Source: a virus
IMG/VR virus record: IMGVR_UViG_3300020452_000997
Location: 1-53,022 of that record
Length of the DNA stretch: 53,022 bases
Direction: 5' to 3' (one strand)
Part shown: positions 1 through 53,022 of the stretch, piece after piece
How positions within the stretch are numbered: position 1 is the stretch's first letter
Layout: each line of letters starts with the position of its first letter
The notes under the pieces: model-generated
The model's input: only the letters and a program-made list of their open reading frames with translations
Told to the model about the DNA's origin: nothing
Database searches by the model: none
Translations under genes and position numbers: made by a program

Positions 1-538
1 TGGCCAAGCCTAGATATGTCCAATCGGATGTGGGGGCACTCGAAGAAGTAACATCGTCGTCATCATAAAAGCCAAAGACTAATGTAAATGGATCATAGGT
101 TAATGATGGGATTGCTTGATTGCTAAAATTGCTAGACGGGATTGTGGGGAATCCAGAGCTAGACTGGTTACCCGCGAAGGGTGTATCGAGAAGAGTGATT
201 GTATTTTTAGTGCTTCTTACTACTACAACAGCATAATTATCCGAATCAAAGACAGCCCAACTGCTTGGGATTGTAAAAGAAGTATCTATGATTGCCTTTC
301 TACAAGATACTTGAGCTTTAGGATTCGTATATCCAGAAGTTAACGATGCCCAACCGGGAATCGGTGGCTGATCTTCAATGAAATCAGTGCTGACAAAAAA
401 GACTAGATCGCCTACCTGTAAATTGCTAATGGTGTAGGGACTCTGTTCCGTGATAAAAGCTGAAAAAGGAACACTCCAGATTGATGTGGTGGGAGTTGGT
501 GATGGATAGCCGCCAATCAGGGCTTGATGTATTCCCAT
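1..538 (-). CDS. Partial virion/fibre-region protein (3' end beyond left edge)
   Basis: An open leftward frame of about 179 codons begins with the ATG at 538-536 and has no stop before the window edge. The ATG shares one base with the stop of the upstream fibre gene (TAATG), which suggests translational coupling. The start reads MGIHQALIGGYPSPTPT, and the protein is rich in Ser, Thr, Pro and aromatic residues with alternating hydrophobic stretches, like a beta-rich secreted or virion protein. I do not recognise the family. Its position at the end of the tail-fibre run suggests a fibre or adhesin accessory. Confidence 0.7.
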   Translation of the reverse strand, partial: MGIHQALIGGYPSPTPTTSIWSVPFSAFITEQSPYTISNLQVGDLVFFVSTDFIEDQPPIPGWASLTSGYTNPKAQVSCRKAIIDTSFTIPSSWAVFDSDNYAVVVVRSTKNTITLLDTPFAGNQSSSGFPTIPSSNFSNQAIPSLTYDPFTLVFGFYDDDDVTSSSAPTSDWTYLGLA

Positions 539-2121
539 TAAGTTAAGCCTGCTCCACTAATTACAAATTCATTATTTGCTATGCAGAGCGCAGAGCACAA
601 ACCATATTGCGCCAATACTCTGTCACCCGTAGTCGCAGACCCTGCAAGCCTTAATGTTACGCTTCCACCTTGAGTTATTGTCTGATTGCTGCCGCTATCG
701 TTATAGATAGAGACCACATTGCCAGCACTAAATACACCACTCGGAACGGTAACTCCACCAGTAGTTATATTAATATGCTTGCCGCTATCCCCTGCGACAA
801 GGGTGTATGCGCTTGTTTGGCTGTTCTGTGGAATATCACTCGGACCTGCCGGGCCGACAGCTCCGTCAAGTTTAATTACTTGAATCGTAGATAAATTTGT
901 AACTAATGTTACAGATTCCGATGATGATCCACCAATTTTTTTAATCCTAAAATCAATTGTATCGTCAGAATCTGGCGTAGTAATGACCCGACTAATTGAA
1001 ACGTAGGTCTCCTCTGATCCACTAGAATTTCTAACGTAACCACCCTGGACCGATCCAAGTGTTGTTGAGTTTTGCCTGACTTCTAGTTCTCCAGTCCACC
1101 TATTGGTGCCACTCCCATCACCATTGACGACGATAGTACACATTGCCAGGTAAGTACCAGCGGCACCAAGAGTAATTAATCCATTGGTATTACTAAACCC
1201 CGTAGTTGAACCAACGGCTGTATCAATATCAAGAGTAGAGTAAGAAGTTGAATTAAGAGTTGTTGCAGAAGATGGTCCGGTGTAAACGGCGCTGCTTATT
1301 GCAGATCCACCACCGCCACCTCCAGAGATGGAAACGTTAGAAATACCAGTAATTCTTCCATTAGCATCTACAGCAATCTGAGCAACATTTGATCCATCGC
1401 CATAAGTAGCAGCAGAAGCTCCGGTTAGACCAGTCAATGAAGAACCAGAACCACTAAAGGTGGTTGCTGTTAACGTTCCATTAGAAGAATTGAAATTAAG
1501 ATTAGTTCCAGTTTTTGGTGCCTGATCTCCGGTGGCTGCTGTAGTAAATACTGGGAAACAAGTAGTGTCGCTAGATTCATCAGCAACTGTGACTTGCGTT
1601 GCAGTCCCGCTGCCGCCGGGAAGATTTGTCAATCCAGATCCATCGCCTGTGAATTTGGTTGCGGTTAAATTTCCGGTTGAACTGTTGTATTGGAGGTTAG
1701 AAAAATCAACTTTTGGGTCTTGCGCCCCGCCATCAGTTACAAAAACCGGGAAACAAGTTGTATCCGAAGTTTCATCCGCAGTTGTTAGCTGTATTCCTGT
1801 CAACCCAGATGCTGAACCAGTGAAAGATGTTGCCGCTAAGTTGCCAGTTGATGAGTTGTACTGCAAACTTCCAAAATCAACTTTTGGGGGAACAGTCCCT
1901 CCGTCAGTTACAAACACCGGGAAGCACGTTGTGTCGGTCGATTCGTCTGCAACCGTTATCTGAGTCGCAGTTCCACTACTCCCGCCGCCGATCTCTTTTA
2001 CAGACCCCCCATCATTCAAGTATAGTTTTTGCGCGGATTTGTCTATAGCAACTTCACCGTCAGCAATATCGCTTGTCGTTGGTGTGCTTGTCCCTCTTTT
2101 GATCTTAATTACGTTTGCCAT
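538..2121 (-). CDS. Tail fibre-like protein, 527 aa
   Basis: The N-terminus (MANVIKIKRGTSTPTTSDIA, then GEVAIDKSAQKLYLNDGG) is the short attachment module shared by many marine phage fibres: basic first residues followed by a GE(L/V)A-x5-10-LY motif. Residues about 50-220 contain three near-copies of a repeat with the signature TTCFPVFVTDGG followed by KVDF and QYNSSTGNL(A/T)AT, typical of a fibrous shaft. A Gly-rich hinge near residue 270 precedes a beta-rich C-terminal half that could form the receptor-binding head. The gene sits beside several fibres with the same N-terminal module. The family call is firm, the receptor is unknown. Confidence 0.75.
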   Translation of the reverse strand: MANVIKIKRGTSTPTTSDIADGEVAIDKSAQKLYLNDGGSVKEIGGGSSGTATQITVADESTDTTCFPVFVTDGGTVPPKVDFGSLQYNSSTGNLAATSFTGSASGLTGIQLTTADETSDTTCFPVFVTDGGAQDPKVDFSNLQYNSSTGNLTATKFTGDGSGLTNLPGGSGTATQVTVADESSDTTCFPVFTTAATGDQAPKTGTNLNFNSSNGTLTATTFSGSGSSLTGLTGASAATYGDGSNVAQIAVDANGRITGISNVSISGGGGGGSAISSAVYTGPSSATTLNSTSYSTLDIDTAVGSTTGFSNTNGLITLGAAGTYLAMCTIVVNGDGSGTNRWTGELEVRQNSTTLGSVQGGYVRNSSGSEETYVSISRVITTPDSDDTIDFRIKKIGGSSSESVTLVTNLSTIQVIKLDGAVGPAGPSDIPQNSQTSAYTLVAGDSGKHINITTGGVTVPSGVFSAGNVVSIYNDSGSNQTITQGGSVTLRLAGSATTGDRVLAQYGLCSALCIANNEFVISGAGLT

Positions 2122-2160
2122 TTATCAGAACTTGCCTCCATCAGTTTTCAATGAATCAGG

Positions 2161-2172
2161 ATAGTATTCCAT
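2161..2172 (-). promoter_or_regulatory. Late-promoter-like element (ATGGAATACTAT)
   Basis: Read leftward this is ATGGAATACTAT, a member of the GGNANNCTA family that precedes many leftward genes here. It lies 39 bases before the ATG of the 527-aa fibre gene. Confidence 0.5.
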
Positions 2173-2181
2173 AACAGTATA

Positions 2182-3786
2182 TCAGAATGTTCCCCCATCA
2201 ATGGTTATTCCGTCTATGGATCCGCCTGTAATTGATACTGAAGAAGAATTTTGCGTACTCATGCTGCCCAATCCCAAAGTGGTTCGAGCTCCAGAGGCAT
2301 TCGCGTCATCAACAAGACTACGACCAAAACTTGTGAATGAGGTGGTATCAAAAGTGTCAGCACCCGTCGCGTAAATTAGCTCATTGGCGGCTACGGTAAC
2401 ACCGGCCAAAGCAGTTAGGGTTGCATCCAGAGGCTGGCCATTCGTAATTCCGTAACCCGCAAGCGTCGTAGGACTTGAGAATGCCGTAACTCGACCGTAG
2501 GCATCAACCGTAAGGCCGTTGTAAGTACCAGCCGATCCTGCTGTAGCCAGGTCAATGTTATTGGCATTGACTACGATTCTTGCGCTACTAGCTGTTTCTA
2601 CGTCTAAAGTGTTTCCGGTCTTAGTAAGGCCAGCGCCAGCTGAAACTTGACCAGCTCCAGAAAAATGTACAAAAACTAGGCTAGTAGTGCCAAGACTAAT
2701 CGGATTAGGAGTCTGTAGAACATAGCCTGCGTCGGCATTAGCAGTCCCTTCTTCAACGAAAGTAAACATTCCACTGGTGACTTCCCCGGCAGGACTATTG
2801 TCAGCATCGGAGGATCGAGACCAGGAACTAGCGGCTACGTCGTAAATGCCATTCTGAGTACCATTTGTCTGATTCTTGACCAGGACTCGATTACCGGCGG
2901 AGAGGGAGACGCCATCGATCGTTTGAGTGCCACTGAGAGTGATATTGGCAGTAGTTGCTGCTCTTACGCTGGCCTTGACATCAAGACCGTTAGCGAGCGC
3001 ATCTGCGTAGCTTTTGTTGACAGCATCCCCGTCATTAACTGGATCAGCTAGGCCAGTAATTCTCTTGCTGTTAAGAGCGACATTTGCTGCAGGAGCTGCC
3101 AGTGAGTCAAGAGTATTAGCCTGTACACCTGCATCGAAATCTGAAACTTGCGTATGGACGATATTGATCGCGGTGTTTGATGCAGCCGTTAAGCGCCCTT
3201 GTGCGTCAACCGTGTAGGTCGGCACATTGGCGCCTGAACCATAGGAGCCAGCGCTAACTGCCGTATCGTCAAGATTAACAGTAAGAGTATTAGATGTGCC
3301 AGCCGACGTTAGACCTGTACCTCCAGCAACCGTAACAGTTCCGCCTGAGAAAGCAGCCGTGCCGCTGTCGCCAGTTAGGGTCCCGCTACCATTTTCTAAA
3401 GCAGTCTCCAATTCCTGAAGCGCTGTTACCAGCACTGCATTGTCGGTAATAGTTGAGCCTGTAAATGTACCTAGGTCACCAACTTTATTGATTTCAGCGG
3501 CTGTCGCTGTTACAGCTGATCCACCGATTTGGAAGGTACCTGAGGCGTTTAAGGTGCCGCTAAAATTTTTAGTTCCAGAGGCCGTTTGAGTCCCCGTGAG
3601 GGCTAAAAAGCTGCCTTTGCCTCCAATCGATTCAATACTTGTGGCATTTCCTGAGCCGTCATCTCCACCGCCATAATATAGTACATCGTCAGCTTCATTA
3701 TAGGCTAACTCGGCATTTTTTAAAGAGGAAGGGGCGCCAGCTGATCCGCTAGAGGCTCTCCTTTTGATGCGAATCTCGTTGGCCAT
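2182..3786 (-). CDS. Tail fibre-like protein, 534 aa
   Basis: The same N-terminal module as the neighbouring fibres is present (MANEIRIKRRASSGSAG, then LKNAELAYNEADDVLYYGGG). A long Gly/Ser/Thr/Ala-rich shaft follows, with segments such as KSYADALANGLDVKASVRAA and LNSKRITGLADPVNDGDAVN, which are common in trimeric phage fibres. The C-terminus ends in IDGGTF, a short tag also seen on other fibres in this window. A late-promoter-like site lies 21 bases upstream. The likely role is host recognition or tail-tip decoration. Confidence 0.8.
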   Translation of the reverse strand: MANEIRIKRRASSGSAGAPSSLKNAELAYNEADDVLYYGGGDDGSGNATSIESIGGKGSFLALTGTQTASGTKNFSGTLNASGTFQIGGSAVTATAAEINKVGDLGTFTGSTITDNAVLVTALQELETALENGSGTLTGDSGTAAFSGGTVTVAGGTGLTSAGTSNTLTVNLDDTAVSAGSYGSGANVPTYTVDAQGRLTAASNTAINIVHTQVSDFDAGVQANTLDSLAAPAANVALNSKRITGLADPVNDGDAVNKSYADALANGLDVKASVRAATTANITLSGTQTIDGVSLSAGNRVLVKNQTNGTQNGIYDVAASSWSRSSDADNSPAGEVTSGMFTFVEEGTANADAGYVLQTPNPISLGTTSLVFVHFSGAGQVSAGAGLTKTGNTLDVETASSARIVVNANNIDLATAGSAGTYNGLTVDAYGRVTAFSSPTTLAGYGITNGQPLDATLTALAGVTVAANELIYATGADTFDTTSFTSFGRSLVDDANASGARTTLGLGSMSTQNSSSVSITGGSIDGITIDGGTF

Positions 3787-3807
3787 TTCTATCTAAAATT
3801 ATTGCAC

Positions 3808-3820
3808 TTTAGGATACCTA
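3808..3820 (-). promoter_or_regulatory. Late-promoter-like element (TAGGTATCCTAAA)
   Basis: Read leftward: TAGGTATCCTAAA, 21 bases before the ATG of the 534-aa fibre gene. It fits the GGNANNCTA consensus. Confidence 0.5.
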
Positions 3821-3823
3821 GTT

Positions 3824-4102
3824 TTAAAATGCGCCACCATTTAGCATTCCGCCGTTTGACCAAGAGTTATTGTTGTACAGAAGAGCATCTCCATCAGACA
3901 AAGAAGATAGAGTGACATCACTTAAATTTGCAAGGCTTGAGCCACCCGTTGGTACAAGAGTACCGCTTTCGTTGACATAAAGAATATCTCTATCAACTGC
4001 GTAGCAAAGTTCACCATTTTTTAGAGAAGATATGGCAGCAGCTAAATCGTTAAAATTTCCCCTAGCTGGCAGTATGGGATTTCTGGGAGACGGAACTGAC
4101 AT
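3824..4102 (-). CDS. Short fibre-module protein, 92 aa
   Basis: The protein is little more than the fibre N-terminal module (MSVPSPRNPILPARGNFNDL, then LKNGELCYAVDRDILYVNESG) plus a short tail ending in NGGMLNGGAF. The first 45 residues parallel the start of the 388-aa fibre at 13732-14898 (VPSxRxP, ARG, GELCYATDIDVLYI), so the two are probably paralogues. An AAAGGA ribosome site precedes the ATG. It may be a chaperone-like cap, a plug, or a fibre reduced by deletion. Confidence 0.7.
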   Translation of the reverse strand: MSVPSPRNPILPARGNFNDLAAAISSLKNGELCYAVDRDILYVNESGTLVPTGGSSLANLSDVTLSSLSDGDALLYNNNSWSNGGMLNGGAF

Positions 4103-4119
4103 TAATATCCTTTAGTCGT

Positions 4120-4132
4120 CTTAGTATTCCTT
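4120..4132 (-). promoter_or_regulatory. Late-promoter-like element (AAGGAATACTAAG)
   Basis: Read leftward: AAGGAATACTAAG, 17 bases before the 92-aa gene. It overlaps the last codons of the gene upstream. Confidence 0.5.
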
Positions 4133-5039
4133 AGGGTGAAAAGTTGCCGCCGTCGTACACAGTGTTGTCTATAGAGCTAGATTGACCAGTAGTGAAGTTG
4201 CCTCCATCGAAGTCACGGTTATCCATGATGCCCATAGCAACTATGAGATTTATCCATTGACCGTTTTGTCTAACGTAAAAACCTCCATCCTGAGGAGCTT
4301 CTTCGACGTCACCGCCGCCACCACCTCCGCCTCCGCCGCCAGCAATAGCGGTAAGTTGCGGAACATGCAGATTGGTCCAACGGCCACTCCCATCGTATGT
4401 AAGGACCTGGCCTTTCTTAAGGGCCAGATTGATTTCGACGTCCTGAAGGTCTTCTAGGTTCGCCTCCGTAGCAATAAAGTCACTCCCACTATCCCCATCT
4501 TCTCCTTTTAATCCTGCTAAAGATTTAAGCCACTCTACCTTTGTGCCATTAAACCCCTCTTCTAAAGCAATATCGTAAGCACTCTTTCCGTCAATTCCGT
4601 CCCTACCAGGCTTTCCATCGCGAACGCTTTTCAGTTGCCCTTCTACTGCCTCAGAAAGCCCCTTAAAGTCTTTCTTGATGTTCTTGCGCTCTGATGCTAG
4701 TTGTTCAAGTTGATTAAGAACTTCCGGCTTTACAACAGTCTTAGCACTAGCAAGATCTGTTGTGGTGTAGTATTTGTTTTCTTTTTTAAAATTTGGCAAT
4801 ATTGAAGCGATTGCCTCTATAGCAAGTTCTGCTAATTCAGAACCCCCATCGAGTATCCAAATCTTCCAAGTGGCTTCAAAATCAGAGACAGTCGCATACT
4901 TATCAATATAAACGTAAAGATACTCACCAACATCAAATCCAGGTTTGCCTTCAACGACAACAAGCTTAGCACACTGGCTAATAATTGCATCGCTTCCAAG
5001 CTTGCGTAAAATGTCTGCACTGGAAAAGATCATAGCCAC
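4131..5039 (-). CDS. Tail fibre-like protein with collagen-like segment, 302 aa
   Basis: The middle of the protein (about residues 138-185) has collagen-type Gly-x-x triplets (GKPGRDGIDGKSAYDIALEE, later GLKGEDGDSG) around the common phage motif SAYxxAxxxGFxGTxxxWLxSLxG. A run of ten glycines near residue 235 acts as a hinge. The C-terminal part repeats the FDGGNF / YDGGNFSP tag. The N-terminal 110 residues are globular and unrecognised. The GTG at 5039 has GGGAG at good spacing. An ATG two codons later is the alternative start. It is probably a trimeric fibre. Confidence 0.75.
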   Translation of the reverse strand: MAMIFSSADILRKLGSDAIISQCAKLVVVEGKPGFDVGEYLYVYIDKYATVSDFEATWKIWILDGGSELAELAIEAIASILPNFKKENKYYTTTDLASAKTVVKPEVLNQLEQLASERKNIKKDFKGLSEAVEGQLKSVRDGKPGRDGIDGKSAYDIALEEGFNGTKVEWLKSLAGLKGEDGDSGSDFIATEANLEDLQDVEINLALKKGQVLTYDGSGRWTNLHVPQLTAIAGGGGGGGGGGDVEEAPQDGGFYVRQNGQWINLIVAMGIMDNRDFDGGNFTTGQSSSIDNTVYDGGNFSP

Positions 5040-5050
5040 ACTGTCTCCCG

Positions 5051-5062
5051 CTAGGATTCCTA
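5051..5062. promoter_or_regulatory. Palindromic late-promoter-like element between divergent genes
   Basis: CTAGGATTCCTA reads TAGGAATCCTAG leftward, matching the late-promoter family 11 bases before the 302-aa fibre start. It is a near-perfect palindrome in the 39-base gap between that gene and the rightward gene starting at 5079, so it may be shared. Confidence 0.4.
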
Positions 5063-5078
5063 CGTCGGAATAATATAG

Positions 5079-5249
5079 ATGCCTACCAAATCGCTAAAAA
5101 TGGAACCTACACTTATTGTCGGCTTAGTTTTGTTCCTTGCTTCCGAGGTTCTGCCTTTTACGCCTTTGAAGGGTAACGGTTTACTTGATTCAATTATCAA
5201 AGCTTTACGCATAGCTTTTCCTCATCCCTCTGACACCGGTAAAAAATGA
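5079..5249 (+). CDS. Small single-pass membrane protein, 56 aa
   Basis: The frame runs from ATG 5079 to TGA 5247-5249. After a short polar start it has a hydrophobic segment (LIVGLVLFLASEVLPF) and a basic amphipathic C-terminus (LDSIIKALRIAFPHP). Small one-helix proteins of this kind are common in marine cyanophages. A holin-like or other membrane role is possible but unproven. Its stop overlaps the next start (ATGA). It is the first gene of a three-gene rightward island inside leftward virion genes. ATG 5100 is an alternative start. Confidence 0.6.
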   Translation: MPTKSLKMEPTLIVGLVLFLASEVLPFTPLKGNGLLDSIIKALRIAFPHPSDTGKK

Positions 5250-5527
5250 TTTGGAAAGGTCTCACTGTTGAGATCATCAGAATAATCTGGAGTCATGGCT
5301 ATTTTGTCGATAACCAATGGCTCCAAATGATTCACAAAAACTTTTGGTGTTATTGGGTTGACTACAAAACAAGCATTACGCTAAAAGACGTGGACAAGCA
5401 GATAGAAAAGCTTTCGATAGAATCAACGATCGATCCACCTGTCTTCACAGAAGAAGTTAAAGGAGAAACACCATTAGGAGGTAAGATGAAACTAAAGGCA
5501 ACTTGGGTAGATGAAAAGATCGATTGA
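5246..5527 (+). CDS. Hypothetical protein, 93 aa
   Basis: The ATG overlaps the preceding stop by ATGA, a strong sign of coupling. The protein is Trp/Tyr-rich in its first half (IIWSHGYFVDNQWLQ, NFWCYWVDYK), and the second half is charged and ends LKATWVDEKID. I do not recognise a family. It belongs to the rightward three-gene island. Confidence 0.6.
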   Translation: MIWKGLTVEIIRIIWSHGYFVDNQWLQMIHKNFWCYWVDYKTSITLKDVDKQIEKLSIESTIDPPVFTEEVKGETPLGGKMKLKATWVDEKID

Positions 5528-5705
5528 CGAAGCCTTGATTGTTCTTTTCAAAGGACAAACCAACGTTAAATTAATAGCCAATGAGGTCGACATCTCTCTG
5601 AGAGAAATGCAAGAATTGTTTCGCGATTACGTCGCCAAGACTCCCGTAGATGAAAATGCATGGAAAGGAGATGTCGAGGTTTCTTGGCCTTACTCAGGGA
5701 ATTAA
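5511..5705 (+). CDS. Conserved small cyanophage protein, 64 aa, HTH-like
   Basis: The protein starts MKRSIDEALIVLFKGQTNV. Its middle (VKLIANEVDISLREMQELFRD) reads like a short helix-turn-helix, followed by an acidic, Trp-containing tail (ENAWKGDVEVSWPYSGN). From memory, similar small proteins recur in marine cyanophages without known function. The start overlaps the previous gene by 17 bases. It might be a small DNA-binding regulator. Confidence 0.6.
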   Translation: MKRSIDEALIVLFKGQTNVKLIANEVDISLREMQELFRDYVAKTPVDENAWKGDVEVSWPYSGN

Positions 5706-5726
5706 AGTAAAGCCAGGATCGCTTCT

Positions 5727-5882
5727 CTATTTCTTTTTCATTGACTTCTTTTTCATGAAAGCAGGCATTTCTTTTTTAGCAGCTTTCTTTTTTGCGGGTG
5801 GGCGTCCTTTTTTTGATCCGTAAGTACCTTTTCCGTATGGCATAGATTTTGACGCTTTCGCGGTTATAAGTGGTAACGGCAT
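5727..5882 (-). CDS. Small very basic protein, 51 aa
   Basis: ATG at 5882 has AGGA at proper spacing, and the stop is TAG at 5727-5729. The core reads MPYGKGTYGSKKGRPPAKKK and the C-terminus is almost all Lys, Met and Ala. Lys-rich peptides of this type occur in many phages, often near head genes. It is the last of four consecutive strongly basic small genes and may bind DNA or be a virion component. An internal ATG at 5843 would give 38 residues. Confidence 0.6.
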   Translation of the reverse strand: MPLPLITAKASKSMPYGKGTYGSKKGRPPAKKKAAKKEMPAFMKKKSMKKK

Positions 5883-5894
5883 AGATTTCCTAAA

Positions 5895-6197
5895 TTACCA
5901 CTTAGCCCTGTCAGCCCAGTAGGCTGCTGACATCTTGCCCTTGGCAATGTTCTTAGCGTGACGGGCCTTAAAACTCGCACGTTTCTTTTTCATGCGAGAC
6001 GACTCTCCGGCCTTGGGTTTGCCTGCGGTTTTCGCGCCCTGCTCTCCGAAGCGAATGGTTTTGATTTTGTCGCCTTCCTTGGCAACAACAATGTGAGATT
6101 TCTTGGGGTGATTGGGTGTCCGCTTAGGCTTGTTGTAACTAGATACGCCAGCCCTTCCAAGACGCGGATCTTTCTTACGTGGTTTCTTTGTTGCCAT
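5895..6197 (-). CDS. Basic protein, DUF6321-like, 100 aa
   Basis: The central segment (PKRTPNHPKKSHIVVAKEG, IRFGEQGAKTAGKPKAGES) and C-terminus (FKARHAKNIAKGKMSAAYWA) match a conserved uncharacterised family that I recall from cyanophages and other aquatic phages (DUF6321). It is strongly basic and has no hydrophobic segment. Gaps to its neighbours are only 2-12 bases, which implies one transcript. The function is unknown. A nucleic-acid-associated or virion role is inferred from charge and position. Confidence 0.75.
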   Translation of the reverse strand: MATKKPRKKDPRLGRAGVSSYNKPKRTPNHPKKSHIVVAKEGDKIKTIRFGEQGAKTAGKPKAGESSRMKKKRASFKARHAKNIAKGKMSAAYWADRAKW

Positions 6198-6199
6198 AG

Positions 6200-6586
6200 T
6201 TAGCTCCGGGCTCGCTTGCCTGCTCTTTTAGCTTTCCGTGTATTAGCAACTACTCCCTTGCCTTTGCGACTTCCAGCACGTTTCTTTTGATCCGTTGCTC
6301 TTGCCTCGGCCTTGCTCATCGACTTCCATGCGGCGTCGGGCAAATATCGGGCTGTGCCGCCTTTGCGTTTTGCCTTTTTGCCGTCACGAGTGCGCCAACT
6401 TTCCTTTGTCCACTTTGTAAGCTTATTGTCAGATCTCTTGGGACCAGAATAGCTTCCGCCAGACTTTTTGTAGTAGTTTACAGCCAGCTGCGCTGCCCTC
6501 GCGCTCCATTTGCCACCCATCTTGCGCTTGGCTCTAGCTTTGGCCGCTGCCCACTTTTCAGGATCACGCTTGGTTGCAGTACTCAT
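6200..6586 (-). CDS. Basic protein, DUF5872-like, 128 aa
   Basis: The order of motifs (KWSARAAQLAVNYYKKSGG, LTKWTKESWRTRDGKKAKR, RYLPDAAWKSMSKAEARAT, KKRAGSRKGKGVVANT) corresponds to the family I know as DUF5872. That family occurs in phages, giant viruses and algae. The protein is Lys/Arg-rich throughout. The biochemical role is unknown. The neighbours are other basic small proteins, transcribed together with it. Confidence 0.75.
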   Translation of the reverse strand: MSTATKRDPEKWAAAKARAKRKMGGKWSARAAQLAVNYYKKSGGSYSGPKRSDNKLTKWTKESWRTRDGKKAKRKGGTARYLPDAAWKSMSKAEARATDQKKRAGSRKGKGVVANTRKAKRAGKRARS

Positions 6587-6588
6587 GA

Positions 6589-6852
6589 TTACTTCTTGGT
6601 TGATTTTTTGTTGGCGCCTTGGCGAGCACGGTTCTTTGAAGCGGGCTCCCTAACTAGACCTCCTGTCTTGGTGTGGGAAAGATCTCCGCCCCCTTTGCCA
6701 TATATTTTGCGTTTTTGCCTAGCAGCGTTTAGTTTTGCACGATACCTTTTACGTTCTTCGGTACTGTGATATTCTGTGTCATACGCTTTTTTCTTGGCTC
6801 TTCCTTTTGAGCTATTTGCGTAATACTTAGCAGTGCGTGATTTAGCAGTCAT
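6589..6852 (-). CDS. Conserved basic cyanophage protein, 87 aa
   Basis: Starting at ATG 6852, which has GAGGA eight bases upstream, the protein begins MTAKSRTAKYYANSSKGRAK and continues with AYDTEYHSTEERKRYRAKLN and DLSHTKTGGLVREPASKNRA. I recognise this pattern as a conserved but uncharacterised cyanophage family. An upstream TTG (6867) would add only five residues and lies inside the previous gene. It is basic and probably soluble. Confidence 0.75.
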   Translation of the reverse strand: MTAKSRTAKYYANSSKGRAKKKAYDTEYHSTEERKRYRAKLNAARQKRKIYGKGGGDLSHTKTGGLVREPASKNRARQGANKKSTKK

Positions 6853-6853
6853 T

Positions 6854-7168
6854 CTAGTAATCCTCAAATCCTTTTAATTTACGTCGAAGCTCCTTCGATT
6901 CATTAGTCTGTTCAATGACGTGATAATCGACACGTTCCGTCAAGTACCTTATGTTGTCTTTCATATCACCCAGTACGCCAAAAAGCCTGTCCATCGACTT
7001 TTCAAACTCTTGTTTTGTTAAGTACTGCTCTGCCATTTTTAGCTCAACTTGATCAATTTTGTCAGCCGCTTCTCTAGACTGAGTAAGAGCCTCTTCTGAT
7101 TTCCTCCATGTGAATCCACCCCAGCCAAGCATGACAGCCATCACAAGCGGAAATAAGTGTTCTGGCAT
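6854..7168 (-). CDS. Membrane-anchored coiled-coil protein, 104 aa (lysis-accessory candidate)
   Basis: The N-terminus (LFPLVMAVMLGWGGFTW) is a short transmembrane helix. The rest (about residues 25-104) is a charged heptad-type coiled coil (SREAADKIDQVELKMAEQYL and onward). This architecture is seen in i-spanins and some holin-associated proteins, and also in tail chaperones. No second lysis gene is adjacent, because the endolysin lies at 45 kb. The assignment is therefore an inference. It overlaps the upstream membrane gene by 28 bases. Confidence 0.6.
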   Translation of the reverse strand: MPEHLFPLVMAVMLGWGGFTWRKSEEALTQSREAADKIDQVELKMAEQYLTKQEFEKSMDRLFGVLGDMKDNIRYLTERVDYHVIEQTNESKELRRKLKGFEDY

Positions 7169-7335
7169 GAAGTCAGTCCGCCTGTAGATAGTTTACCGCT
7201 GCATTCCACAGAATAAAAGACAGCCACACCGGAGATGCAACCAGTAAGAAAACAAAAGGCACCCCAACTTGCTAAGGTTTTTCTAACCGTTAAGCGATAA
7301 GAATTCTTACCGGCCTCGGTAGTAATTGTTTTCAC
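7141..7335 (-). CDS. Small membrane protein, 64 aa
   Basis: It starts at GTG 7335, which overlaps the stop of the 58-aa gene (GTGA). A hydrophobic segment of about 20 residues (WGAFCFLTGCISGVAVFYSV) is preceded by basic residues (YRLTVRKTL), so the N-terminus should stay in the cytoplasm. A holin-like role is possible but cannot be shown. No ribosome-binding site is visible, in keeping with translational coupling. Confidence 0.5.
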   Translation of the reverse strand: MKTITTEAGKNSYRLTVRKTLASWGAFCFLTGCISGVAVFYSVECSGKLSTGGLTSCQNTYFRL

Positions 7336-7508
7336 AGTTCGGTTCCGTCTCGGTTCTCTTGTCCAGGGAGGTAACCTGTTCCAGCTAAGCCGGTAACTGG
7401 ATCGTCTATTTGTTGCTCTTTAATAGTTACAGGAATCGCAGAATTTGAATCAATGTCAATATTGACACCGTTAATGTATCTGGGGCCTGTTGAGTAATTA
7501 ACTTCCAT
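7332..7508 (-). CDS. Small hypothetical protein, 58 aa
   Basis: The frame runs from ATG 7508 to TGA 7332-7334 and fills the gap between the 118-aa and 64-aa genes. It reads MEVNYSTGPRYINGVNIDID at the start and ends near GYLPGQENRDGTEL. The start is 4 bases after the upstream stop and the end overlaps the next start, so it looks like part of a coupled series. The family is unknown. Its size and composition suit a minor virion protein. Confidence 0.55.
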   Translation of the reverse strand: MEVNYSTGPRYINGVNIDIDSNSAIPVTIKEQQIDDPVTGLAGTGYLPGQENRDGTEL

Positions 7509-7512
7509 AACA

Positions 7513-7869
7513 TTAAGAGTCTTGAATTTTCTTGCAGCGTTTTAAGATTTCAGCTTTTAGCAATAAACTGTTTAATTCTTCGCCTTGATCCGCAGCCCAA
7601 GCAATTAACTCAGCTTTCGTCATTGCATCGAGATCGCCGTCTTCAGCAAGAGGCTCCTGAGTGGCATCGGTAGAGTCATAAGCCGTAGTACCCGCCTCGA
7701 CTAAAATTTCAGGCTGTCTTTCGATAGGCTTGCGAACTTCAGCTTTTTTTTCTTCAGACTCTTCTTTAAAGCCCATTTCAAGAAACTCCCTAGCTTGAAT
7801 CGTAAAGTAAGCCGCTCTGCGTTCTTTACCTTTTACGAACCATGTAGGCAGCCTGCTGAGATGAGCCAT
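7513..7869 (-). CDS. Hypothetical protein with SAP/HeH-like C-terminus, 118 aa
   Basis: The N-terminal half begins MAHLSRLPTWFVKGKERR and is followed by an acidic linker. The last 40 residues (LDAMTKAELIAWAADQGEEL, then LLKAEILKRC) resemble the short helix-extended-helix motifs of SAP/Rho-N type found near phage head-tail joining genes. A late-promoter-like site lies 21 bases upstream, behind a terminator. A head-completion or minor virion role is inferred from position beside the capsid genes. Confidence 0.65.
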   Translation of the reverse strand: MAHLSRLPTWFVKGKERRAAYFTIQAREFLEMGFKEESEEKKAEVRKPIERQPEILVEAGTTAYDSTDATQEPLAEDGDLDAMTKAELIAWAADQGEELNSLLLKAEILKRCKKIQDS

Positions 7870-7890
7870 CTTCTAGTGAATCAATTCTTC

Positions 7891-7903
7891 GTTAGTCTTC
7901 CAA
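7891..7903 (-). promoter_or_regulatory. Late-promoter-like element (TTGGAAGACTAAC)
   Basis: Read leftward: TTGGAAGACTAAC, 21 bases before the 118-aa gene and directly after a terminator. Confidence 0.55.
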
Positions 7904-7908
7904 GGTAT

Positions 7909-7929
7909 AAAAAAAGGGCCTAAGCCCTT
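7909..7929 (-). terminator. Rho-independent terminator
   Basis: On the - strand AAGGGC-TTAG-GCCCTT is followed by a run of T. It lies 31 bases after the stop of the 117-aa gene. Confidence 0.8.
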
Positions 7930-7959
7930 ATGCATTTTTATTTTCCGAAGCCTATGAAA

Positions 7960-8313
7960 TTAACGACGAGGGCCGTCAACTAGCTCATAGAATACGCCGG
8001 AAACAGTAGCGGTGCCGCCAAGGACGTACTGAACATTGTTGTCAGCGTCACAGAGAGCTCCACGGATGTGAGCGATTCCGACACCGTTTCGATCAAGGTC
8101 GGCAAGGTTGAAAACAACGTCTTGACCGCCAAGGGTTACGGTAATCTTGTTAGTACCAGCGTCGTCGATGCTACCAGCGTTTACTGCGATAACGCGGATT
8201 GTCTTAGCGTTAGCCAAGGTTGTATTTGCAGCAACAGCAGAGGCGGTAATTTCTGCTTCAGAGTCGAGGTTAAAACCTTCGCGAGGAAATACACCAGTTG
8301 AACGTGCAGCCAT
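7960..8313 (-). CDS. Probable head decoration/minor capsid protein, 117 aa
   Basis: ATG 8313 with AGGAG seven bases upstream is preferred over the longer frame. The protein is small, neutral and beta-rich (ITVTLGGQDVVFNL, YVLGGTATVSGVFYELVDG). It sits immediately downstream of the major capsid gene and has its own promoter-like site and terminator. Position and expression signals suggest an abundant capsid-associated protein. No family was recognised. Confidence 0.6.
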   Translation of the reverse strand: MAARSTGVFPREGFNLDSEAEITASAVAANTTLANAKTIRVIAVNAGSIDDAGTNKITVTLGGQDVVFNLADLDRNGVGIAHIRGALCDADNNVQYVLGGTATVSGVFYELVDGPRR

Positions 8314-8374
8314 AGTTAAACTCCTAAATTGTAGAGAGGTAGGAAAATGCGACCTTACCAGAGCGAGGTCGTTA

Positions 8375-8390
8375 CATACTATGCTACCAA
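8375..8390 (-). promoter_or_regulatory. Late-promoter-like element (TTGGTAGCATAGTATG)
   Basis: Read leftward: TTGGTAGCATAGTATG, 61 bases before the 117-aa gene, in the leader after the capsid-gene terminator. It is a variant of the family with ATAG in place of CTAG. Confidence 0.4.
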
Positions 8391-8419
8391 AGAACATGAG
8401 CGATACGCCCTTACAAGAA

Positions 8420-8439
8420 AAGGGGCTCGACGGCCCCTT
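8420..8439 (-). terminator. Terminator after major capsid gene
   Basis: Stem AAGGGGC / GCCCCTT (8433-8439 with 8420-8426) is followed leftward by TTCTT. It lies 27 bases after the capsid stop. Confidence 0.75.
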
Positions 8440-8465
8440 GTCTTTATTCAGTTGTCTAGGGTAGC

Positions 8466-9350
8466 TTAGAGAGTTGCGTTGATACCGCTCAAGCGAGAAG
8501 CTGCGCGTCCGTTAACCAGAGCCAAGCCGCAATACCATTCAACGCGGGTGATCATCTGTGGCTGTGTGAAGGACTCACCAAGCTCACGGACAGAAACACC
8601 ACCGTTCTGAATGCCTGTCAAGTGATCATTGCCAAAAGAAACGACATACACATCTTGAGCAGCAGGATTGCTGTCAAGAATAGCAACGTTCAGATTGTCG
8701 CGATCAAGCTCAAGGACGCGGACACCACCATAAGAAAGCTGCTGGTATCCAAACTCGTTGCGTGAGATCTCGATCTGACCGTTAGCACGAGCAAGCCTGC
8801 TAAGCTGACGACGTGCAGACTTCGACATTACGAGATACTTGTCACCGCCACTTGCGTCGCATGCATCGATAGCTTCGTCAAGCTTGCCAAGGTCAAGAGC
8901 GCCACCGCCGTTAGCGAAGAACTGGGAAGAGCCTGTAGCAATACGAGCAGCAAGGCCGTCGAACTCAGAAGGGGACTGGTTAGAGTCGCCATTGATGAAC
9001 TGTGATTCCCAGGCGAGTCGCATTGCACGAACACGGGACTGGATCTGATAAGCTTTAGCTGAAGCTCCTTCCATCTCGATGATGGCACGGTCAACCTTGA
9101 TGTCGCCGCCAAAAAGCTTCAAAGATTCAGACTGCTGACTTACTTCGCCATAGCTTTCAGCAAGAGTTCCGTTGTAATTGCGGAATCCTACATCAGGAAG
9201 ACTCTCTTCGCGCTTCCAGAAAAGGCCATTGCCTTCGATTTCGCGGAAAGGGAGGGCTGAAAGCAAAGGACCAGCTGCCAGCTCAGATACTACCGCCAGC
9301 TCCTGAGGAGTAGTAGCGTGTTTTTGGGCTTCTAATAGAGTAAGAGCCAT
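8466..9350 (-). CDS. Major capsid protein, HK97 fold, 294 aa
   Basis: The sequence resembles the siphophage major capsid family that carries LPFREIEGNGLFWKREESLP near residue 33, then GGDIKVDRAIIEM, FINGDSNQSPSEFDGLAARI near residue 120, and a C-terminus with RVEWYCGLALVNGRAASRLS. This is an HK97-like shell protein of typical length with no separate delta domain. The scaffold gene lies upstream, a long structured leader precedes the start, and a strong terminator follows, all fitting very high late expression. The overall call is firm, the subfamily is not. Confidence 0.9.
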   Translation of the reverse strand: MALTLLEAQKHATTPQELAVVSELAAGPLLSALPFREIEGNGLFWKREESLPDVGFRNYNGTLAESYGEVSQQSESLKLFGGDIKVDRAIIEMEGASAKAYQIQSRVRAMRLAWESQFINGDSNQSPSEFDGLAARIATGSSQFFANGGGALDLGKLDEAIDACDASGGDKYLVMSKSARRQLSRLARANGQIEISRNEFGYQQLSYGGVRVLELDRDNLNVAILDSNPAAQDVYVVSFGNDHLTGIQNGGVSVRELGESFTQPQMITRVEWYCGLALVNGRAASRLSGINATL

Positions 9351-9386
9351 AATAAATACCTAAAACGAATAATGAATGATTTGGGT

Positions 9387-9489
9387 GTTTAGGTTTTCAA
9401 CGATCATCACGATCGTTTCAACAAATGCACCCTTTCAGTCTTCTTCGTCACGAAGTTGCCCTACAGGGTTGCCTTAACTATTATTCCAA
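9387..9489 (-). promoter_or_regulatory. Capsid-gene leader: two promoter-like sites and three hairpins
   Basis: Leftward, TTGGAATAATAG (9478-9489) and TTGAAAACCTAAAC (9387-9400) fit the late-promoter family. Between them are three short stem-loops: CCCT-ACA-GGG, CTTCG-TGA-CGAAG and AACGATC-GTGAT-GATCGTT (9399-9417). The 255-base gap to the scaffold gene holds no gene that I can support. Confidence 0.5.
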
Positions 9490-9605
9490 AGGGGTTTATA
9501 CTACAACAATGAGCTTTATAAAAGCTGATCTGTAGTTACGACAAGCAGCCCTATCAGTAAAACACATAAAAAAACTGCTAAAACAACGTAAATCAAAACT
9601 CAGCC

Positions 9606-10334
9606 TTAGGGATTTGCCGGAAAAGCATTTAAGAATTTTTCTTCACGAGTCATAGAAGAGAAGTCTTCTATTACCATCCCGTTGGCGTCTGTTCCGCCGT
9701 ATCCAATACCGGCGCCTCCAGTCTTGGTTCCTTTAAAGAAAGTTCCATAGATTGGATGAGTTTTATAGGCTCCAATATAATCTTGAGCTGTAATGCGCTT
9801 GCCAGATTCCTTGTCAAGAACAGGATCTCCACCGGAATCAAGGACCGTCAAAGATCCGTCAGGCTCTAGGCGAAAATTCCCACCAACCTGTTGAGCTATC
9901 ATGTCAAAGAAACTTACTCCATCAGCGCTATCCGTTCTTCCTCCGGCCTCGTTAAAAACTTTTTCTAAGGCATATTTCTTTTGATATTCCTGAAGAGCTG
10001 TTTTAGATGCCGCCGCCTCTTTAGCAGATGCCTCCGCCTGCTGGCTGTATTTAAGCTCAATAGCATCGCGAGACTCAGAAAACTGTTGCTGAAGTTGAGA
10101 GGCTTTTGCCAACTCTGCTTGCATTGAGCTCCACTCATCTGGATTTACGTCAGCAAAGCGCTCTAGCTGAGCCGCTTGTTCTTTTACTTGTTTTTCATAC
10201 TGCTTTCGTGATTCGCGTTCAGCTTTAAGAGCTTTAAGAAGATTCTCGGCATCAGCGCGAGGCATCATGTTTTCCGATCCTGATGCTTGAGGAGTGTTGA
10301 CTTCTGTCTCAGGAGTCATGTTCTCGTCAGCCAT
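9606..10334 (-). CDS. Head scaffolding protein, 242 aa
   Basis: An acidic, Gln/Ala-rich coiled coil spans about residues 25-120 (ENLLKALKAERESRKQYEKQ and onward). A compact C-terminal region follows (GKRITAQDYIGAYKTHPIYG, then GTKTGGAGIGYGG). Composition, length and position just upstream of the major capsid gene are those of a siphophage scaffold, which guides capsid assembly and leaves before DNA packaging. A promoter-like site and a strong hairpin lie in its leader. Confidence 0.75.
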   Translation of the reverse strand: MADENMTPETEVNTPQASGSENMMPRADAENLLKALKAERESRKQYEKQVKEQAAQLERFADVNPDEWSSMQAELAKASQLQQQFSESRDAIELKYSQQAEASAKEAAASKTALQEYQKKYALEKVFNEAGGRTDSADGVSFFDMIAQQVGGNFRLEPDGSLTVLDSGGDPVLDKESGKRITAQDYIGAYKTHPIYGTFFKGTKTGGAGIGYGGTDANGMVIEDFSSMTREEKFLNAFPANP

Positions 10335-10342
10335 ATAGAAAG

Positions 10343-10385
10343 CCAGGCGTCACGCCTGGTTGAGTAGTTCGACGTAGTATGCCAA
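10343..10385 (-). promoter_or_regulatory. Scaffold-gene promoter-like site and leader hairpin
   Basis: Leftward, TTGGCATACTACGTC (10371-10385) matches the late-promoter family. It is followed by a perfect hairpin CCAGGCG-TGA-CGCCTGG (10343-10359) ending 8 bases before the ATG. The hairpin could be a 5' stabiliser or an attenuator. Confidence 0.55.
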
Positions 10386-10421
10386 TCAGTCGCTCAAGTT
10401 GCTAAAAAATAGTACAAATGC

Positions 10422-11045
10422 CTAGCTGCCAACCAGCTGATCAACTTGTGCTCGCCTGCTGATCCCTGCTTCCCTTAGGGTGGGCCCGTACCCGACGATC
10501 TGTATCAATCCTCCACCTTTGTAAGTACATACGTTTGGCGATGTATTGTTTTTATAAGTGTAAATTCCTGAAAAAGGGAAGCGACCCCCACCCCTTGGAG
10601 GAACAGTACCATCTGATCTTATTAGGGATTCGTATATAAAGCCGCTTTCAAAACAGCCAAGCGCAGGGATGCAGAAGCGAGCAATATTGCAAAAGGCCCA
10701 AGGACCAGCAGTACCACCTTGTACCACAGAATATCCTAACCCAGCATCGTTTATGCCATTTACTATTCCATTCCAGATATAAGCTACGCTGTAAACATCT
10801 CTTATAGGGAAGATTTCACATGGAAGACCGCAGCACTGGACGGCACATGATAGTTGGTATTGAAAAACAACTGCTGTGCTGTAATATACTATATCGCAAT
10901 CGCAGTAGTCTGGCCTAAACGCATACCCGGCAGGGCAATAATCAGCAGGGTTGGATGGCAGACTTTGCCCCTCGTATTCGCCCCAAGCGCATTTTGGCTT
11001 AGGCTTGCACTCGTTTTGGTTACTAGGATTTGGAGCAATGGGCAT
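10422..11045 (-). CDS. Cysteine-rich hypothetical protein, 207 aa
   Basis: About 17 cysteines in 207 residues cluster in the first 85 (CKPKPKCAWGEYEG, YCPAGYAFRPDYCDCDIVYY, SCAVQCCGLPCEIF). The rest is Gly/aromatic-rich. There is no signal peptide. The gene overlaps nothing but lies directly after the zinc-ribbon gene (TAAATG junction) and before the scaffold. Its style resembles the cysteine-rich 525-aa protein at 15249-16826. It may be a disulfide- or metal-stabilised virion protein. Confidence 0.65.
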   Translation of the reverse strand: MPIAPNPSNQNECKPKPKCAWGEYEGQSLPSNPADYCPAGYAFRPDYCDCDIVYYSTAVVFQYQLSCAVQCCGLPCEIFPIRDVYSVAYIWNGIVNGINDAGLGYSVVQGGTAGPWAFCNIARFCIPALGCFESGFIYESLIRSDGTVPPRGGGRFPFSGIYTYKNNTSPNVCTYKGGGLIQIVGYGPTLREAGISRRAQVDQLVGS

Positions 11046-11411
11046 TTATTTTTTCCACTTTTTCTGAGGACAAAGCATGTCGGGATCACCGCCGACCCAC
11101 GTTTTTGCTTCCATAAAGCAACCGCAATCATTGCATCTCTTCGATTCTGGATTAAAAGAATCGCAAGCCTTGCACACAGAGTATCGCTCCTCTCGGATTT
11201 TAACAGAGACCTTGCCATTTTTAATGGCTTGCATGCCAGTACGAACTAAGCCTTTGGCCATCTTCCCTATGCCGGGAGAAGTCTTGGAATACTTGAGGTT
11301 GACATTACTCGTAAACATATTATTCAGCTCTTCATTCCTCTCTTTAGGCCACGCAGAAACAGGGCCTATAGGATAAACTCCTGCCGACTTAAGCTCATCC
11401 TTTAGAATCAT
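11046..11411 (-). CDS. Zinc-ribbon protein, 121 aa
   Basis: The C-terminal 45 residues hold a four-cysteine ribbon (RYSVCKACDSFNPESKRCNDCGCFM) followed by MLCPQKKWKK. I have seen this pattern in a small phage-associated zinc-ribbon family. The N-terminal half is basic and helical. It could bind nucleic acid or act in head assembly. A late-promoter-like site lies 15 bases before the ATG. Confidence 0.65.
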   Translation of the reverse strand: MILKDELKSAGVYPIGPVSAWPKERNEELNNMFTSNVNLKYSKTSPGIGKMAKGLVRTGMQAIKNGKVSVKIREERYSVCKACDSFNPESKRCNDCGCFMEAKTWVGGDPDMLCPQKKWKK

Positions 11412-11426
11412 ATTTAAGGCAAGACT

Positions 11427-11441
11427 GGGCTAGGGTACCTA
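11427..11441 (-). promoter_or_regulatory. Late-promoter-like element (TAGGTACCCTAGCCC)
   Basis: Read leftward: TAGGTACCCTAGCCC, 15 bases before the zinc-ribbon gene and directly after the stop of the 753-aa fibre gene. Confidence 0.55.
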
Positions 11442-13703
11442 TCAAGACTTAAGCACATAACTAGAAGATCCAGTGTTGTAATACAAAGATCCAGAGGCAA
11501 CTCCGCCTGTACCAGCAGCTGCATCGTCGGCATATTCTGCAATGCCAAGAGCAACCCTGGGGCTTGACCATGACAATACTCCGCTACCATTAGTTACCAG
11601 TACATAATCTGAAGAGCCGTCCACTAAAGGCAGTGTGTAAGTCTGATCGACGCTGTATGATGAAGGAAGTTTAAAGCCTAGATAGTTACCTGTAGGGGTA
11701 GGTAATCGTGAGCTGCCGGTTTCAAATCGCACTTCAGGAGTATTGTCAGTGGCCGAAACGTCACCCTCTAGTCGCAAGGTGACCCCATTATCAGTCCTTA
11801 CTCCGGCTCCTTTCGTAGGATGCACATTAAAAGCAGTGGTGCCCAAGGTACTACTTGCGAAAACCCCAGCTCCAAACGCAGCGTTAACGTAAAACTTCCA
11901 TGTATCTCCCGATGGGACGTCCGCACTAGAGAAAGGAATTTGATCTAAGCCAGTAATTTCAAGAGATCCCGAAGAATAACTTGTACCCTCAAGTACGCTA
12001 TAAGCAAGACTTCCACTAGCTGGAGGATAATAGCTTGGCCATCCAGGTGTCCATTTGCTCCCATTGTATACTAGCCCCATAAGTGGGACAAGATCTATTT
12101 GGGTTGCGTCGACAGCTGCATCATAATCCGCTTCTACGATTGTTGAAGTAGTCATCGAAGTAATCGGAGTGTCTGTCTGGCAAACCCTTAAGTCGTCATA
12201 ATATTTGTTGTGACTCGTGCCTGCGCTTGATGAGGCCCAAGCAAACTCCAAAACCTCAGACTCTACTGAATAGGCAGCTAATGCTTGAGGCCACGTCTCA
12301 TTATTCACAGCAATACTACCATCAACCCAAACAGATACCGAGGCTGGAGCTCTAGTTAATCCACTCGATGACCCAAAGTCAACTTGCACTGCAAAATGAT
12401 GCCACTGGTTTGCTGCTATGGTAGGGAGAGTTCCGACTTCACTAAAAGCACTGTTACTGTATAGACCAAAGCCAGTATCTCTAGTATAAATGGCGTAACC
12501 AGTACCGCTGCCGAGCGCTTGCAACGTGCCACCTAGGGCAACTCTATAGGTTGAATTAAGAGTATTGGTGTTATAGAGCCAAAAAGACCAACAGTCATAG
12601 CGTTTCGTAGTGGACTGAAGAACTGTTCCAAAATCTAGGGACCCATAACTATCGGTTCCTTTAAATGAAGTTGTACCGGTTTTAGCTTGCTCTGTGCTTG
12701 GGGCACCCGCTTGGGTCACATACGGGTAAGGTCCCTCGAAATCAACAGAAAAAGCCGGTGAAGGATTTGTTGTGTTGACGTCGTTTAAAGCGCTTAGAGT
12801 GGCAGCGCCTTCAGGAGGCTTAGGGATAACAGGTGCGGATACGATATGATAGCCGTCAGTCAGTGCTACGGGACTTCCAGTATTATTGAGGGCTAAGATG
12901 TTAAAGGAATTGATCCCTGTTCCAAGAAACGAAGACACTCTTCTAACAACGCCCGACTCGTAACCACTTCCGTCTGTAGCCGGATTAAGCCAGGCGACAT
13001 CAGCCCCTGAGAGGGGAGTCATCCGTACACCACTGGTCGTATTGAAAGCGTATACGGATGTGGCTACTGAAATAGTAAAGCCGCCTGCAGGCGCCGCAGG
13101 CCCTGTGAAGTCGTAGCCCCCGACAGGCAACGAGCCTGTAGAGGTTGTGTCAACAATCGTGACGGCGCCGAGAGTCGCATTACTGAAAGAGGCGATCTGA
13201 ACGAACCAGTCATCCCCAGCGGATGAAGTAGTAAGCGATAAGCTCACGCTTCCAGCGCTTATATCAGAGGCATCGAGCTCCTTATGCAAAACAAAACTCA
13301 GGAGATCGGCAACGGTGCTGCTTGAGCTAGTGTATCCCTGGCTACTGGCTAGCGTCCATCCAGAGGGGACTGCGATTGGCACTACGGAGTTTGGATCTCC
13401 CCCAGCCCTGACTGACCCTGATATCACAGCGAGGTCACCAACCGCTGCGTTAGAGGGGATGCTGACCGGGAAGCTCGATAAATTGAAGCCCCCTACCGCA
13501 TCAGAGGACGCGCCAGTAAGTCCAGTACCAGCATCACCGCCACCGCCAGAAATTGTTACGATACTTCCGTCCGTATGCTTCGTAAACAGCTTCCCGTCTG
13601 CAGTATTAACCGCTAGCTCAGCAACCTCCAGGTCTGCCGCCAACGGCTCCTCGGAAGCGGTCCCAGATGCTTTGGCGACAATACGTGCGTTCAGTTCAGC
13701 CAT
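11442..13703 (-). CDS. Large tail fibre/adhesin with LamG-like domain, 753 aa
   Basis: The N-terminal fibre module (MAELNARIVAKASGTASEEP, then VAELAVNTADGKLFTKHTDG) is followed by a Ser/Thr-rich beta region. Residues about 310-520 read as a concanavalin-like (LamG) lectin domain (YGSLDFGTVL, NQWHHFAVQVDF, VSVWVDGSIAV, NKYYDDLRVC). The C-terminal third contains a typical fibre end (TGNYLGFKLPSSYSVDQTYT and VLVTNGSGVLSW). The protein probably binds cell-surface glycans. A late-promoter-like site lies 17 bases upstream. Confidence 0.75.
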   Translation of the reverse strand: MAELNARIVAKASGTASEEPLAADLEVAELAVNTADGKLFTKHTDGSIVTISGGGGDAGTGLTGASSDAVGGFNLSSFPVSIPSNAAVGDLAVISGSVRAGGDPNSVVPIAVPSGWTLASSQGYTSSSSTVADLLSFVLHKELDASDISAGSVSLSLTTSSAGDDWFVQIASFSNATLGAVTIVDTTSTGSLPVGGYDFTGPAAPAGGFTISVATSVYAFNTTSGVRMTPLSGADVAWLNPATDGSGYESGVVRRVSSFLGTGINSFNILALNNTGSPVALTDGYHIVSAPVIPKPPEGAATLSALNDVNTTNPSPAFSVDFEGPYPYVTQAGAPSTEQAKTGTTSFKGTDSYGSLDFGTVLQSTTKRYDCWSFWLYNTNTLNSTYRVALGGTLQALGSGTGYAIYTRDTGFGLYSNSAFSEVGTLPTIAANQWHHFAVQVDFGSSSGLTRAPASVSVWVDGSIAVNNETWPQALAAYSVESEVLEFAWASSSAGTSHNKYYDDLRVCQTDTPITSMTTSTIVEADYDAAVDATQIDLVPLMGLVYNGSKWTPGWPSYYPPASGSLAYSVLEGTSYSSGSLEITGLDQIPFSSADVPSGDTWKFYVNAAFGAGVFASSTLGTTAFNVHPTKGAGVRTDNGVTLRLEGDVSATDNTPEVRFETGSSRLPTPTGNYLGFKLPSSYSVDQTYTLPLVDGSSDYVLVTNGSGVLSWSSPRVALGIAEYADDAAAGTGGVASGSLYYNTGSSSYVLKS

Positions 13704-13720
13704 CTGGAAGATTCAGTCTT

Positions 13721-13734
13721 CGCTAGTATTCCTA
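13721..13734 (-). promoter_or_regulatory. Late-promoter-like element (TAGGAATACTAGCG)
   Basis: Read leftward: TAGGAATACTAGCG, 17 bases before the 753-aa gene. It overlaps the 3' end of the next fibre gene. Confidence 0.6.
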
Positions 13735-14898
13735 GACCCCGCTGCCAAAGGTTCCCCCAGAGACAGAAGTGATGGCTTGATTTCCGTAAGCTGTAATTGT
13801 TACCTGCGAATTAACGTTAGCACCCGCTTGGCTTCTAACCGCTGCGTAAATAGCCTCAGTAGCGGAAGTGTCATTGTTAAAATAAGAAGTGCCTGGAGTT
13901 GCTGTTAAAGTGGTTCCAGCAGTAATGTAAAATTCTGCTAAAACGCCAGAACCTGTAGAAGGATCAGTAGCATAGGTTCTGCTAGCGTCTGACGTTCTTT
14001 CCGCCGCAGAGCCGTAAAGAACAATCCAAGCATCCAAAGAGGATGTGATTTTTGCGATAATTCCAGAAGTTCCAATTCCGCTAAAAGTTGCTGCACCAGA
14101 AGAAGCGGTTTTGTTTTCTGTCAGCCGAGCAATAGTAGATCCTCCTCCACCTCCACCTCCACCAGTCGCATTAGCCCAAATAGGAAGTCCGCTAGACACA
14201 GTAAGAACTTGAGATTCGTTTCCGATTCCTAGTCTTGTCGTAGAACCTCCAGACCTTATTATAACATCTCCGTTAGTGGTCAGTGGGTCAGTAAAACCCC
14301 CAGAAGAGTTCAATGGTTGCCACTCCGAATCGGCATTAACCCATGTCAAAACTTGCCCGTCCGTGGGTGGATTTGTTGTTGTATCTACATCGGACAGGTC
14401 GCCAATAGACCCAACAGTGCTTGGAGTAGCCCATGTCAACACTCCACTGCCATTTGTCGTAAGAGCCTGGCCACTTGTTCCAGTGTCGTCAGGAAGTACA
14501 AGCGTATAAGTCGCAGCCGCACTGTGAGGCGGCGATTTAATCTTTACTCCATGGCTATTAGTTTCGCAATTTAGCTGTATAGCTGCGTCATTACCTGTGT
14601 TTCCTTTTATTTCAACAACGCCTGTAGTATTAGGAGCTAATTTTAAGTTTGCTGCACTAACGGTAACAATTTCAAAGCCATTTGTGTCTAGATTGCCGCC
14701 AAGTTGAGGGCTTGTATCACCAACTACAAGAACGTCAGTTACTGTTGCGGTTAAAACTCCACCTTCTATAATATAAAGTACATCAATATCCGTTGCGTAA
14801 CACAGCTCACCTTCTTGTAGGTCCGATATTCCAGCCGTTAGCGCAGTCAGTGTGCCACGAGCTACTCTTACGGGCACACGGTAAGAAGGGACTGGCAT
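13732..14898 (-). CDS. Tail fibre-like protein, 388 aa
   Basis: The N-terminal module (MPVPSYRVPVRVARGTLTAL, then LQEGELCYATDIDVLYI) is paralogous to the 92-aa protein at 3824-4102. The shaft contains the fibre signature YTLVLPDDTGTSGQALTTNG followed by SGVLTW, and LSDVDTTTNPPTDGQVLTW. A Gly-rich hinge near residue 245 leads to a beta-rich head. The C-terminus carries SGGTF. The likely role is a receptor-binding or side fibre. Confidence 0.75.
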   Translation of the reverse strand: MPVPSYRVPVRVARGTLTALTAGISDLQEGELCYATDIDVLYIIEGGVLTATVTDVLVVGDTSPQLGGNLDTNGFEIVTVSAANLKLAPNTTGVVEIKGNTGNDAAIQLNCETNSHGVKIKSPPHSAAATYTLVLPDDTGTSGQALTTNGSGVLTWATPSTVGSIGDLSDVDTTTNPPTDGQVLTWVNADSEWQPLNSSGGFTDPLTTNGDVIIRSGGSTTRLGIGNESQVLTVSSGLPIWANATGGGGGGGGSTIARLTENKTASSGAATFSGIGTSGIIAKITSSLDAWIVLYGSAAERTSDASRTYATDPSTGSGVLAEFYITAGTTLTATPGTSYFNNDTSATEAIYAAVRSQAGANVNSQVTITAYGNQAITSVSGGTFGSGV

Positions 14899-14914
14899 AA
14901 CACGATTCTGTCTG

Positions 14915-14928
14915 GACTAGAATGCCGA
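14915..14928 (-). promoter_or_regulatory. Late-promoter-like element (TCGGCATTCTAGTC)
   Basis: Read leftward: TCGGCATTCTAGTC, 16 bases before the 388-aa fibre gene. Confidence 0.55.
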
Positions 14929-14932
14929 ATAC

Positions 14933-15217
14933 TTAAGTGAACTCACCTCCATCAGGTACCTCTCCGTCAGAAGCTCCAGTAGTGAAGTCACCTCCACCCC
15001 AAAAAACCAAACCACCACTTCCTCCGCCGCTTCCGCTGATAGTAACGATACTACCGGCAGAATTCTTAGTAAATAGCGTAGCAGCCCCGGCAGTAAGACC
15101 TAGAACGAGTTCCCCTTGAGTAATCGCATCCGTGCCACCTGTCTCGATAGCGGCAATGATAGTCGCACTAGAATCCGTAGAGTTTTTAAGGACTATTCGA
15201 TCAGGAAAAACCGCCAC
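14933..15217 (-). CDS. Short fibre-module protein, 94 aa
   Basis: It consists of the fibre N-terminal module only (FPDRIVLKNSTDSSATI, then ITQGELVLGLTAGAATLFTK) plus a Gly/Ser hinge and the tag VPDGGEFT. The segment LFTKNSAGSIVTISGSGG closely parallels LFTKHTDGSIVTISGGGG of the 753-aa fibre, so they share ancestry. The start is GTG 15217, since there is no nearby ATG. It is possibly a truncated fibre or an adaptor. Confidence 0.65.
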   Translation of the reverse strand: MAVFPDRIVLKNSTDSSATIIAAIETGGTDAITQGELVLGLTAGAATLFTKNSAGSIVTISGSGGGSGGLVFWGGGDFTTGASDGEVPDGGEFT

Positions 15218-15238
15218 AGGAGGATGAAGCTAGACTAG

Positions 15239-15250
15239 GCTATGATTCCT
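15239..15250 (-). promoter_or_regulatory. Late-promoter-like element (TAGGAATCATAG)
   Basis: Read leftward: TAGGAATCATAG, 21 bases before the 94-aa gene. It is the ATAG variant, as in the capsid leader. Confidence 0.4.
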
Positions 15251-16826
15251 AAATATTGCAACAGACACTTTGAATTAGTCTACTGGAGACTAAAACAGGC
15301 GCACCGAAGCCTGGCTGGGGCGCGTTAGCGCAGGTTCCATCATCATAACTTGCACATCGTATGTAGCCTTTTGGGTATGAACATCCGCTGTAAAACGAGG
15401 TGTTAATGAAATTAGAAATACGCCACCAAGGTCGAGCGTTTGGGAGATTACAGCCTATAGATTGCCCGGTACAATTCTTTGCGTTGATTCCGTTGCAAAC
15501 ACAGGGCGCAACAACACTTGACATCGCAGGACCTCCGACAGATTTCAAAGTTATCGTCGAAAATGAGTTAAACCCCGTTTGGAACACATTTTCGTAAATG
15601 TCTATTATTTTTCCGCCGCAGCAACGGCGTTCCTCGTCGTCGGCATCTGGCTGGTAACAGATTTCGCCCGGCTCGCAACACTCATCACCGGGCGAGTTGG
15701 GGCATATTACGCCATCATTACAACTAGGACAATCCGGGTCTGGATAGCACTTGCCATTAGATCCACACAGCTGACAACTGGGGCAGTCGTCATCACAATT
15801 GCAGTCGCAAAAGCCGCATTCCGCAGGAACTCCTGACTTGTCGCATTGCTCAAAAAGTCTGCAGGTTCGGCTGCCAACTGTGATAGTTCCTGACTGACGG
15901 CAACTACTTTTTGGAGGACATGGAGGATCAGGCTCCGAATCGCACACTGTGAGTGTCGTGCAAACACCAGCACATGGGTCTGCCTCGGGAGTCCCTTCGT
16001 CTTCAACAATAGGAGGTAAAGGAGTGGGAACACAGTTAGCAAAATCGCTGGAACATGTCCCGTCTTCGTCGCACTTCTCGCAAGTAGTACAAGACCTGCC
16101 GATCCCGTCGCCACACCAGCAAGGACCTGAACCGCTCTTTGGAATGCAAGCAGTGCCAGCAAAGCCGCCCAGATCAGTACAGGAAGAGCATTCATCACAA
16201 GTGTTTTCACCAGTGCATCCAGGAGCAGAAGTCCCATTGGCAGAAAGATAGGAAGTACAAAACTTGCTACACCGTTGAGGAGGAGGAGGACATTCTCCGC
16301 AGAAACATTGCACTCCAAAGCCTGTAAAGCGGCAACAGCGTCCTGCACCACAACAGGCATCATTGGTGCCCAAGGTCGTAGCGAGTCCAGAGCAACCCGT
16401 CTTCAAGCATTTGCCGTTAAGACTTAGCCCGATCAAGCCGTTTCCTATAGTGCCACCGTCTAAAGCTGTTCTCAGCAAAACGTCCCCAGGCTTGAGATTG
16501 TCCAGAGCTTTCTGATAAACTTTTGCGAGATCTTTGTCCAGCGTTAAATAAGAAGTAGTACCGGCTCCGCATTGACCAGGTAAAGACCCGTCAGCACCTC
16601 CGTTACCACACCCTGAAGTATTGCCAGATCCGTCAGCAGAGCCAGATTCCTCTTTTACGCAACCCCCGCCAATACAAGCCCATCCAGACGCGCAATCGCT
16701 ACTGTCGTAACATCCCGTTATATTGCTTCCCGCGACGGGTAAAGGGTTGTATTTCAAACTGCCGGTCGCCAAGAAACTCTGCGCCTGGCTTGATCTTTTT
16801 CTGAAAAAGTCGCTATATCCGGCCAC
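15249..16826 (-). CDS. Extremely cysteine-rich virion-region protein, 525 aa
   Basis: By hand count about 61 of 525 residues are cysteine (near 12%), most of them in residues 35-410. They form consecutive EGF- or keratin-like clusters (CDSEPDPPCPPKSSC, CGFCDCNCDDDCPSCQLC, CEPGEICYQPDADDEERRCC). The last 110 residues are a different, globular domain with WWRISNFINTSFYSG. There is no signal peptide or membrane segment. The gene sits between tail-tip and fibre genes, so a tail adhesin stabilised by disulfides or metals is plausible. No family was recognised. Confidence 0.75.
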   Translation of the reverse strand: MAGYSDFFRKRSSQAQSFLATGSLKYNPLPVAGSNITGCYDSSDCASGWACIGGGCVKEESGSADGSGNTSGCGNGGADGSLPGQCGAGTTSYLTLDKDLAKVYQKALDNLKPGDVLLRTALDGGTIGNGLIGLSLNGKCLKTGCSGLATTLGTNDACCGAGRCCRFTGFGVQCFCGECPPPPQRCSKFCTSYLSANGTSAPGCTGENTCDECSSCTDLGGFAGTACIPKSGSGPCWCGDGIGRSCTTCEKCDEDGTCSSDFANCVPTPLPPIVEDEGTPEADPCAGVCTTLTVCDSEPDPPCPPKSSCRQSGTITVGSRTCRLFEQCDKSGVPAECGFCDCNCDDDCPSCQLCGSNGKCYPDPDCPSCNDGVICPNSPGDECCEPGEICYQPDADDEERRCCGGKIIDIYENVFQTGFNSFSTITLKSVGGPAMSSVVAPCVCNGINAKNCTGQSIGCNLPNARPWWRISNFINTSFYSGCSYPKGYIRCASYDDGTCANAPQPGFGAPVLVSSRLIQSVCCNI

Positions 16827-16845
16827 TGCTGTTGAACTAACTGCG

Positions 16846-17184
16846 CTAGGTTGCCAAGGTTGAATAGAAAGATAGGTTCGGATCTTTTTTTAATCCTGTC
16901 CTAGGATCTATTACAACGCCCCAGTTTTTTACCGGCTTCCACAGAAGAAAGCCTTCGGAATCTTTAATAACAACATACATGGTCCCAGTTAGATCCGTGC
17001 CATTTCTGTATATAATAATCTGCCCCTCTCTCTCAGGACGCTGATTGATGGCTGTAATTACTCCATCTACAACTACATACTCATCCTGAGGTGGCGGTAT
17101 AGAAGTGATCTTAGCCGCAACAGTTTTGGCATTAGCCCTTGCTGTGGTTTTGATACCGGCTATGAGGGGATCGTTTATAGGCAT
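16846..17184 (-). CDS. Tail-region hypothetical protein, 112 aa
   Basis: The protein begins MPINDPLIAGIKTTARANAK, then has PPPQDEYVVVDGVITAINQR and a beta-rich C-terminal half (GTMYVVIKDSEGFLLWKPV). Its ATG overlaps the previous stop (TAATG). It is unknown and probably a minor tail component, since it lies in a close-packed set of tail genes. Confidence 0.6.
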   Translation of the reverse strand: MPINDPLIAGIKTTARANAKTVAAKITSIPPPQDEYVVVDGVITAINQRPEREGQIIIYRNGTDLTGTMYVVIKDSEGFLLWKPVKNWGVVIDPRTGLKKDPNLSFYSTLAT

Positions 17185-17393
17185 TACAAAGCAAGCAACC
17201 TAAGCCCTGTGCTGTCAACAATATAAAGCCTTACCGTATCAAAATTTCCATCATAGTATGCGATTAATTTGTTAGGCACTTCTGGAGGGTTAAGGACTGC
17301 CCCTAAAGGAGGCTCTGTATATCTTACCTCAAGAACGACGTCTGTATTCTCCGTAATTGACTGCGAAGATATCGAAAGGCGATTAATTGCCAT
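17184..17393 (-). CDS. Tail-region hypothetical protein, 69 aa
   Basis: Short beta-rich protein (MAINRLSISSQSITENTDVV, then KLIAYYDGNFDTVRLYIVDS). The spacing is 2 bases after the 87-aa gene, and the stop overlaps the next ATG, so it is part of the same transcript. No family was recognised. Confidence 0.6.
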   Translation of the reverse strand: MAINRLSISSQSITENTDVVLEVRYTEPPLGAVLNPPEVPNKLIAYYDGNFDTVRLYIVDSTGLRLLAL

Positions 17394-17395
17394 AA

Positions 17396-17659
17396 CTAAA
17401 ATTTGCTGTAGTAAACGCCATTAGCGTAACTTAATTCCACCTCTGTGCCTGCTGGAATAGACACAAATCCAATAGGCTTTGTAGGGTAATTTTTATTGTT
17501 ATAGCTAACAACTCCTTCTCCACGACTGCCAAGCCTTACCCACTTGCCAGTAACACTGCCAACAAAGTCCCCTTGAATACTAATATCCGAAGCCCGAAAC
17601 TCTAAATCTACAAGCCTGTTGGCGACGCTAATGTTTATGAGTGTGTCTAAGATCATCAT
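17396..17659 (-). CDS. Tail-region hypothetical protein, 87 aa
   Basis: It begins MMILDTLINISVANRLVDLE and contains GEGVVSYNNKNYPTKPIGFV. The first ATG overlaps the stop of the 245-aa gene (ATGA). It is beta-rich, has no membrane segment, and no family was recognised. Confidence 0.6.
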   Translation of the reverse strand: MMILDTLINISVANRLVDLEFRASDISIQGDFVGSVTGKWVRLGSRGEGVVSYNNKNYPTKPIGFVSIPAGTEVELSYANGVYYSKF

Positions 17660-18393
17660 ACAGAGTAATAGCCAAATTGCTTTAAATTCCAGTAGAAAAC
17701 AGCTTCGTTGCCACCAGAGAGAACAACACTTGAGGTTGTCTGGGCAACAGAAAGAACCTGCCCTGCGTTTGATGGTGTGTTTACCGTTCCCACAGAAAAT
17801 GTAAGATTGCCATCCCCCGCTGTAATAGCTCCAATACCAGCTAAGGTTCCGTCAAGAATTATCAAGGTATCAACAGCAGCATAATCATAGCCTGCACTAT
17901 TAATAGTCAAGGCGTAGTCGCCACTGGCAGCCCCACTGTTTGTGATCGTGAGATCAACCGTCAAGCCAACGCCGCTGCCGCTTGTTGTATCGATCGGAAT
18001 ATTTGTATAGGTACCATTTACGCCTGCCGAAGGAACTGATCCATTCGCTCCAAGAGTTAAAGCGTTTCCAGTGCTCCAGACGAGTGCTGCGTGAGAGAAG
18101 TCAATCGATGTAGCTCCTCCGTCATGAGGGAAAACAGTTGCCTTGGTAGTAAGAGCTACGCCATCGTCTGTATAGGTTGTCACGTCTGCAGAAACATAGC
18201 TAATAACCTTACGCTGATAGCCGCCTGTCCCTAAAGGAACCTCGAAGCCAAGGAAAGTGGTGTCGTTCGTAATGCCAGGTTGGTAGGAAGTGCCAGTCGC
18301 GCTAATCAAGCGAGCCTCAAAGGAATTGCCCACAAACCTATTTGTAACCTGAGCTGTTAACTCAGAACTAGATATTTTAGCAGCAATCGCCAT
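17656..18393 (-). CDS. Tail-tip structural protein, 245 aa
   Basis: Ser/Thr/Gly-rich beta protein. The N-terminal 90 residues (FEARLISATGTSYQPGITND, LGFEVPLGTGGYQRKVISYV) resemble tail-associated proteins that I have seen in cyanophages. The C-terminal half has repeats such as TITNSGAASGDYALTINSAG. A late-promoter-like site lies 20 bases upstream, and four coupled small genes follow. The likely role is a minor tail or baseplate protein. Confidence 0.6.
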   Translation of the reverse strand: MAIAAKISSSELTAQVTNRFVGNSFEARLISATGTSYQPGITNDTTFLGFEVPLGTGGYQRKVISYVSADVTTYTDDGVALTTKATVFPHDGGATSIDFSHAALVWSTGNALTLGANGSVPSAGVNGTYTNIPIDTTSGSGVGLTVDLTITNSGAASGDYALTINSAGYDYAAVDTLIILDGTLAGIGAITAGDGNLTFSVGTVNTPSNAGQVLSVAQTTSSVVLSGGNEAVFYWNLKQFGYYSV

Positions 18394-18413
18394 GTGAACT
18401 TAGTCGAATCGAC

Positions 18414-18425
18414 GTAGTCTTCCTA
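18414..18425 (-). promoter_or_regulatory. Late-promoter-like element (TAGGAAGACTAC)
   Basis: Read leftward: TAGGAAGACTAC, 20 bases before the 245-aa gene. It fits GGNANNCTA. Confidence 0.55.
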
Positions 18426-20684
18426 TCAAGAGAACAAGTCGGCATCTACAACAGTTGCGCCTACGACCACAAGTGATCCAGCCAGGCTTAAAGGAATACT
18501 TCCTCCAGACGTGGTAGCCAGGAGTTCTCCAGGGCCAACGATCAGCCCTTCAGTAAAAACCGTGAGGGTTTGATATGCTTGAAGCGTGAGAGCCGAAGGC
18601 GGCGGCGGTAGAACTCCATCGTTGCCATAGTTGATCATTCCCAGGCTAGTGCTCAAAAATACATCGACATTCCAGACGAAGGAGCCGCTGTCTACGCTGG
18701 TCTCACCAGAAATGGAGGGAGGCACTACCGGGGTAGGGGGTACAGTACCAGAACCCATGTCGGGTCTTGAGTTTCCGAGCACGTTAGAAGGAACAGTTAC
18801 AGTTCCGTTAGAGAATCCAATCCACACTCCGTTGGTAACAAACGCTGACTCGGTACGGCTAACGCCCCAGCTTGTCGCATCCATTCTCAATGCAATCACC
18901 TTACTCTTTTTGGGGTCGTTGTATCTGAAAGGCATGCCAGGGAACCAGCCTGTAGCTACTTCCGTTCTCATTGCCTCTGCGACCTGGATTCCAAATACAT
19001 CGCCTTTAGCGAATCTAGTGATATAGTTTGCGTAAGACGTCACAGCTGCGTCTATATCAGCACGATTGGTAAAAAGAAGTGGAACGGGAATCTGCTCTTC
19101 CAGTATGTAAGGGCCAACTTCCTCTGGTAAGCTTGTATACCGTCCAGTAAATAGGGAAAGCTTTTGTTTTTCTTCTTTAGTATCGGTAGTTGATGAATTA
19201 ACAATATCGGGTGTAATGTCTACAGTAGTGTTAGAAGATGACCGTCTAATAGTTACAGTTTTTATCCCGCTCAAGGCATCAAGCCGCCCACCGATACCGA
19301 CACCCCTATTCGAAATACTGTTGTAGTTCGTAGTTTTTTGCACATTGGCATTTCCTTCCTGATAATACTCATTATCAGCTCTGCTAGACCTGTACATAGA
19401 GGTTGTAGAGAGAGTCTGATTGAAGTCTTGAGGCACTCCATTTACGATACCGGAGCGCCAATCACTGGGTTGAGCTGCGGCCAACGTTGGACTGTAAACA
19501 TCTTGAATCGTTCTGACTAACTCGTTAGCTTCGCCGTAATAATTAATAGTATCACTGTAGCCCAGCAAGACCTCTTGCATTCCATCAAAGTCGCAACTGC
19601 CGTTAGGATTGCACTTTGTTGCCCAAGTATTGCGACAGTAGGCAAATTTATCTGCGTAATACTGGGAATTTGCTTCTACAGCAGGCCCATAGACAGCATT
19701 GTAACGGCGAGAGAGCTGAGCTCCAGGGCCATCGTAGTAAGATATGTTTACTTCACGCCTAAAAGCCGGTAAAAACACTGGTTCTGAGTTTAACTCATAG
19801 CCCTCGTTGCAAGAGGCTGGAGCTTCCGCTCCGTCTGGAGCGCTTGGAGTGTTCCCACAGGGGCTACTGTTAGCTCCAGTTGGCGAAGAACTTGCAGTGC
19901 TCTTAACGTTGCCAAGAGTCCCAGTTGGATTAGTAGGGCTAGCGTCAGAGTTCTTTCTGATAAAAACGGTCGCAGGGTAAGAAGTAAAGTAGTAAGACTC
20001 TGTTTCTACAGTCTCGACAAGCCCTTTATTGTCTCCAGGAATTCCATTAGAGGGGACCTGATAGGAAAGTGCTATTTCATCAGGAATAGCTCCGGCCCCT
20101 TGCAACAGAGAAGCTGAAATGGCAGTCTTGCCGAGAATCGATATCCATTGACCAGCACTTACTGCATCGTAAGAATCACCGTCAAAGAAGGTCCCGATTT
20201 GCAAGACTCCAGCATTGTCTTGATAGACGTATTTACCAACAGAAGCAAAGGAAGCAGAGCAGTTTTGGAAACTGGTTTGAGAGACGTCGAGAGGGATTGG
20301 TAATATTGCTATTAGACTGTCGATTTCTTCGGTCAGGGCCATCATAGTCAGCCTGCAACCAAGTTCTACTACTAGCTGCTCTGCTTCGACGTCATAAGAA
20401 GAACTGACCACATAGAGAAAACCTCTAGGATGACGATAGGAAGCTCCTCCTGGCTCGGTAAGATCTAGGAGTACTTTCACTCCTCTCTTGAAGTTATCCC
20501 TGTCGTAGTCCTCTATCAGTGGGCCTCCTGGGTAGGTCCCAAGCGTCAACGTGCCAGTAGTTTGAATGCAGCCATTCTTGTAAGCGCTTTGGTCGGATAC
20601 AACCCATTCCAGAAAAGCTGAAGTGTAGTCAGTTCCGCCAATCGTTAAAGAGGATACTCTGGTTTTATTTGCTAAATAAGACAT
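18426..20684 (-). CDS. Large tail-tip/baseplate protein, 752 aa
   Basis: The N-terminal domain (VSSLTIGGTDYTSAFLEWVV, then RGVKVLLDLTEPGGASYRHP and GFLYVVSSSYDVEAEQLVVE) has the layout of tail hub proteins that describe a beta-barrel platform. The middle contains Cys-bearing loops (NTWATKCNPNGSCDFDG). The C-terminus is Pro/Gly-rich. It lies downstream of the tape measure gene and the 133-aa protein, where siphophages encode distal tail and hub (Tal-like) proteins. The exact homologue is not recognised. Confidence 0.65.
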   Translation of the reverse strand: MSYLANKTRVSSLTIGGTDYTSAFLEWVVSDQSAYKNGCIQTTGTLTLGTYPGGPLIEDYDRDNFKRGVKVLLDLTEPGGASYRHPRGFLYVVSSSYDVEAEQLVVELGCRLTMMALTEEIDSLIAILPIPLDVSQTSFQNCSASFASVGKYVYQDNAGVLQIGTFFDGDSYDAVSAGQWISILGKTAISASLLQGAGAIPDEIALSYQVPSNGIPGDNKGLVETVETESYYFTSYPATVFIRKNSDASPTNPTGTLGNVKSTASSSPTGANSSPCGNTPSAPDGAEAPASCNEGYELNSEPVFLPAFRREVNISYYDGPGAQLSRRYNAVYGPAVEANSQYYADKFAYCRNTWATKCNPNGSCDFDGMQEVLLGYSDTINYYGEANELVRTIQDVYSPTLAAAQPSDWRSGIVNGVPQDFNQTLSTTSMYRSSRADNEYYQEGNANVQKTTNYNSISNRGVGIGGRLDALSGIKTVTIRRSSSNTTVDITPDIVNSSTTDTKEEKQKLSLFTGRYTSLPEEVGPYILEEQIPVPLLFTNRADIDAAVTSYANYITRFAKGDVFGIQVAEAMRTEVATGWFPGMPFRYNDPKKSKVIALRMDATSWGVSRTESAFVTNGVWIGFSNGTVTVPSNVLGNSRPDMGSGTVPPTPVVPPSISGETSVDSGSFVWNVDVFLSTSLGMINYGNDGVLPPPPSALTLQAYQTLTVFTEGLIVGPGELLATTSGGSIPLSLAGSLVVVGATVVDADLFS

Positions 20685-20685
20685 A

Positions 20686-21087
20686 TTAGATTTGCGTCAA
20701 ACCGAAAGCGACCATCGTAAACTTTGGTCCCATGCGAACATACGTGGGAGGAGTAGAGAAGACAGCGTCAGAAGTAATTGTAGGCCCGAAAGTTTCATCA
20801 ACGACCCCGCAAGCAACAGGAAGACCATTGGACCTGTCCAAGTCCCAAGCTTTAAACATCGTATCCAACTCAAGAGCGGTTGTGTAAGGCACGAGAGAGG
20901 ATAACACCCAAATATACTTCTGACGATAGGCAGGCCCGTCTAGGATTGTTGTTCCATTAGCTGACTGAGAGAATGAAGCTTCTAGTTGATAACTTCGAGG
21001 TAGAGCATTATCTCCAAAATTGTCGAATACTATACTATAAACAGGAGACCCTGTTGATGGCGTAAACGATACTCCGATTTGCGACAT
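20686..21087 (-). CDS. Minor tail protein, 133 aa
   Basis: Beta-rich protein (MSQIGVSFTPSTGSPVYSIV, RSYQLEASFSQSANGTTILD, YVRMGPKFTMVAFGLTQI) of the size of phage minor tail or distal-tail-like proteins. It lies between the tape measure and hub-like genes. Its stop and the next ATG are two bases apart. A late-promoter-like site lies 16 bases upstream. The role is inferred from context. Confidence 0.6.
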   Translation of the reverse strand: MSQIGVSFTPSTGSPVYSIVFDNFGDNALPRSYQLEASFSQSANGTTILDGPAYRQKYIWVLSSLVPYTTALELDTMFKAWDLDRSNGLPVACGVVDETFGPTITSDAVFSTPPTYVRMGPKFTMVAFGLTQI

Positions 21088-21103
21088 CTGATGGACCTAT
21101 CTC

Positions 21104-21117
21104 GGCTAGTTTTCCGA
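21104..21117 (-). promoter_or_regulatory. Late-promoter-like element (TCGGAAAACTAGCC)
   Basis: Read leftward: TCGGAAAACTAGCC, 16 bases before the 133-aa minor tail gene. Confidence 0.55.
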
Positions 21118-21119
21118 AG

Positions 21120-21461
21120 TCAAAGATCAGCAAGTTTGCTGTATTTTTTAACGCTATCTGGATCCGAGCCAGTCGCGGGAAAATGTCGGTTAGACTGTAC
21201 TGCCTCCCTGAAGTCTTGAGAGATACCTGCGAGAAGATAGAACACATTATCGTAGTGTGATACGAGTATATCTACCACGTCTTCATCCGCACCGTCCTCC
21301 AGGCTATTTCCGATAGCAATGTGCAGGTAAGCGAGTGCATTTCGCAACTCTTCCTCTTCAAGCTCGTCATAAGGAACAGTAGGAATTTCCGGCCCACTCT
21401 CTCTTAGAGCCTCATCCAAAAAAAGCTTAGCCGTATCTTCAGGATTGCCAAAGTTAAACAT
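21120..21461 (-). CDS. Hypothetical acidic helical protein, 113 aa
   Basis: The protein is strongly acidic and helical (DELEEEELRNALAYLHIAIG, LEDGADEDVVDILVSHYDNV). It follows the tape measure gene with an 18-base gap. No family was recognised. It might be a chaperone or a small tail component. Confidence 0.6.
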   Translation of the reverse strand: MFNFGNPEDTAKLFLDEALRESGPEIPTVPYDELEEEELRNALAYLHIAIGNSLEDGADEDVVDILVSHYDNVFYLLAGISQDFREAVQSNRHFPATGSDPDSVKKYSKLADL

Positions 21462-21479
21462 CGAGCTATTTACTTACGA

Positions 21480-24320
21480 TTAATTATACCGAAGCCTCTT
21501 TATCTTGGCCAGTTGCACCATTATGTCACTAGCTGTCTGTGTGGTGTTATCGGCCTGGATTGTGACATTGTTGGTTACGTTGTCACCTGACACGCTATTC
21601 AGGATGGCGCTAGCAAGCTTGTTGAAGTTCATTCCGCCAGCCGCAGAAGAAGTAGAGTTGACCGCCGCTCTGTTTACATTCACCCCACCTGAGGGAACGT
21701 TGAGCTGTTTTGTAAGGTGTGCAGGAATGACCGTGCCCTTTGAGGGGGCTTTCCATTTTCCGAAGGATGGAGCGTTAATCATACTCAACCGACCAGAAGC
21801 GGACAGGAAGGCTTCCTTACCAAGTTCGTTGACGGTATAATTGCCACCGCCTGAGACAGGTCCCCCAGCAAAACGGAATCTTTCGGAACCGGGTCCAAAC
21901 AAAGGATCAAAAAAACCTCTTCTTGGTCTGTTGTCAACGCCAGAAGTGTTAGCACCAGCATTGTTATCAGCTCTTGCTTGATTATTTGCCGCAATAGCAG
22001 CTTTCCTGGCTGCAGTTTCTAAGTTTTGGTATTTAGTGATCAGATTATTAACAGACCCTATCTGCGTCCTGAGAGCTGCATCACCTTCGTAGACTGCCCT
22101 GGTTACGCCATTAGCACTATCGATTGTCTCTTTGATCTCTTCATTGATCTCTTTCTGAAGCCTTTTGCTTTTTTTTAGTCCTTCTTCTTCTTTTTTCTTC
22201 TGACTCTCCAGCAACCTAATTTTTTCCTCGTACTTTTTCGTAATGGTATCTAAGTCAGCTTTTTCTTCACCTAACAAGTTTTGCTTTTGAATGTCAAGGC
22301 TTTCCTCCTCCCGTTTCTGCTCTAAGCGAAGCTTTTCGATCTTCTCGATCCTTTCCATCCTTTCTAGCCGAGCTTCCGCTTGAAGCTGTGCTTCCCTGTC
22401 TAGGCTTCTGCTTGCGATCTTGTTCTTAAGTTCGTTCTTCTGAAAATTATAAAGAGCTTGTTCTGCTCTGCCTTTTTTCTGAAGATCTCCAATTTCTAGA
22501 TCATAACGCTCTCTGACCTTAGCAAGGATGGCATCAAGATCACTTTTTTCTTGAGAATAGCGATCTTTTAGGGCAGTTTTGGCTTTTTGGTAAGAATCGT
22601 TTTCTATCTGAATGGCTTCCGACTTCTTGTCGATAATCTCTTGGATGTCATTCTGCTCATCTTTATACCTTTTGTCAGAAGCTCTCTTTTGAGCTTTTAA
22701 CGCATCGACTCCAAGCTCCATAGCAGTTTTAGCATTATCAGCTTCTTCCCTTATTTTTTCAAAATTTTCAATAAGTTTTTGGTTTCCTCCCATCCTGAGT
22801 TGTTTTTTAACGCTGTCAGTGAGAGAACCAACAGAAGCCGCAGCTTTATTTGAAGTCTCGTCAACGTCCTCTAGATCTTCGTTAAGACCTTTCGATTGGT
22901 TGGCTAAGAAGAGAGCTGCACCCGCAGCGGCTGCTGTAGCAAGAGCAATTGCAGCGTAACCACCGGTAAGACCCGCCAGGAAAGTGGTAACAACAGAAAG
23001 AATTTTTTTAGCCGCAATCCATGCCTTAACTGCTATTATAATTTTTTTAATACCTGTTGCGATTGCACCTAAGTTCATGAGAACCATTGCAGCCGTAAAC
23101 GTAGCTAAGCCTGCAACCAAAGAGGCTAAAGCAATAGTTACAGCCTGTATATTGTCTGATATGCTCATAAGGAAATCAGAAAATAATTTCATGCTTCCGC
23201 TAATCAAGCCGCCAAATGCTTTGTCAGTTTGGTTTAGAGCGTTAACTGCTTCTAACGCAAGCTTCTGAAAAGATGCTTCGATTTTAGCAAAACGGCCTTG
23301 AAAAGTTTCCTGCATCCTGACTGCGATTTTCTGATAATCAGAACCCTCCTTTGTCATATTGGCAAACGCCGCAGCCACTTCAACTCCAGTGATCCTGCCT
23401 TCTGTAGCCATCTGTTTTAGGGCTGACGTGCTTTCTCCTGTGACAATAGAAAGCTGTTGCCAAATAGGAACACCCTGGATAGCAAATTGCGTCAAGTCAC
23501 GAGTGTAGGCACGGCCTTGAGCGGAAATCTGACCCAGGTTTCTGGCCATCAAATTAATGTCCCCACCAGTTGCGGCAGCGACAATGCCAAGCTGTTCTGT
23601 CGCTTTAATCGATTTGTCGGTATCAACGCCAAAAGCCATCATAATCTTGGCAGCGCTAGCAACTTGCTCCAAGTTAAAAGGACTGTTTCCCGCAATTCTT
23701 ACGAACTCGTCAAAAGCTGCTGAAGCCTCTGCAGCTCCGCCAGTGAATCCCTCAAGCTGTAGCTGAAGGGTTTCCATTCTCATTGCGGTATTAGCAAGAT
23801 CGCCAATAGCGGCAATCATTTTAAAAACACCAGTAGTTGCTAAGTTGGCCGCTGTTTGTAATCCAATAAACTTAGCACCAATCGATTCTAAGAAGTTGCC
23901 TTGCTGCCCAAAACGCTTCATCTCTTTGTTAATCAGTTTTACTCTTTCGTTTAAGGTCTTCCATTCTTTAGTAACCTCATTAGTGCCGTCTTTAAATTTC
24001 TTAGTATCTCCTATCAGACCCTTTATTGCTGCCTGTTGCTTTTTAAGCTGATTAGGGGTCTTACCTAGCTGGCCATTGACGGCTTTATGTATCGTCTCAA
24101 GCCTTTTTGACTCTTGACCTACTTTTTGAATCTGTTTAGCGACAAGTTCGCCATTTTTGAATTCTACTTTAACTGCTGTCTCGAACTTTTGATTAAAAGC
24201 CTTATTCAGTTTGTTTTTAGCCCTGGTCGCCCCCGAATCAACAGTATCAAAGAACCTGTTTATAGAATCGACAGCATTAGAGTTGTCAACATTAACATTA
24301 AAGGTTAGGTTCTCTGCCAC
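21480..24320 (-). CDS. Tape measure protein, 946 aa
   Basis: Residues about 180-370 carry the tape measure domain (LQLEGFTGGAAEASAAFDEF, NSPFNLEQVASAAKIMMAFG, FAIQGVPIWQQLSIVTGEST, then MQETFQGRFAKIEASFQ). A hydrophobic stretch follows (about 385-480, AVTIALASLVAGLATFTAAM, AAIALATAAAAGAALFLANQ). Residues about 500-760 are a long charged coiled coil. Such proteins set tail length and help DNA entry. By the usual ratio of about 0.15 nm per residue the tail would be about 140 nm, which is an inference. It starts at ATG after its own terminator-promoter pair. Confidence 0.92.
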   Translation of the reverse strand: MAENLTFNVNVDNSNAVDSINRFFDTVDSGATRAKNKLNKAFNQKFETAVKVEFKNGELVAKQIQKVGQESKRLETIHKAVNGQLGKTPNQLKKQQAAIKGLIGDTKKFKDGTNEVTKEWKTLNERVKLINKEMKRFGQQGNFLESIGAKFIGLQTAANLATTGVFKMIAAIGDLANTAMRMETLQLQLEGFTGGAAEASAAFDEFVRIAGNSPFNLEQVASAAKIMMAFGVDTDKSIKATEQLGIVAAATGGDINLMARNLGQISAQGRAYTRDLTQFAIQGVPIWQQLSIVTGESTSALKQMATEGRITGVEVAAAFANMTKEGSDYQKIAVRMQETFQGRFAKIEASFQKLALEAVNALNQTDKAFGGLISGSMKLFSDFLMSISDNIQAVTIALASLVAGLATFTAAMVLMNLGAIATGIKKIIIAVKAWIAAKKILSVVTTFLAGLTGGYAAIALATAAAAGAALFLANQSKGLNEDLEDVDETSNKAAASVGSLTDSVKKQLRMGGNQKLIENFEKIREEADNAKTAMELGVDALKAQKRASDKRYKDEQNDIQEIIDKKSEAIQIENDSYQKAKTALKDRYSQEKSDLDAILAKVRERYDLEIGDLQKKGRAEQALYNFQKNELKNKIASRSLDREAQLQAEARLERMERIEKIEKLRLEQKREEESLDIQKQNLLGEEKADLDTITKKYEEKIRLLESQKKKEEEGLKKSKRLQKEINEEIKETIDSANGVTRAVYEGDAALRTQIGSVNNLITKYQNLETAARKAAIAANNQARADNNAGANTSGVDNRPRRGFFDPLFGPGSERFRFAGGPVSGGGNYTVNELGKEAFLSASGRLSMINAPSFGKWKAPSKGTVIPAHLTKQLNVPSGGVNVNRAAVNSTSSAAGGMNFNKLASAILNSVSGDNVTNNVTIQADNTTQTASDIMVQLAKIKRLRYN

Positions 24321-24335
24321 GTCAAATCCAAATCT

Positions 24336-24350
24336 GGTCTAGGTTTCCAT
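24336..24350 (-). promoter_or_regulatory. Late-promoter-like element (ATGGAAACCTAGACC)
   Basis: Read leftward: ATGGAAACCTAGACC, 15 bases before the tape measure gene and directly after the tail-tube terminator. Confidence 0.6.
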
Positions 24351-24351
24351 T

Positions 24352-24375
24352 AAAAAAAGGCCCCGTGAAGGGCCT
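24352..24375 (-). terminator. Terminator after tail tube gene
   Basis: Leftward stem AGGCCC-TTCACG-GGGCCT is followed by seven T, 19 bases after the tail tube stop. Confidence 0.85.
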
Positions 24376-24393
24376 GTATTTATAATGAGTAAA

Positions 24394-24987
24394 TCAATTT
24401 GGATCAAGATCAAGCTTGTAAGAACCATACCCACCAACGGTGCATTCCCAGGAAACAATTGAAGTCACTTCATTGCTTTCGGTATAACCCATTAAGGTTC
24501 CATAACCATAGACGGCTTCAACAGTTCCAGTAGGTCCAACACGGACCAACTTCACTCTAAGGCTATCGGCAACAGTATTCGCTTCAGCAAGCCTAAGGAT
24601 TTGATAGCCAGTATCTCTGAAGTCGGCAATACCGGAAAGCGTAATGCTGAAACTCTTAGTAGTAGCTACGGCCTGGTTGAAGCCCTTGGTTGAGTTGTCG
24701 TAGGTATAGATGTCTTCAGCACCAGTGTCAGTCTCAAGAGAGGCGGCAGTCAAGCCAGCTAACCTGACAGGATTATCGGTTCCATCCATCGCATATGTAA
24801 CGCCACCAACAGTAAACACGCCAGCAGAATAGCTTACTGCTCCAGAAGCAAGTGTGGAGATGTCAATGAAGCCACCTGGAGCTGTGCCGGTAGCAGCGGT
24901 TACACTGGTGAACGCTACATCAACAGAAGTGGAAGCCAGAGGTAAAATGTAAAAGTCGTACCCGAAGGCCGCAGAGAAATTTGCCAT
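24394..24987 (-). CDS. Major tail (tube) protein, 197 aa
   Basis: A beta-rich protein of the usual tube-protein size (MANFSAAFGYDFYILPLAST, FSITLSGIADFRDTGYQILR, MGYTESNEVTSIVSWECTVG). It sits directly before the tape measure gene and is bounded by its own structured leader and strong terminator, the pattern expected for the most abundant tail protein. The family is inferred from position, size and composition rather than from a signature. Confidence 0.7.
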   Translation of the reverse strand: MANFSAAFGYDFYILPLASTSVDVAFTSVTAATGTAPGGFIDISTLASGAVSYSAGVFTVGGVTYAMDGTDNPVRLAGLTAASLETDTGAEDIYTYDNSTKGFNQAVATTKSFSITLSGIADFRDTGYQILRLAEANTVADSLRVKLVRVGPTGTVEAVYGYGTLMGYTESNEVTSIVSWECTVGGYGSYKLDLDPN

Positions 24988-24994
24988 GTATGGA

Positions 24995-25056
24995 AACGGG
25001 CGTGACCCGCATGAAGGTACCTCGGACCTTCGAGGCCCGTTATATTATATTTCCAA
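24995..25056 (-). promoter_or_regulatory. Tail tube gene promoter and nested leader stem-loop
   Basis: Leftward, TTGGAA then TATAAT (25044-25049) forms a -10 box. The expected transcript begins almost at a nested structure: outer stem AACGGGC/GCCCGTT (24995-25001 with 25035-25041) around inner stem GAAGGT/ACCTTC. The structure ends 7 bases before the ATG. Confidence 0.55.
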
Positions 25057-25065
25057 TAAGTTGTT

Positions 25066-25503
25066 TTACACAGGTCTGATTGGCATATTTGACTTAATAA
25101 ATATTTTAGATTGAACCAAAGCTCCCAATCCGTCAGTAGTTGCCACTGTCTGCACCGCCTGTGCTCCTACGAATCGCTTCAAGAGATAATCGACAGCAGA
25201 TTGCATGTCACTACCTTTGGAAGGCTCCCAAGCCACCAGGAAAACGCTCCAGGTTGTGACGATATAGGGATCATCCGTTAGATAATCCTGAGAGACCGCG
25301 TCTCCGGCGTCTTGAACTATGCATTCAACTCCCTGCACGTTTCTAATAGATGGCATGTCCTGGCCAGCGCTTACAATAGAAAGGGCAGTTACCGCTCCAC
25401 TGCTGCTTCTAAAGTTATAAGTACCCAGAAGGTTTGTAAAGGTTACGTCTGCTGATATGGTTTCATAAATGACCTGAGCTGAAGTAGGAAATAGTTGCGT
25501 CAT
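25066..25503 (-). CDS. Probable tail terminator/completion protein, 145 aa
   Basis: MTQLFPTSAQVIYETISADV at the start, then YIVTTWSVFLVAWEPSKGSD and MQSAVDYLLKRFVGAQAVQT, resembles small siphophage tail-terminator proteins in size and mixed alpha/beta pattern. It lies directly before the tail tube gene, the usual place. A late-promoter-like site lies 20 bases upstream. The assignment rests mainly on synteny. Confidence 0.55.
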   Translation of the reverse strand: MTQLFPTSAQVIYETISADVTFTNLLGTYNFRSSSGAVTALSIVSAGQDMPSIRNVQGVECIVQDAGDAVSQDYLTDDPYIVTTWSVFLVAWEPSKGSDMQSAVDYLLKRFVGAQAVQTVATTDGLGALVQSKIFIKSNMPIRPV

Positions 25504-25523
25504 GAGTCTTGCAGCCTTCGTTT

Positions 25524-25535
25524 TTAGTATTCCGC
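25524..25535 (-). promoter_or_regulatory. Late-promoter-like element (GCGGAATACTAA)
   Basis: Read leftward: GCGGAATACTAA, 20 bases before the 145-aa gene. Confidence 0.55.
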
Positions 25536-25631
25536 TACGGTAGCCTTAAGCATCAGACATACCACAGGAGGCATTATGCACCCGAAGTTTAGAGGTTTTT
25601 CTCTTTTTGGTATTGTTTTGAATAAAATTTG

Positions 25632-26081
25632 ATGCTTGTCTCGCGGGACTCTGGTCCAGTTTACGAAAGAATTTCAGATTATTTGTTCAACATGTCTGCC
25701 CTAAATCGTAGAGAAGCTCGTCAGCAATGGCGAGACGCTATTAAATCTTCCTGGAACAATCGTTGTGCTTACTGTGGTCGTCCACCCATTGATGATAACA
25801 GTCTAACAATGGATCATGTAAGGCCAAAGTCTGCTGGCGGAGAAGACCGCACAAGCAACTGCATACCAGCCTGCCAGGAATGTAATCAGAAAAAATCAAG
25901 CCAGGAGTGGGTGTTTTGGTTCAGGATGCAACCCTTTTACACTATCGAGGCAGAGTGGCGCATCCGTCAATGGCTCTCTCGGGGGCTTTCTGATTTTGGC
26001 GCGTATGACGAAGAAGACGCTAAAGTACTGGATGACTACATTAATTCCATAGGCATCGAATGGCCTATGGGAAAAGAGTAA
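25632..26081 (+). CDS. HNH endonuclease, 149 aa
   Basis: The centre of the protein is an HNH nuclease with two zinc-binding CxxC pairs (NRCAYCGRPPIDD and CIPACQECNQKKSSQ) and the catalytic-region motif LTMDHVRPKSAGGEDRTSN. It is encoded rightward inside the leftward tail cluster, and its 3' end overlaps the tail chaperone gene by 17 bases. This looks like a free-standing homing endonuclease. A packaging-type HNH is less likely, because the terminase is 24 kb away. ATG 25632 is used, and no ribosome site is obvious. Confidence 0.85.
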   Translation: MLVSRDSGPVYERISDYLFNMSALNRREARQQWRDAIKSSWNNRCAYCGRPPIDDNSLTMDHVRPKSAGGEDRTSNCIPACQECNQKKSSQEWVFWFRMQPFYTIEAEWRIRQWLSRGLSDFGAYDEEDAKVLDDYINSIGIEWPMGKE

Positions 26082-26691
26082 CGCCTTCTTCTGCGATTAC
26101 TTTTGTGACTACTGGAGGCATTGTCAAGATAACAGTACTTCCGTCTGGGTGTTTAAATTCAACAAGTTGATTGCTGGCGGCTTCTCTTGCTATAAGCATA
26201 CCCCTGTACCCCCCTTCAATCTTGCTTGGATGAAGTAGAATGGCATCAGGAGAAACCAAAGCCGTAACAAAAGGCTTGTAGGACTCGTCAGCGATGGCCA
26301 AAAGTTCCTTGAAACAGAACAAAGCCCAAGAAGGGAAAGTTCCATTCTCGACCATCGCGATCGCTGCTGAGCCGTACACAGAGGAGGGAGCATCGCTTCT
26401 TTCTGCTGGTTTGTACAGGCAGAAGTCTTTAGCACTGTAAGGCTCAATTTTTCTTTTCTTGTCCCTATTCTGGTTGGCAATGATAGCCGACTGTTGAGCG
26501 ATAGGCAGTTCGTTCTGGTACAACGTCTCCTGGCGAGCTTTAGAGCCTATGGAAATAGCCTGCAAAACATAGCCATAAGAAAGATCCCCGTAGCGACCTA
26601 CAGTAAAATCGGGATCTCCAGGGAAGAACTCTTTGAGCATCCAAAAAAAGCGCTCAAACGGAATAGTTTTCTCCCCTAATTCTACTTTCCC
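26065..26691 (-). CDS. Tail assembly chaperone, frameshifted C-terminal part (lambda gpT-like)
   Basis: The frame is open from the slippery site at 26685-26691 to the stop at 26065. After a -1 shift the ribosome reads G-K-V-E-L-G-E-K-T-I-P-F-E-R-F-F-W and on into MLKEFFPGDPDFTVGRYGDL. The fusion with the upstream frame would be about 381 residues, made as a minor product. In lambda the G and G-T chaperones coat the tape measure protein and recruit tail tube subunits. An internal ATG at 26640 exists but has no ribosome site. Confidence 0.8.
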   Translation of the reverse strand, partial: GKVELGEKTIPFERFFWMLKEFFPGDPDFTVGRYGDLSYGYVLQAISIGSKARQETLYQNELPIAQQSAIIANQNRDKKRKIEPYSAKDFCLYKPAERSDAPSSVYGSAAIAMVENGTFPSWALFCFKELLAIADESYKPFVTALVSPDAILLHPSKIEGGYRGMLIAREAASNQLVEFKHPDGSTVILTMPPVVTKVIAEEGVTLFP

Positions 26692-27209
26692 CCAGGAGCA
26701 TCGTCCTCCTTTTCCTTCTCAAATGCCTCTAAGGAACGAGCGTCTTCTTCTGTAAACAACTCGTACAAACCATCCAGGATGTCAGGATGCAAATCCATCG
26801 TCTGTTCAATACCCCAGCTTTCGGAAATTCTAAACAAGATCAAACAAGTAACGGCGATAATTTTGCGGCGGTTCTCAAATGTAGACATTGTTGAGATCAC
26901 TTCACTAATCTCCTCTTCGTGCCCTACTAGGCGCTTATCCTGAAAATCTCCACTTGACAGAAGTTCGACGACCTCTTGCATCTGAATGCCTTGCTCTTTC
27001 GAAACCTTTAAGGCTAGACGCTGCAGGATGACCATCGATTGATCGCCACTCATTGCTTGCTGCATGAAAGTCTTCTCTGAGACAGTAAGATACCCCAAGC
27101 GCTTGATTTCAAACTTACCCGATTCCTCGGAACCGATCATCTCAACAATGGGCTCTCTCCTTGGAGCCACAACGAAAGGAAGTATGATTTTTTTCTTGGC
27201 CATTGCCAT
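26682..27209 (-). CDS. Tail assembly chaperone (lambda gpG-like), 175 aa
   Basis: The acidic helical protein begins MAMAKKKIILPFVVAPRREP and ends LEAFEKEKEDDAPGGK. Its last codons are GGG GGA AAG TAG, so the heptamer G GGA AAG sits exactly at the stop. This is the same slippery sequence as lambda G/GT. It is the main product, and about a few percent would be expected to shift into the next frame (a value known for lambda, not measured here). Confidence 0.8.
   Translation of the reverse strand: MAMAKKKIILPFVVAPRREPIVEMIGSEESGKFEIKRLGYLTVSEKTFMQQAMSGDQSMVILQRLALKVSKEQGIQMQEVVELLSSGDFQDKRLVGHEEEISEVISTMSTFENRRKIIAVTCLILFRISESWGIEQTMDLHPDILDGLYELFTEEDARSLEAFEKEKEDDAPGGK
26685..26691 (-). other. 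Programmed -1 frameshift slippery heptamer GGGAAAG
   Basis: The heptamer G GGA AAG is in the zero frame of the gpG-like gene, directly followed by its TAG stop. Slipping back one base gives GGG AAA and then an open frame of more than 200 codons. Confidence 0.85.
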
Positions 27210-27221
27210 GTTTTAGCTGAC

Positions 27222-27233
27222 GTATAGTACCGA
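27222..27233 (-). promoter_or_regulatory. Late-promoter-like element (TCGGTACTATAC)
   Basis: Read leftward: TCGGTACTATAC, 12 bases before the gpG-like gene. It is a weak match to the family. Confidence 0.35.
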
Positions 27234-27758
27234 TCAGCCAAACTTCTTTGACCATACCTCGTTAAATCCTTGGTTCATTGGCTTTGACATGTTGAACTTA
27301 GTGACCCCACTATGACCTCTTAGGGTCGCATCGATCCATGGTCGTGCTGGAATTAGTACAGAATTGGCATTCCTATTGCCATAAGGCTGTACAACTCCAC
27401 CGTAATGAACAAGAGCGGCATAAGGAGACTTGTATTTGATCTGAAGAATCGTCTTCGTCTTGAGATACTTCTCTGCTATAGTCAAAGACTTCTTAAGGGA
27501 ACCAGTATCGACAATATTTCTTGGGGTGTTAACTGTTTGACCGTTTTCCCTAAGAGTCATGCCATTCCAATTCCAAATAGAAGAGTCCATGGTCTTGTCA
27601 AGCGCTAACTTCAAGTCTCTCTGAACATAGGCAGTTGCTTTTACTGTGCCAGAGACAATGGCTGATCTCATCGCCCTTTTCATTTTAGGCGTATTGTCCT
27701 TCATTTCGATCTTGGGAGGTAAGATCTCTAGTTTGGTTGAGAAAGAAAAGTCTGACAT
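27234..27758 (-). CDS. HK97 gp10-like neck/tail completion protein, 174 aa
   Basis: The characteristic features are a helical start (MKRAMRSAIVSGTVKATAYV), then NIVDTGSLKKSLTIAEKYLK, and the conserved YKSPYAALVHYGGVVQPYG with IPARPWIDATLRG. This matches the HK97 gp10-like family, which joins head and tail. The ATG overlaps the preceding stop. Order and spacing fit a neck-to-tail series. Confidence 0.8.
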   Translation of the reverse strand: MSDFSFSTKLEILPPKIEMKDNTPKMKRAMRSAIVSGTVKATAYVQRDLKLALDKTMDSSIWNWNGMTLRENGQTVNTPRNIVDTGSLKKSLTIAEKYLKTKTILQIKYKSPYAALVHYGGVVQPYGNRNANSVLIPARPWIDATLRGHSGVTKFNMSKPMNQGFNEVWSKKFG

Positions 27759-28267
27759 TAATTCTGTATTTCGCCACCAGTCAGTTGAATCTCAACACCA
27801 CCTATCTCCTTGTAAATGATTTCATCAATTCCTTGGCCACCAAAAACACCACTAGAACGCTGAATCTTGGCTGCTGGCATGATTGGGTCTTGGCCAAAGC
27901 GAAACTTGCACTCTTTCCCTGGATCAAGCCATGTGAATTGTGTGGTAACCTGATTCCAAGTTAAACCAGTTTCATCTGAGCTTTCCAGATCCCAGTTTCC
28001 AGCGACTAAAACATACTCAAGAGCATATCCACGATAATAAAATTGATCCCCACTCGCCCCTGGTAACATATTGCCATCAAGTTGAGACTCAAGAGGTAAC
28101 TTCTTGCTACCAGAAGAGACTCCAGCATATTGCGATCGTTTTACCCATAATTTGACCAAGTAGGCATTCGCTTGAGAAGTCACCCATCGGCCATTAACTT
28201 GCGTAACCGTGCCCTCATCTGGGACCAGCAGCCGCCCGTTTTCATAACCCAATAACGGGGAAGTCAT
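27758..28267 (-). CDS. Head-tail connector region protein, 169 aa
   Basis: Beta-rich protein (MTSPLLGYENGRLLVPDEGT, AYLVKLWVKRSQYAGVSSG, YYRGYALEYVLVAGNWDLES). It lies between the gp10-like gene and other neck genes, where head-closure proteins are usually found. No signature was recognised. A late-promoter-like site lies 16 bases upstream. Confidence 0.6.
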   Translation of the reverse strand: MTSPLLGYENGRLLVPDEGTVTQVNGRWVTSQANAYLVKLWVKRSQYAGVSSGSKKLPLESQLDGNMLPGASGDQFYYRGYALEYVLVAGNWDLESSDETGLTWNQVTTQFTWLDPGKECKFRFGQDPIMPAAKIQRSSGVFGGQGIDEIIYKEIGGVEIQLTGGEIQN

Positions 28268-28283
28268 GCGTCTCTAACTTAGT

Positions 28284-28299
28284 CCAACTAGGTTTCCAT
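28284..28299 (-). promoter_or_regulatory. Late-promoter-like element (ATGGAAACCTAGTTGG)
   Basis: Read leftward: ATGGAAACCTAGTTGG, 16 bases before the 169-aa gene. Its first ten bases are identical to the tape measure site. Confidence 0.6.
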
Positions 28300-28316
28300 T
28301 GTTTCGCGCTTTGCGC

Positions 28317-28556
28317 TCAACGGCACTTAGAACAACTCTCTACTTCACCCTGAAGATACTTGGCATAATTAGCATTCATTTTGGTCCATGTATTGCAACC
28401 TGTACACCAAACATCAACTGTTTCATGACTCTCGATCTCTCTCATGATCTCTCCGAGAAAACCTTCGTTCATTTCAGGATGGATAGCCATGAGTTGTTTT
28501 TTAGCTTGACACAGGTTACCACAAAAAAACTTAGGATCTAATAAGTTGTGTGCCAT
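28317..28556 (-). CDS. Cysteine-bearing small protein, 79 aa
   Basis: From ATG 28556 the protein reads MAHNLLDPKFFCGNLCQAKK, with later WCTGCNTWTK and a terminal CSKCR. Three CxxC-type pairs suggest a zinc-binding or zinc-ribbon fold. It overlaps the upstream gene by 26 bases. The family is unknown. Confidence 0.55.
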   Translation of the reverse strand: MAHNLLDPKFFCGNLCQAKKQLMAIHPEMNEGFLGEIMREIESHETVDVWCTGCNTWTKMNANYAKYLQGEVESCSKCR

Positions 28557-28935
28557 GACCGTATCCGCTAATATAACCGCCGAGGCAAACACAAAAACTA
28601 AAAATTTTAATCAATTCATCCTTTACTCGATTTTTCTCGGCTTGAGGGCCAGACATTCCACCATTACTCACCTCCCATTTTAATACGTCAGCCTCTATTA
28701 GTGTTTTGCCTTCAGTATTTGCTAGGTTTTGGGTCACTTGGGCCGTATCTGCGGCATTATAGTCAGTCAAAAGGTCTAAAACGTCTTGCTGTGCCACTAC
28801 AGACATCGTCTGCAAGTCATTCATGCAGGTAATCACACAATCTTGCGTATAAGTACCAAAAGGCAGGCTCATTGCCCTGATGACACGATAATCATCTCCA
28901 GAAGACCAGAGTCCAGAAGTGTTTAAAACAGCCAT
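28531..28935 (-). CDS. Neck-region structural protein, 134 aa
   Basis: MAVLNTSGLWSSGDDYRVIR, then MSLPFGTYTQDCVITCMNDL and a helical middle. The last residues (IKIFSFCVCLGGYISGYGHG) are hydrophobic and Gly/Cys-rich. A head-tail connector role is inferred from position among neck genes. A promoter-like site lies 19 bases upstream. Confidence 0.55.
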   Translation of the reverse strand: MAVLNTSGLWSSGDDYRVIRAMSLPFGTYTQDCVITCMNDLQTMSVVAQQDVLDLLTDYNAADTAQVTQNLANTEGKTLIEADVLKWEVSNGGMSGPQAEKNRVKDELIKIFSFCVCLGGYISGYGHGTQLIRS

Positions 28936-28954
28936 TTGGCATCATATCAGGTCC

Positions 28955-28967
28955 CAGTAGGGTTCCA
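28955..28967 (-). promoter_or_regulatory. Late-promoter-like element (TGGAACCCTACTG)
   Basis: Read leftward: TGGAACCCTACTG, 19 bases before the 134-aa gene. Confidence 0.5.
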
Positions 28968-28976
28968 GGAGGTAGA

Positions 28977-29192
28977 ATGAGGCAGACTCGACCGCCTTTG
29001 AACTCTAAGATGGTATTAAATCTCTCATTAGCACTACTGCTAGCCATCAGATGTCGACAATCCGATGCATGCTTGCAAATCTTGGGCTTGATATACCATT
29101 CGATGGAAGAAGATCAAGCTAAAAATACCATGAATAGACTTATTTATCTCCTTGAACCACAAGAACGAGACTGGCTAAGAGATTTGGCTTGA
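28977..29192 (+). CDS. Small rightward gene, 71 aa
   Basis: The ATG is preceded by AGGAGG, the strongest ribosome site in this part of the window. The protein has a hydrophobic stretch (MVLNLSLALLLAI) and a charged helical C-terminus (MEEDQAKNTMNRLIYLLEPQ, then ERDWLRDLA). It fills the only gap (29193-28936) between leftward neck genes. No family was recognised. A downstream ATG at 29010 is an alternative start. Confidence 0.5.
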   Translation: MRQTRPPLNSKMVLNLSLALLLAIRCRQSDACLQILGLIYHSMEEDQAKNTMNRLIYLLEPQERDWLRDLA

Positions 29193-29198
29193 TTTTAT

Positions 29199-29408
29199 TT
29201 ATCCCTGCCCCCTTGGATACAAAAATCCAGCACTCGGTCTACTAGATCCTCCACCTCCGCCGCCAGGACCAGGACTCCATGCCTCCTGACTGATACCCGT
29301 AAGCTTAATCGCAGTACCTCCCCACGCAGATACAGTAAAAGCAGTCTCATCCATATTCTCGCTCGTAAGCGAAATGTTCGTAAAAGTCAGAGTGTTATCA
29401 GCTGCCAT
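29199..29408 (-). CDS. Small structural protein, 69 aa
   Basis: From ATG 29408, two bases after the previous stop, it reads MAADNTLTFTNISLTSENMD and ends in a Gly/Ser-rich tail (GGGGGGSSRPSAGFLYPRG). The start in the longer frame lies inside the upstream gene and is less likely. The coupling and style suggest a partner of the 301-aa protein. The Gly-rich tail may be a flexible anchor. Confidence 0.6.
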   Translation of the reverse strand: MAADNTLTFTNISLTSENMDETAFTVSAWGGTAIKLTGISQEAWSPGPGGGGGGSSRPSAGFLYPRGQG

Positions 29409-29409
29409 A

Positions 29410-30315
29410 TCAAGTAAAAACAGGTTCAGTAGTGCCGAAATCAAGCACAAATGTCGTAGCACTAAGATCACTTCCCATATAATAATAATATTTATTGTTA
29501 GTAGTATTCTGAATTAACTGCGCATTGGTTAAATCTACTCTCGCAGGCTGATTCGTGCCAGCCGATGGCATAAACACCCCTTGATCACTTCCACCACCAG
29601 GAATACAAGGCGTTGAACGTGCAGTTCCAGTACTTGAAGAAAACGTACCTTCACTATAGTTAAATCCAACACCCTCAAATACAAAAGCAGCCTCTAAACC
29701 TCCATATGTAATATCAATATTAGAAATACTAGGATTCAACTTATACTCGCCACTACCACCAGCGCTACCAATTGGTGCATTGCAAAAAGGTACACCAAAT
29801 CCCCCTTGAGTCGCTAACCCCACACTCGTATTCGGATTATCACTCCCACTAGCCCACGGCAATCCCCTATATAAATTCCACTTACCTCCACTCCCTAATC
29901 CAGGCCAAAACCATTGACCAACCTTCCCCTTCGTAACAAGAAATGCATCAGTCTTCTCATCACTCTCCCATATCCTCCAACTACCTCCCGCTGGCGGTTG
30001 AATTAAACCTATCGGATTACCAGCACTTAAACTACCATTGTCACCCGGTGTTGTACTATATCGCTCGTTCTCATACTGCGTACAATTCGTATTGCTAGCA
30101 GACGTCCAGTTATACCATAAATAACTACTACTCGTACTACCCTTGATATCATCAAACGTCATCGTCATTACTCTCTCAAATGAATCACTCCCCGCTCCAA
30201 CCGTAAATCCACTCTTCCCACTTAAGTATGTATCGAAAAAATGCGTCAGAAATCCATCCACATACGACCCGTTCGTTGCATTCGCAGCCAGTGTGTACAC
30301 TAAACTCCAGGTCAT
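29410..30315 (-). CDS. Virion-associated hypothetical protein, 301 aa
   Basis: The protein is rich in Gly, Ser, Asn, Trp and Tyr with no charged coiled coil (MTWSLVYTLAANATNGSYVD, GKVGQWFWPGLGSGGKWNLY, STPCIPGGGSDQGVFM). This composition resembles a beta-structured virion or tail protein. It is the first gene of the leftward neck/tail block and has a good promoter-like site 25 bases upstream. No family was recognised. Confidence 0.6.
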   Translation of the reverse strand: MTWSLVYTLAANATNGSYVDGFLTHFFDTYLSGKSGFTVGAGSDSFERVMTMTFDDIKGSTSSSYLWYNWTSASNTNCTQYENERYSTTPGDNGSLSAGNPIGLIQPPAGGSWRIWESDEKTDAFLVTKGKVGQWFWPGLGSGGKWNLYRGLPWASGSDNPNTSVGLATQGGFGVPFCNAPIGSAGGSGEYKLNPSISNIDITYGGLEAAFVFEGVGFNYSEGTFSSSTGTARSTPCIPGGGSDQGVFMPSAGTNQPARVDLTNAQLIQNTTNNKYYYYMGSDLSATTFVLDFGTTEPVFT

Positions 30316-30340
30316 TTGAAACCACTAATATCTATGTCCA

Positions 30341-30353
30341 GCTAGTATGCCAA
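30341..30353 (-). promoter_or_regulatory. Late-promoter-like element (TTGGCATACTAGC)
   Basis: Read leftward: TTGGCATACTAGC, 25 bases before the 301-aa gene. Its first 12 bases are identical to the site before the terminase genes. Confidence 0.6.
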
Positions 30354-30441
30354 GAACCTGTTTTGCTTTTTTCTGCAGATTTTCTGAGGGGGCTGCCTGA
30401 GCAGTGCGTCTGTACTATCGGGGGTGGGGGGTATTTATACT

Positions 30442-30618
30442 TAGGTATATATACTCAGGTACAGGTGTACTGCCGTTTCGTTGGTGTCTGAAGCCGTAGG
30501 TACTTATACCTAGTTGCCTTCCTAGGTATTTATACTTAGGCACTTATACCTAAGTGTGCTCACTCCTGCCCTCGTAAGTAAAAATACTTATTCGAGAAAC
30601 AATGAGCACTTATACCTA
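30442..30618. repeat. Left cluster of six 16-bp near-palindromes (operator-like)
   Basis: Copies start at 30442, 30497, 30523, 30537, 30575 and 30603. The best is TAGGTACTTATACCTA (30497), and the others differ by a few bases (TAGGTATTTATACTTA, TAGGCACTTATACCTA, TAAGTAAAAATACTTA). The copies at 30523 and 30537 share their ends and are 14 bases apart. They lie between the leftward 301-aa gene and the first rightward gene at 30670. This is the only content I see in 30354-30669. Confidence 0.75.
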
Positions 30619-30669
30619 TTGGCACTGGTGGTCGCGTCGCTATGCTGTAAAGGTAAAGGAAAAAAATCC

Positions 30670-30981
30670 GTGATCAAATTTCAATTCTATCTCGGCACTG
30701 ATACCCGCGGCAGGATGACCGAGCAGGCAGCGATTAAGCTGGCCTATGATTTGGCCGCTCGTCACTTTCCTAGCGGTCATAGCATCCGTGAGGAGGAGGG
30801 CCGATGGACTGGCCAGCAGGGACCAGTGGATGAGGTTACCGTCGTTGTCACGTGGCTCGCTGAGGCTGACCACAGCATGCACGATCACCAAGCCAGCTGC
30901 TTCGCGAAAGCTTACAAAGATGCCGCCTATCAAGAGGCCGTGCTAATTGAAAGACAAACCGTCGAAGCTTTTACAGTCTAG
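30670..30981 (+). CDS. Hypothetical protein, 103 aa, first gene of rightward block
   Basis: The GTG at 30670 has AAAGGA nine bases upstream and gives MIKFQFYLGTDTRGRMTEQA. A longer frame from 30556 would run through the operator cluster and is unlikely. An alternative ATG is 30715. The protein has a helix (AAIKLAYDLAARHFPSGHSI) and a beta-rich middle (DEVTVVVTWLAEADHSMHDH). The family is unknown. Confidence 0.6.
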   Translation: MIKFQFYLGTDTRGRMTEQAAIKLAYDLAARHFPSGHSIREEEGRWTGQQGPVDEVTVVVTWLAEADHSMHDHQASCFAKAYKDAAYQEAVLIERQTVEAFTV

Positions 30982-31079
30982 GACCTCTCAGCCAATTGTT
31001 AAGAGATATAGTTGGCTTTGCTCCTTCCTTCTTATCTCCCCTATATTAGGGGAGCCAACAAACACTAACGGATCAATCC

Positions 31080-31247
31080 ATGCCTTCTTCAAACTCCGAC
31101 CATTGGACTACCATGCTCAGAATCAATAACGAGCATCGCGCATGGATGGCACATTGGAACTTTAAAGTTTGCGCCGATACTGACGACAGAGCTCGCCAAT
31201 ACCTAAACGGCGCTATGCATCATCGCTCACACCAAGCCGAGTATTAA
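31080..31247 (+). CDS. Small hypothetical protein, 55 aa
   Basis: The frame runs from ATG 31080 to TAA 31245-31247. It reads MPSSNSDHWTTMLRINNEHR, then AWMAHWNFKVCADTDDRARQ and a His-rich end. It has amphipathic helices and no membrane segment. The ribosome site is weak. It lies in the rightward block between two small genes, and coding composition supports it modestly. Confidence 0.45.
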   Translation: MPSSNSDHWTTMLRINNEHRAWMAHWNFKVCADTDDRARQYLNGAMHHRSHQAEY

Positions 31248-31316
31248 GTTTTGATAAAGGAGCCGCCATCCGGCTCCAATTCGACTAAATTAAGGAAGAC
31301 AACAAAGGGGCCACCC

Positions 31317-31466
31317 ATGAACAAGATCCAAGCCATCCGCCTACTTGAAGAGCTTACCTACGGCGAGATTCGTGAGCAATTAGACCTAGCAGGTGTCGAC
31401 GGTACAAGCGAGCTCGACAATGAGCAGGTTTACTCACTAGCTCTTGAGTGCTTGATCGATTATTGA
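31317..31466 (+). CDS. Small hypothetical protein, 49 aa
   Basis: ATG 31317 has AAAGGGG six bases upstream. The sequence MNKIQAIRLLEELTYGEIRE, then ELDNEQVYSLALECLIDY, is an acidic helical peptide. It is directly followed by a terminator, so it closes the first rightward transcript. The family is unknown. Confidence 0.6.
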   Translation: MNKIQAIRLLEELTYGEIREQLDLAGVDGTSELDNEQVYSLALECLIDY

Positions 31467-31474
31467 GAAATGTT

Positions 31475-31500
31475 AAAGGGACCCGCTAAGGGTCCTTTTT
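31475..31500 (+). terminator. Rho-independent terminator
   Basis: AAAGGGACCC-GCTAA-GGGTCC followed by TTTTT, 9 bases after the 49-aa gene. Confidence 0.8.
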
Positions 31501-31535
31501 AATTCTAGAATCCAATCAAACAAAGGGATTACCCC

Positions 31536-32135
31536 ATGAGCTCCAAAAACGTACGAAACATTAAGGCAATCCACGCGCTGGCCAGTCTCTCAGAAATCGC
31601 CGACGGCATGGCATGGTACGGCATCGCTAAGTGTGTCGCGATACAACTGGCAGGTGATCACAGTATCTCAGCTAATCAATCCATCGGCGTAATCGCTGCT
31701 TTGTCGCCCCGCAATAAGTGGTCACGTAACTGCCACGATGCAGCCAGCATCATCGCCGCATACAAAGCAGGAGGAGCCGAGCAGGCAAGACTGACCAAGG
31801 TCTGCACCTTCGGGGCTAACAAAGACAAGGCAATCAGGATCTTAGAGTCTGGTTACGAAACGTTACCAAGCATCTCAGATATTCTCAGCGGTCCTAAGCT
31901 GCGCGAGTTCGCATCATGCATCGCTGGACTGGATGACGTCTGCATCGACGGGCACGCGTTCTGCATCTGGAATGGTGGCCGCACTAGCCTGAAAGAGGTT
32001 CCAGCCATCGGCGTGAGACTGCGGCAACAGATTAAAGCTGACTACGCTCAGGCCGCGGCGGATCTCAGGATCACCGGATACGAGTTACAAGCCATTACTT
32101 GGGTGACATGGCGCCGTATCCATAATGTGGGCTGA
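31536..32135 (+). CDS. HhH-glycosylase-like fold protein (tentative), 199 aa
   Basis: The arrangement of helices and motifs (IGVIAALSPRNKWSRNCHDA, CTFGANKDKAIRILESGYET, SGPKLREFASCIAGLDDVCI, DGHAFCIWNGG) recalls a phage/plasmid family that I associate with a helix-hairpin-helix DNA glycosylase-like fold. In glycosylases such a segment carries the catalytic Asp, and here DVCIDGHA could be equivalent. This is inference, and the family name is uncertain. A terminator separates it from the upstream genes. It may act in base recognition or repair. Confidence 0.6.
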   Translation: MSSKNVRNIKAIHALASLSEIADGMAWYGIAKCVAIQLAGDHSISANQSIGVIAALSPRNKWSRNCHDAASIIAAYKAGGAEQARLTKVCTFGANKDKAIRILESGYETLPSISDILSGPKLREFASCIAGLDDVCIDGHAFCIWNGGRTSLKEVPAIGVRLRQQIKADYAQAAADLRITGYELQAITWVTWRRIHNVG

Positions 32136-32138
32136 TAC

Positions 32139-32390
32139 GTGATCGAATTAATTCTCGCGGGAGTCCTGTTCTGCATCTCAACCGGTAAGCGATACGTATT
32201 CAGATCAAAGCCTAAGCCGTATCAGCATCCGTCTTTAAAACCTCAACAATGCGAAATCGTATCACGGGCAACCTGGGATAAGCATGACAGACCCTTCCTA
32301 GGCCCAAAACGAAAACGTAACGCTGAATTTTACCGATCAAGATACGTATCAAAGAAAGTAAAGAAACTTCCGAAGTCGTTACCATTCTAA
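32139..32390 (+). CDS. Basic hypothetical protein with N-terminal hydrophobic segment, 83 aa
   Basis: It starts at GTG three bases after the previous stop. The first residues (MIELILAGVLFCIST) could be a signal anchor. The remainder is very basic (PFLGPKRKRNAEFYRSRYV, SKKVKKLPKSLPF). No family was recognised. It is followed by a hairpin terminator. Confidence 0.5.
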   Translation: MIELILAGVLFCISTGKRYVFRSKPKPYQHPSLKPQQCEIVSRATWDKHDRPFLGPKRKRNAEFYRSRYVSKKVKKLPKSLPF

Positions 32391-32408
32391 ACATTAAGAA
32401 ATATCAAC

Positions 32409-32436
32409 AATCCGGTGTTTTCGCCGGATTTCTTTC
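32409..32436 (+). terminator. Probable terminator
   Basis: AATCCGG-TGTTTTCG-CCGGATT followed by TCTTTC, 18 bases after the 83-aa gene. Confidence 0.65.
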
Positions 32437-32497
32437 TATATTGGAATCAAGCGGGAGATATCCTGCTAAATGTTACTAACTCACTCACTCCAAACTA

Positions 32498-32797
32498 ATG
32501 AGAACTTTCTTCCAAATCTGCTCACTAATTCACACTTTCAATCTTGCCACTATCTTACGCTCAATCGCGTTTCCGTTCGTATTATTTTTCGTCCTTTACT
32601 TTGAGACCATTGATTCACTTTCAAGTTTCGCCACTGATTTAAACTTTCCGCCCGCGCCTAAACCTTACATAAGCCCGATGTCAGAACTTTATAAACAACT
32701 CGAAACGTTAACTGTAAAGAATCTCCGAGAAATCACAGGCATTAAAAAGAGGCTAACTAAACCGGCACTAATTGAGGCTTACCTGACCACCCACTAA
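32498..32797 (+). CDS. Membrane protein with SAP/Rho-N-like C-terminus, 99 aa
   Basis: A hydrophobic helix (ILRSIAFPFVLFFVLYF, about residues 19-36) is followed by a Pro-rich linker. The C-terminal motif (LYKQLETLTVKNLREITGIK, then KRLTKPALIEAYL) resembles the short SAP/Rho N-terminal fold. Cyanophages and their hosts carry stand-alone versions of this module. ATG 32678 would yield just that 39-residue module and may be a second start. The gene is followed by a terminator. Confidence 0.55.
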   Translation: MRTFFQICSLIHTFNLATILRSIAFPFVLFFVLYFETIDSLSSFATDLNFPPAPKPYISPMSELYKQLETLTVKNLREITGIKKRLTKPALIEAYLTTH

Positions 32798-32804
32798 ATG
32801 ATAC

Positions 32805-32965
32805 ATAGTATAAATGCCTAGTTGTTAATCAACTGGGCTTTTTTTTGCGCTATTTGACTAGTACATTTGTTCTAGGTATTTATGCCTATGACACTTCTGA
32901 ACTGGCATAGGTATATTTGCCTAGGTATATTTGCCTAGGTATTTATGCCTAATACATTTGTACTA
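32805..32965. repeat. Right cluster of 16-bp near-palindromes (operator-like)
   Basis: Sites start at 32873, 32908, 32922, 32936 and 32950, with degenerate copies at 32805 and 32859. The core is TAGGTATTTATGCCTA or TAGGTATATTTGCCTA. The last four form a head-to-tail array with an exact 14-base period in which neighbours share TA. The half-site TAGGTA is the same as in the cluster at 30442-30618, so the two clusters bracket the rightward genes. Confidence 0.75.
32817..32848 (+). terminator. Terminator closing the rightward block
   Basis: CCTAGTTG-TTAAT-CAACTGGG followed by a run of eight T, 20 bases after the 99-aa gene. It lies inside the operator-like cluster. Confidence 0.8.
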
Positions 32966-32972
32966 CCGCAAA

Positions 32973-32990
32973 ACAGCCCCGTGGGGCTGT
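32973..32990 (-). terminator. Strong hairpin, possible leftward terminator
   Basis: Perfect stem ACAGCCCC-GT-GGGGCTGT. Leftward it is followed by TTTTGC. It could stop leftward read-through from the block ending at 33627. Confidence 0.5.
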
Positions 32991-33149
32991 TCACTATCAT
33001 AGCTGCATGCCACCAAATTTTTACGCCAACCCTCCGCCGCCGAATCTTAACCAACTGTAATGTTGCAGATTGTTACAGAAACTTGACAAATCGCAAGGGC
33101 GAAGCCCATCCCCCCGACGCAACGACTAACCTATCGAGCCCTCTCAGAA

Positions 33150-33293
33150 TGGCCTACAACCAGCGTGTACTTATATATGGGTTACATTCTAAGTCAAAAG
33201 CAGTAAAAGGACCCTGAAGAGCCTCAGGAAGACCTCATAGAGGCGTTACCAGATATATGGCCTACGGAGCAACCCATAACCATCGAGATATAG
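33150..33293 (+). pseudogene. Two-frame small ORF with possible +1 shift at CCC TGA
   Basis: From ATG 33150 one frame gives MAYNQRVLIYGLHSKSKAVK-GP and stops at CCC TGA (33213-33218). Shifting +1 there gives EEPQEDLIEALPDIWPTEQP-ITIEI before TAG 33291, which has the composition of a real protein end but no start codon of its own in that stretch. It may be a decayed gene, a +1 frameshift gene, or an assembly indel. Nothing else is evident in 32991-33378. Confidence 0.35.
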
Positions 33294-33378
33294 AAGCAGA
33301 TGAAGTCAAAGCAAAGCAATCTAAGCAAAGCTCTCTGTATTGGATTTTGTATTAAAGGTCTTTATATATAAGTATAGT

Positions 33379-33462
33379 TGTGCATGGTGTACATCGATGT
33401 TGTGCGTCTTGTCCACACTGGCTGTGCATCTCGTCCATGTTAGTCCTGTGCATGGTGTACAT
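33379..33462. repeat. Four iterons, consensus TGTGCRTSKYGTMCAY (origin-like)
   Basis: Copies start at 33379, 33401, 33423 and 33447. The first and last are identical (TGTGCATGGTGTACAT), and the inner two read TGTGCGTCTTGTCCAC and TGTGCATCTCGTCCAT. Start-to-start distances of 22, 22 and 24 put them on about the same helix face. This is typical of initiator-protein sites at an origin. It lies in a gene-free gap between converging transcripts. Confidence 0.7.
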
Positions 33463-33508
33463 GATTTGATTGACAGAGATAGATCTTATGAGTCGATTGA
33501 CTAAAAAG

Positions 33509-33532
33509 AAAAAAATAAAAAAATAAAAAAAT
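33509..33532. repeat. Three tandem A7T repeats (unwinding-element-like)
   Basis: AAAAAAAT is repeated three times exactly, within a 40-base A/T-only-like stretch (33501-33540) that begins 47 bases after the last iteron. Iterons beside AT-rich tandem repeats are the usual layout of a replication origin. Confidence 0.6.
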
Positions 33533-33544
33533 AATTTTTGACAC

Positions 33545-33575
33545 AAAAAAAGCTCCCGATTCCACAGCAGGAGCT
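33545..33575 (-). terminator. Terminator of the leftward small-gene block
   Basis: Leftward AGCTCC (33575-33570) pairs with GGAGCT (33556-33551) and is followed by seven T. It is 52 bases after the last leftward gene of the block. Confidence 0.85.
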
Positions 33576-33626
33576 TGGCGTTCATGCATTCAAATCAAGT
33601 CGATGAGTTTAGAATTTAATGGCACC

Positions 33627-33932
33627 TCAATGTAACTGCCCTTCAGTATACCTTGGCTTCCTTACCCTAAGGGAAAAGAAGCCTTCAAGATCTGGGTGTT
33701 TATCCATCAAATCACGAGCTACCAAACTACTGTAGTTATTGTTGATCTTTACGGCAATACCATCTGATTCTGTATGGTAGGATGACTCCCACCTCAATAC
33801 ATGAAACATAGCATCTGCTGACCAACGTTTGATGCCCTTCGAGCGAGCCTGAAGACATAGCTGATAGCATTCATCCAAAAGCGATGGATTAGCATCCTTG
33901 ACGGCGTTCCACTGAGATTGTAGTTTGTCCAT
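33627..33932 (-). CDS. Hypothetical phage protein, 101 aa
   Basis: Mostly helical at the start (MDKLQSQWNAVKDANPSLLD, LCLQARSKGIKRWSADAMFH) with a C-terminal part SSLVARDLMDKHPDLEGFFS-LRVRK that I have seen in uncharacterised phage proteins. It is the last gene before the terminator at 33545. The function is unknown. Confidence 0.65.
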   Translation of the reverse strand: MDKLQSQWNAVKDANPSLLDECYQLCLQARSKGIKRWSADAMFHVLRWESSYHTESDGIAVKINNNYSSLVARDLMDKHPDLEGFFSLRVRKPRYTEGQLH

Positions 33933-33935
33933 GTT

Positions 33936-34178
33936 TTAGCTTAAAGAAAATAGTGTTCTTGTGGATTCTATGTCACCGTCTTTGTATTCAGTGAGATAGA
34001 TACCCGGACAATCATGATCAATGGCGCCAAATTCAATAGATTTCTCCCTAAAATTGAACGAACAATAACCTTCCATGCGTAGGTCATCGAAAAAAGGATC
34101 TACGCTGTTTCCCCATGAAATACTAAAAGCACTCAAAGAAAAGAAACCTCCTTCTGAGTCTAGGCTGACTTCAATCAT
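33936..34178 (-). CDS. Acidic hypothetical protein, 80 aa
   Basis: ATG 34178 overlaps the previous stop (ATGA), so it is preferred to the TTG at 34190. It reads MIEVSLDSEGGFFSLSAFSI, then FREKSIEFGAIDHDCPGIYL. The protein is acidic and beta-rich. The family is unknown. Confidence 0.6.
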   Translation of the reverse strand: MIEVSLDSEGGFFSLSAFSISWGNSVDPFFDDLRMEGYCSFNFREKSIEFGAIDHDCPGIYLTEYKDGDIESTRTLFSLS

Positions 34179-34450
34179 GATCCACTCCAAAGTCTAGGCT
34201 TAATGATTCCAAGTCCGTTCGTTATCGAGACAATGCTAAAAGTGTTGATTTCTTGGTCAACCGCTTTTTTCGATAATTGGTCATGATAAAAATCAAAAAC
34301 ATCAGCCTTACTGTAGGCCCTAACAGCATCAGCCAAAAGAACGTTATCTTCAATATACTCGATAAGATGAGTATCGCTAGGAAGCTCTTTATCTAAAGCC
34401 CACACCTCTTCGGAAGTTGTCCTTTCAAAAAGAGTGACAATGTCTTTCAT
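34175..34450 (-). CDS. Hypothetical protein, 91 aa
   Basis: It begins MKDIVTLFERTTSEEVWALD and is acidic and helical (EDNVLLADAVRAYSKADVFD). Both ends overlap neighbours by ATGA, so it is the middle of a coupled string. The family is unknown. Confidence 0.6.
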   Translation of the reverse strand: MKDIVTLFERTTSEEVWALDKELPSDTHLIEYIEDNVLLADAVRAYSKADVFDFYHDQLSKKAVDQEINTFSIVSITNGLGIIKPRLWSGS

Positions 34451-34626
34451 GTTTTTTGCTCCATTGTGACACGGTAAATGCGGTTTGGATGAAGGCTAAG
34501 TGCAGGGACCTCTTCCATTGCTAAGATCATAGCATGTGTACAAGACCTTGCTCTAACCTTTACTGAATGTTCTCTGTTTTTCTCGTCTTTAAAACAGACG
34601 GAAAAGTCAGACTCTTTCGTCTGCAT
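34447..34626 (-). CDS. Small hypothetical protein, 59 aa
   Basis: ATG 34626, two bases after the stop of the lyase-like gene, is chosen over an upstream TTG inside that gene. It reads MQTKESDFSVCFKDEKNREH, then SVKVRARSCTHAMILAMEEV. It is a small alpha/beta protein of unknown family, coupled to the next gene by ATGA. Confidence 0.55.
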   Translation of the reverse strand: MQTKESDFSVCFKDEKNREHSVKVRARSCTHAMILAMEEVPALSLHPNRIYRVTMEQKT

Positions 34627-34628
34627 TT

Positions 34629-35069
34629 TTAAATTCGAAACTCTCCATATTGTCCCAGTATTTTGACTTTGCTGGTTTCCACACAAGTCCCGATGGTTTG
34701 TCTGAGGCGCACTGCATCATTGTTAAGAAGTCTAATCTCTTCGCGCACCTTCATTCCACCGTACTCAGTGCGGAGCACAATACAGTCATCGTCAAGCACT
34801 TCTACTATACTGGAATGGTTCTCTTCTCCAAAATAGTCCCTTGACCTGTCCAGCACGTTACCATTTAGTTCTACTTCCATTATGCCTGAAGTCTGGCCTT
34901 GCCATTCGATAACAAACTGATTGCTCCTCAGACCTTCCTTTACTGAGAAAAAAGTTTTCATATTTACAGGCTCTAGAGTCGGTGCAAATAAGTACCTGCG
35001 CTCACTGCTCCATTTGCCGAGAGACCTGCGAAACCATTGCAATGCTTTTGGATTGTTTCTTTTAGTCAT
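34629..35069 (-). CDS. CpeS/CpcS-family phycobiliprotein lyase-like protein, 146 aa
   Basis: The first part (QWFRRSLGKWSSERRYLFAP) matches the family's opening, where a conserved GxWxSxR(R/S)-Y segment follows a short helix. The second half (VLDRSRDYFG, IVLRTEYGGMKVREEIRLLN, VRLRQTIGTC, ILGQYGEFRI) parallels the CpcS/CpeS/CpcV segment LRTEY-G-x4-EE-(L/I)-x12-RTRQT with a terminal GQYxExRI. The protein is beta-rich and 146 residues, slightly shorter than cellular lyases. Such lyases attach bilins to phycobiliproteins. The ATG overlaps the previous stop (ATGA). Bilin activity is not proven. Confidence 0.6.
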   Translation of the reverse strand: MTKRNNPKALQWFRRSLGKWSSERRYLFAPTLEPVNMKTFFSVKEGLRSNQFVIEWQGQTSGIMEVELNGNVLDRSRDYFGEENHSSIVEVLDDDCIVLRTEYGGMKVREEIRLLNNDAVRLRQTIGTCVETSKVKILGQYGEFRI

Positions 35070-35188
35070 GTTGATAGACAAAATCGATTACTATTTTGTT
35101 GATTTGGCGTAATGTTACCGGTTTGAATTAACACTGTTACGGTTAAAACAAAAGAAGCTAAAATGATAACAGGAAATGGATTGCTCAT
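35066..35188 (-). CDS. Tiny membrane peptide, 40 aa, next to the lyase-like gene
   Basis: MSNPFPVIILASFVLTVTVL-IQTG is a single hydrophobic helix. The polar remainder is NITPNQQNSNRFCLST. Its ATG overlaps the stop of the 74-aa gene and its TGA overlaps the ATG of the lyase-like gene, so it is tightly coupled on both sides. It may anchor or regulate. The family is unknown. Confidence 0.5.
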   Translation of the reverse strand: MSNPFPVIILASFVLTVTVLIQTGNITPNQQNSNRFCLST

Positions 35189-35409
35189 ACTTGTTTTCCG
35201 TAGAGGCTACGCAAATAATCGCAGCCATTAATTTGTTTAGCTGGTGATAGGACTTCAGTGCGTCCAGCTAATAATCCAGCTTTTAATCCGGCCTTGTATC
35301 CATAGTCGAATGCTTCATCGAGCATGTCGTAATCAGCAGTCTCGGGCTCAGGAAGACAACCGCAATAACGTAGATAGACATGTTCTATCGTTTCTTTTTT
35401 GATTAACAT
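35185..35409 (-). CDS. Hypothetical protein, 74 aa
   Basis: It reads MLIKKETIEHVYLRYCGCLP, then EPETADYDMLDEAFDYGYKA and GLKAGLLAGRTEVLSP. It is a small, mostly helical protein of unknown family and leads the coupled trio ending in the lyase-like gene. No strong ribosome site is visible. Confidence 0.55.
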   Translation of the reverse strand: MLIKKETIEHVYLRYCGCLPEPETADYDMLDEAFDYGYKAGLKAGLLAGRTEVLSPAKQINGCDYLRSLYGKQV

Positions 35410-35440
35410 GTCGAGGCCCCAGTATGGTTGGTTGGTTTAG

Positions 35441-35578
35441 TCATGAGTCCTCCATGGAATTGATTAACGCAAGAAGTCTATCATGGTCTTCGTCGTTTTC
35501 AAACGCATAAAGCATTTTCTGCTTCAAGCTTTGAGGTTCCCTAAGCGTTGCAGCCTTCATTTCCATCTCTGTATCCAT
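35441..35578 (-). CDS. Acidic small protein, 45 aa
   Basis: ATG 35578 gives MDTEMEMKAATLREPQSLKQ, then KMLYAFENDEDHDRLLALIN. The longer frame upstream lies within the 170-aa gene and is less likely. It is an acidic helical peptide and overlaps the previous gene by 38 bases. There is no clear ribosome site, so confidence is moderate. Confidence 0.45.
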   Translation of the reverse strand: MDTEMEMKAATLREPQSLKQKMLYAFENDEDHDRLLALINSMEDS

Positions 35579-36053
35579 GATTAATAAAAAAATCGACCTC
35601 AACCTGATTGGTGTTAAAATAATACGGAGTATAAAAAGCAGGTTCCCAAATAACTTTAGGGTTGAATTCTTTTCGCTCATCGTACTTATTATCTCTTATA
35701 GCATGGTTAACAAGAAGACTTCCTGATAAACCACTAAGAGATCGATGATAGCAGCCAACAGGAATCCGTAAAGCGCCAACTTTATCGTTTAGAAATACAT
35801 ACCAATGAGGTCTTTCCCAAGAAAGATTAAAAAGCTCAAATAAGCGGCTGCCACGAAGGACTCGATTATTATCCGTCTGATGCTTGTGACAATACCATTG
35901 CTTAAATCCGCGAATATTGGGAGGACTTGTTGAACGACCAGAATGTTCAACTAGGTCAGTCCCGTTGGAATCTTCAACGTATATGTCAAAGAATTTGACA
36001 TTCTTGGTTGTACGAAAAACTCTTGCTTCCGTAATCCGTATTGGGGTAATCAT
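35541..36053 (-). CDS. Hypothetical protein, 170 aa
   Basis: Mixed alpha/beta protein rich in His, Tyr and Trp (MITPIRITEARVFRTTKNVK, GFKQWYCHKHQTDNNRVLRG, WERPHWYVFLNDKVGALRIP). The ATG overlaps the previous stop (ATGA). I do not recognise a family. It is one of the larger genes of the small-gene block. Confidence 0.6.
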   Translation of the reverse strand: MITPIRITEARVFRTTKNVKFFDIYVEDSNGTDLVEHSGRSTSPPNIRGFKQWYCHKHQTDNNRVLRGSRLFELFNLSWERPHWYVFLNDKVGALRIPVGCYHRSLSGLSGSLLVNHAIRDNKYDERKEFNPKVIWEPAFYTPYYFNTNQVEVDFFINHGYRDGNEGCNA

Positions 36054-36325
36054 AAAGAATCCTTTACTATTGTGGTTTGACCAGCAACTTTGATCTTGAT
36101 TACTCGGTCTGCTCTAAAAGATCTCCATTGATTTAACTTGATGTCCATCACTTTGAATACATTTGGGTCTTGACATTTAACCCCGTTACCTTTAACAGGA
36201 CCTACATGTATTGGATTAAAAGTTAACTGGCGTTTTTCTCCATTCGCTTTAGTAAAAGAAACGCTAACAAACTGAGATCCAGCTGTTTTGATGATTTGGT
36301 TTAATAGCTGAGCGTGAGTGGCCAT
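36050..36325 (-). CDS. Hypothetical protein, 91 aa
   Basis: ATG 36325 with AAAGGAG six bases upstream is preferred over an upstream frame that would cross the promoter. It begins MATHAQLLNQIIKTAGSQFV and has a beta-rich middle (SVSFTKANGEKRQLTFNPIH). A good sigma70-like promoter lies just upstream (36352-36380). Similar small proteins occur in other phages, but I know no function. Confidence 0.65.
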   Translation of the reverse strand: MATHAQLLNQIIKTAGSQFVSVSFTKANGEKRQLTFNPIHVGPVKGNGVKCQDPNVFKVMDIKLNQWRSFRADRVIKIKVAGQTTIVKDSL

Positions 36326-36351
36326 TGGAAACTCCTTTGATGTATGCACTT

Positions 36352-36380
36352 ATACTAAACGCAATACTGCGATCAGTCAA
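36352..36380 (-). promoter_or_regulatory. Sigma70-like promoter TTGACT-17-TAGTAT
   Basis: Leftward, -35 TTGACT (36375-36380) and -10 TAGTAT (36352-36357) are 17 bases apart. The AAAGGAG of the 91-aa gene follows the -10 by 13 bases. Confidence 0.7.
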
Positions 36381-36426
36381 GGCTTTTAACAATTGTTCAT
36401 AAACCATTCGAAGAAGCTTGTTGTGC

Positions 36427-36597
36427 TTACGAGATGTTATAACTGTTTCTTATCTTTTGGATATTTTGATAAGCGTTTCTAAACCTTCGTATAGCAAGTA
36501 ATACTTCAGGATGGTCCCACCCCAATTCTTTTACAAGTTTAATTTCTTGTCGACCTAAAAGAGTTAACCAACTGACTTTAGCTGCAGTGTTTGTCAT
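36427..36597 (-). CDS. Small hypothetical protein, 56 aa
   Basis: The frame runs from ATG 36597 to TAA 36427-36429. GAGGA lies six bases before the ATG, and the gap to the previous stop is two bases. It reads MTNTAAKVSWLTLLGRQEIK, then LVKELGWDHPEVLLAIRRFR. The protein is helical and basic at the end, and could be a small DNA-binding protein. The family is unknown. Confidence 0.6.
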   Translation of the reverse strand: MTNTAAKVSWLTLLGRQEIKLVKELGWDHPEVLLAIRRFRNAYQNIQKIRNSYNIS

Positions 36598-36599
36598 GA

Positions 36600-36854
36600 T
36601 CAATCCTCTGGATAAGTGGTGTAGATGTCGCTAGGAAGGCAATTAAGTATCTCACAAATGTAACTTAATCCTTCTGAATCGTAACGACCAAAGTCTACCT
36701 CCAATGTTGTCTGGATGTAGTTACGATAAATTCGACCACCACGAGGCCGGAGTGCGTAACCCTCTTCAAGAATCCACAGCTCTTCTGCGGCTTCGATCCC
36801 TTGCTGAACGCGGCGGTTGTGAACGGCTTCAATTGTGACAAGACAGGTGTTCAT
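36600..36854 (-). CDS. Hypothetical protein, 84 aa
   Basis: ATG 36854 follows the CAACCAAAGGAG leader cassette. It reads MNTCLVTIEAVHNRRVQQGI, then EAAEELWILEEGYALRPRGG. It is acidic and of unknown family. A sigma70-like promoter lies directly upstream. Confidence 0.65.
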   Translation of the reverse strand: MNTCLVTIEAVHNRRVQQGIEAAEELWILEEGYALRPRGGRIYRNYIQTTLEVDFGRYDSEGLSYICEILNCLPSDIYTTYPED

Positions 36855-36879
36855 GTGTTCTCCTTTGGTTGATGGGTTA

Positions 36880-36908
36880 ATTGTATCACAAGTAAGGATG
36901 GATGTAAA
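36880..36908 (-). promoter_or_regulatory. Promoter TTTACA-17-TACAAT of the leader cassette
   Basis: Leftward -35 TTTACA (36903-36908) and -10 TACAAT (36880-36885) with a 17-base spacer. The -10 is followed after 13 bases by AAAGGAG, as in the other copies of the cassette. Confidence 0.65.
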
Positions 36909-37041
36909 GGATGTCAAAAATTGAGATCCCTTCTATCTCAAAGATGGGCTTGCCTTTCGGAATAAAAGCTTTTTCATCTACCAGCTTGTAGCTTGTCGTC
37001 CCTTCCTGGTTCTTGTACTTGACTAGATAGGGTCTTTCCAT
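36886..37041 (-). CDS. Small hypothetical protein, 51 aa
   Basis: ATG 37041 has AAAGGAG six bases upstream in the leader cassette. It reads MERPYLVKYKNQEGTTSYKL, then VDEKAFIPKGKPIFEIEGIS. It is a short beta-rich protein of unknown family. Its stop lies within the promoter of the next gene. Confidence 0.6.
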   Translation of the reverse strand: MERPYLVKYKNQEGTTSYKLVDEKAFIPKGKPIFEIEGISIFDILYIHPYL

Positions 37042-37067
37042 GGTTGTCTCCTTTGGTTGTTGAATGA

Positions 37068-37073
37068 ATTGTA
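37068..37073 (-). promoter_or_regulatory. -10 element TACAAT of leader cassette
   Basis: Leftward TACAAT, 13 bases before CAACC-AAAGGAG. I see no good -35 at 16-18 bases. Confidence 0.5.
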
Positions 37074-37089
37074 GCACAGGTCAAAGCGT

Positions 37090-37608
37090 TTACTGCTTTT
37101 TGACAAAGTAACCTTCTAAGACACAAGAGCGGTCACCCCTGCTGTCATAGCTATCAAGCACCACATGATCCTCAACCGCTACTGCGTGACGGGTGGTGAT
37201 GGCCACGCAAGGTTGCTTAGGCAGGTTGTCAGCCTTAAACAGGGCATTAACACGTTTGGCGGATCTGATTGTACCGAAGCAGCGCTTCTCTTCTGTCGAA
37301 ACGAGCTCTCCCTTGGCCTCAACCCATGACCATCCGCGTTTGCGGTAAAATTCCTTGATAACACTAAAAGGAGTACCTGCCTTAAGGATGCTTGCAGGGC
37401 GACTCCTGACAATGTCTGCACGATCCTGCAGCTCCTTAAAGATAGCCTCATAGCTTTCCCCAGTAGCCCAGCAGGCAGATCGAACAGCGCAATCGCCACC
37501 GCTGGATACGCTGTCGGGGCGTGGCTGGTAGTGCTCAATCTTAAGACCAGTGCGTTTAGTCCGCTTAGCGTCAAGCTCGGCGGTCAGATTACTGATGCGT
37601 GTAGTCAT
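37090..37608 (-). CDS. Papain-like cysteine peptidase candidate, 172 aa
   Basis: The segment SSGGDCAVRSACWATGESYE has the look of a papain/C39-type active site in which a Cys follows a turn, and LPKQPCVAITTRHAVAVEDH followed by VVLDSYDSRGDRSCVLEGYF would supply the His and Asp/Asn. The N-terminal 25 residues are basic and may be a leader. Similar compact peptidase-fold proteins occur in phages. Activity is inferred. The gene is driven by the leader cassette and is the largest gene of its neighbourhood. Confidence 0.5.
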   Translation of the reverse strand: MTTRISNLTAELDAKRTKRTGLKIEHYQPRPDSVSSGGDCAVRSACWATGESYEAIFKELQDRADIVRSRPASILKAGTPFSVIKEFYRKRGWSWVEAKGELVSTEEKRCFGTIRSAKRVNALFKADNLPKQPCVAITTRHAVAVEDHVVLDSYDSRGDRSCVLEGYFVKKQ

Positions 37609-37634
37609 GGATTTCTCCTTTGGTTGTTGGTTGA

Positions 37635-37640
37635 ATTATA
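37635..37640 (-). promoter_or_regulatory. -10 element TATAAT of leader cassette
   Basis: Leftward TATAAT, 13 bases before AAAGGAG of the peptidase-like gene. The -35 is poor (ATTTCA at 17 bases). Confidence 0.55.
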
Positions 37641-37645
37641 GCAGA

Positions 37646-37816
37646 TCACCAGAGAGATGAAATTCTTCCGTGATCAATCATAGCATTAGGCTTTTTTTCA
37701 CACCAAGTGTAAACACCTGTTTGGGACTGCAGAAAAGTTGGATAGGTCTGCAGTACTACTGGCTCGCCATCGGGGTCGAAGTAGTAAACGCAGTAAGCAT
37801 GGATGGGATCCTTCAT
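37646..37816 (-). CDS. Small aromatic-rich protein, 56 aa
   Basis: The frame runs from ATG 37816 to TGA 37646-37648. It reads MKDPIHAYCVYYFDPDGEPV, then VLQTYPTFLQSQTGVYTWCE. It is beta-rich with paired cysteines. It has its own strong promoter upstream (37843-37871) and AGGA at a long spacing. The family is unknown. Confidence 0.55.
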   Translation of the reverse strand: MKDPIHAYCVYYFDPDGEPVVLQTYPTFLQSQTGVYTWCEKKPNAMIDHGRISSLW

Positions 37817-37842
37817 CTAGAGTTTTTCCTGCTGACAAGTTA

Positions 37843-37871
37843 AGCATACCAGGCCCAATGACCCTTGTCAA
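37843..37871 (-). promoter_or_regulatory. Sigma70-like promoter TTGACA-17-TATGCT
   Basis: Leftward -35 TTGACA (37866-37871, consensus) and -10 TATGCT (37843-37848) with exactly 17 bases between. It is 26 bases before the 56-aa gene. Confidence 0.75.
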
Positions 37872-37878
37872 CTATTCA

Positions 37879-37944
37879 CTATTTTTTAATAATTCCAAAG
37901 ATGAAAAGCAAAATCAAAGAAGACATAACAAAAGCAATCGCCAT
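37879..37944 (-). CDS. Possible 21-aa membrane peptide
   Basis: MAIAFVMSSLILLFIFGIIK-K is one hydrophobic helix with a basic end, between ATG 37944 and TAG 37879-37881. There is no ribosome site, so it could be chance. Cyanophages do encode such peptides. The gap 37945-38026 shows nothing else. Confidence 0.25.
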   Translation of the reverse strand: MAIAFVMSSLILLFIFGIIKK

Positions 37945-38026
37945 GACTAAGACGCATAGTTACGCTTGATTTTACCTTTTTAAGCAACCAAATTACACGT
38001 AAATATAATTAATGTGTTGAGCATAA

Positions 38027-38050
38027 CAAAAACCCCTCTTGTGAGGGGTT
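38027..38050 (-). terminator. Rho-independent terminator
   Basis: Leftward AACCCCTC-ACAA-GAGGGGTT followed by TTTG, 16 bases after the 57-aa gene. Confidence 0.8.
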
Positions 38051-38065
38051 GAAGCGAGTAATCAG

Positions 38066-38239
38066 CTACTTAATATAACCAACCCCTCGATAGTTGCATT
38101 CTAGAGGTCTGTCAAGGGTTGGAGGTTGATGAGCAGAAATGTATGCAGAACCCCTGTAAGTCTTGCTCATAAGAAATTGAGCTTTGCTTAAGCTGGTTTG
38201 ACGCTTATGCTGTTCTTTAATGATTTGTAGCACGTTCAT
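38066..38239 (-). CDS. DUF4278-like small protein, 57 aa
   Basis: The frame runs from ATG 38239, with GGAG seven bases upstream, to TAG 38066-38068. The C-terminal part holds two YRG motifs (MSKTYRGSAYISAHQPP and LECNYRGVGYIK), the hallmark of the small cyanobacterial DUF4278 family. The N-terminal helix (MNVLQIIKEQHKRQTSLSKA) is basic. The function of the family is unknown. It is a single-gene transcript with its own terminator. Confidence 0.6.
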   Translation of the reverse strand: MNVLQIIKEQHKRQTSLSKAQFLMSKTYRGSAYISAHQPPTLDRPLECNYRGVGYIK

Positions 38240-38256
38240 GGCTTCTCTCCATGAAA

Positions 38257-38285
38257 GCCTAGGTCCCCGTCGTATGGCCTAGGTC
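38257..38285. repeat. Direct repeat GCCTAGGTC x2 upstream of the DUF4278-like gene
   Basis: Identical nonamers at 38257-38265 and 38277-38285, 20 bases apart (two helical turns), each centred on the palindrome CCTAGG. Position 18-46 bases before the ATG suggests a regulator or activator site. Confidence 0.5.
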
Positions 38286-38331
38286 GGACTGCACTCCCAA
38301 AGAGTCGACGATTCTATTTATTTTACCATGG

Positions 38332-38778
38332 TCAGAACAACAGCAACTGAAGATGGTTCCTGACGATCACTCTATCATGGATCTGGCTGTCAAGTAAGGC
38401 AACAGTAGCGCCCTTGCCGACGAAACAAGTATCCTTCTGGCCATTGTGGCCAAGGAAAAGGCGCACACCCTCGGGGATAAGGTCTAGAGCTCCTGCAGCA
38501 TCCAAGAGACCATTCAGTCGCTCTCTAGTGGTCCTTGACGGCCTTCCCTTCGAGTCAAAAAAGCCTCCGTTGCGAAGTGTCAAGCATTGAGAGGAAAGCT
38601 CAAAAATCGAGATCCCGAACAGAAGGACCTCGAAGGTTAGCTCTTGAGTAAGCCTGTTCTTCTTGACCGAGACTGTGGTGTTCCCCTTTGTTTCGCTAAG
38701 AAGGGTAGAGGGGTTTCTAATAAAGTCCGATAAGCGATCGGCTGCGAACTGGGTAAGTGTGCGGTTTGATCTAGTCAT
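38332..38778 (-). CDS. Hypothetical protein, 148 aa
   Basis: ATG 38778 has AAGGA at good spacing. The protein reads MTRSNRTLTQFAADRLSDFI, then VSVKKNRLTQELTFEVLLFG and RTTRERLNGLLDAAGALDLI. It is mixed alpha/beta with a basic start and no known motif. It ends about 50 bases before the repeat region. Confidence 0.6.
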   Translation of the reverse strand: MTRSNRTLTQFAADRLSDFIRNPSTLLSETKGNTTVSVKKNRLTQELTFEVLLFGISIFELSSQCLTLRNGGFFDSKGRPSRTTRERLNGLLDAAGALDLIPEGVRLFLGHNGQKDTCFVGKGATVALLDSQIHDRVIVRNHLQLLLF

Positions 38779-38779
38779 T

Positions 38780-38995
38780 TTAAAATCCTTGGTTGTTTTG
38801 AAGCTCGGCTTCAGACTCGAAGTCTACATAAAGGTCTTCTTGAATTGCCTCGCACGAAAGAAAGTCTATCATATTAAAACGAATAAATTTCATTTCTTCG
38901 TACAAGTCTTCATCTATTTCAACCTTGCGAACGTGCTCAGCTATTAAATGGCAAGCATTCTTAAACTTTAACGATTTGTCATAAATCTTTCCCAT
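38780..38995 (-). CDS. Acidic hypothetical protein, 71 aa
   Basis: A perfect AAGGAG lies seven bases before ATG 38995. It reads MGKIYDKSLKFKNACHLIAE, then HVRKVEIDEDLYEEMKFIRF and ends in an acidic tail. The phrase (I/A)DEDLYxE also occurs in the small Cys-rich protein at 44604-44801. It is helical, of unknown family. Confidence 0.65.
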   Translation of the reverse strand: MGKIYDKSLKFKNACHLIAEHVRKVEIDEDLYEEMKFIRFNMIDFLSCEAIQEDLYVDFESEAELQNNQGF

Positions 38996-39116
38996 TAGTT
39001 TTCTCCTTTTGAATTAGTTGAAAAAGTTTGTCATAGCCAGGAGGATTAAGGTCTGGCCTTGCCTTAAAGATAGCTCGCCAATCAGTTCCTCTGACGTGTT
39101 CGTTAAGTTTCTTCAT
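38979..39116 (-). CDS. Small hypothetical protein, 45 aa
   Basis: The shorter start ATG 39116 (overlapping the previous stop by 14 bases) gives MKKLNEHVRGTDWRAIFKAR, then PDLNPPGYDKLFQLIQKEKT. The longer frame from 39257 lies within the neighbour and contains implausible sequence. The protein is basic and helical. Confidence 0.45.
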   Translation of the reverse strand: MKKLNEHVRGTDWRAIFKARPDLNPPGYDKLFQLIQKEKTNGKDL

Positions 39117-39447
39117 AATTGGGAGGCAATTGAGACGCTGGTCCTTTCCAGTACCAGAATCGCTTCTCTCTTTTACTAAGCCTTTGGTCATAGAACACCA
39201 AGACCTGTGTCCAAGTAGCGCCCCATAAATCTTGAGCAAAAACAGCGTAAGCACCACAACGAGAAGCAGCTATGTCAGGCACAAAACGTTTGCCATTTCT
39301 GTTCCAAGAAGGCTGCTTGCCTTTCCATTGCAGGGAGCAGGAAGGCCATGGAAGTTCTTCTCTGTCGTAGAGAACGCAAACAGGGCCTACTATTTCATAG
39401 ATAAAATTGCCGCCGTAAGACCTGATTTTTTTTCCATTTTCAAGCAT
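39103..39447 (-). CDS. Hypothetical protein, 114 aa
   Basis: ATG 39447, six bases after the previous stop. It reads MLENGKKIRSYGGNFIYEIV, then KRFVPDIAASRCGAYAVFAQ and ATWTQVLVFYDQRLSKREKR. It is a beta-rich, basic, aromatic-rich protein. The family is unknown. Confidence 0.55.
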   Translation of the reverse strand: MLENGKKIRSYGGNFIYEIVGPVCVLYDREELPWPSCSLQWKGKQPSWNRNGKRFVPDIAASRCGAYAVFAQDLWGATWTQVLVFYDQRLSKREKRFWYWKGPASQLPPNYEET

Positions 39448-39453
39448 CGTACT

Positions 39454-39699
39454 TTAGCTCTCATATCTGTAGTCAGATAAATTTATCACTACTCCTTCAA
39501 AAATTACGCTCACGTCAATTAAAGAGTTTTCAAATTCAGAAGCAAACTCTTTGGCTTCTTGTACCGTTTCAAAAGCTATTTCAACAATTTGATTGCCTTC
39601 TGCCGAAAAGTCAGCAGCATATTCAGGCTTAAAGGTGTAGCGAGCAACTACAGCCACTTGGTCAGCGGCTCCAGAACCTAGCCAGTAAGAGAGGGTCAT
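39454..39699 (-). CDS. Hypothetical protein, 81 aa
   Basis: ATG 39699 is chosen because AAAGG lies eight bases upstream and a promoter-like site (39727-39737) lies before it. A GTG at 39747 would put the start upstream of that site. It reads MTLSYWLGSGAADQVAVVAR, then AEGNQIVEIAFETVQEAKEF. It has a ferredoxin-like alternation of strands and helices. The family is unknown. Confidence 0.55.
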   Translation of the reverse strand: MTLSYWLGSGAADQVAVVARYTFKPEYAADFSAEGNQIVEIAFETVQEAKEFASEFENSLIDVSVIFEGVVINLSDYRYES

Positions 39700-39726
39700 T
39701 GCAATAGCCTTTGAGCTCGGTTCTTG

Positions 39727-39737
39727 AAGTATACCAT
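39727..39737 (-). promoter_or_regulatory. Late-promoter-like element, TGGTATACTT subtype
   Basis: Leftward ATGGTATACTT, 27 bases before the 81-aa gene. The same subtype at the same distance occurs before the metallophosphoesterase gene. Confidence 0.4.
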
Positions 39738-39749
39738 ATAGACGCACCT

Positions 39750-41246
39750 TTAAAGGGTAGAGTCGTCTAATCCTGCTAGGCTTGCTGGCTTGACCTCTGC
39801 GTCATCTTGCTCGATCACAGGCTCTGGATCGATGGTTTTGGCTTCTTCTTCGATCCTGGTCAACTCTTCTTCAATTACCAGATCAGGATCAAGAACTCCA
39901 CCCCTCTGCAGCTCGTCCAAAAGCGTCCTTTTAGACATTGCCGCGTTTCTCATCAGGTTGATCAGCTGGGCCACCTCTGAAGCCTCTAGTGGCTTGCTTA
40001 TCAAGGAATCGTTTACGGCTAAGCCTGACTCGCTCGTAACAGATTCCTTTTCTCCTGAGTACCAAGCCCATAACCGAAGCAAGGTCTTAAACATTGAGGT
40101 TTTGTTGCGAATCAAAGCAGCGACGCTAGACGTTACCTGAGAAGCTCTCAAGGATGCCTCTGTAGCTGTTTTGACGTTTGCCCCATAAAGAAAATTTAAA
40201 GAGCTTCGATCCATCAACTCTTCTATATGTTTGATTTCGGATTGATGGCGCTCTAGGGACTTGCCTGTCGGTTCGGCAAAGCGGAACTCACCTCCTTCTC
40301 CAAGATCTACAGCAGTGTTTGGTCCCAATACAAGCCGATCGGGGAGGCCGTCAGGTCCGAGCGGAGCACCTCTTCTTACAGGTACCGGCATGGCACACTT
40401 GTGAAGAAGCTCAGCCAGGTCAGAACGCATTTGAAAGTGTTGAATACTGAGATCGGCTAATCCGTCCATAGGCAGGTCTCCTTGGGCGAAACGGCTGGTA
40501 GTAGCCCCATACCAAACCAGAGGTACGATCGGCATACCTGTTCCAGCTTCATCAATTTTTTGGTTCTCCCAGCGTTTTGAATTTGTTTTAATCAAGCGAT
40601 ATGTCTCAACTTTTCCTGGCGTAAGGACGTAATAAACAGGCTCTACCGAGGATCCAAAGCCAGCGCCAGGACTAGGAACGCTTCTTAATTGACGAACGGT
40701 CACTTTCTCCACTGTTTCTACCCCTCGCTCGTAACTCACTTGCCAGTTTATAACATCTGATCGTCGAATAGAAATCAAATACGGATGTCGACCATCGTTC
40801 ATTTGATCAAAAAAGTTATCCGCTCCATTATCAGGCATCATGTCAACCATGAGAAAAGAACCGCCATCACGAAGAACGGTTTCGTCAACCATTGTCAAGA
40901 AGCTCTGCATGCTAGAGCCCTGCAGATCCACATTGTATTGGCTGTTCTCCATGCTCGGAGGAGCGTCAATAATCTGAAAACGACTAAGCAGTCCAGCGTA
41001 AGATCGAATCGAGTCGCGATAAATAGGAGTGTAAGTAGACCTTTCTAACCGAGCAGAATATGCATTACTTGGCTCTGCTGGCTCACGATGCAAGTATTTG
41101 CTTTTTGCCGTACCAAGGCCGTCTGAGTTAAATAGCGCCCAACAGTCTTCAGCTCGCTCTAGCTGAGGAAGCAACTTAAAAATTTCTGGACGATGGTAAC
41201 TGACCAGATTTGGATCGTTCGTGGGGTGCTGAATTTTTTGAGACAT
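39750..41246 (-). CDS. Portal protein (DUF4055-like), 498 aa
   Basis: The opening (PNLVSYHRPEIFKLLPQLER, CWALFNSDGLGTAKSKYLHR) and the core (AYSARLERSTYTPIYRDSIR, SMQSFLTMVDETVLRDGGSF, IVPLVWYGATTSRFAQGDLP, HMLIHK-like LAELLHKCAMPVPVRRG) follow the DUF4055 family of phage portals. A portal forms the dodecameric ring through which DNA enters the head. Length is normal. Unusually, it is separated from the terminase genes by 8 kb of metabolism and replication genes. Confidence 0.8.
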   Translation of the reverse strand: MSQKIQHPTNDPNLVSYHRPEIFKLLPQLERAEDCWALFNSDGLGTAKSKYLHREPAEPSNAYSARLERSTYTPIYRDSIRSYAGLLSRFQIIDAPPSMENSQYNVDLQGSSMQSFLTMVDETVLRDGGSFLMVDMMPDNGADNFFDQMNDGRHPYLISIRRSDVINWQVSYERGVETVEKVTVRQLRSVPSPGAGFGSSVEPVYYVLTPGKVETYRLIKTNSKRWENQKIDEAGTGMPIVPLVWYGATTSRFAQGDLPMDGLADLSIQHFQMRSDLAELLHKCAMPVPVRRGAPLGPDGLPDRLVLGPNTAVDLGEGGEFRFAEPTGKSLERHQSEIKHIEELMDRSSLNFLYGANVKTATEASLRASQVTSSVAALIRNKTSMFKTLLRLWAWYSGEKESVTSESGLAVNDSLISKPLEASEVAQLINLMRNAAMSKRTLLDELQRGGVLDPDLVIEEELTRIEEEAKTIDPEPVIEQDDAEVKPASLAGLDDSTL

Positions 41247-41345
41247 AGCAATCGCTGCGATGGTAGGCGTCGCGCCATAATAGATGGATACTTAGAAGCA
41301 TCTCGCCTCCATGCTGTTAGTTTGCCTGAAACTCAAATAGTTAAT

Positions 41346-41846
41346 TCAACCTTTGCTTATTTGGACAGTAGAGTCTCTGTGATATCGACCTGTAACAGAA
41401 TAAGGACGCAAAGGAGTGCTTTCTAGCCTAATAAAACGCAACTGCCCTATTCTGAGCCCGGCTCGCAAAGGTAACTCACTAAAACGTCTTAAGTTGCTGA
41501 GCTCAAGAGTGATTACCCCATGAAAGCCAGGATCGATATATGCAGAAAGAGCATGTTGATAGCCTTCCCTACCCCGTGATGATTTAAGCTGAAATACACA
41601 TTCTGTTGAAATAGGCACTCTTATCCATTCGGCGGTTCTAGCTAACACGAAAGACCCTGGAGGCATGTAAAAATCTTGATCTTTTATGTTTACTTCAACA
41701 AAACCACCGTGATCATTTTCTACTAAAATTTCATTACCAAGAGTTACATCGATCGAAGCTGGATTAATCATGTTGGGATCAAAAGGTTCGACTATGCCTT
41801 GGCTGCGGCAAAGTCTTCTGAGTTGATGGTCTACTAATGTTGACAT
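41346..41846 (-). CDS. dcd: dCTP deaminase, 166 aa
   Basis: ATG 41846 begins MSTLVDHQLRRLCRSQGIVE, which aligns with the family's normal start. An upstream TTG would extend into the previous gene. Family motifs: FDPNMINPASIDVTLGNEIL, LKSSRGREGYQHALSAYIDP, then GFHGVITLELSNL, where the Glu after ITL is the position of the catalytic Glu of dCTP deaminases. The enzyme converts dCTP to dUTP, feeding dTTP synthesis. It follows the ribonucleotide reductase closely, forming a nucleotide-supply group. Confidence 0.88.
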   Translation of the reverse strand: MSTLVDHQLRRLCRSQGIVEPFDPNMINPASIDVTLGNEILVENDHGGFVEVNIKDQDFYMPPGSFVLARTAEWIRVPISTECVFQLKSSRGREGYQHALSAYIDPGFHGVITLELSNLRRFSELPLRAGLRIGQLRFIRLESTPLRPYSVTGRYHRDSTVQISKG

Positions 41847-41853
41847 GCTTTTT

Positions 41854-42057
41854 TCAGTAAGAGAAATACTTTTTACGAAGCCTAAGGAAAGAAGCCCAAG
41901 CGGTTTCGACAGGATTTGTGTCAATTCCCGAAGTTTTGCGATACTTTAATTGTTGCTGGTACCAACTAAACTGTTGGCGAAAATTGCCTAAAGATTGTTC
42001 CAAATCAGGATGGTCTGGATATTCAACTTTGTTGATGTGCTCTTTATTCCAAGTCAT
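41854..42057 (-). CDS. Hypothetical protein, 67 aa
   Basis: ATG 42057 overlaps the stop of the 24-codon frame (ATGA). It reads MTWNKEHINKVEYPDHPDLE, then QSLGNFRQQFSWYQQQLKYR. It is helical and basic. A longer frame from GTG 42177 would overlap the reductase by 53 bases and is less likely. It lies 7 bases before dcd. Confidence 0.5.
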   Translation of the reverse strand: MTWNKEHINKVEYPDHPDLEQSLGNFRQQFSWYQQQLKYRKTSGIDTNPVETAWASFLRLRKKYFSY

Positions 42058-42128
42058 GTCCTTGAAAAGTAAGGCAAGAGACCCCGAAGCGTTTTTCTCG
42101 CCTCGGGTGAAAAACGATCGTTGCTCAT
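42054..42128 (-). CDS. Possible 24-aa peptide bridging nrdJ and the 67-aa gene
   Basis: ATG 42128 overlaps the nrdJ stop (ATGA) and its own TGA overlaps the next ATG (ATGA). It reads MSNDRFSPEARKTLRGLLPY-FSRT. It may be a real peptide or just a translational relay. AAGGAG lies one base before the ATG, too close for a classical site. Confidence 0.35.
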   Translation of the reverse strand: MSNDRFSPEARKTLRGLLPYFSRT

Positions 42129-44476
42129 ACTCCTTTCTCTCTTTCGTCAGCGTCGGCTTTAGCGATACAGGCAGCACTTGAACATGAAGTCACTGATTCC
42201 AAAGAGTACTCCTCACTGTCGAAACGATTCAGTATATCAAGAAAGTCTTCGCCAGAGTCGGAAATCAACTGAATCGTAACTAACTTGTCATAAGTAGCTT
42301 TATCAATTGGTTCAAAAGGAAGACGGGGGAATGTTCCACCATCAACATCAAATCGAGCCAATAAAGCCGCAGAAATGTAGCCAGTACCTTCCTCAATGCT
42401 TTCATGAATCAATCCAGATAAAGACTCAATTTCGTTTTCACGAAGCTCGATAGTAGCCGAGGTATTGTGGTCTGTATAGAAACTTTGAACATTCATGTAA
42501 AGACCCCACTGAGCCTCCACGGGGAGCTGAGCTAAATCAAATTCATCACAGCCAGGAATGTTGGCCCAACTTACTTCGGTCGGGATTTCCACCAAGACTT
42601 CTTGGACACGAGGGTCGTTAATATCGTCAAGGAGGTTGCCTTCATTGTCTCGTGCCGACTGAGCGGGGATGACGGAGAAGCCTTTTTCGAGGAGAGTTGG
42701 TACCAAAGGATCATTGATTCCGAGAGTGATACGACGAATGAAGCGTTGAGCCTTGGGAGGATGCCAGCCAGAGGAAGCTCCTGTCAAGAGACTCTTAGTG
42801 CCAGCAGGTTGAACGGTAGTGATCCGATTAGGTACGCGGAGCTCGTGCTTGGCGCAATAGTCTTCAACGCCCTTGTGAGCGGCATTACGCCACCGGCTAA
42901 GGTGCGACTGCTCCAGGCCGTTAAAAAGATCCGACGCCTTGCGGCCCTTACGACCTTCCATCATCCACTTCAACCACTCGTAGCCGCCAGAATGCACCAA
43001 GAAATCAAACAAGCCAGTGAAAGAGACACCAACGATTGGATCGATCTCCCGACTGTACTGGTATCTTTCGTGGACGAATTCATGCTGTAGTAGCGCAGCG
43101 ACCTGGAGTCCAGCAGCATAAAATGCGGCTTCTTGTGCTTCATAGTCTTTAGGGTCAATGTTATTGAGGTGGACCTCTGCCAGGTTGCAGTGAAAGTCAC
43201 GGCCGATGATTTCGCCGCAAGGGTTGAGGCCATAGCGATCCATGCGGTGCTGGAGTTCTCGTTTCGAGAATGGCACCTCGTATGCACGAGAGAGGAACTT
43301 GAGGTAGTTCTTGGCGGCTTCGCGACCATTGTTGACATAAGTGTTCAAGAAGTGACTCCGCTTTCTGCACGTCTTGAGTAAATCTGCGTTAGCACGAGCC
43401 ACTGCCTCAGGGACGTACTGGATCGCACCTTCGCCTGACTCAAATTGCAAACGCACAGCACTCTTCACTTCTTCCAGAGAAGGCTTGGTATGATAGCAGC
43501 GAGTGTGGTTAGCCATACGAAGAGCTTCTTTCTTCGGGTCTACACGCCAGTTCCCTGCCTCGTCTTGGGAGTACAGGCCCAGCTTGGCCGTGGTCGCTTC
43601 CTGGTTATCCTGAGAAAACTGACGCATGCCAGCAGAGCGACGGATGTTACCAGCTACGATGGCAGTAGCAGCTTCATCGATAAGCAGGCAGGCTTCAACT
43701 GGAGTCAGTTGACGTCCAACCGCACCATTAAGAATATCGATGACTCTTACAAAAGTTTCTTCTAGCTTGACAGGGTTAGACGTGCCCCCAAAGCCCTTAA
43801 GTTTTTCTCCTGCTGGGCGAACGTTCCCAAAGTCAATGCGTACAGACTCAGTGTTACGCTTATTCAGGTGAGGCTGCTTATAAAAACAGGCCAAATTAAT
43901 CAACGCTTGATAAGCGTCTCTCCATCCCTTCCTAGAGTCTCCAACAGCTATCGTAACCCATTCGTATGGGCCGCCTGCGTAAAGGGGAGTTCCGCCCTCT
44001 CTTATTATCTGAGTGTTTTCGGTGCGCTTACTCTCTGGGACACTGCCCGGAGATCTTCCAGGGAATTGAAGAATCCTTGTCTGCACCGGAGGTAATTGAG
44101 CTACGATAGAGTCCTCTAGCACCGCGCCTGTCCCTGAGCCCTGCATAGCAAGGTCTACAAGCAACCCAAAGGCATCCAAGTCGCCAATATGAGTCGAGGT
44201 GCAGTTGTAATAGCCAGAAAAGTTTTCCTGCTTCTTGCTCCATGGAGTGCCAGCGACCCAGAAAGCACGACCAGAAGGAAAAGCTCGTTGCTTTAGAGCC
44301 TGCTCGCGAACAATGCTGTACTCGTCCTGAGTGTATTGGCCTACCAGTGCCAGATCATTGACTGTGCGGAGCATTGCTTGCTCGAAGTTCTCGCGGGTTC
44401 CGTCTTCTTTTCTGCGGCTATATGTGCGGTAAAACACGGTTTCAGCTGATGGAGCATTGCAATTAAACTCGTTCAT
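42125..44476 (-). CDS. nrdJ: Class II (B12-dependent) ribonucleotide reductase, 783 aa
   Basis: The length and motifs fit the monomeric adenosylcobalamin-dependent type: SGYYNCTSTHIGDLDAFGLL with the first active-site Cys, LNPCGEIIGRDFHCNLAEVH (about residue 419) with the NxCxE thiyl motif and second Cys, and the C-terminal pair C765-x4-C770 (CSSAAC) that passes electrons. GTGAVLEDS and LTGASSGWHPPKAQRFIRRI are further family landmarks. It makes deoxynucleotides for phage DNA. The glutaredoxin gene 1.2 kb upstream may provide electrons. A late-promoter-like site is 20 bases upstream. Confidence 0.93.
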   Translation of the reverse strand: MNEFNCNAPSAETVFYRTYSRRKEDGTRENFEQAMLRTVNDLALVGQYTQDEYSIVREQALKQRAFPSGRAFWVAGTPWSKKQENFSGYYNCTSTHIGDLDAFGLLVDLAMQGSGTGAVLEDSIVAQLPPVQTRILQFPGRSPGSVPESKRTENTQIIREGGTPLYAGGPYEWVTIAVGDSRKGWRDAYQALINLACFYKQPHLNKRNTESVRIDFGNVRPAGEKLKGFGGTSNPVKLEETFVRVIDILNGAVGRQLTPVEACLLIDEAATAIVAGNIRRSAGMRQFSQDNQEATTAKLGLYSQDEAGNWRVDPKKEALRMANHTRCYHTKPSLEEVKSAVRLQFESGEGAIQYVPEAVARANADLLKTCRKRSHFLNTYVNNGREAAKNYLKFLSRAYEVPFSKRELQHRMDRYGLNPCGEIIGRDFHCNLAEVHLNNIDPKDYEAQEAAFYAAGLQVAALLQHEFVHERYQYSREIDPIVGVSFTGLFDFLVHSGGYEWLKWMMEGRKGRKASDLFNGLEQSHLSRWRNAAHKGVEDYCAKHELRVPNRITTVQPAGTKSLLTGASSGWHPPKAQRFIRRITLGINDPLVPTLLEKGFSVIPAQSARDNEGNLLDDINDPRVQEVLVEIPTEVSWANIPGCDEFDLAQLPVEAQWGLYMNVQSFYTDHNTSATIELRENEIESLSGLIHESIEEGTGYISAALLARFDVDGGTFPRLPFEPIDKATYDKLVTIQLISDSGEDFLDILNRFDSEEYSLESVTSCSSAACIAKADADEREKGV

Positions 44477-44496
44477 AAAAAAAAATCGCGTGAGAG

Positions 44497-44506
44497 TAGT
44501 TTACCT
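44497..44506 (-). promoter_or_regulatory. Late-promoter-like element (AGGTAAACTA)
   Basis: Leftward AGGTAAACTA, matching GGNANNCTA, 20 bases before nrdJ. The rest of 44507-44603 is T-rich with no gene seen. Confidence 0.45.
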
Positions 44507-44603
44507 GATCGAAATGCATGAGCAAGCTTCAATCAGGACCTTAGCATCAACCTGACGTATCTTGGTTAATTATATTGTTTGTGTTATTTTTTTTACATTT
44601 TTG

Positions 44604-44801
44604 TTAATTCTTTTTTTTAAAATTTTCCTGAGCGTAAGCAGCGATAGATCTCTTCTGCTCTCTTAATTGTTCGATCTCGGAAATCGTCAGATCTAGAAAG
44701 GCAAAGGTACCGTCTTCGATTTCGACGTACAGATCTTCGTCGATGGCTAGGTGTCCGCAGGGGGTACACTTGCAGTCCTCGCATGGCTTCTTACAGGTCA
44801 T
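44604..44801 (-). CDS. Cysteine-rich small protein, 65 aa
   Basis: The N-terminus has five cysteines in 15 residues (MTCKKPCEDCKCTPCGHLAI), then an acidic segment (DEDLYVEIEDGTFAFLDLTI) and a helical basic end. It may bind a metal or iron-sulfur centre. No ribosome site is clear. Its stop is 127 bases before nrdJ. Confidence 0.55.
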   Translation of the reverse strand: MTCKKPCEDCKCTPCGHLAIDEDLYVEIEDGTFAFLDLTISEIEQLREQKRSIAAYAQENFKKKN

Positions 44802-44836
44802 TGTTGTAATAATTTTATTTAATTAAACAAAAAACA

Positions 44837-44968
44837 TTATTTCCCTTGTCCACGATATGCCTTGCAATTTTGTTGCTTAAAGCTTCCGCGCTTGCGAAGT
44901 CCATTTCCCTGAGAAGTCCTTTTTTTAGGACTGCTTTTTGGGGTTGTGGTTTTCGTGAAGAGTACCAT
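44837..44968 (-). CDS. Small basic protein, 43 aa
   Basis: The frame from ATG 44968 to TAA 44837-44839 reads MVLFTKTTTPKSSPKKRTSQ, then GNGLRKRGSFKQQNCKAYRG-QGK. It is Lys/Arg/Gly-rich. Similar short basic proteins ending YRGQGK occur in cyanophages, as far as I recall. It may bind nucleic acid. No clear ribosome site. Confidence 0.5.
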   Translation of the reverse strand: MVLFTKTTTPKSSPKKRTSQGNGLRKRGSFKQQNCKAYRGQGK

Positions 44969-45041
44969 AGTTTTTTGTTTCGGACTTGTTCAGTTTAACA
45001 CAGGGGCGACAAAGGACCCTGCATGTAATGCAACATACCGG

Positions 45042-45668
45042 CTAAAGACCAATATGCCAATCTTCTTTAATTTCTTTTAATACTTTTTCCAGGGCAACGC
45101 GAGAAATATTGGCACGATTACCTCCAATTCCGTCATAGTATCCACGACCATTTCGAAACTCTACAGAAGCCCATTCTCTGGCCGTTTCGTCCATGGCCAA
45201 CTTTACCGAGTTGTGATCACCTTTGAGGTAGCCGCCGATAGCAGGTCGCTTATGCAAAACCAAAGCCGCCATCAACTTATCTTGAGTTTCAGGCGTAAAC
45301 ATATCTAGTTTTTGCACTTTAGAGTGAGTTACCGCAAATCGCAAAGTTGATGGGATGAGCTGATAGCGGCCAACAGCATAAAGCCATCGCCGCTGGTAAG
45401 CCATGATTTGACCTACCGTGTAATTGCCAAATGTTTTACCTGTAAGGCTCTGAATGCCCCCAGGGGTGTCTCCAGCGTAGCCTCTATTCACGGAGTTGTA
45501 ATTACCTTCTCCCTTTGAGACTAAGTCTCCTAAAGGCTTTAATCGTTGGTAGTCTTCATAGTAATAAGGGTTTACACAAAGCAGTAGCAACTTTTGCGAC
45601 TGAACAGGAAGGGAGCCCAGGCTTCCCAACAGCAAGAGGGCTGAGCCTATCGTAGCTTTAAAATTCAT
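45042..45668 (-). CDS. Secreted endolysin, lambda R/GH104-like, 208 aa
   Basis: The first 25 residues form a signal peptide or signal-arrest-release anchor (MNFKATIGSALLLLGSLGSL). The catalytic Glu is probably E54 in LVSKGEGNYNSVNRG. The central block VGRYQLIPSTLRFA with MFTPETQDKLMAALVLHKRP and REWASV parallels lambda R (GRYQL, FSPKSQD, IWASL). The enzyme cleaves peptidoglycan glycan strands to release progeny. An N-terminal export signal means it could act without a separate holin for release. It lies directly after the glutaredoxin gene. Confidence 0.8.
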   Translation of the reverse strand: MNFKATIGSALLLLGSLGSLPVQSQKLLLLCVNPYYYEDYQRLKPLGDLVSKGEGNYNSVNRGYAGDTPGGIQSLTGKTFGNYTVGQIMAYQRRWLYAVGRYQLIPSTLRFAVTHSKVQKLDMFTPETQDKLMAALVLHKRPAIGGYLKGDHNSVKLAMDETAREWASVEFRNGRGYYDGIGGNRANISRVALEKVLKEIKEDWHIGL

Positions 45669-45671
45669 AGA

Positions 45672-45872
45672 TTAGAGATGATCGCGACAGTAAGCAGTAA
45701 ATTCGGTAAAGCCACCTATGCCCTTACCGTCAACAATAATATACGGAACAGTGGGGCAGTTGTCAAACTTTCCATTGACTTCCGTATAGCTGATATCAAA
45801 AGCGTCCATAAGCTTTTTAGCTCGAACACACCAAGAGCAATTTTCAAGAGTGTGAATGATAACGTTTTTCAT
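45672..45872 (-). CDS. Glutaredoxin, 66 aa
   Basis: MKNVIIHTLENCSWCVRAKK contains the redox motif C12-S-W-C15. The TVP segment (CPTVPYIIVDG) and GG(F) motif (GIGGFTEF) complete the glutathione-binding site. It is a short viral-type glutaredoxin that probably reduces the phage ribonucleotide reductase. It starts where the metallophosphoesterase ends (one-base overlap). Confidence 0.9.
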   Translation of the reverse strand: MKNVIIHTLENCSWCVRAKKLMDAFDISYTEVNGKFDNCPTVPYIIVDGKGIGGFTEFTAYCRDHL

Positions 45873-47161
45873 TAGATTACCACTCGGACAATAGTTTCAG
45901 GATCCCGAAGGCTTTCGTCCGCCTTTTGGGCTGAACGAGCGTTGTAAACAGCAAGACGCTCAATAATCTCGTAGCCTTCAACACCGTCAACGTTTTGTAA
46001 ATCGCATTTGACGCCATCAAGTCCTTGAGGGGTGACAATGTGGACGTTCTGCGCTGCTTTTGAGACAAAGCCCAGTGCTTCCTCAGAGTAGGCGTTAGAA
46101 CCCACGAGACTGGCGTTTCGAGAAACATAATCAGAAACCATGCTGCTGTGAATGTGTCCGCAAAGAATATGGTTAATTTTTACACCTTTAGCTGCGTACT
46201 TGCCGATCATAGCTTGGACTTTTTTTTGGTCGGTAGCATTAATCTGATGACCATGAATACCAAGAAAAGTCTGACCATGAACCTTGAAGACCACGTCATT
46301 AGCCTGAAATTCATGAAAAGTAAAACCATCGTCTTCGGTCGCTTCAAACACCGCCTGAAGCATTGCATAGATAGTAAAGTCGTAACTGTCTGTAGCGACA
46401 AGGTCCACCCAACCCAAGTTGTCTTTGACTCGCGACTCGTTCCCTGTCACTCCAAAGCAGTCAATAAAGAAATCTAAACGCAAGTCGACTAGGAACTGCT
46501 TGTACAAGTGAACAGCTAATAGCGTTGCGCGAGCTCTGTTGGTGCTCATGGAAAGCAATTCATCTAGACGACGATCGCTGTTCAGCAGGTCCCCACCAAA
46601 GAAAACTACTACACGTTCTACACCGTAAGCTTTGCCTAACAACTTAGTTTTTTGAGCCAAAAGTGCCAAGCGCTTTGAGGCCACCTCAAAGTCAAAGCGA
46701 TTGGTCGGAAGATTAACCAACTCATTAAAATGGTTATCGCTAATGTGAATTACTAAAGAAGCAGATTCAGGGTCAAGTGGAATAGTTTTGCGCCGAAGCC
46801 ACTCTTCATGGTTGCAGTCGCGAAGAGAGGATCCCAGCTGTTTAAGTTCCGAGACAATGGCTTCGTTGTACGAAGCGATAGCGTTTTCAATTCGAGCATA
46901 TTCTCGAAACGATTTGTTTTTAATGCGATTTTGATCTTGAAGCCTTTGATGGCTTTTTGCTAGTCGAACTGTTTCTTCTAGAACTTCATAATCAGGTTCA
47001 ACAAATTTTACCTCTGTCTTGATATAGCTCCTTAGCTGATTAGGCTTTGCTAGATAGCTATATCTTTCGTATAGCTCGACAGCGGCTCCAAGGTAAGAGC
47101 CGTGAGCCTCATACAGGCTGATGGCTTCATCTCTTAGATGGCTGATAGGAGTGAGACTCAT
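45872..47161 (-). CDS. Calcineurin-like metallophosphoesterase, 429 aa
   Basis: Metal-binding motifs in order: HISDNHFNELVNL (DxH, about residue 142), VFFGGDLLNSDRRLDELLS (GD, about 193), DCFGVTGNESRVKDN (GN-type, with Glu where GNHE has His), then HGHQIN and LCGHIHSSM (GHxH, about 340). The N-terminal 130 residues are helical and may bind DNA. Phage members may be nucleases or phosphatases of unknown substrate. Adjacent to primase and glutaredoxin genes. Confidence 0.85.
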   Translation of the reverse strand: MSLTPISHLRDEAISLYEAHGSYLGAAVELYERYSYLAKPNQLRSYIKTEVKFVEPDYEVLEETVRLAKSHQRLQDQNRIKNKSFREYARIENAIASYNEAIVSELKQLGSSLRDCNHEEWLRRKTIPLDPESASLVIHISDNHFNELVNLPTNRFDFEVASKRLALLAQKTKLLGKAYGVERVVVFFGGDLLNSDRRLDELLSMSTNRARATLLAVHLYKQFLVDLRLDFFIDCFGVTGNESRVKDNLGWVDLVATDSYDFTIYAMLQAVFEATEDDGFTFHEFQANDVVFKVHGQTFLGIHGHQINATDQKKVQAMIGKYAAKGVKINHILCGHIHSSMVSDYVSRNASLVGSNAYSEEALGFVSKAAQNVHIVTPQGLDGVKCDLQNVDGVEGYEIIERLAVYNARSAQKADESLRDPETIVRVVI

Positions 47162-47176
47162 AAATATTTCAAAGAA

Positions 47177-48733
47177 TCATTCTCCCTCAAGTATACCACG
47201 TAAATGACACAGAACCCCCTCATCATCATCGATCGGCACGTTTGGCCTGATTAAAGTTCTAAGCTGTTGCATATAATGAGGCTCCGAAACGGCCACAACT
47301 GCCATAACGCTATGAGGAGTAAGATCTATACTTGAACAAAATTCCAAATCTTTCAATCTTTCCCATAGCCAAATCAAAGCCGGATTGGAAATATTTTCAA
47401 CCAAAGGTCTCAACTCTTCTCTCTTGTCAGGTCTGTGAACATAGATGCGGATCAACCGCCGCTCTGCGGCCAGTCTTACCTCATGAGGGCTGCGAGGATT
47501 CCAGTTTTCAGCTTTTTGTTGAATGCTAGCGTTTCCCCATTGCTTGCTAATCTTTTCTGCTTCTTTGTCGCTCTTAGCAAGAACTCTTGATGCTTTATCT
47601 ATGTAATGAGCTCGCAATGCCTTAGATTGAAGCTTATCAATTAAGTCCCTAAGCCGTTTCTCAACCTCAGTAATCATAGAAGTATTGTCTTTGTCTAGAG
47701 CAGAAGCCCAAGTGTCTATGACCCAATCCAACCAGGAAGGAGCCCCAGCAATATAGCTGTAAAGGTCTTCACCGTCTTTGATGACTTCATCAGGATCTTT
47801 CTTATCGGGCAGAGTAACAACATTAATGTTGATTTCACCGGCAGAAGCCATTGATCCCGCAGCCGAGATGAACTGCTCGGCGCCTTTCCTTCCTCCAGCG
47901 TCTCCGTCAAAGCATAAAACAAAACTTTTTGCGCTACGTGAAAGCCTCTTCAAAGTAGAGACGTCCGGCGCACCCGTCCCCTGCATTGCTACAACGTTGC
48001 GTATTCCCGCTTGCCACATGCTCACAACGTCTAAATGACCCTCTACAAAAATCAAAGAACCGGCCTCACGGGCTGCCTCCAGACCGCGAGGTTCATTAAA
48101 CACTAACATCTTTTTATGAAAGATGTTGCTGTCAGCACTGTTTTTGTACTTAGCTATTTGATCTTTCCTTGTAGCACGACCTGTCCATCCCACAAGCCTG
48201 CCTTTGTAATCTCGAATGGGAATTGTTATACGAGAAGCAAACTCTCCGCTAAACGAATACCCTATCTCAAACTCTCTTGAAGCCTCTGTAGTAAGTCCCC
48301 TTCCTGTCCATATTTTACGAAAGGATGCGGCTTCTGGGCTTTTCCAGCCATTTCTGAAAACCTCTTGTGTCTTCTCGGCCTGAGCCAAGCTTCTTGAAAT
48401 TTCGATTCTTCGTAATTTTGCTTGCTCGGAGTCCTCGTCGTCAGTTTCTAAAACAATGCCGTGAATACCTGCCACTACCTCAGCAGCGTCACGCATGTTC
48501 ATCCCATTGCGCTTTTGAACATAGTCTAAAATGTCGCCACCACCACGACAGACATGACAAAAACAAAAACCTTTTTGATCGTTGATCGTCAAAGAAGGAT
48601 TGGTGTCTTCGTGCCAAAGGCATTGCGTAACAAACTCGTGACCGACTTTTTTAAGCTTCCCTCCTAGTGACTCGACAACTGTCGACAAGGGAGCTGCTTT
48701 TATAGCCTGAAGGCTTGCTTGTGTGATTGCCAT
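47177..48733 (-). CDS. DnaG-type DNA primase, 518 aa
   Basis: A CHC2 zinc-binding domain near the start (C38-x2-H41-x17-C59-x2-C62, seen in CLWHEDTNPSLTINDQKG and FCFCHVCRGGGD) is followed by the primase core (GYSFSGEFASRITIPIRDYK, VGWTGRATRKDQIAKYKNSA). A TOPRIM centre (SLIFVEGHLDVVSMWQAGIR and FVLCFDGDAGGRKGAEQF) supplies the catalytic acidic residues. It makes RNA primers for phage replication. No helicase domain is fused. The helicase and polymerase must lie outside the window. Confidence 0.92.
   Translation of the reverse strand: MAITQASLQAIKAAPLSTVVESLGGKLKKVGHEFVTQCLWHEDTNPSLTINDQKGFCFCHVCRGGGDILDYVQKRNGMNMRDAAEVVAGIHGIVLETDDEDSEQAKLRRIEISRSLAQAEKTQEVFRNGWKSPEAASFRKIWTGRGLTTEASREFEIGYSFSGEFASRITIPIRDYKGRLVGWTGRATRKDQIAKYKNSADSNIFHKKMLVFNEPRGLEAAREAGSLIFVEGHLDVVSMWQAGIRNVVAMQGTGAPDVSTLKRLSRSAKSFVLCFDGDAGGRKGAEQFISAAGSMASAGEININVVTLPDKKDPDEVIKDGEDLYSYIAGAPSWLDWVIDTWASALDKDNTSMITEVEKRLRDLIDKLQSKALRAHYIDKASRVLAKSDKEAEKISKQWGNASIQQKAENWNPRSPHEVRLAAERRLIRIYVHRPDKREELRPLVENISNPALIWLWERLKDLEFCSSIDLTPHSVMAVVAVSEPHYMQQLRTLIRPNVPIDDDEGVLCHLRGILEGE
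47189..47200 (-). promoter_or_regulatory. Late-promoter-like element, TGGTATACTT subtype
   Basis: Leftward CGTGGTATACTT inside the primase 3' end, 27 bases before the metallophosphoesterase ATG. Confidence 0.4.
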
Positions 48734-48748
48734 GCTTTTAGTATAGCA

Positions 48749-49480
48749 TCAAAACAAGCTGGGCTGGCTTCTCCCGTTAGACAATTTGTCAGCGCCTTCA
48801 ATAAGCTCATCACTAATGCTTTCCCAATAAGTACCGCGGCATCCTGAAAGCTTCAACAGTTTGTCAACCGCCGAGACGGGCAATCGTGAACCCGTACCAC
48901 TTAGGTAAATCTCTAATTGATTCAATACCTCGACATTCTCTCCTAGATTGTCAATGGTTTCTTTTGCCATCTGCATATAAACTGAACCAAAATCGATCTC
49001 GTGAGGCTCTAAAGCTTCTGTAGGTTTAGCTTGTTCCTTTAATTCAAGAGGCGGACCTGAACACACTTTGCGAATCTCTTGCCATTCCTGACAATCAATG
49101 TTCAACTCCTTCGCAATCTCGATGTCGCTAGACCCACGATAAAGCAGTTTTCGTCCCTTGACCCAGCGCTCTCTCATTTTGTGAGATAGTCTCATAGCAT
49201 AAGTTCGATCCCTAACCCAGTGAAGTAGCTCACCGCGTATTGTAGGTATGGCTAAGCTAGAAAATCTCATACTTTTACCCGTTACGGGATGAGGCTTGGA
49301 AGGATCATAGCGGTAAGCCGCCTTACACAGCCCTTCAAATGCGACTGATTCTAAAGTGTGATATTCAATACCAGTCGTCCTTTGTAGACGCCAAGCCTCT
49401 CTTCTTGCCAAGTTGAGGTTGTCCGAAGCAAGCTTCTGCTGCTCCTTGCTCATTTTGAATTTAGCGGTACGACGAGCCAT
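48749..49480 (-). CDS. Phage sigma-70-family factor, 243 aa
   Basis: Region 2 is clear: TLESVAFEGLCKAAYRYDPS, then MRFSSLAIPTIRGELLHWVR-DR, the pattern of group-3 sigma factors in which FSS-A-IPxIRGEL follows an RYDP core-binding segment. A following helix-turn-helix-like segment (GSSDIEIAKELNIDCQEWQE) could be region 3. The C-terminal 90 residues show no region 4 motif. A factor of this type would redirect host RNA polymerase to late promoters. It lies between terminase and primase genes. Confidence 0.85.
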   Translation of the reverse strand: MARRTAKFKMSKEQQKLASDNLNLARREAWRLQRTTGIEYHTLESVAFEGLCKAAYRYDPSKPHPVTGKSMRFSSLAIPTIRGELLHWVRDRTYAMRLSHKMRERWVKGRKLLYRGSSDIEIAKELNIDCQEWQEIRKVCSGPPLELKEQAKPTEALEPHEIDFGSVYMQMAKETIDNLGENVEVLNQLEIYLSGTGSRLPVSAVDKLLKLSGCRGTYWESISDELIEGADKLSNGRSQPSLF

Positions 49481-49500
49481 TACTTAATCTTCTTTAAGTT

Positions 49501-49506
49501 ATTATA
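49501..49506 (-). promoter_or_regulatory. -10 box TATAAT before the sigma gene
   Basis: Leftward TATAAT, 20 bases before the ATG of the sigma gene, in an A-rich 55-base gap after terL. No convincing -35. Confidence 0.45.
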
Positions 49507-49535
49507 TCTTTTTTTTGTTTTTAGTGTTTTTTGTG

Positions 49536-51059
49536 CTACCAAAAAGAATTCCTTGCCACTTCAGGCAGTATTCTGTCCCCTCTGCCCCAAACAACTTCCG
49601 TCATTCGTGGAGCAGACCTCTGAGAGCAATAATTTATAGCCATTGTAACGGCATCAACCATGTCGTCGTTTTTTGATGCCGGAAACAAAGAAAACTCATT
49701 GATGAAAGCATCCAGCCATGTAGAGCTCGCTGGAAGATAAACGTTACCGGCCTCGACTAAAGGCACTATTCCAGCAGCTCTTGCCTGCTTGCTCTTCTCA
49801 GGTGTAAATCCAATCATTCCTGGAATCTTCTTTTGCATCATCTGATAAACTGCGTAACCTGATGCGGCAAGCTCAATAACGCAGCCAGATATAGAATGCT
49901 TACCTCTATAAAAGTTTAAAATCATATTCATAGTCCCGACGACATCAAGCTTGGATCGAACAAGATCAAGGACATAGAAAGAATTACCGGCTTGTCCCAC
50001 AAGAGCGCCTACGACGTAATCACTTTTTTTAGTGTTTGTAAAGGTGCAGTCGACCGATAGCATTATACGCTGAAATTCTGGCATTTCTGTATCGTGACTG
50101 TAATACTGCCACCATTCAGGGGCAAACATGTTTCCTCCTTCAGGCGCTGGTCTTTGTTGATACAAAGAAGCAAAGTCTCTTGAGCCAACCGTCTCCCTTA
50201 TCTTCTTTAGAGCTTTTGTATCAAAACGCTGTGGGCATAAAGGTTCCTCAACCTTCTCCCTCCAGTCAGGAATAGTGGGACAGTGTTCTGGCAATTTAGG
50301 ACGATCTCCGTCATCTTCGTAAAAAGCCGGGAGATCAACAATGGTCCAATTCTCTCTTCCGTCTTCAGAAGCATTGCTTTCTTTTTCTAGTAGTTGGCCA
50401 ATCAAATCGTTCTCAGACCATCTGGTTTGAATTACGACGATCGCTCCTACATGAGGTTCAAGCCGTGTGTAAAGGGCCGAGGTGTACCAGTTGTCCAGCT
50501 TTTCCATCATTTTTGCTGACTCTGCGTCTTCCCTACCCTTTACCGGATCATCGATCACAAGAAGGTGTCCAGACCGACCAGTCACAGCACCGTCCACTCC
50601 AGCGGCCCATAACCCTCCTCCGTTTTCCGTACCCCAAGCGTTAACAGCTTTGCTTGTTTTATTTAGGAGCCCTCCGCCTTCCGAGAAATAGTCTCTGGCC
50701 TTGCGGGAGAACCCTTCGGCAAGCTCTGCGGAATAAGAACATATACCCACATAACGGTCGGGATGAGCAAGTAGGTAAGCAGCAGGCAGAAACTGCGAAG
50801 CAAGCAGACTCTTTCCATGTCTCGGCGGCACTTGAAGTATGAGTCTAGTGCATTCTCCGTCAATAACTTTTTGGAGCTGTTCAATGACTTTTGCATGAAA
50901 CTTGTAAAATTTGTAACTTGGCATCACCTTGCGTATAAATTTCCACAAGACAATATCTCTTCCAGGCCCTTTAATAGCTTTTTTGTTTTTGACTTCTTTT
51001 ACTAGACCTTGGCCAGAAGCCGCTCTTTCTAGGAAGTCGTTACCCGTTTTAGCTGCCAT
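49536..51059 (-). CDS. terL: Terminase large subunit, 507 aa
   Basis: ATPase motifs: Walker A-like P78-P-R-H-G-K-S84 (LILQVPPRHGKSLLASQFLP), Walker B LLVIDD (166-171), and IVVIQTRWSENDLIGQLLE as coupling region. The nuclease domain has LSVDCTFTNTKKSDYVVGAL (near residue 335), EKSKQARAAGIVPLVEAG and the late Asp cluster ASKNDDMVDAVTMAI. The protein drives DNA into the head and cuts it. The gene follows the small subunit with 2 bases between. Confidence 0.95.
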   Translation of the reverse strand: MAAKTGNDFLERAASGQGLVKEVKNKKAIKGPGRDIVLWKFIRKVMPSYKFYKFHAKVIEQLQKVIDGECTRLILQVPPRHGKSLLASQFLPAAYLLAHPDRYVGICSYSAELAEGFSRKARDYFSEGGGLLNKTSKAVNAWGTENGGGLWAAGVDGAVTGRSGHLLVIDDPVKGREDAESAKMMEKLDNWYTSALYTRLEPHVGAIVVIQTRWSENDLIGQLLEKESNASEDGRENWTIVDLPAFYEDDGDRPKLPEHCPTIPDWREKVEEPLCPQRFDTKALKKIRETVGSRDFASLYQQRPAPEGGNMFAPEWWQYYSHDTEMPEFQRIMLSVDCTFTNTKKSDYVVGALVGQAGNSFYVLDLVRSKLDVVGTMNMILNFYRGKHSISGCVIELAASGYAVYQMMQKKIPGMIGFTPEKSKQARAAGIVPLVEAGNVYLPASSTWLDAFINEFSLFPASKNDDMVDAVTMAINYCSQRSAPRMTEVVWGRGDRILPEVARNSFW

Positions 51060-51061
51060 TG

Positions 51062-51676
51062 TTATTCATCCAAAGGTATGTCATAAATGTCAACCTCTTC
51101 TACGGCCGCAATCTCTTCAAGCTCCTGGTCTACGACTTGCATTAATTCGGTAACTCCTAAAGATGTTGCCCAAGCCTGCCTCCCGCTGTCCGAAATGTTT
51201 GAGGCTGCTCTCATTAAACCAGACAGCAGGCCCATCGGAATATCTTCTTCCTCTTCTTCTGCTTTTTTGATTCGTTTTTGTACGATGTTCATTAGCTCTG
51301 AGCTGACGTCCATCATCATTCGTGCCTGGTCCTCGTTGGATTGGCGAAATTCTTGAATGTTTTGACGATGACGCTTGCGCTCTACAGCGTTAGCTTCCTT
51401 GAAAGTAATTGCCATTTGCTGTTTATCATGTGCTGCACAGCGCTTACCCCAGCCGTATAGGTCGTACCATTTCGCTACAGTCGCGGCACTATGGCCGCAT
51501 GCTTCAGCGGCATTTGAGAGTGTCCTGCTGGCTCCAGAGTTTAAGTAAAACTGAAAAGCCCTGTAAGCTTTTTCATCTTCATGCCTGCCTGCTTGATTTA
51601 CTCTGTAGCCTCGTTGATAGTTCCATATTGGTCCAGGGTTTACTTTTGCTTTGGCCTCACGCCATTCTTGAGTCAT
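51062..51676 (-). CDS. Terminase small subunit, 204 aa
   Basis: The N-terminal half has a helix-turn-helix of the terminase small subunit type (SGASRTLSNAAEACGHSAAT, VAKWYDLYGWGKRCAAHDK). A helical oligomerisation region follows (MMMDVSSELMNIVQKRIKKA). It recognises the packaging site. Position directly upstream of terL and the promoter-like site support it. The fold is inferred, not the exact family. Confidence 0.7.
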   Translation of the reverse strand: MTQEWREAKAKVNPGPIWNYQRGYRVNQAGRHEDEKAYRAFQFYLNSGASRTLSNAAEACGHSAATVAKWYDLYGWGKRCAAHDKQQMAITFKEANAVERKRHRQNIQEFRQSNEDQARMMMDVSSELMNIVQKRIKKAEEEEEDIPMGLLSGLMRAASNISDSGRQAWATSLGVTELMQVVDQELEEIAAVEEVDIYDIPLDE

Positions 51677-51693
51677 AGCCTGAAATCTGGTCT

Positions 51694-51707
51694 GACTAGT
51701 ATGCCAA
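51694..51707 (-). promoter_or_regulatory. Late-promoter-like element (TTGGCATACTAGTC)
   Basis: Leftward TTGGCATACTAGTC, 17 bases before the terminase small subunit. It shares its first 12 bases with the site before the 301-aa gene. Confidence 0.6.
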
Positions 51708-51724
51708 CCGAATATTTATGCCTG

Positions 51725-51907
51725 CTATTCATCTATGTTTTCCAAAAATACTACTTCTAACAAGAGTCTGTCCAAGTTTGCTTTTGTTTCCATTAAGGCT
51801 ACTTGTTCGGACGAATCACCGCCAGCCCAAGTCTCCAGGTGTCTCGACACAGACTTGTGGACCAAACGTATCCAGTCGTCGGTGACTCTCAGTTCATAAT
51901 ATCCCAT
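51725..51907 (-). CDS. Hypothetical protein, 60 aa
   Basis: ATG 51907 (preferred to a TTG at 51913) gives MGYYELRVTDDWIRLVHKSV, then SRHLETWAGGDSSEQVALME and an acidic end. It is helical and has no known motif. It lies between the hli terminator and the terminase promoter. Confidence 0.5.
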   Translation of the reverse strand: MGYYELRVTDDWIRLVHKSVSRHLETWAGGDSSEQVALMETKANLDRLLLEVVFLENIDE

Positions 51908-51937
51908 AAACAAGGTTACCTGGAAACAGGCATAACA

Positions 51938-51963
51938 ATAGCACCCTCGGAAGAGAGTGCTAT
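51938..51963 (-). terminator. Hairpin after hli, probable terminator
   Basis: Leftward ATAGCACTCT-CTTCCG-AGGGTGCTAT, a 10-bp stem with one mismatch, followed by TGTTAT. It is 24 bases after the hli stop. Confidence 0.6.
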
Positions 51964-51987
51964 CATGGCAATTTACTAAAGCTTGCT

Positions 51988-52176
51988 TTAGAACACTCCT
52001 GGAATGATCTGACCAGTAAGAGCATAGGCTCCAATGGCTGCAATAAATCCTAGCATTGCAAGTCGTCCATTAAGGCGTTCAGCTGTTTCGTTGTGATTCA
52101 TGGGTTCAGTTAAATAAATTTCTGGTTCGATGGCATACATGTTTATGCGTCCACCGTCTTCTTTTACTACAGTCAT
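51988..52176 (-). CDS. hli: High-light-inducible protein, 62 aa
   Basis: A charged N-terminus leads into the family signature AERLNGRLAMLGFIAAIGAY, which includes the ExxNGRxAMxGF chlorophyll-binding motif in a single transmembrane helix, then ALTGQIIPGVF. These proteins bind chlorophyll in the thylakoid and protect photosystems under stress. Cyanophages use them to keep photosynthesis going during infection. Its position next to psbA is typical. Confidence 0.95.
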   Translation of the reverse strand: MTVVKEDGGRINMYAIEPEIYLTEPMNHNETAERLNGRLAMLGFIAAIGAYALTGQIIPGVF

Positions 52177-52181
52177 TGTGT

Positions 52182-52433
52182 TTAAGATTTGTTTTTGTAG
52201 TTTGCAGAATTGTCAGTAGGAGGAGAGCCTGCGTTAACAGTCATGTGTTGTTGATAGCTCAGTCTTTTGTACCGATTAGTGAAAATATCAGGTAGCCAGT
52301 AGGTTACTTGCCATTGTATCTCGCTATTTAGCCTGAGGTGCTCCTCCAGTGAATGATGGAAAACCCCGAGCTGCATGTAACCATCATGAGTTATTAGATG
52401 GTTACCGCAGTCGACTATAAAGTGATCAGCCAA
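52182..52433 (-). CDS. Hypothetical protein between psbA and hli, 83 aa
   Basis: The frame reaches from TTG 52433 (overlapping the psbA stop by 8 bases) to 52182. An ATG at 52376 gives 64 residues. It contains [20 protein letters not shown], then [20 protein letters not shown]. It is aromatic-rich without a membrane helix. Its place inside the photosynthesis pair suggests a related role, but nothing shows this. Confidence 0.5.
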
Positions 52434-53022
52434 TTGAAGGCGCCACTAAGGCCACAGGCGTGGAGCTAGCTGTTGCAAGATCAAGCGGAAAGTTGTGGGC
52501 ATTACGCTCGTGCATGACTTCCATTCCGAGTCCTGCTCGGTTGAGGATGTCTGCCCAGGTGTTGACGACGTGGCCGTCACTGGATTGGATGGATTGATTG
52601 AAGTTGAAGCCGTTCAGATTGAAAGCCATAGTTGACACACCTAATGCTGTAAACCAGATGCCGACAACAGGCCAAGCAGCAAGGAAGAAGTGAAGACTCC
52701 GGCTATTGTTAAAGCTGGCGTACTGGAAGATAAGCCGACCAAAGTAGCCGTGAGCAGCAACAATGTTGTAAGTCTCTTCTTCTTGTCCAAATTTGTAACC
52801 GTAGTTCTGGCTGACTGTTTCTGAGGTTTCACGAATCAATGAAGATGTAACCAAGGAGCCATGCATTGCAGAGAACAACGCACCTCCGAACACTCCTGCA
52901 ACTCCCAACATGTGGAAGGGGTGCATCAGGATGTTGTGCTCAGCTTGGAACACCAACATGTAGTTGAAGGTTCCAGAGATGCCCAGGGGCATTGCATCAG
53001 AGAACGAACCCTGACCGAAGGG
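52426..53022 (-). CDS. psbA: Photosystem II D1 protein, C-terminal part (5' end beyond right edge)
   Basis: By D1 numbering the visible part runs from P162 to the end (198 residues). Present are Mn-cluster ligands D170, E189, H332, E333, D342 and A344 (from [28 protein letters not shown]), H190, H198 (chlorophyll ligand), H215 and H272 (iron ligands) and the QEEETYN loop. The C-terminal extension after A344 ([15 protein letters not shown]) would be removed by CtpA. Residue 171 is Ala where host D1 usually has Gly. It replaces damaged host D1 during infection. Confidence 0.97.

Follow-up and report, generated by a model that had tools for sequence, protein, structure and literature searches.

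Interleaved LexA boxes and a host promoter motif flank a gene block of a cyanophage and may form operator arrays for host regulators

The window analysed here is the whole of the 53,022-bp virus contig IMGVR_UViG_3300020452_000997, in which two non-coding clusters of palindromic sites flank a small block of rightward genes. We propose that both clusters are operator arrays for regulators of the picocyanobacterial host, with the left cluster placing the block under host SOS and redox control and the right cluster serving as a titrating decoy, a reading to which we assign a probability of about 0.6.

Site clusters around the rightward block

By its sequence, the window belongs to the Synechococcus siphoviruses of the S-CBS2/S-CRES group, with a portal protein 69-76% identical to those of S-CRES1, S-CRES2, S-CRES3 and S-CBS2, and the virus is a phage of marine or estuarine cyanobacteria. 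Because the genomes of these four relatives measure 71-74 kb, the contig represents a partial genome; its right end carries a psbA fragment. The structural genes (1-30.3 kb) and the genes to the right of 33.3 kb are oriented leftward, and the rightward block (about 30.67-32.80 kb) sits between these two regions. Its first gene, which is DUF3574-like (30670..30981, + strand), falls within a longest open reading frame of 30556-30981, and both the sequence and the homologue in the related locus L224 suggest that it probably starts at GTG 30670 rather than at 30556. With this start, the left cluster lies entirely upstream of the block, in the position that a first reading of the letters alone (hereafter the sequence-only reading) had given it.

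Downstream on the same strand follow a 55-aa open reading frame that belongs to no family (31080..31247), a 49-aa frame that is kept beside the arrays of L014 and L224 (31317..31466), a 199-aa DUF7178 / phrog_3842 protein (31536..32135), and an 83-aa frame common to L024 and L358 (32139..32390). The predicted model of the DUF7178 protein has a pLDDT of 94, and its best matches are Ogg2/AGOG 8-oxoguanine glycosylases from archaea and bacteria (best E 0.009, TM 0.5-0.6); the protein is thus predicted to be DNA-glycosylase-like, with a fold of the Ogg2/AGOG type. The last gene encodes a 99-aa protein with a hydrophobic N-terminus (32498..32797, + strand), and its homologues in L014, L024 and L358, at 74-78% identity, each lie immediately 5' of an array. 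By eye, the C-terminus of this protein looks SAP-like, and a Pfam search returned no match for it. An intrinsic terminator hairpin followed by eight T (32816..32838, + strand) closes the block.

We distinguished three site types. Motif A is TRRGTA-N4-TACYYA, with TAGGYA-N4-TRCCTA as its perfect form and TRRGYA-N4-TRCYYA as the form used for counting; motif B is the cyanobacterial LexA box, for which the consensus RGTACNNNDGTWCB / AGTACWNWTGTACT has been published (PMC3091678); and motif F is a Fur-like box. The perfect form of A occurs six times in 53 kb, each time inside one of the two clusters, and the bracketing of the block that the sequence-only reading had described is thereby borne out. 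When up to two mismatches to the perfect form were allowed, 20 matches were found, against 5.3 +/- 2.2 in shuffled sequences. For A, B and F together, the window holds 14 sites where 300 dinucleotide shuffles gave a mean of 0.74 (maximum 5), and the densest 300 bp contain 7 such sites where the same shuffles reached at most 2.

The left cluster includes the LexA-box-like site AGTGCGTCTGTACT (30403..30416, + strand), which differs from RGTACNNNDGTWCB at one position. All six A copies proposed for this cluster were located, with no more than two mismatches each. They are TAGGTATATATACTCA (30442..30457; two mismatches), the perfect TAGGTACTTATACCTA (30497..30512), which is followed by TATACT 18 nt further on, TAGGTATTTATACTTA (30523..30538; one mismatch), the perfect TAGGCACTTATACCTA (30537..30552), which shares 2 bp with the copy before it, TAAGTAAAAATACTTA (30575..30590; two mismatches) and TGAGCACTTATACCTA (30603..30618; two mismatches), which lies 22 nt 5' of a TATGCT hexamer. 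The LexA box GGTACAGGTGTACT (30458..30471), perfect on either strand, directly follows the first of them.

The right cluster starts at 32859, about 20 bp past the terminator hairpin, and does not cover it as had been supposed. Its first site is the LexA box TAGTACATTTGTTCTA (32859..32874; 14-mer core 32860-32873), a full consensus match 14 bp 5' of the next A site. Four perfect A sites follow: TAGGTATTTATGCCTA (32873..32888), TAGGTATATTTGCCTA (32908..32923), a second TAGGTATATTTGCCTA one 14-bp step on (32922..32937), and a second TAGGTATTTATGCCTA after another such step (32936..32951). The last site, again at a 14-bp step, is the LexA-box-like TAATACATTTGTACTA (32950..32965; reverse AGTACAAATGTATT), for which the corresponding host lexA boxes read GGTACAAATGTATT; its 14-mer at 32951 has one mismatch. 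The two copies that the sequence-only reading took for degenerate are the LexA boxes at either end, not decayed A sites. Its 14-base period holds for the A copies at 32908, 32922 and 32936, and the fourth step leads into a different motif. The LexA boxes share the 14-bp register of the A sites, and the arrays consist of A and B interleaved. The Fur/Zur box core TGANAATNATTNTCA is absent from both clusters of this window. A GTTCACTATCATA element (32989..33001, + strand) is found 3' of the array in those relatives that carry arrays.

Motifs A and B in host genomes

Among Cyanobiaceae lexA loci, 22 of 30 carry a B site just upstream of the gene, for example GGTACAAATGTATT or GGTACACCTGTATT, and motif B is, on this resemblance, the host LexA box. 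The phage sites fit both these host boxes and the published consensus for the cyanobacterial LexA regulon (PMC3091678), fully at 30458 and 32860; they differ from that regulon in standing in tandem and in deviating less from the symmetric consensus than the majority of host sites. Perfect 16-mer LexA sites were found in only 3 of 121 host genomes, yet they are common in arrays.

Motif A is distinguished in host genomes by where it occurs. Perfect A sites number 17 in 201 Cyanobiaceae genomes, where the reversed control gave about 36, and A is not enriched there as an operator by number alone; only its recurrent positions are significant. Of these 17 sites, six, from six genomes, occupy the stretch between mgtE, which they closely follow, and a group-2 sigma gene. 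Among group-2 sigma loci that were fetched by their sigma protein, and hence not preselected for the motif, 20 of 29 carry A upstream with at most one mismatch (25 of 34 when all loci are included). A wider pattern search together with 40 fetched loci placed A at thrB-ndhD in 18 loci (two of them from an earlier search), at ndhA-ndhI in 6, before chlL in 2 and before an RpaB-like regulator in 2, with the gene names read from translations and the loci chosen by eye from the match list, so that these fractions cannot be read as frequencies. At the NDH-1 genes ndhD and ndhI, A mostly lies 18-21 nt 5' of an extended -10 (TGNTANNNT-like), an activator-like geometry. Motif A is, judged by this placement, a host regulatory element whose position is kept at the orthologous promoters of the group-2 sigma gene, ndhD, ndhI and chlL.

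A light or redox regulator is probably what acts at motif A, and the best candidate is PedR, a LuxR-type regulator that controls chlL/N/B and ndhD2 in Synechocystis (PMC13421787). The candidacy draws on regulon overlap and motif resemblance: in Cyanobiaceae, A precedes ndhD, ndhI and chlL, of which chlL and ndhD are shared with the regulon, and its half-site TRRGTA fits the TRGGY of PedR only in part. A difference from the Synechocystis regulon is that A consists of complete inverted repeats and is found 5' of the group-2 sigma gene as well, and PedR binding to A is putative. A GerE-type helix-turn-helix is present in 21 of 21 Cyanobiaceae genomes, and 11 of 11 host genomes examined encode a small protein of the LuxR type whose tail carries a conserved CRDGFNCC. 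TRRGTA/TACYYA also resembles NarL/LuxR half-sites. Autoregulation of PedR through A lacks support, as no good A site was found upstream of PedR-like genes.

These host matches support the description of the clusters as operator arrays and speak against the single repressor or partition-like protein that the sequence-only reading had proposed, given that at least two operator types are interleaved, one of them the host LexA box and the other a motif found at conserved promoters of the host chromosome. Operators of a phage-encoded repressor or a parS-like system could look like these tandem non-coding palindromes, which lie beside a small block of opposite orientation and are kept in some relatives. 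However, the site types are common to different phage families, and a search with proteins of the block and its neighbours, which make up part of the open reading frames of the window, yielded neither a CI-like nor a ParB-like protein; we consider this explanation improbable. We found nothing in favour of the further suggestion that the clusters bound and isolate the block.

Arrays in relatives and in other phages

Arrays follow the same last gene in two related loci, in the order BAABAAAABFBA in L014 and BABABAAAA in L024, and related mixtures of sites occur in L224, L005-L009, L358 and S-CRES3, the last with arrays at 17884-18031 and 20679-20801 of its locus L100. The arrays of L014, L224, S-CRES3 and others include Fur/Zur-like TGAGAATNATTNTCA boxes, and a Zur consensus has been published (PMC9337993). 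In contrast, the close relatives S-CBS2 and S-CRES1 have no arrays, which indicates that the arrays are dispensable and rules out that all relatives need them. No arrays were found around the DUF7178 gene of the podoviruses P-SSP10, NATL2A-133 and 9515-10a. The arrays are therefore shared by several relatives, with a patchy distribution overall. The motif count proposed with the sequence-only reading accordingly had a divided outcome: there is no perfect site elsewhere in the window, as that reading would have it, and conservation holds for L013/L014, L024/L091, L224 and S-CRES3 but not for S-CBS2 and S-CRES1.

To look beyond these relatives, we used IMG/VR loci that were chosen only for two LexA boxes within 30 bp, and 80 regions among the matches listed were analysed. 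In these 80 regions A ranked first of 360 permuted half-sites, with 35 matches at one mismatch or fewer against a mean of 2.3, and Fur-like boxes had 33 matches in 22 loci; part of this set consists of the window's own relatives, and the sample is hence not wholly independent. The same site types span phage families that share little else, namely L141, a T7-like locus in whose translations we recognized a terminase-like gene and an RNA polymerase of phage type, the podovirus loci of the L311 type, and L332, on whose contig the primase resembles that of Synechococcus phage S-H1. Both L332 and L339 carry long back-to-back runs of LexA boxes together with Fur-like boxes, and these LexA boxes exceed what a promoter would need. 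The recurrence of such clusters in unrelated cyanobacterial viruses suggests that bare DNA is used to bait or hijack host control proteins.

The 14-bp tandem period recalls the iterons of replication origins, and each palindrome could fold into a small hairpin of the kind that serves as an RNA processing or termination signal. We regard both possibilities as very improbable, since the sites are identical to known host operators and three motif types appear in variable order. GC skew does not turn at the array, and Rfam returned no match, and the origin and RNA-element readings were rejected on these grounds.

Single sites and raw similarity are poor guides to arrays. Phages picked by a single perfect A site (L085-L223) are mostly without an array, which indicates that a lone A match means little, and a BLAST search of the phage collection with the array returned chance short matches only.

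Control of the block and titration of host regulators

If the two clusters are operator arrays for host regulators, the phage genome would bind these proteins through bare DNA, with no viral protein involved. The left cluster would form the promoter region of the block and would probably subject it, including the DNA-glycosylase-like gene, to SOS and redox control by the host. The tandem, near-perfect sites of the right cluster would most likely act as a decoy, such that LexA and the factor that recognizes A would be titrated off the chromosome as copies of the phage genome accumulate.

An alternative is that the sites are ordinary operators, at which host LexA and the A-binding factor act only on neighbouring phage promoters, without titration. 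The left cluster does lie within the promoter region of the block, with A sites 18 nt from TATACT and 22 nt from TATGCT; the latter hexamer is a possible promoter of the rightward block, and its spacing from the site at 30603 is possibly class-II-like. In addition, in the LexA-pair set a DUF7178 gene accompanies 16 of 57 loci with an array, usually within 0.3-0.8 kb, and 1 of 60 loci without one, although phage lineage confounds this comparison. For the left cluster at least, the 22-nt spacing and the link to DUF7178 speak for local regulation. Moreover, overlapping sites spaced by 14 bp could probably not all be filled simultaneously, which makes them a less than ideal decoy.

The right cluster, however, lies behind the terminator, where no phased -10 is evident after the A sites, and some phages carry many LexA boxes in series. 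Because of this position, the lack of a phased -10 and the multiplication of boxes elsewhere beyond the need of a promoter, we favour titration for the right cluster. Local regulation alone also sits poorly with arrays that mix A, LexA and Fur-like sites and vary in the order and number of these, and with the absence of DUF7178 from most arrays of the LexA-pair set, and as a full account we judge it unlikely but not negligible. Gene orientation was rejected as a discriminator between promoter and decoy, with the orientation of genes flanking 50 unique arrays resembling the background. Local regulation and titration are compatible and not mutually exclusive.

Both ingredients of this proposal, LexA-controlled phage promoters and operator titration, are already known in principle. 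LexA boxes occur on CTXphi and on other LexA-controlled temperate phages, which, like the phages described here, carry a host LexA operator on the phage genome. Those phages have one or two boxes at a temperate-phage promoter, whereas here arrays are mixed with other host operators, and the genome parts seen of array-bearing phages contain no sign of lysogeny. Multicopy operators titrate repressors in lacO/lexA-type plasmid effects, and additional operators could deplete a repressor in the same way in infected cells; the arrays differ in being natural, viral and directed at several regulators, and we infer titration for them. A literature search outside the subscription journals turned up no earlier description of cyanophage arrays of LexA or Fur boxes, or of mixed operators for several host regulators. 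A cyanophage that reprograms host transcription is known in P-SSP7, whose pMarR acts on host rne (PMC9692554) and works as a protein, not through DNA sites.

More broadly, and with somewhat less than even odds, cyanophages of several families may carry DNA sponges made of near-ideal operators for LexA, a PedR-type A factor and Fur/Zur, such that replication would strip these regulators from the chromosome and shift the SOS, electron-transport and metal regulons in favour of the phage, without a viral protein. If so, lytic cyanophages would steer global regulators of major ocean photosynthesizers by DNA alone, and this would explain in part how infection changes host photosynthesis and stress genes. 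In addition, the arrays offer a natural read-out of host regulatory motifs, and they led us to a conserved palindrome, to all appearance unassigned, that Prochlorococcus and Synechococcus carry at the promoters of ndhD, ndhI, chlL and the sigma-factor gene.

Proteins encoded in the rightward block

DUF7178 (phrog_3842), which is encoded at 31536-32135, is common across phages and is catalogued as being of unknown function, is predicted to adopt the fold of an Ogg2/AGOG-type DNA glycosylase, and its residues K121 and D138 are invariant. The protein encoded at 32498-32797 is 99 aa long; its N-terminus is hydrophobic, and we judged its C-terminus by eye to be SAP-like (LTVKNLREITGIKKRLTKPALIEAYL). 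A Pfam search with this protein returned no match. In each locus where its gene was found, the gene lies immediately 5' of the array.

Elements downstream of the right array

At 32989-33001, 3' of the right array, we observed GTTCACTATCAY, which also follows the array in the array-bearing phage relatives (L014, L024, L224, L005, L007, L009, L358 and L306/L307), with two copies in L009. This element is possibly an additional operator or a -10 (TATCAT). Farther downstream, CTTGACAAATCG...GGGCGAAGCCC at 33075-33125 is conserved in L014, L024 and L224, and an Rfam search with it gave no match. A second repeat cluster at 33340-33470 comprises GTGCATGGTGTCCATG-like units immediately 3' of TATATATAAGTATAGTT, which is extended -10-like. 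The same GTGCATGGTGTCCATG-like cluster is present in L024, and L014 instead features TCTTCAAATTGAAGA repeats at the equivalent position. The 33340-33470 cluster appears to be a distinct operator or leader that changes rapidly.

Repeats in S-CRES1 and palindrome A in host genomes

The close relative S-CRES1 (L103), which lacks arrays of palindrome A (TRRGTA-N4-TACYYA) and B (the cyanobacterial LexA box), carries a AGTGGACAA repeat cluster at 31.5 kb (L103:31505). Palindrome A, which seems to be an unassigned motif, is conserved in Prochlorococcus and Synechococcus at the promoters of ndhD, ndhI, a group-2 sigma gene and chlL (host loci L501-L539, L428-L437).

Follow-up and report, generated by a model that had tools for sequence, protein, structure and literature searches.

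Which promoters are read by a phage sigma factor with region 2 and no recognisable region 4, and what stands in the place of that region? The question is raised by a gene on the minus strand of the window, the whole stretch of 53,022 nucleotides of viral DNA analysed here. An earlier note on this DNA had given the open reading frame with exact coordinates (Table 1), had linked it by inference to a late promoter element and had named T4 gp55 as a precedent. In our main reading, to which we give a probability of roughly 0.6, the gene, from a cyanobacterial siphovirus, encodes a T4-gp55-like late sigma factor that evolved independently from a group-3 sigma factor and is tethered to the host sliding clamp, promoter reading and clamp binding both being inferred.

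The sigma factor gene and its product

The profile of PHROG 36098, a sigma factor family, matches residues 1-194 of the window sigma (E 1.1e-93). Orthologues from the same clade are found in the Synechococcus siphoviruses S-CBS2 and S-CRES1-3 (67-75% identity), and a more distant one in the Prochlorococcus siphovirus P-SS2 (48% identity over residues 2-151 of the window sigma); a first scan of IMG/VR gave 58 loci of sigma relatives. The gene order terS-terL-sigma-primase is common to the window, S-CBS2 and the S-CRES phages. The deposited sigma gene of S-CBS2 (gp077 region, L060:6832-7587) is shortened by a frameshift and its tail, GRLQGSLF, lies in another frame, so that the deposited gene must contain a frameshift or sequencing error. 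A full orthologue (66% identity) is also present on DGOV01000074.1, a contig binned as a proteobacterial MAG that is possibly a misbinned phage contig. At the right end of the window, an apparent C-terminal part of psbA (photosystem II D1), cut off by the contig end, occupies positions 52426-52992 (-); this assignment was made by eye only, without a family search.

Regions 2 and 3 of a group-3 (SigF/SigB-like) sigma factor are both present in the window protein. Pfam Sigma70_r2 matches 41 of 41 aligned relatives, the window protein itself scoring 18.1 bits, under the curated cut-off of 24 bits. The best NCBIfam match is a SigF model (76 bits, the whole-protein cut-off of 261 not being reached), restricted to residues 14-139, and hhalign aligns residues 17-139 of the phage family with 24 cellular group-3 sigma factors (E 9e-24 in a one-target search). 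The AlphaFold2 model (pLDDT 77.6) displays a region-2 fold at residues 12-97 and region-3 helices at 100-140, followed by a low-confidence linker, three C-terminal helices and the tail, and VIA-align recovers sigma domain 2 at Z 12-13 with the full-length model. Pfam gave no r3 match; region 3 is identified from the predicted helices, the span of the NCBIfam SigF match and hhalign. Region 3 did not figure in the earlier account.

Region 4 was sought by three approaches. Pfam found none in 41 proteins, and the hhalign alignment to cellular group-3 sigma factors ends at residue 139, the C-terminal part alone reaching a probability of 0.7%. Residues 153-243, modelled separately (pLDDT 86), matched nothing in the PDB significantly (Foldseek E 2.0 and VIA Z 2.2 at best). 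A hidden region 4 in the C-terminus was discarded on the profile-profile comparison and on this separate fold. Full-length structure comparison yielded rows extending to residue 214, opposite residue ~606 of sigma70, which were not taken as sigma4 because the rmsd was about 15 Å. The structure searches, which likewise showed no region 4, would not decide the matter by themselves, and its absence rests on profile and profile-profile comparison too: region 4 is not recognisable, and a remnant is not disproved. In the short clade the best hhalign alignment, which is not significant (probability 0.3%), falls at region 4.1, where a putative remnant is possible only. The earlier note, which had described a group-3-like region 2 without region 4, is thereby upheld on both counts; a region 4 in the last 90 residues, which would have refuted it, was not seen by any of the three approaches, and the structural comparison that it had suggested recovers region 2 with no sigma4 match.

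Table 1. Coordinates of the sigma factor gene, of the parts of its product and of the late elements in the window
Feature	Position	Strand	Remarks
Sigma factor gene, 243 aa	48749..49480	-	PHROG 36098 match; orthologue of S-CBS2 gp077, S-CRES3 gp21, P-SS2 gp003
Sigma region 2, group-3 type, residues ~12-97	49190..49447	-	Profile, profile-profile and structure comparison
Sigma region 3, residues ~100-140	49061..49183	-	hhalign to residue 139 and predicted helices
C-terminal three-helix part, residues 164-211	48848..48991	-	At the expected place of region 4; no recognisable sigma4
C-terminal QPSLF, residues 239-243	48752..48766	-	Candidate host beta-clamp-binding motif QxxLF
TATAAT	49501..49506	-	Probable -10 of the sigma gene's promoter, host type
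Late element GGCATACTA	51697..51705	-	Before terS
Late element	44497..44505	-	Before ribonucleotide reductase gene (42125-44476)
Late element GGCATACTA	30343..30351	-	Before 29410-30315
Late element	28958..28966	-	Before 28531-28935
Late element	28289..28297	-	Before 27758-28267
Late element	25525..25533	-	Before 25066-25503
Late element	24340..24348	-	Before 21480-24320 (probable tape measure gene)
Late element	21107..21115	-	Before 20686-21087
Late element	18415..18423	-	Before 17656-18393
Late element	16847..16855	-	Before 15249-16826
Late element	14918..14926	-	Before 13732-14898
Late element	13724..13732	-	Before 11442-13703
Late element	11431..11439	-	Before 11046-11411
Late element	10375..10383	-	Before 9606-10334 (probable scaffold gene)
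Late element	7893..7901	-	Before 7513-7869
Late element	7189..7197	-	Before 6854-7168
Possible late element	6229..6237	-	Before 5895-6197; within preceding coding sequence, weaker candidate
Late element	5052..5060	-	Before 4131-5039
Late element	4122..4130	-	Before 3824-4102
Late element	3810..3818	-	Before 2182-3786
Late element	2162..2170	-	Before 538-2121

The late element and its position

Separate runs of de novo motif discovery on four sequences, the window, S-CBS2, S-CRES3 and P-SS2, converged on one core, GG.A..CTA, with log-likelihoods of 98-115 versus 38-51 in mononucleotide-shuffled controls. The core of the late element is GGNANNCTA and its best copy TTGGCATACTAG. Of the GGNANNCTA sites in the window, 21 fall 15-60 nt 5' of start codons, at 8.64 per kb versus 0.106 per kb elsewhere, an enrichment of 81x; the corresponding values are 57x in S-CBS2, 46x in S-CRES3, 48x in S-CRES1 and 103x in P-SS2 (first 100 kb). 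Sheer abundance was dropped as evidence: the window contains 32 copies of GGNANNCTA versus 22 in dinucleotide shuffles, mildly above chance, and 64 of TTGGCATACTAG with 3 mismatches versus 43 expected by chance. With totals so near chance, the evidence resides in position and strand, by which the shared late element of the earlier note is real. The motif precedes 25/44 late versus 0/20 early genes in S-CBS2, 27/53 versus 0/18 in S-CRES3, 22/45 versus 2/17 in S-CRES1 and 12/37 versus 0/13 in P-SS2, the split into early and late genes being our own, from annotation and position.

No upstream hexamer exceeded 0.9 bits over 107 motif sites; therefore the element has no -35 partner, in agreement with what had been noted before. 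We assign to it, by inference, the register G(-14)G(-13)N A(-11)NN C(-8)T(-7)A(-6). In known sigma factors A(-11) and T(-7) are the two bases captured by region 2. The strict motif occurs in 38 of 42 distinct terS upstream sequences, and in 19 of those 38 a terminator-like hairpin with a T-run is found at most 22 nt 5' of it, although one of the 19 (L045) has only a short, doubtful TTTT.

The distance from motif to start codon is about 28-32 nt for most late genes (median 29-32 nt), a tightness that counts against the promoter model inasmuch as it would also fit an element acting at the RNA level. A translation enhancer or processing site, with the GG nearly constant at 28-32 nt 5' of most start codons, appears to us very improbable, since some sites are 49-80 nt away from the start, the motif is absent from most early genes, A(-11) and T(-7) are arranged as in a -10 element, and the terS motif often comes straight after a terminator, so that transcription has to start anew.

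Scans for an early-promoter consensus revealed no clear class. The TATAAT described earlier ahead of the sigma gene is present; in most relatives (L001-L058) it is replaced by TGGTARACTG or a similar sequence, which resembles an extended -10 and also the late element with G for A at -6. Judging from these letters, dual reading or autoregulation of the sigma gene may be possible. At ~32880-32944 (+) of the window, short GCCTAGGTATATTT repeats stand immediately 5' of the ORF at 32945-33217.

The sigma factor that reads the late element

Each of nine related records (W01-W04, G001-G005) encodes exactly two region-2 proteins, the group-3 sigma factor and an RpoD-like one. The latter is gp061 in S-CBS2 (L059:47804-48589), its gene adjoins ssb in cultured relatives, and only 32-50% of its residues are identical between S-CBS2 and the S-CRES phages; that of the window phage would lie outside the window fragment. 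The earlier note did not include this second sigma factor.

Motif and group-3 sigma factor co-occur, the motif being enriched in five phages with the protein and not significantly in five without it. Among the motif-poor cyanosiphoviruses, 5/5 of them without this sigma factor, KBS-S-2A has 3x the motif before starts (p 0.35, not significant), S-LBS1 has a single site in the 15-60 nt zone (p 0.07, not significant), S-CBS1 and S-CBS3 have none in that zone, and S-CBS4 has none there in the first 50 kb, the part searched. At least four of the five, KBS-S-2A, S-CBS1, S-CBS3 and S-LBS1, contain an RpoD-like sigma factor and lack an orthologue of the group-3 protein.

We infer, in the absence of biochemical or expression data, that the late element is read by the group-3 and not by the second sigma factor. 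The group-3 protein is favoured because: (i) the phages with the RpoD-like protein only (n=4) show no significant motif enrichment; (ii) the second sigma factor diverges quickly, whereas the motif and, with 67-75% identity within the window's clade, the group-3 protein stay conserved; (iii) the missing region 4 fits the missing -35 element, and (iv) the -10 elements of SigB, another group-3 factor, also begin with GG (PMC9847131, PMC8346170). No -10 consensus of B. subtilis sigF/sigG was found in the open-access literature searched, and hence no weight is put on a resemblance to it. The first two points also tell against the RpoD-like protein being the reader, with the group-3 protein having some other target or role, as does its region 2, from which one would infer a TANNNT -10, a T at -12 not being fixed in the motif. 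Such an arrangement seems improbable to us, but the RpoD-like protein is present in 9/9 related records, which counts against our model, its gene is a neighbour of ssb, and expression of the S-CBS2 protein alters the metabolism of a cyanobacterium (PMC10452541); the second sigma factor must be excluded experimentally.

Reading by host sigma-A polymerase, with the element serving as an extended -10, receives the least credence. The element has A(-11) and T(-7) in common with -10 hexamers, and the TGGTARACTG upstream of sigma genes is of the extended -10 type; however, T at -12 is not fixed, C(-8) and A(-6) are additionally fixed, and other Synechococcus cyanosiphoviruses are without significant motif enrichment.

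The phages bearing the motif belong to one lineage, so that its co-occurrence with the group-3 sigma factor does not amount to many independent pieces of evidence and may be phylogenetic, a further point against the model. The link between gene and motif inferred in the earlier note is probably right, with comparative support from that single lineage and no activity shown.

The C-terminal tail, the proposed mechanism and known systems

Forty distinct proteins of the family (37 long-clade relatives, L194, L195 and the window protein) end in Q-x-x-[L/V]-F, these residues being the last of the protein and preceded by a variable linker. In these proteins Q239 is conserved at 100%, L242 at 97% and F243 at 100%, the top-residue frequency of residues 171-190 being about 40%. 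Synonymous codons of the tail vary freely, which implies selection on the protein and not on the DNA, and a DNA-level cause of its conservation was dropped. The bacterial clamp-binding consensus is QL[S/D]LF, generally QxxLF (PMC12309361), and can be C-terminal, as in PolC and transposases (PMC12309361, PMC4549789). The tail agrees with QxxLF at the three positions that reportedly matter most (PMC12309361), and its second position is G, P or A instead of the preferred L, so the affinity may be weak. Such strict ends are rare elsewhere: about 500 CDS, annotated or chosen, from five phages yielded 2 others, one being a RusA-like resolvase. The RusA-like resolvase of S-CBS2 (L060:2103-2474) ends in CEQEPLF and is another candidate clamp binder; a 148-aa protein of unknown function in the window, 38332-38778 (-), has the strict end QLLLF.

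Searches for beta clamp, Pol III alpha and Pol A in the nine related records found none, with controls that did give a signal and with B-family polymerases outside the search. A phage clamp or polymerase as partner of the tail was set aside within those three families, and the host clamp is consequently the likely partner. That the tail binds it and thereby activates transcription is a prediction from a motif match, without binding data, and full-text search of the open-access literature retrieved no report of a phage sigma factor bound to a bacterial beta clamp. A tree built with FastTree from residues 1-150 places neither P-SS2 nor the short clade among the tail-bearing proteins, and L216 lies inside the long clade yet without the tail. 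Without the tail, both P-SS2 and the short clade have retained the sigma factor, and the motif where tested; the tail therefore characterises a clade and is not required for the motif itself, and its clade specificity counts against the model. That absence, the lack of binding data and the unusual second position would be accommodated if the QxxLF end contacted core polymerase or a phage activator, leaving a plain region-4-less late sigma factor. We consider this unlikely, given the placement of the tail behind a variable linker at the very end of the protein, its fit at the three key positions and the rarity of such ends in other CDS.

Computation supports the domain architecture, in which region 4 is not recognisable, the late motif with its specificity for certain genes, the co-occurrence of motif and sigma factor, and the conservation of the tail at the protein level. 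For the remainder, namely the sigma factor as motif reader, the exact promoter register, tail-clamp binding and transcription activation, which are inferred without biochemical or expression data, we propose a clamp-tethered model. In the model, host polymerase would make the sigma factor from the gene's own promoter, and the product, engaging the host core enzyme by way of regions 2 and 3, would redirect it to GGNANNCTA promoters, with both production and redirection inferred from the sequence. The putative -10-only late promoter lies directly 5' of structural, terminase and nucleotide-metabolism genes, where the sigma factor, having no region 4, would make no -35 contact. In the clade of the window, the variable linker ending in QxxLF, in the place of region 4, would dock on the host DnaN sliding clamp. 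The tail may in this way hold the polymerase on clamp-loaded, replicating phage DNA and boost late transcription, in the manner of T4 gp55 with the phage-encoded clamp gp45; the basis for this step is the motif match. We regard it as an even question whether this represents convergent, T4-like, replication-coupled late transcription in one group-3-derived sigma factor, with the host beta clamp replacing a phage clamp.

The earlier note is extended by the promoter consensus and its distribution among phages, by descent from a group-3 factor with region 3 retained, by a conserved tail of the clamp-binding type and by a second sigma factor. The group-3 phage sigma factor gains a candidate regulon and promoter sequence, a point left open in the P-SS2 paper. 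Under the model, clamp-mediated coupling of late transcription to replication would have arisen a second time, by convergence and through the clamp of the host; if true, the coupling would be a direct link from the host replisome to phage transcription in cyanobacterial viruses.

The orthologues P-SS2 ORF003 and S-CBS2 gp077 are likewise encoded after terL, and the portion of their literature at hand makes no mention of a late motif, a missing region 4 or a clamp tail; unlike the window sigma, that of P-SS2 has no tail. Cellular SigF, SigB, SigG and FliA align with the window sigma in regions 2 and 3, and SigB -10 elements begin with GG like the window late element, whereas the cellular proteins possess region 4 and use a -35 element. 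T4 gp55 has sigma region 2 and no region 4, reads -10-only late promoters and works with gp33 and the sliding clamp gp45 (PMC2988020, PMC7892883); a variable linker leads to its clamp-binding C-terminus (PMC2988020). It was not among the PDB profile matches of the window sigma, and no direct comparison was made. The window sigma resembles it, at the level of sequence alone, in region 2, the unrecognisable region 4, the variable linker and the clamp-binding-type C-terminus, the last of which strengthens the gp55 precedent and had gone unmentioned; the late motif of the window phage is likewise -10-only, its reading by the window sigma not being shown. In contrast to gp55, the window sigma has a group-3 ancestor and keeps region 3, the late element of its phage is GGNANNCTA, and its tail belongs to the bacterial QxxLF class, for which the proposed partner is the host clamp and not a phage gp45.
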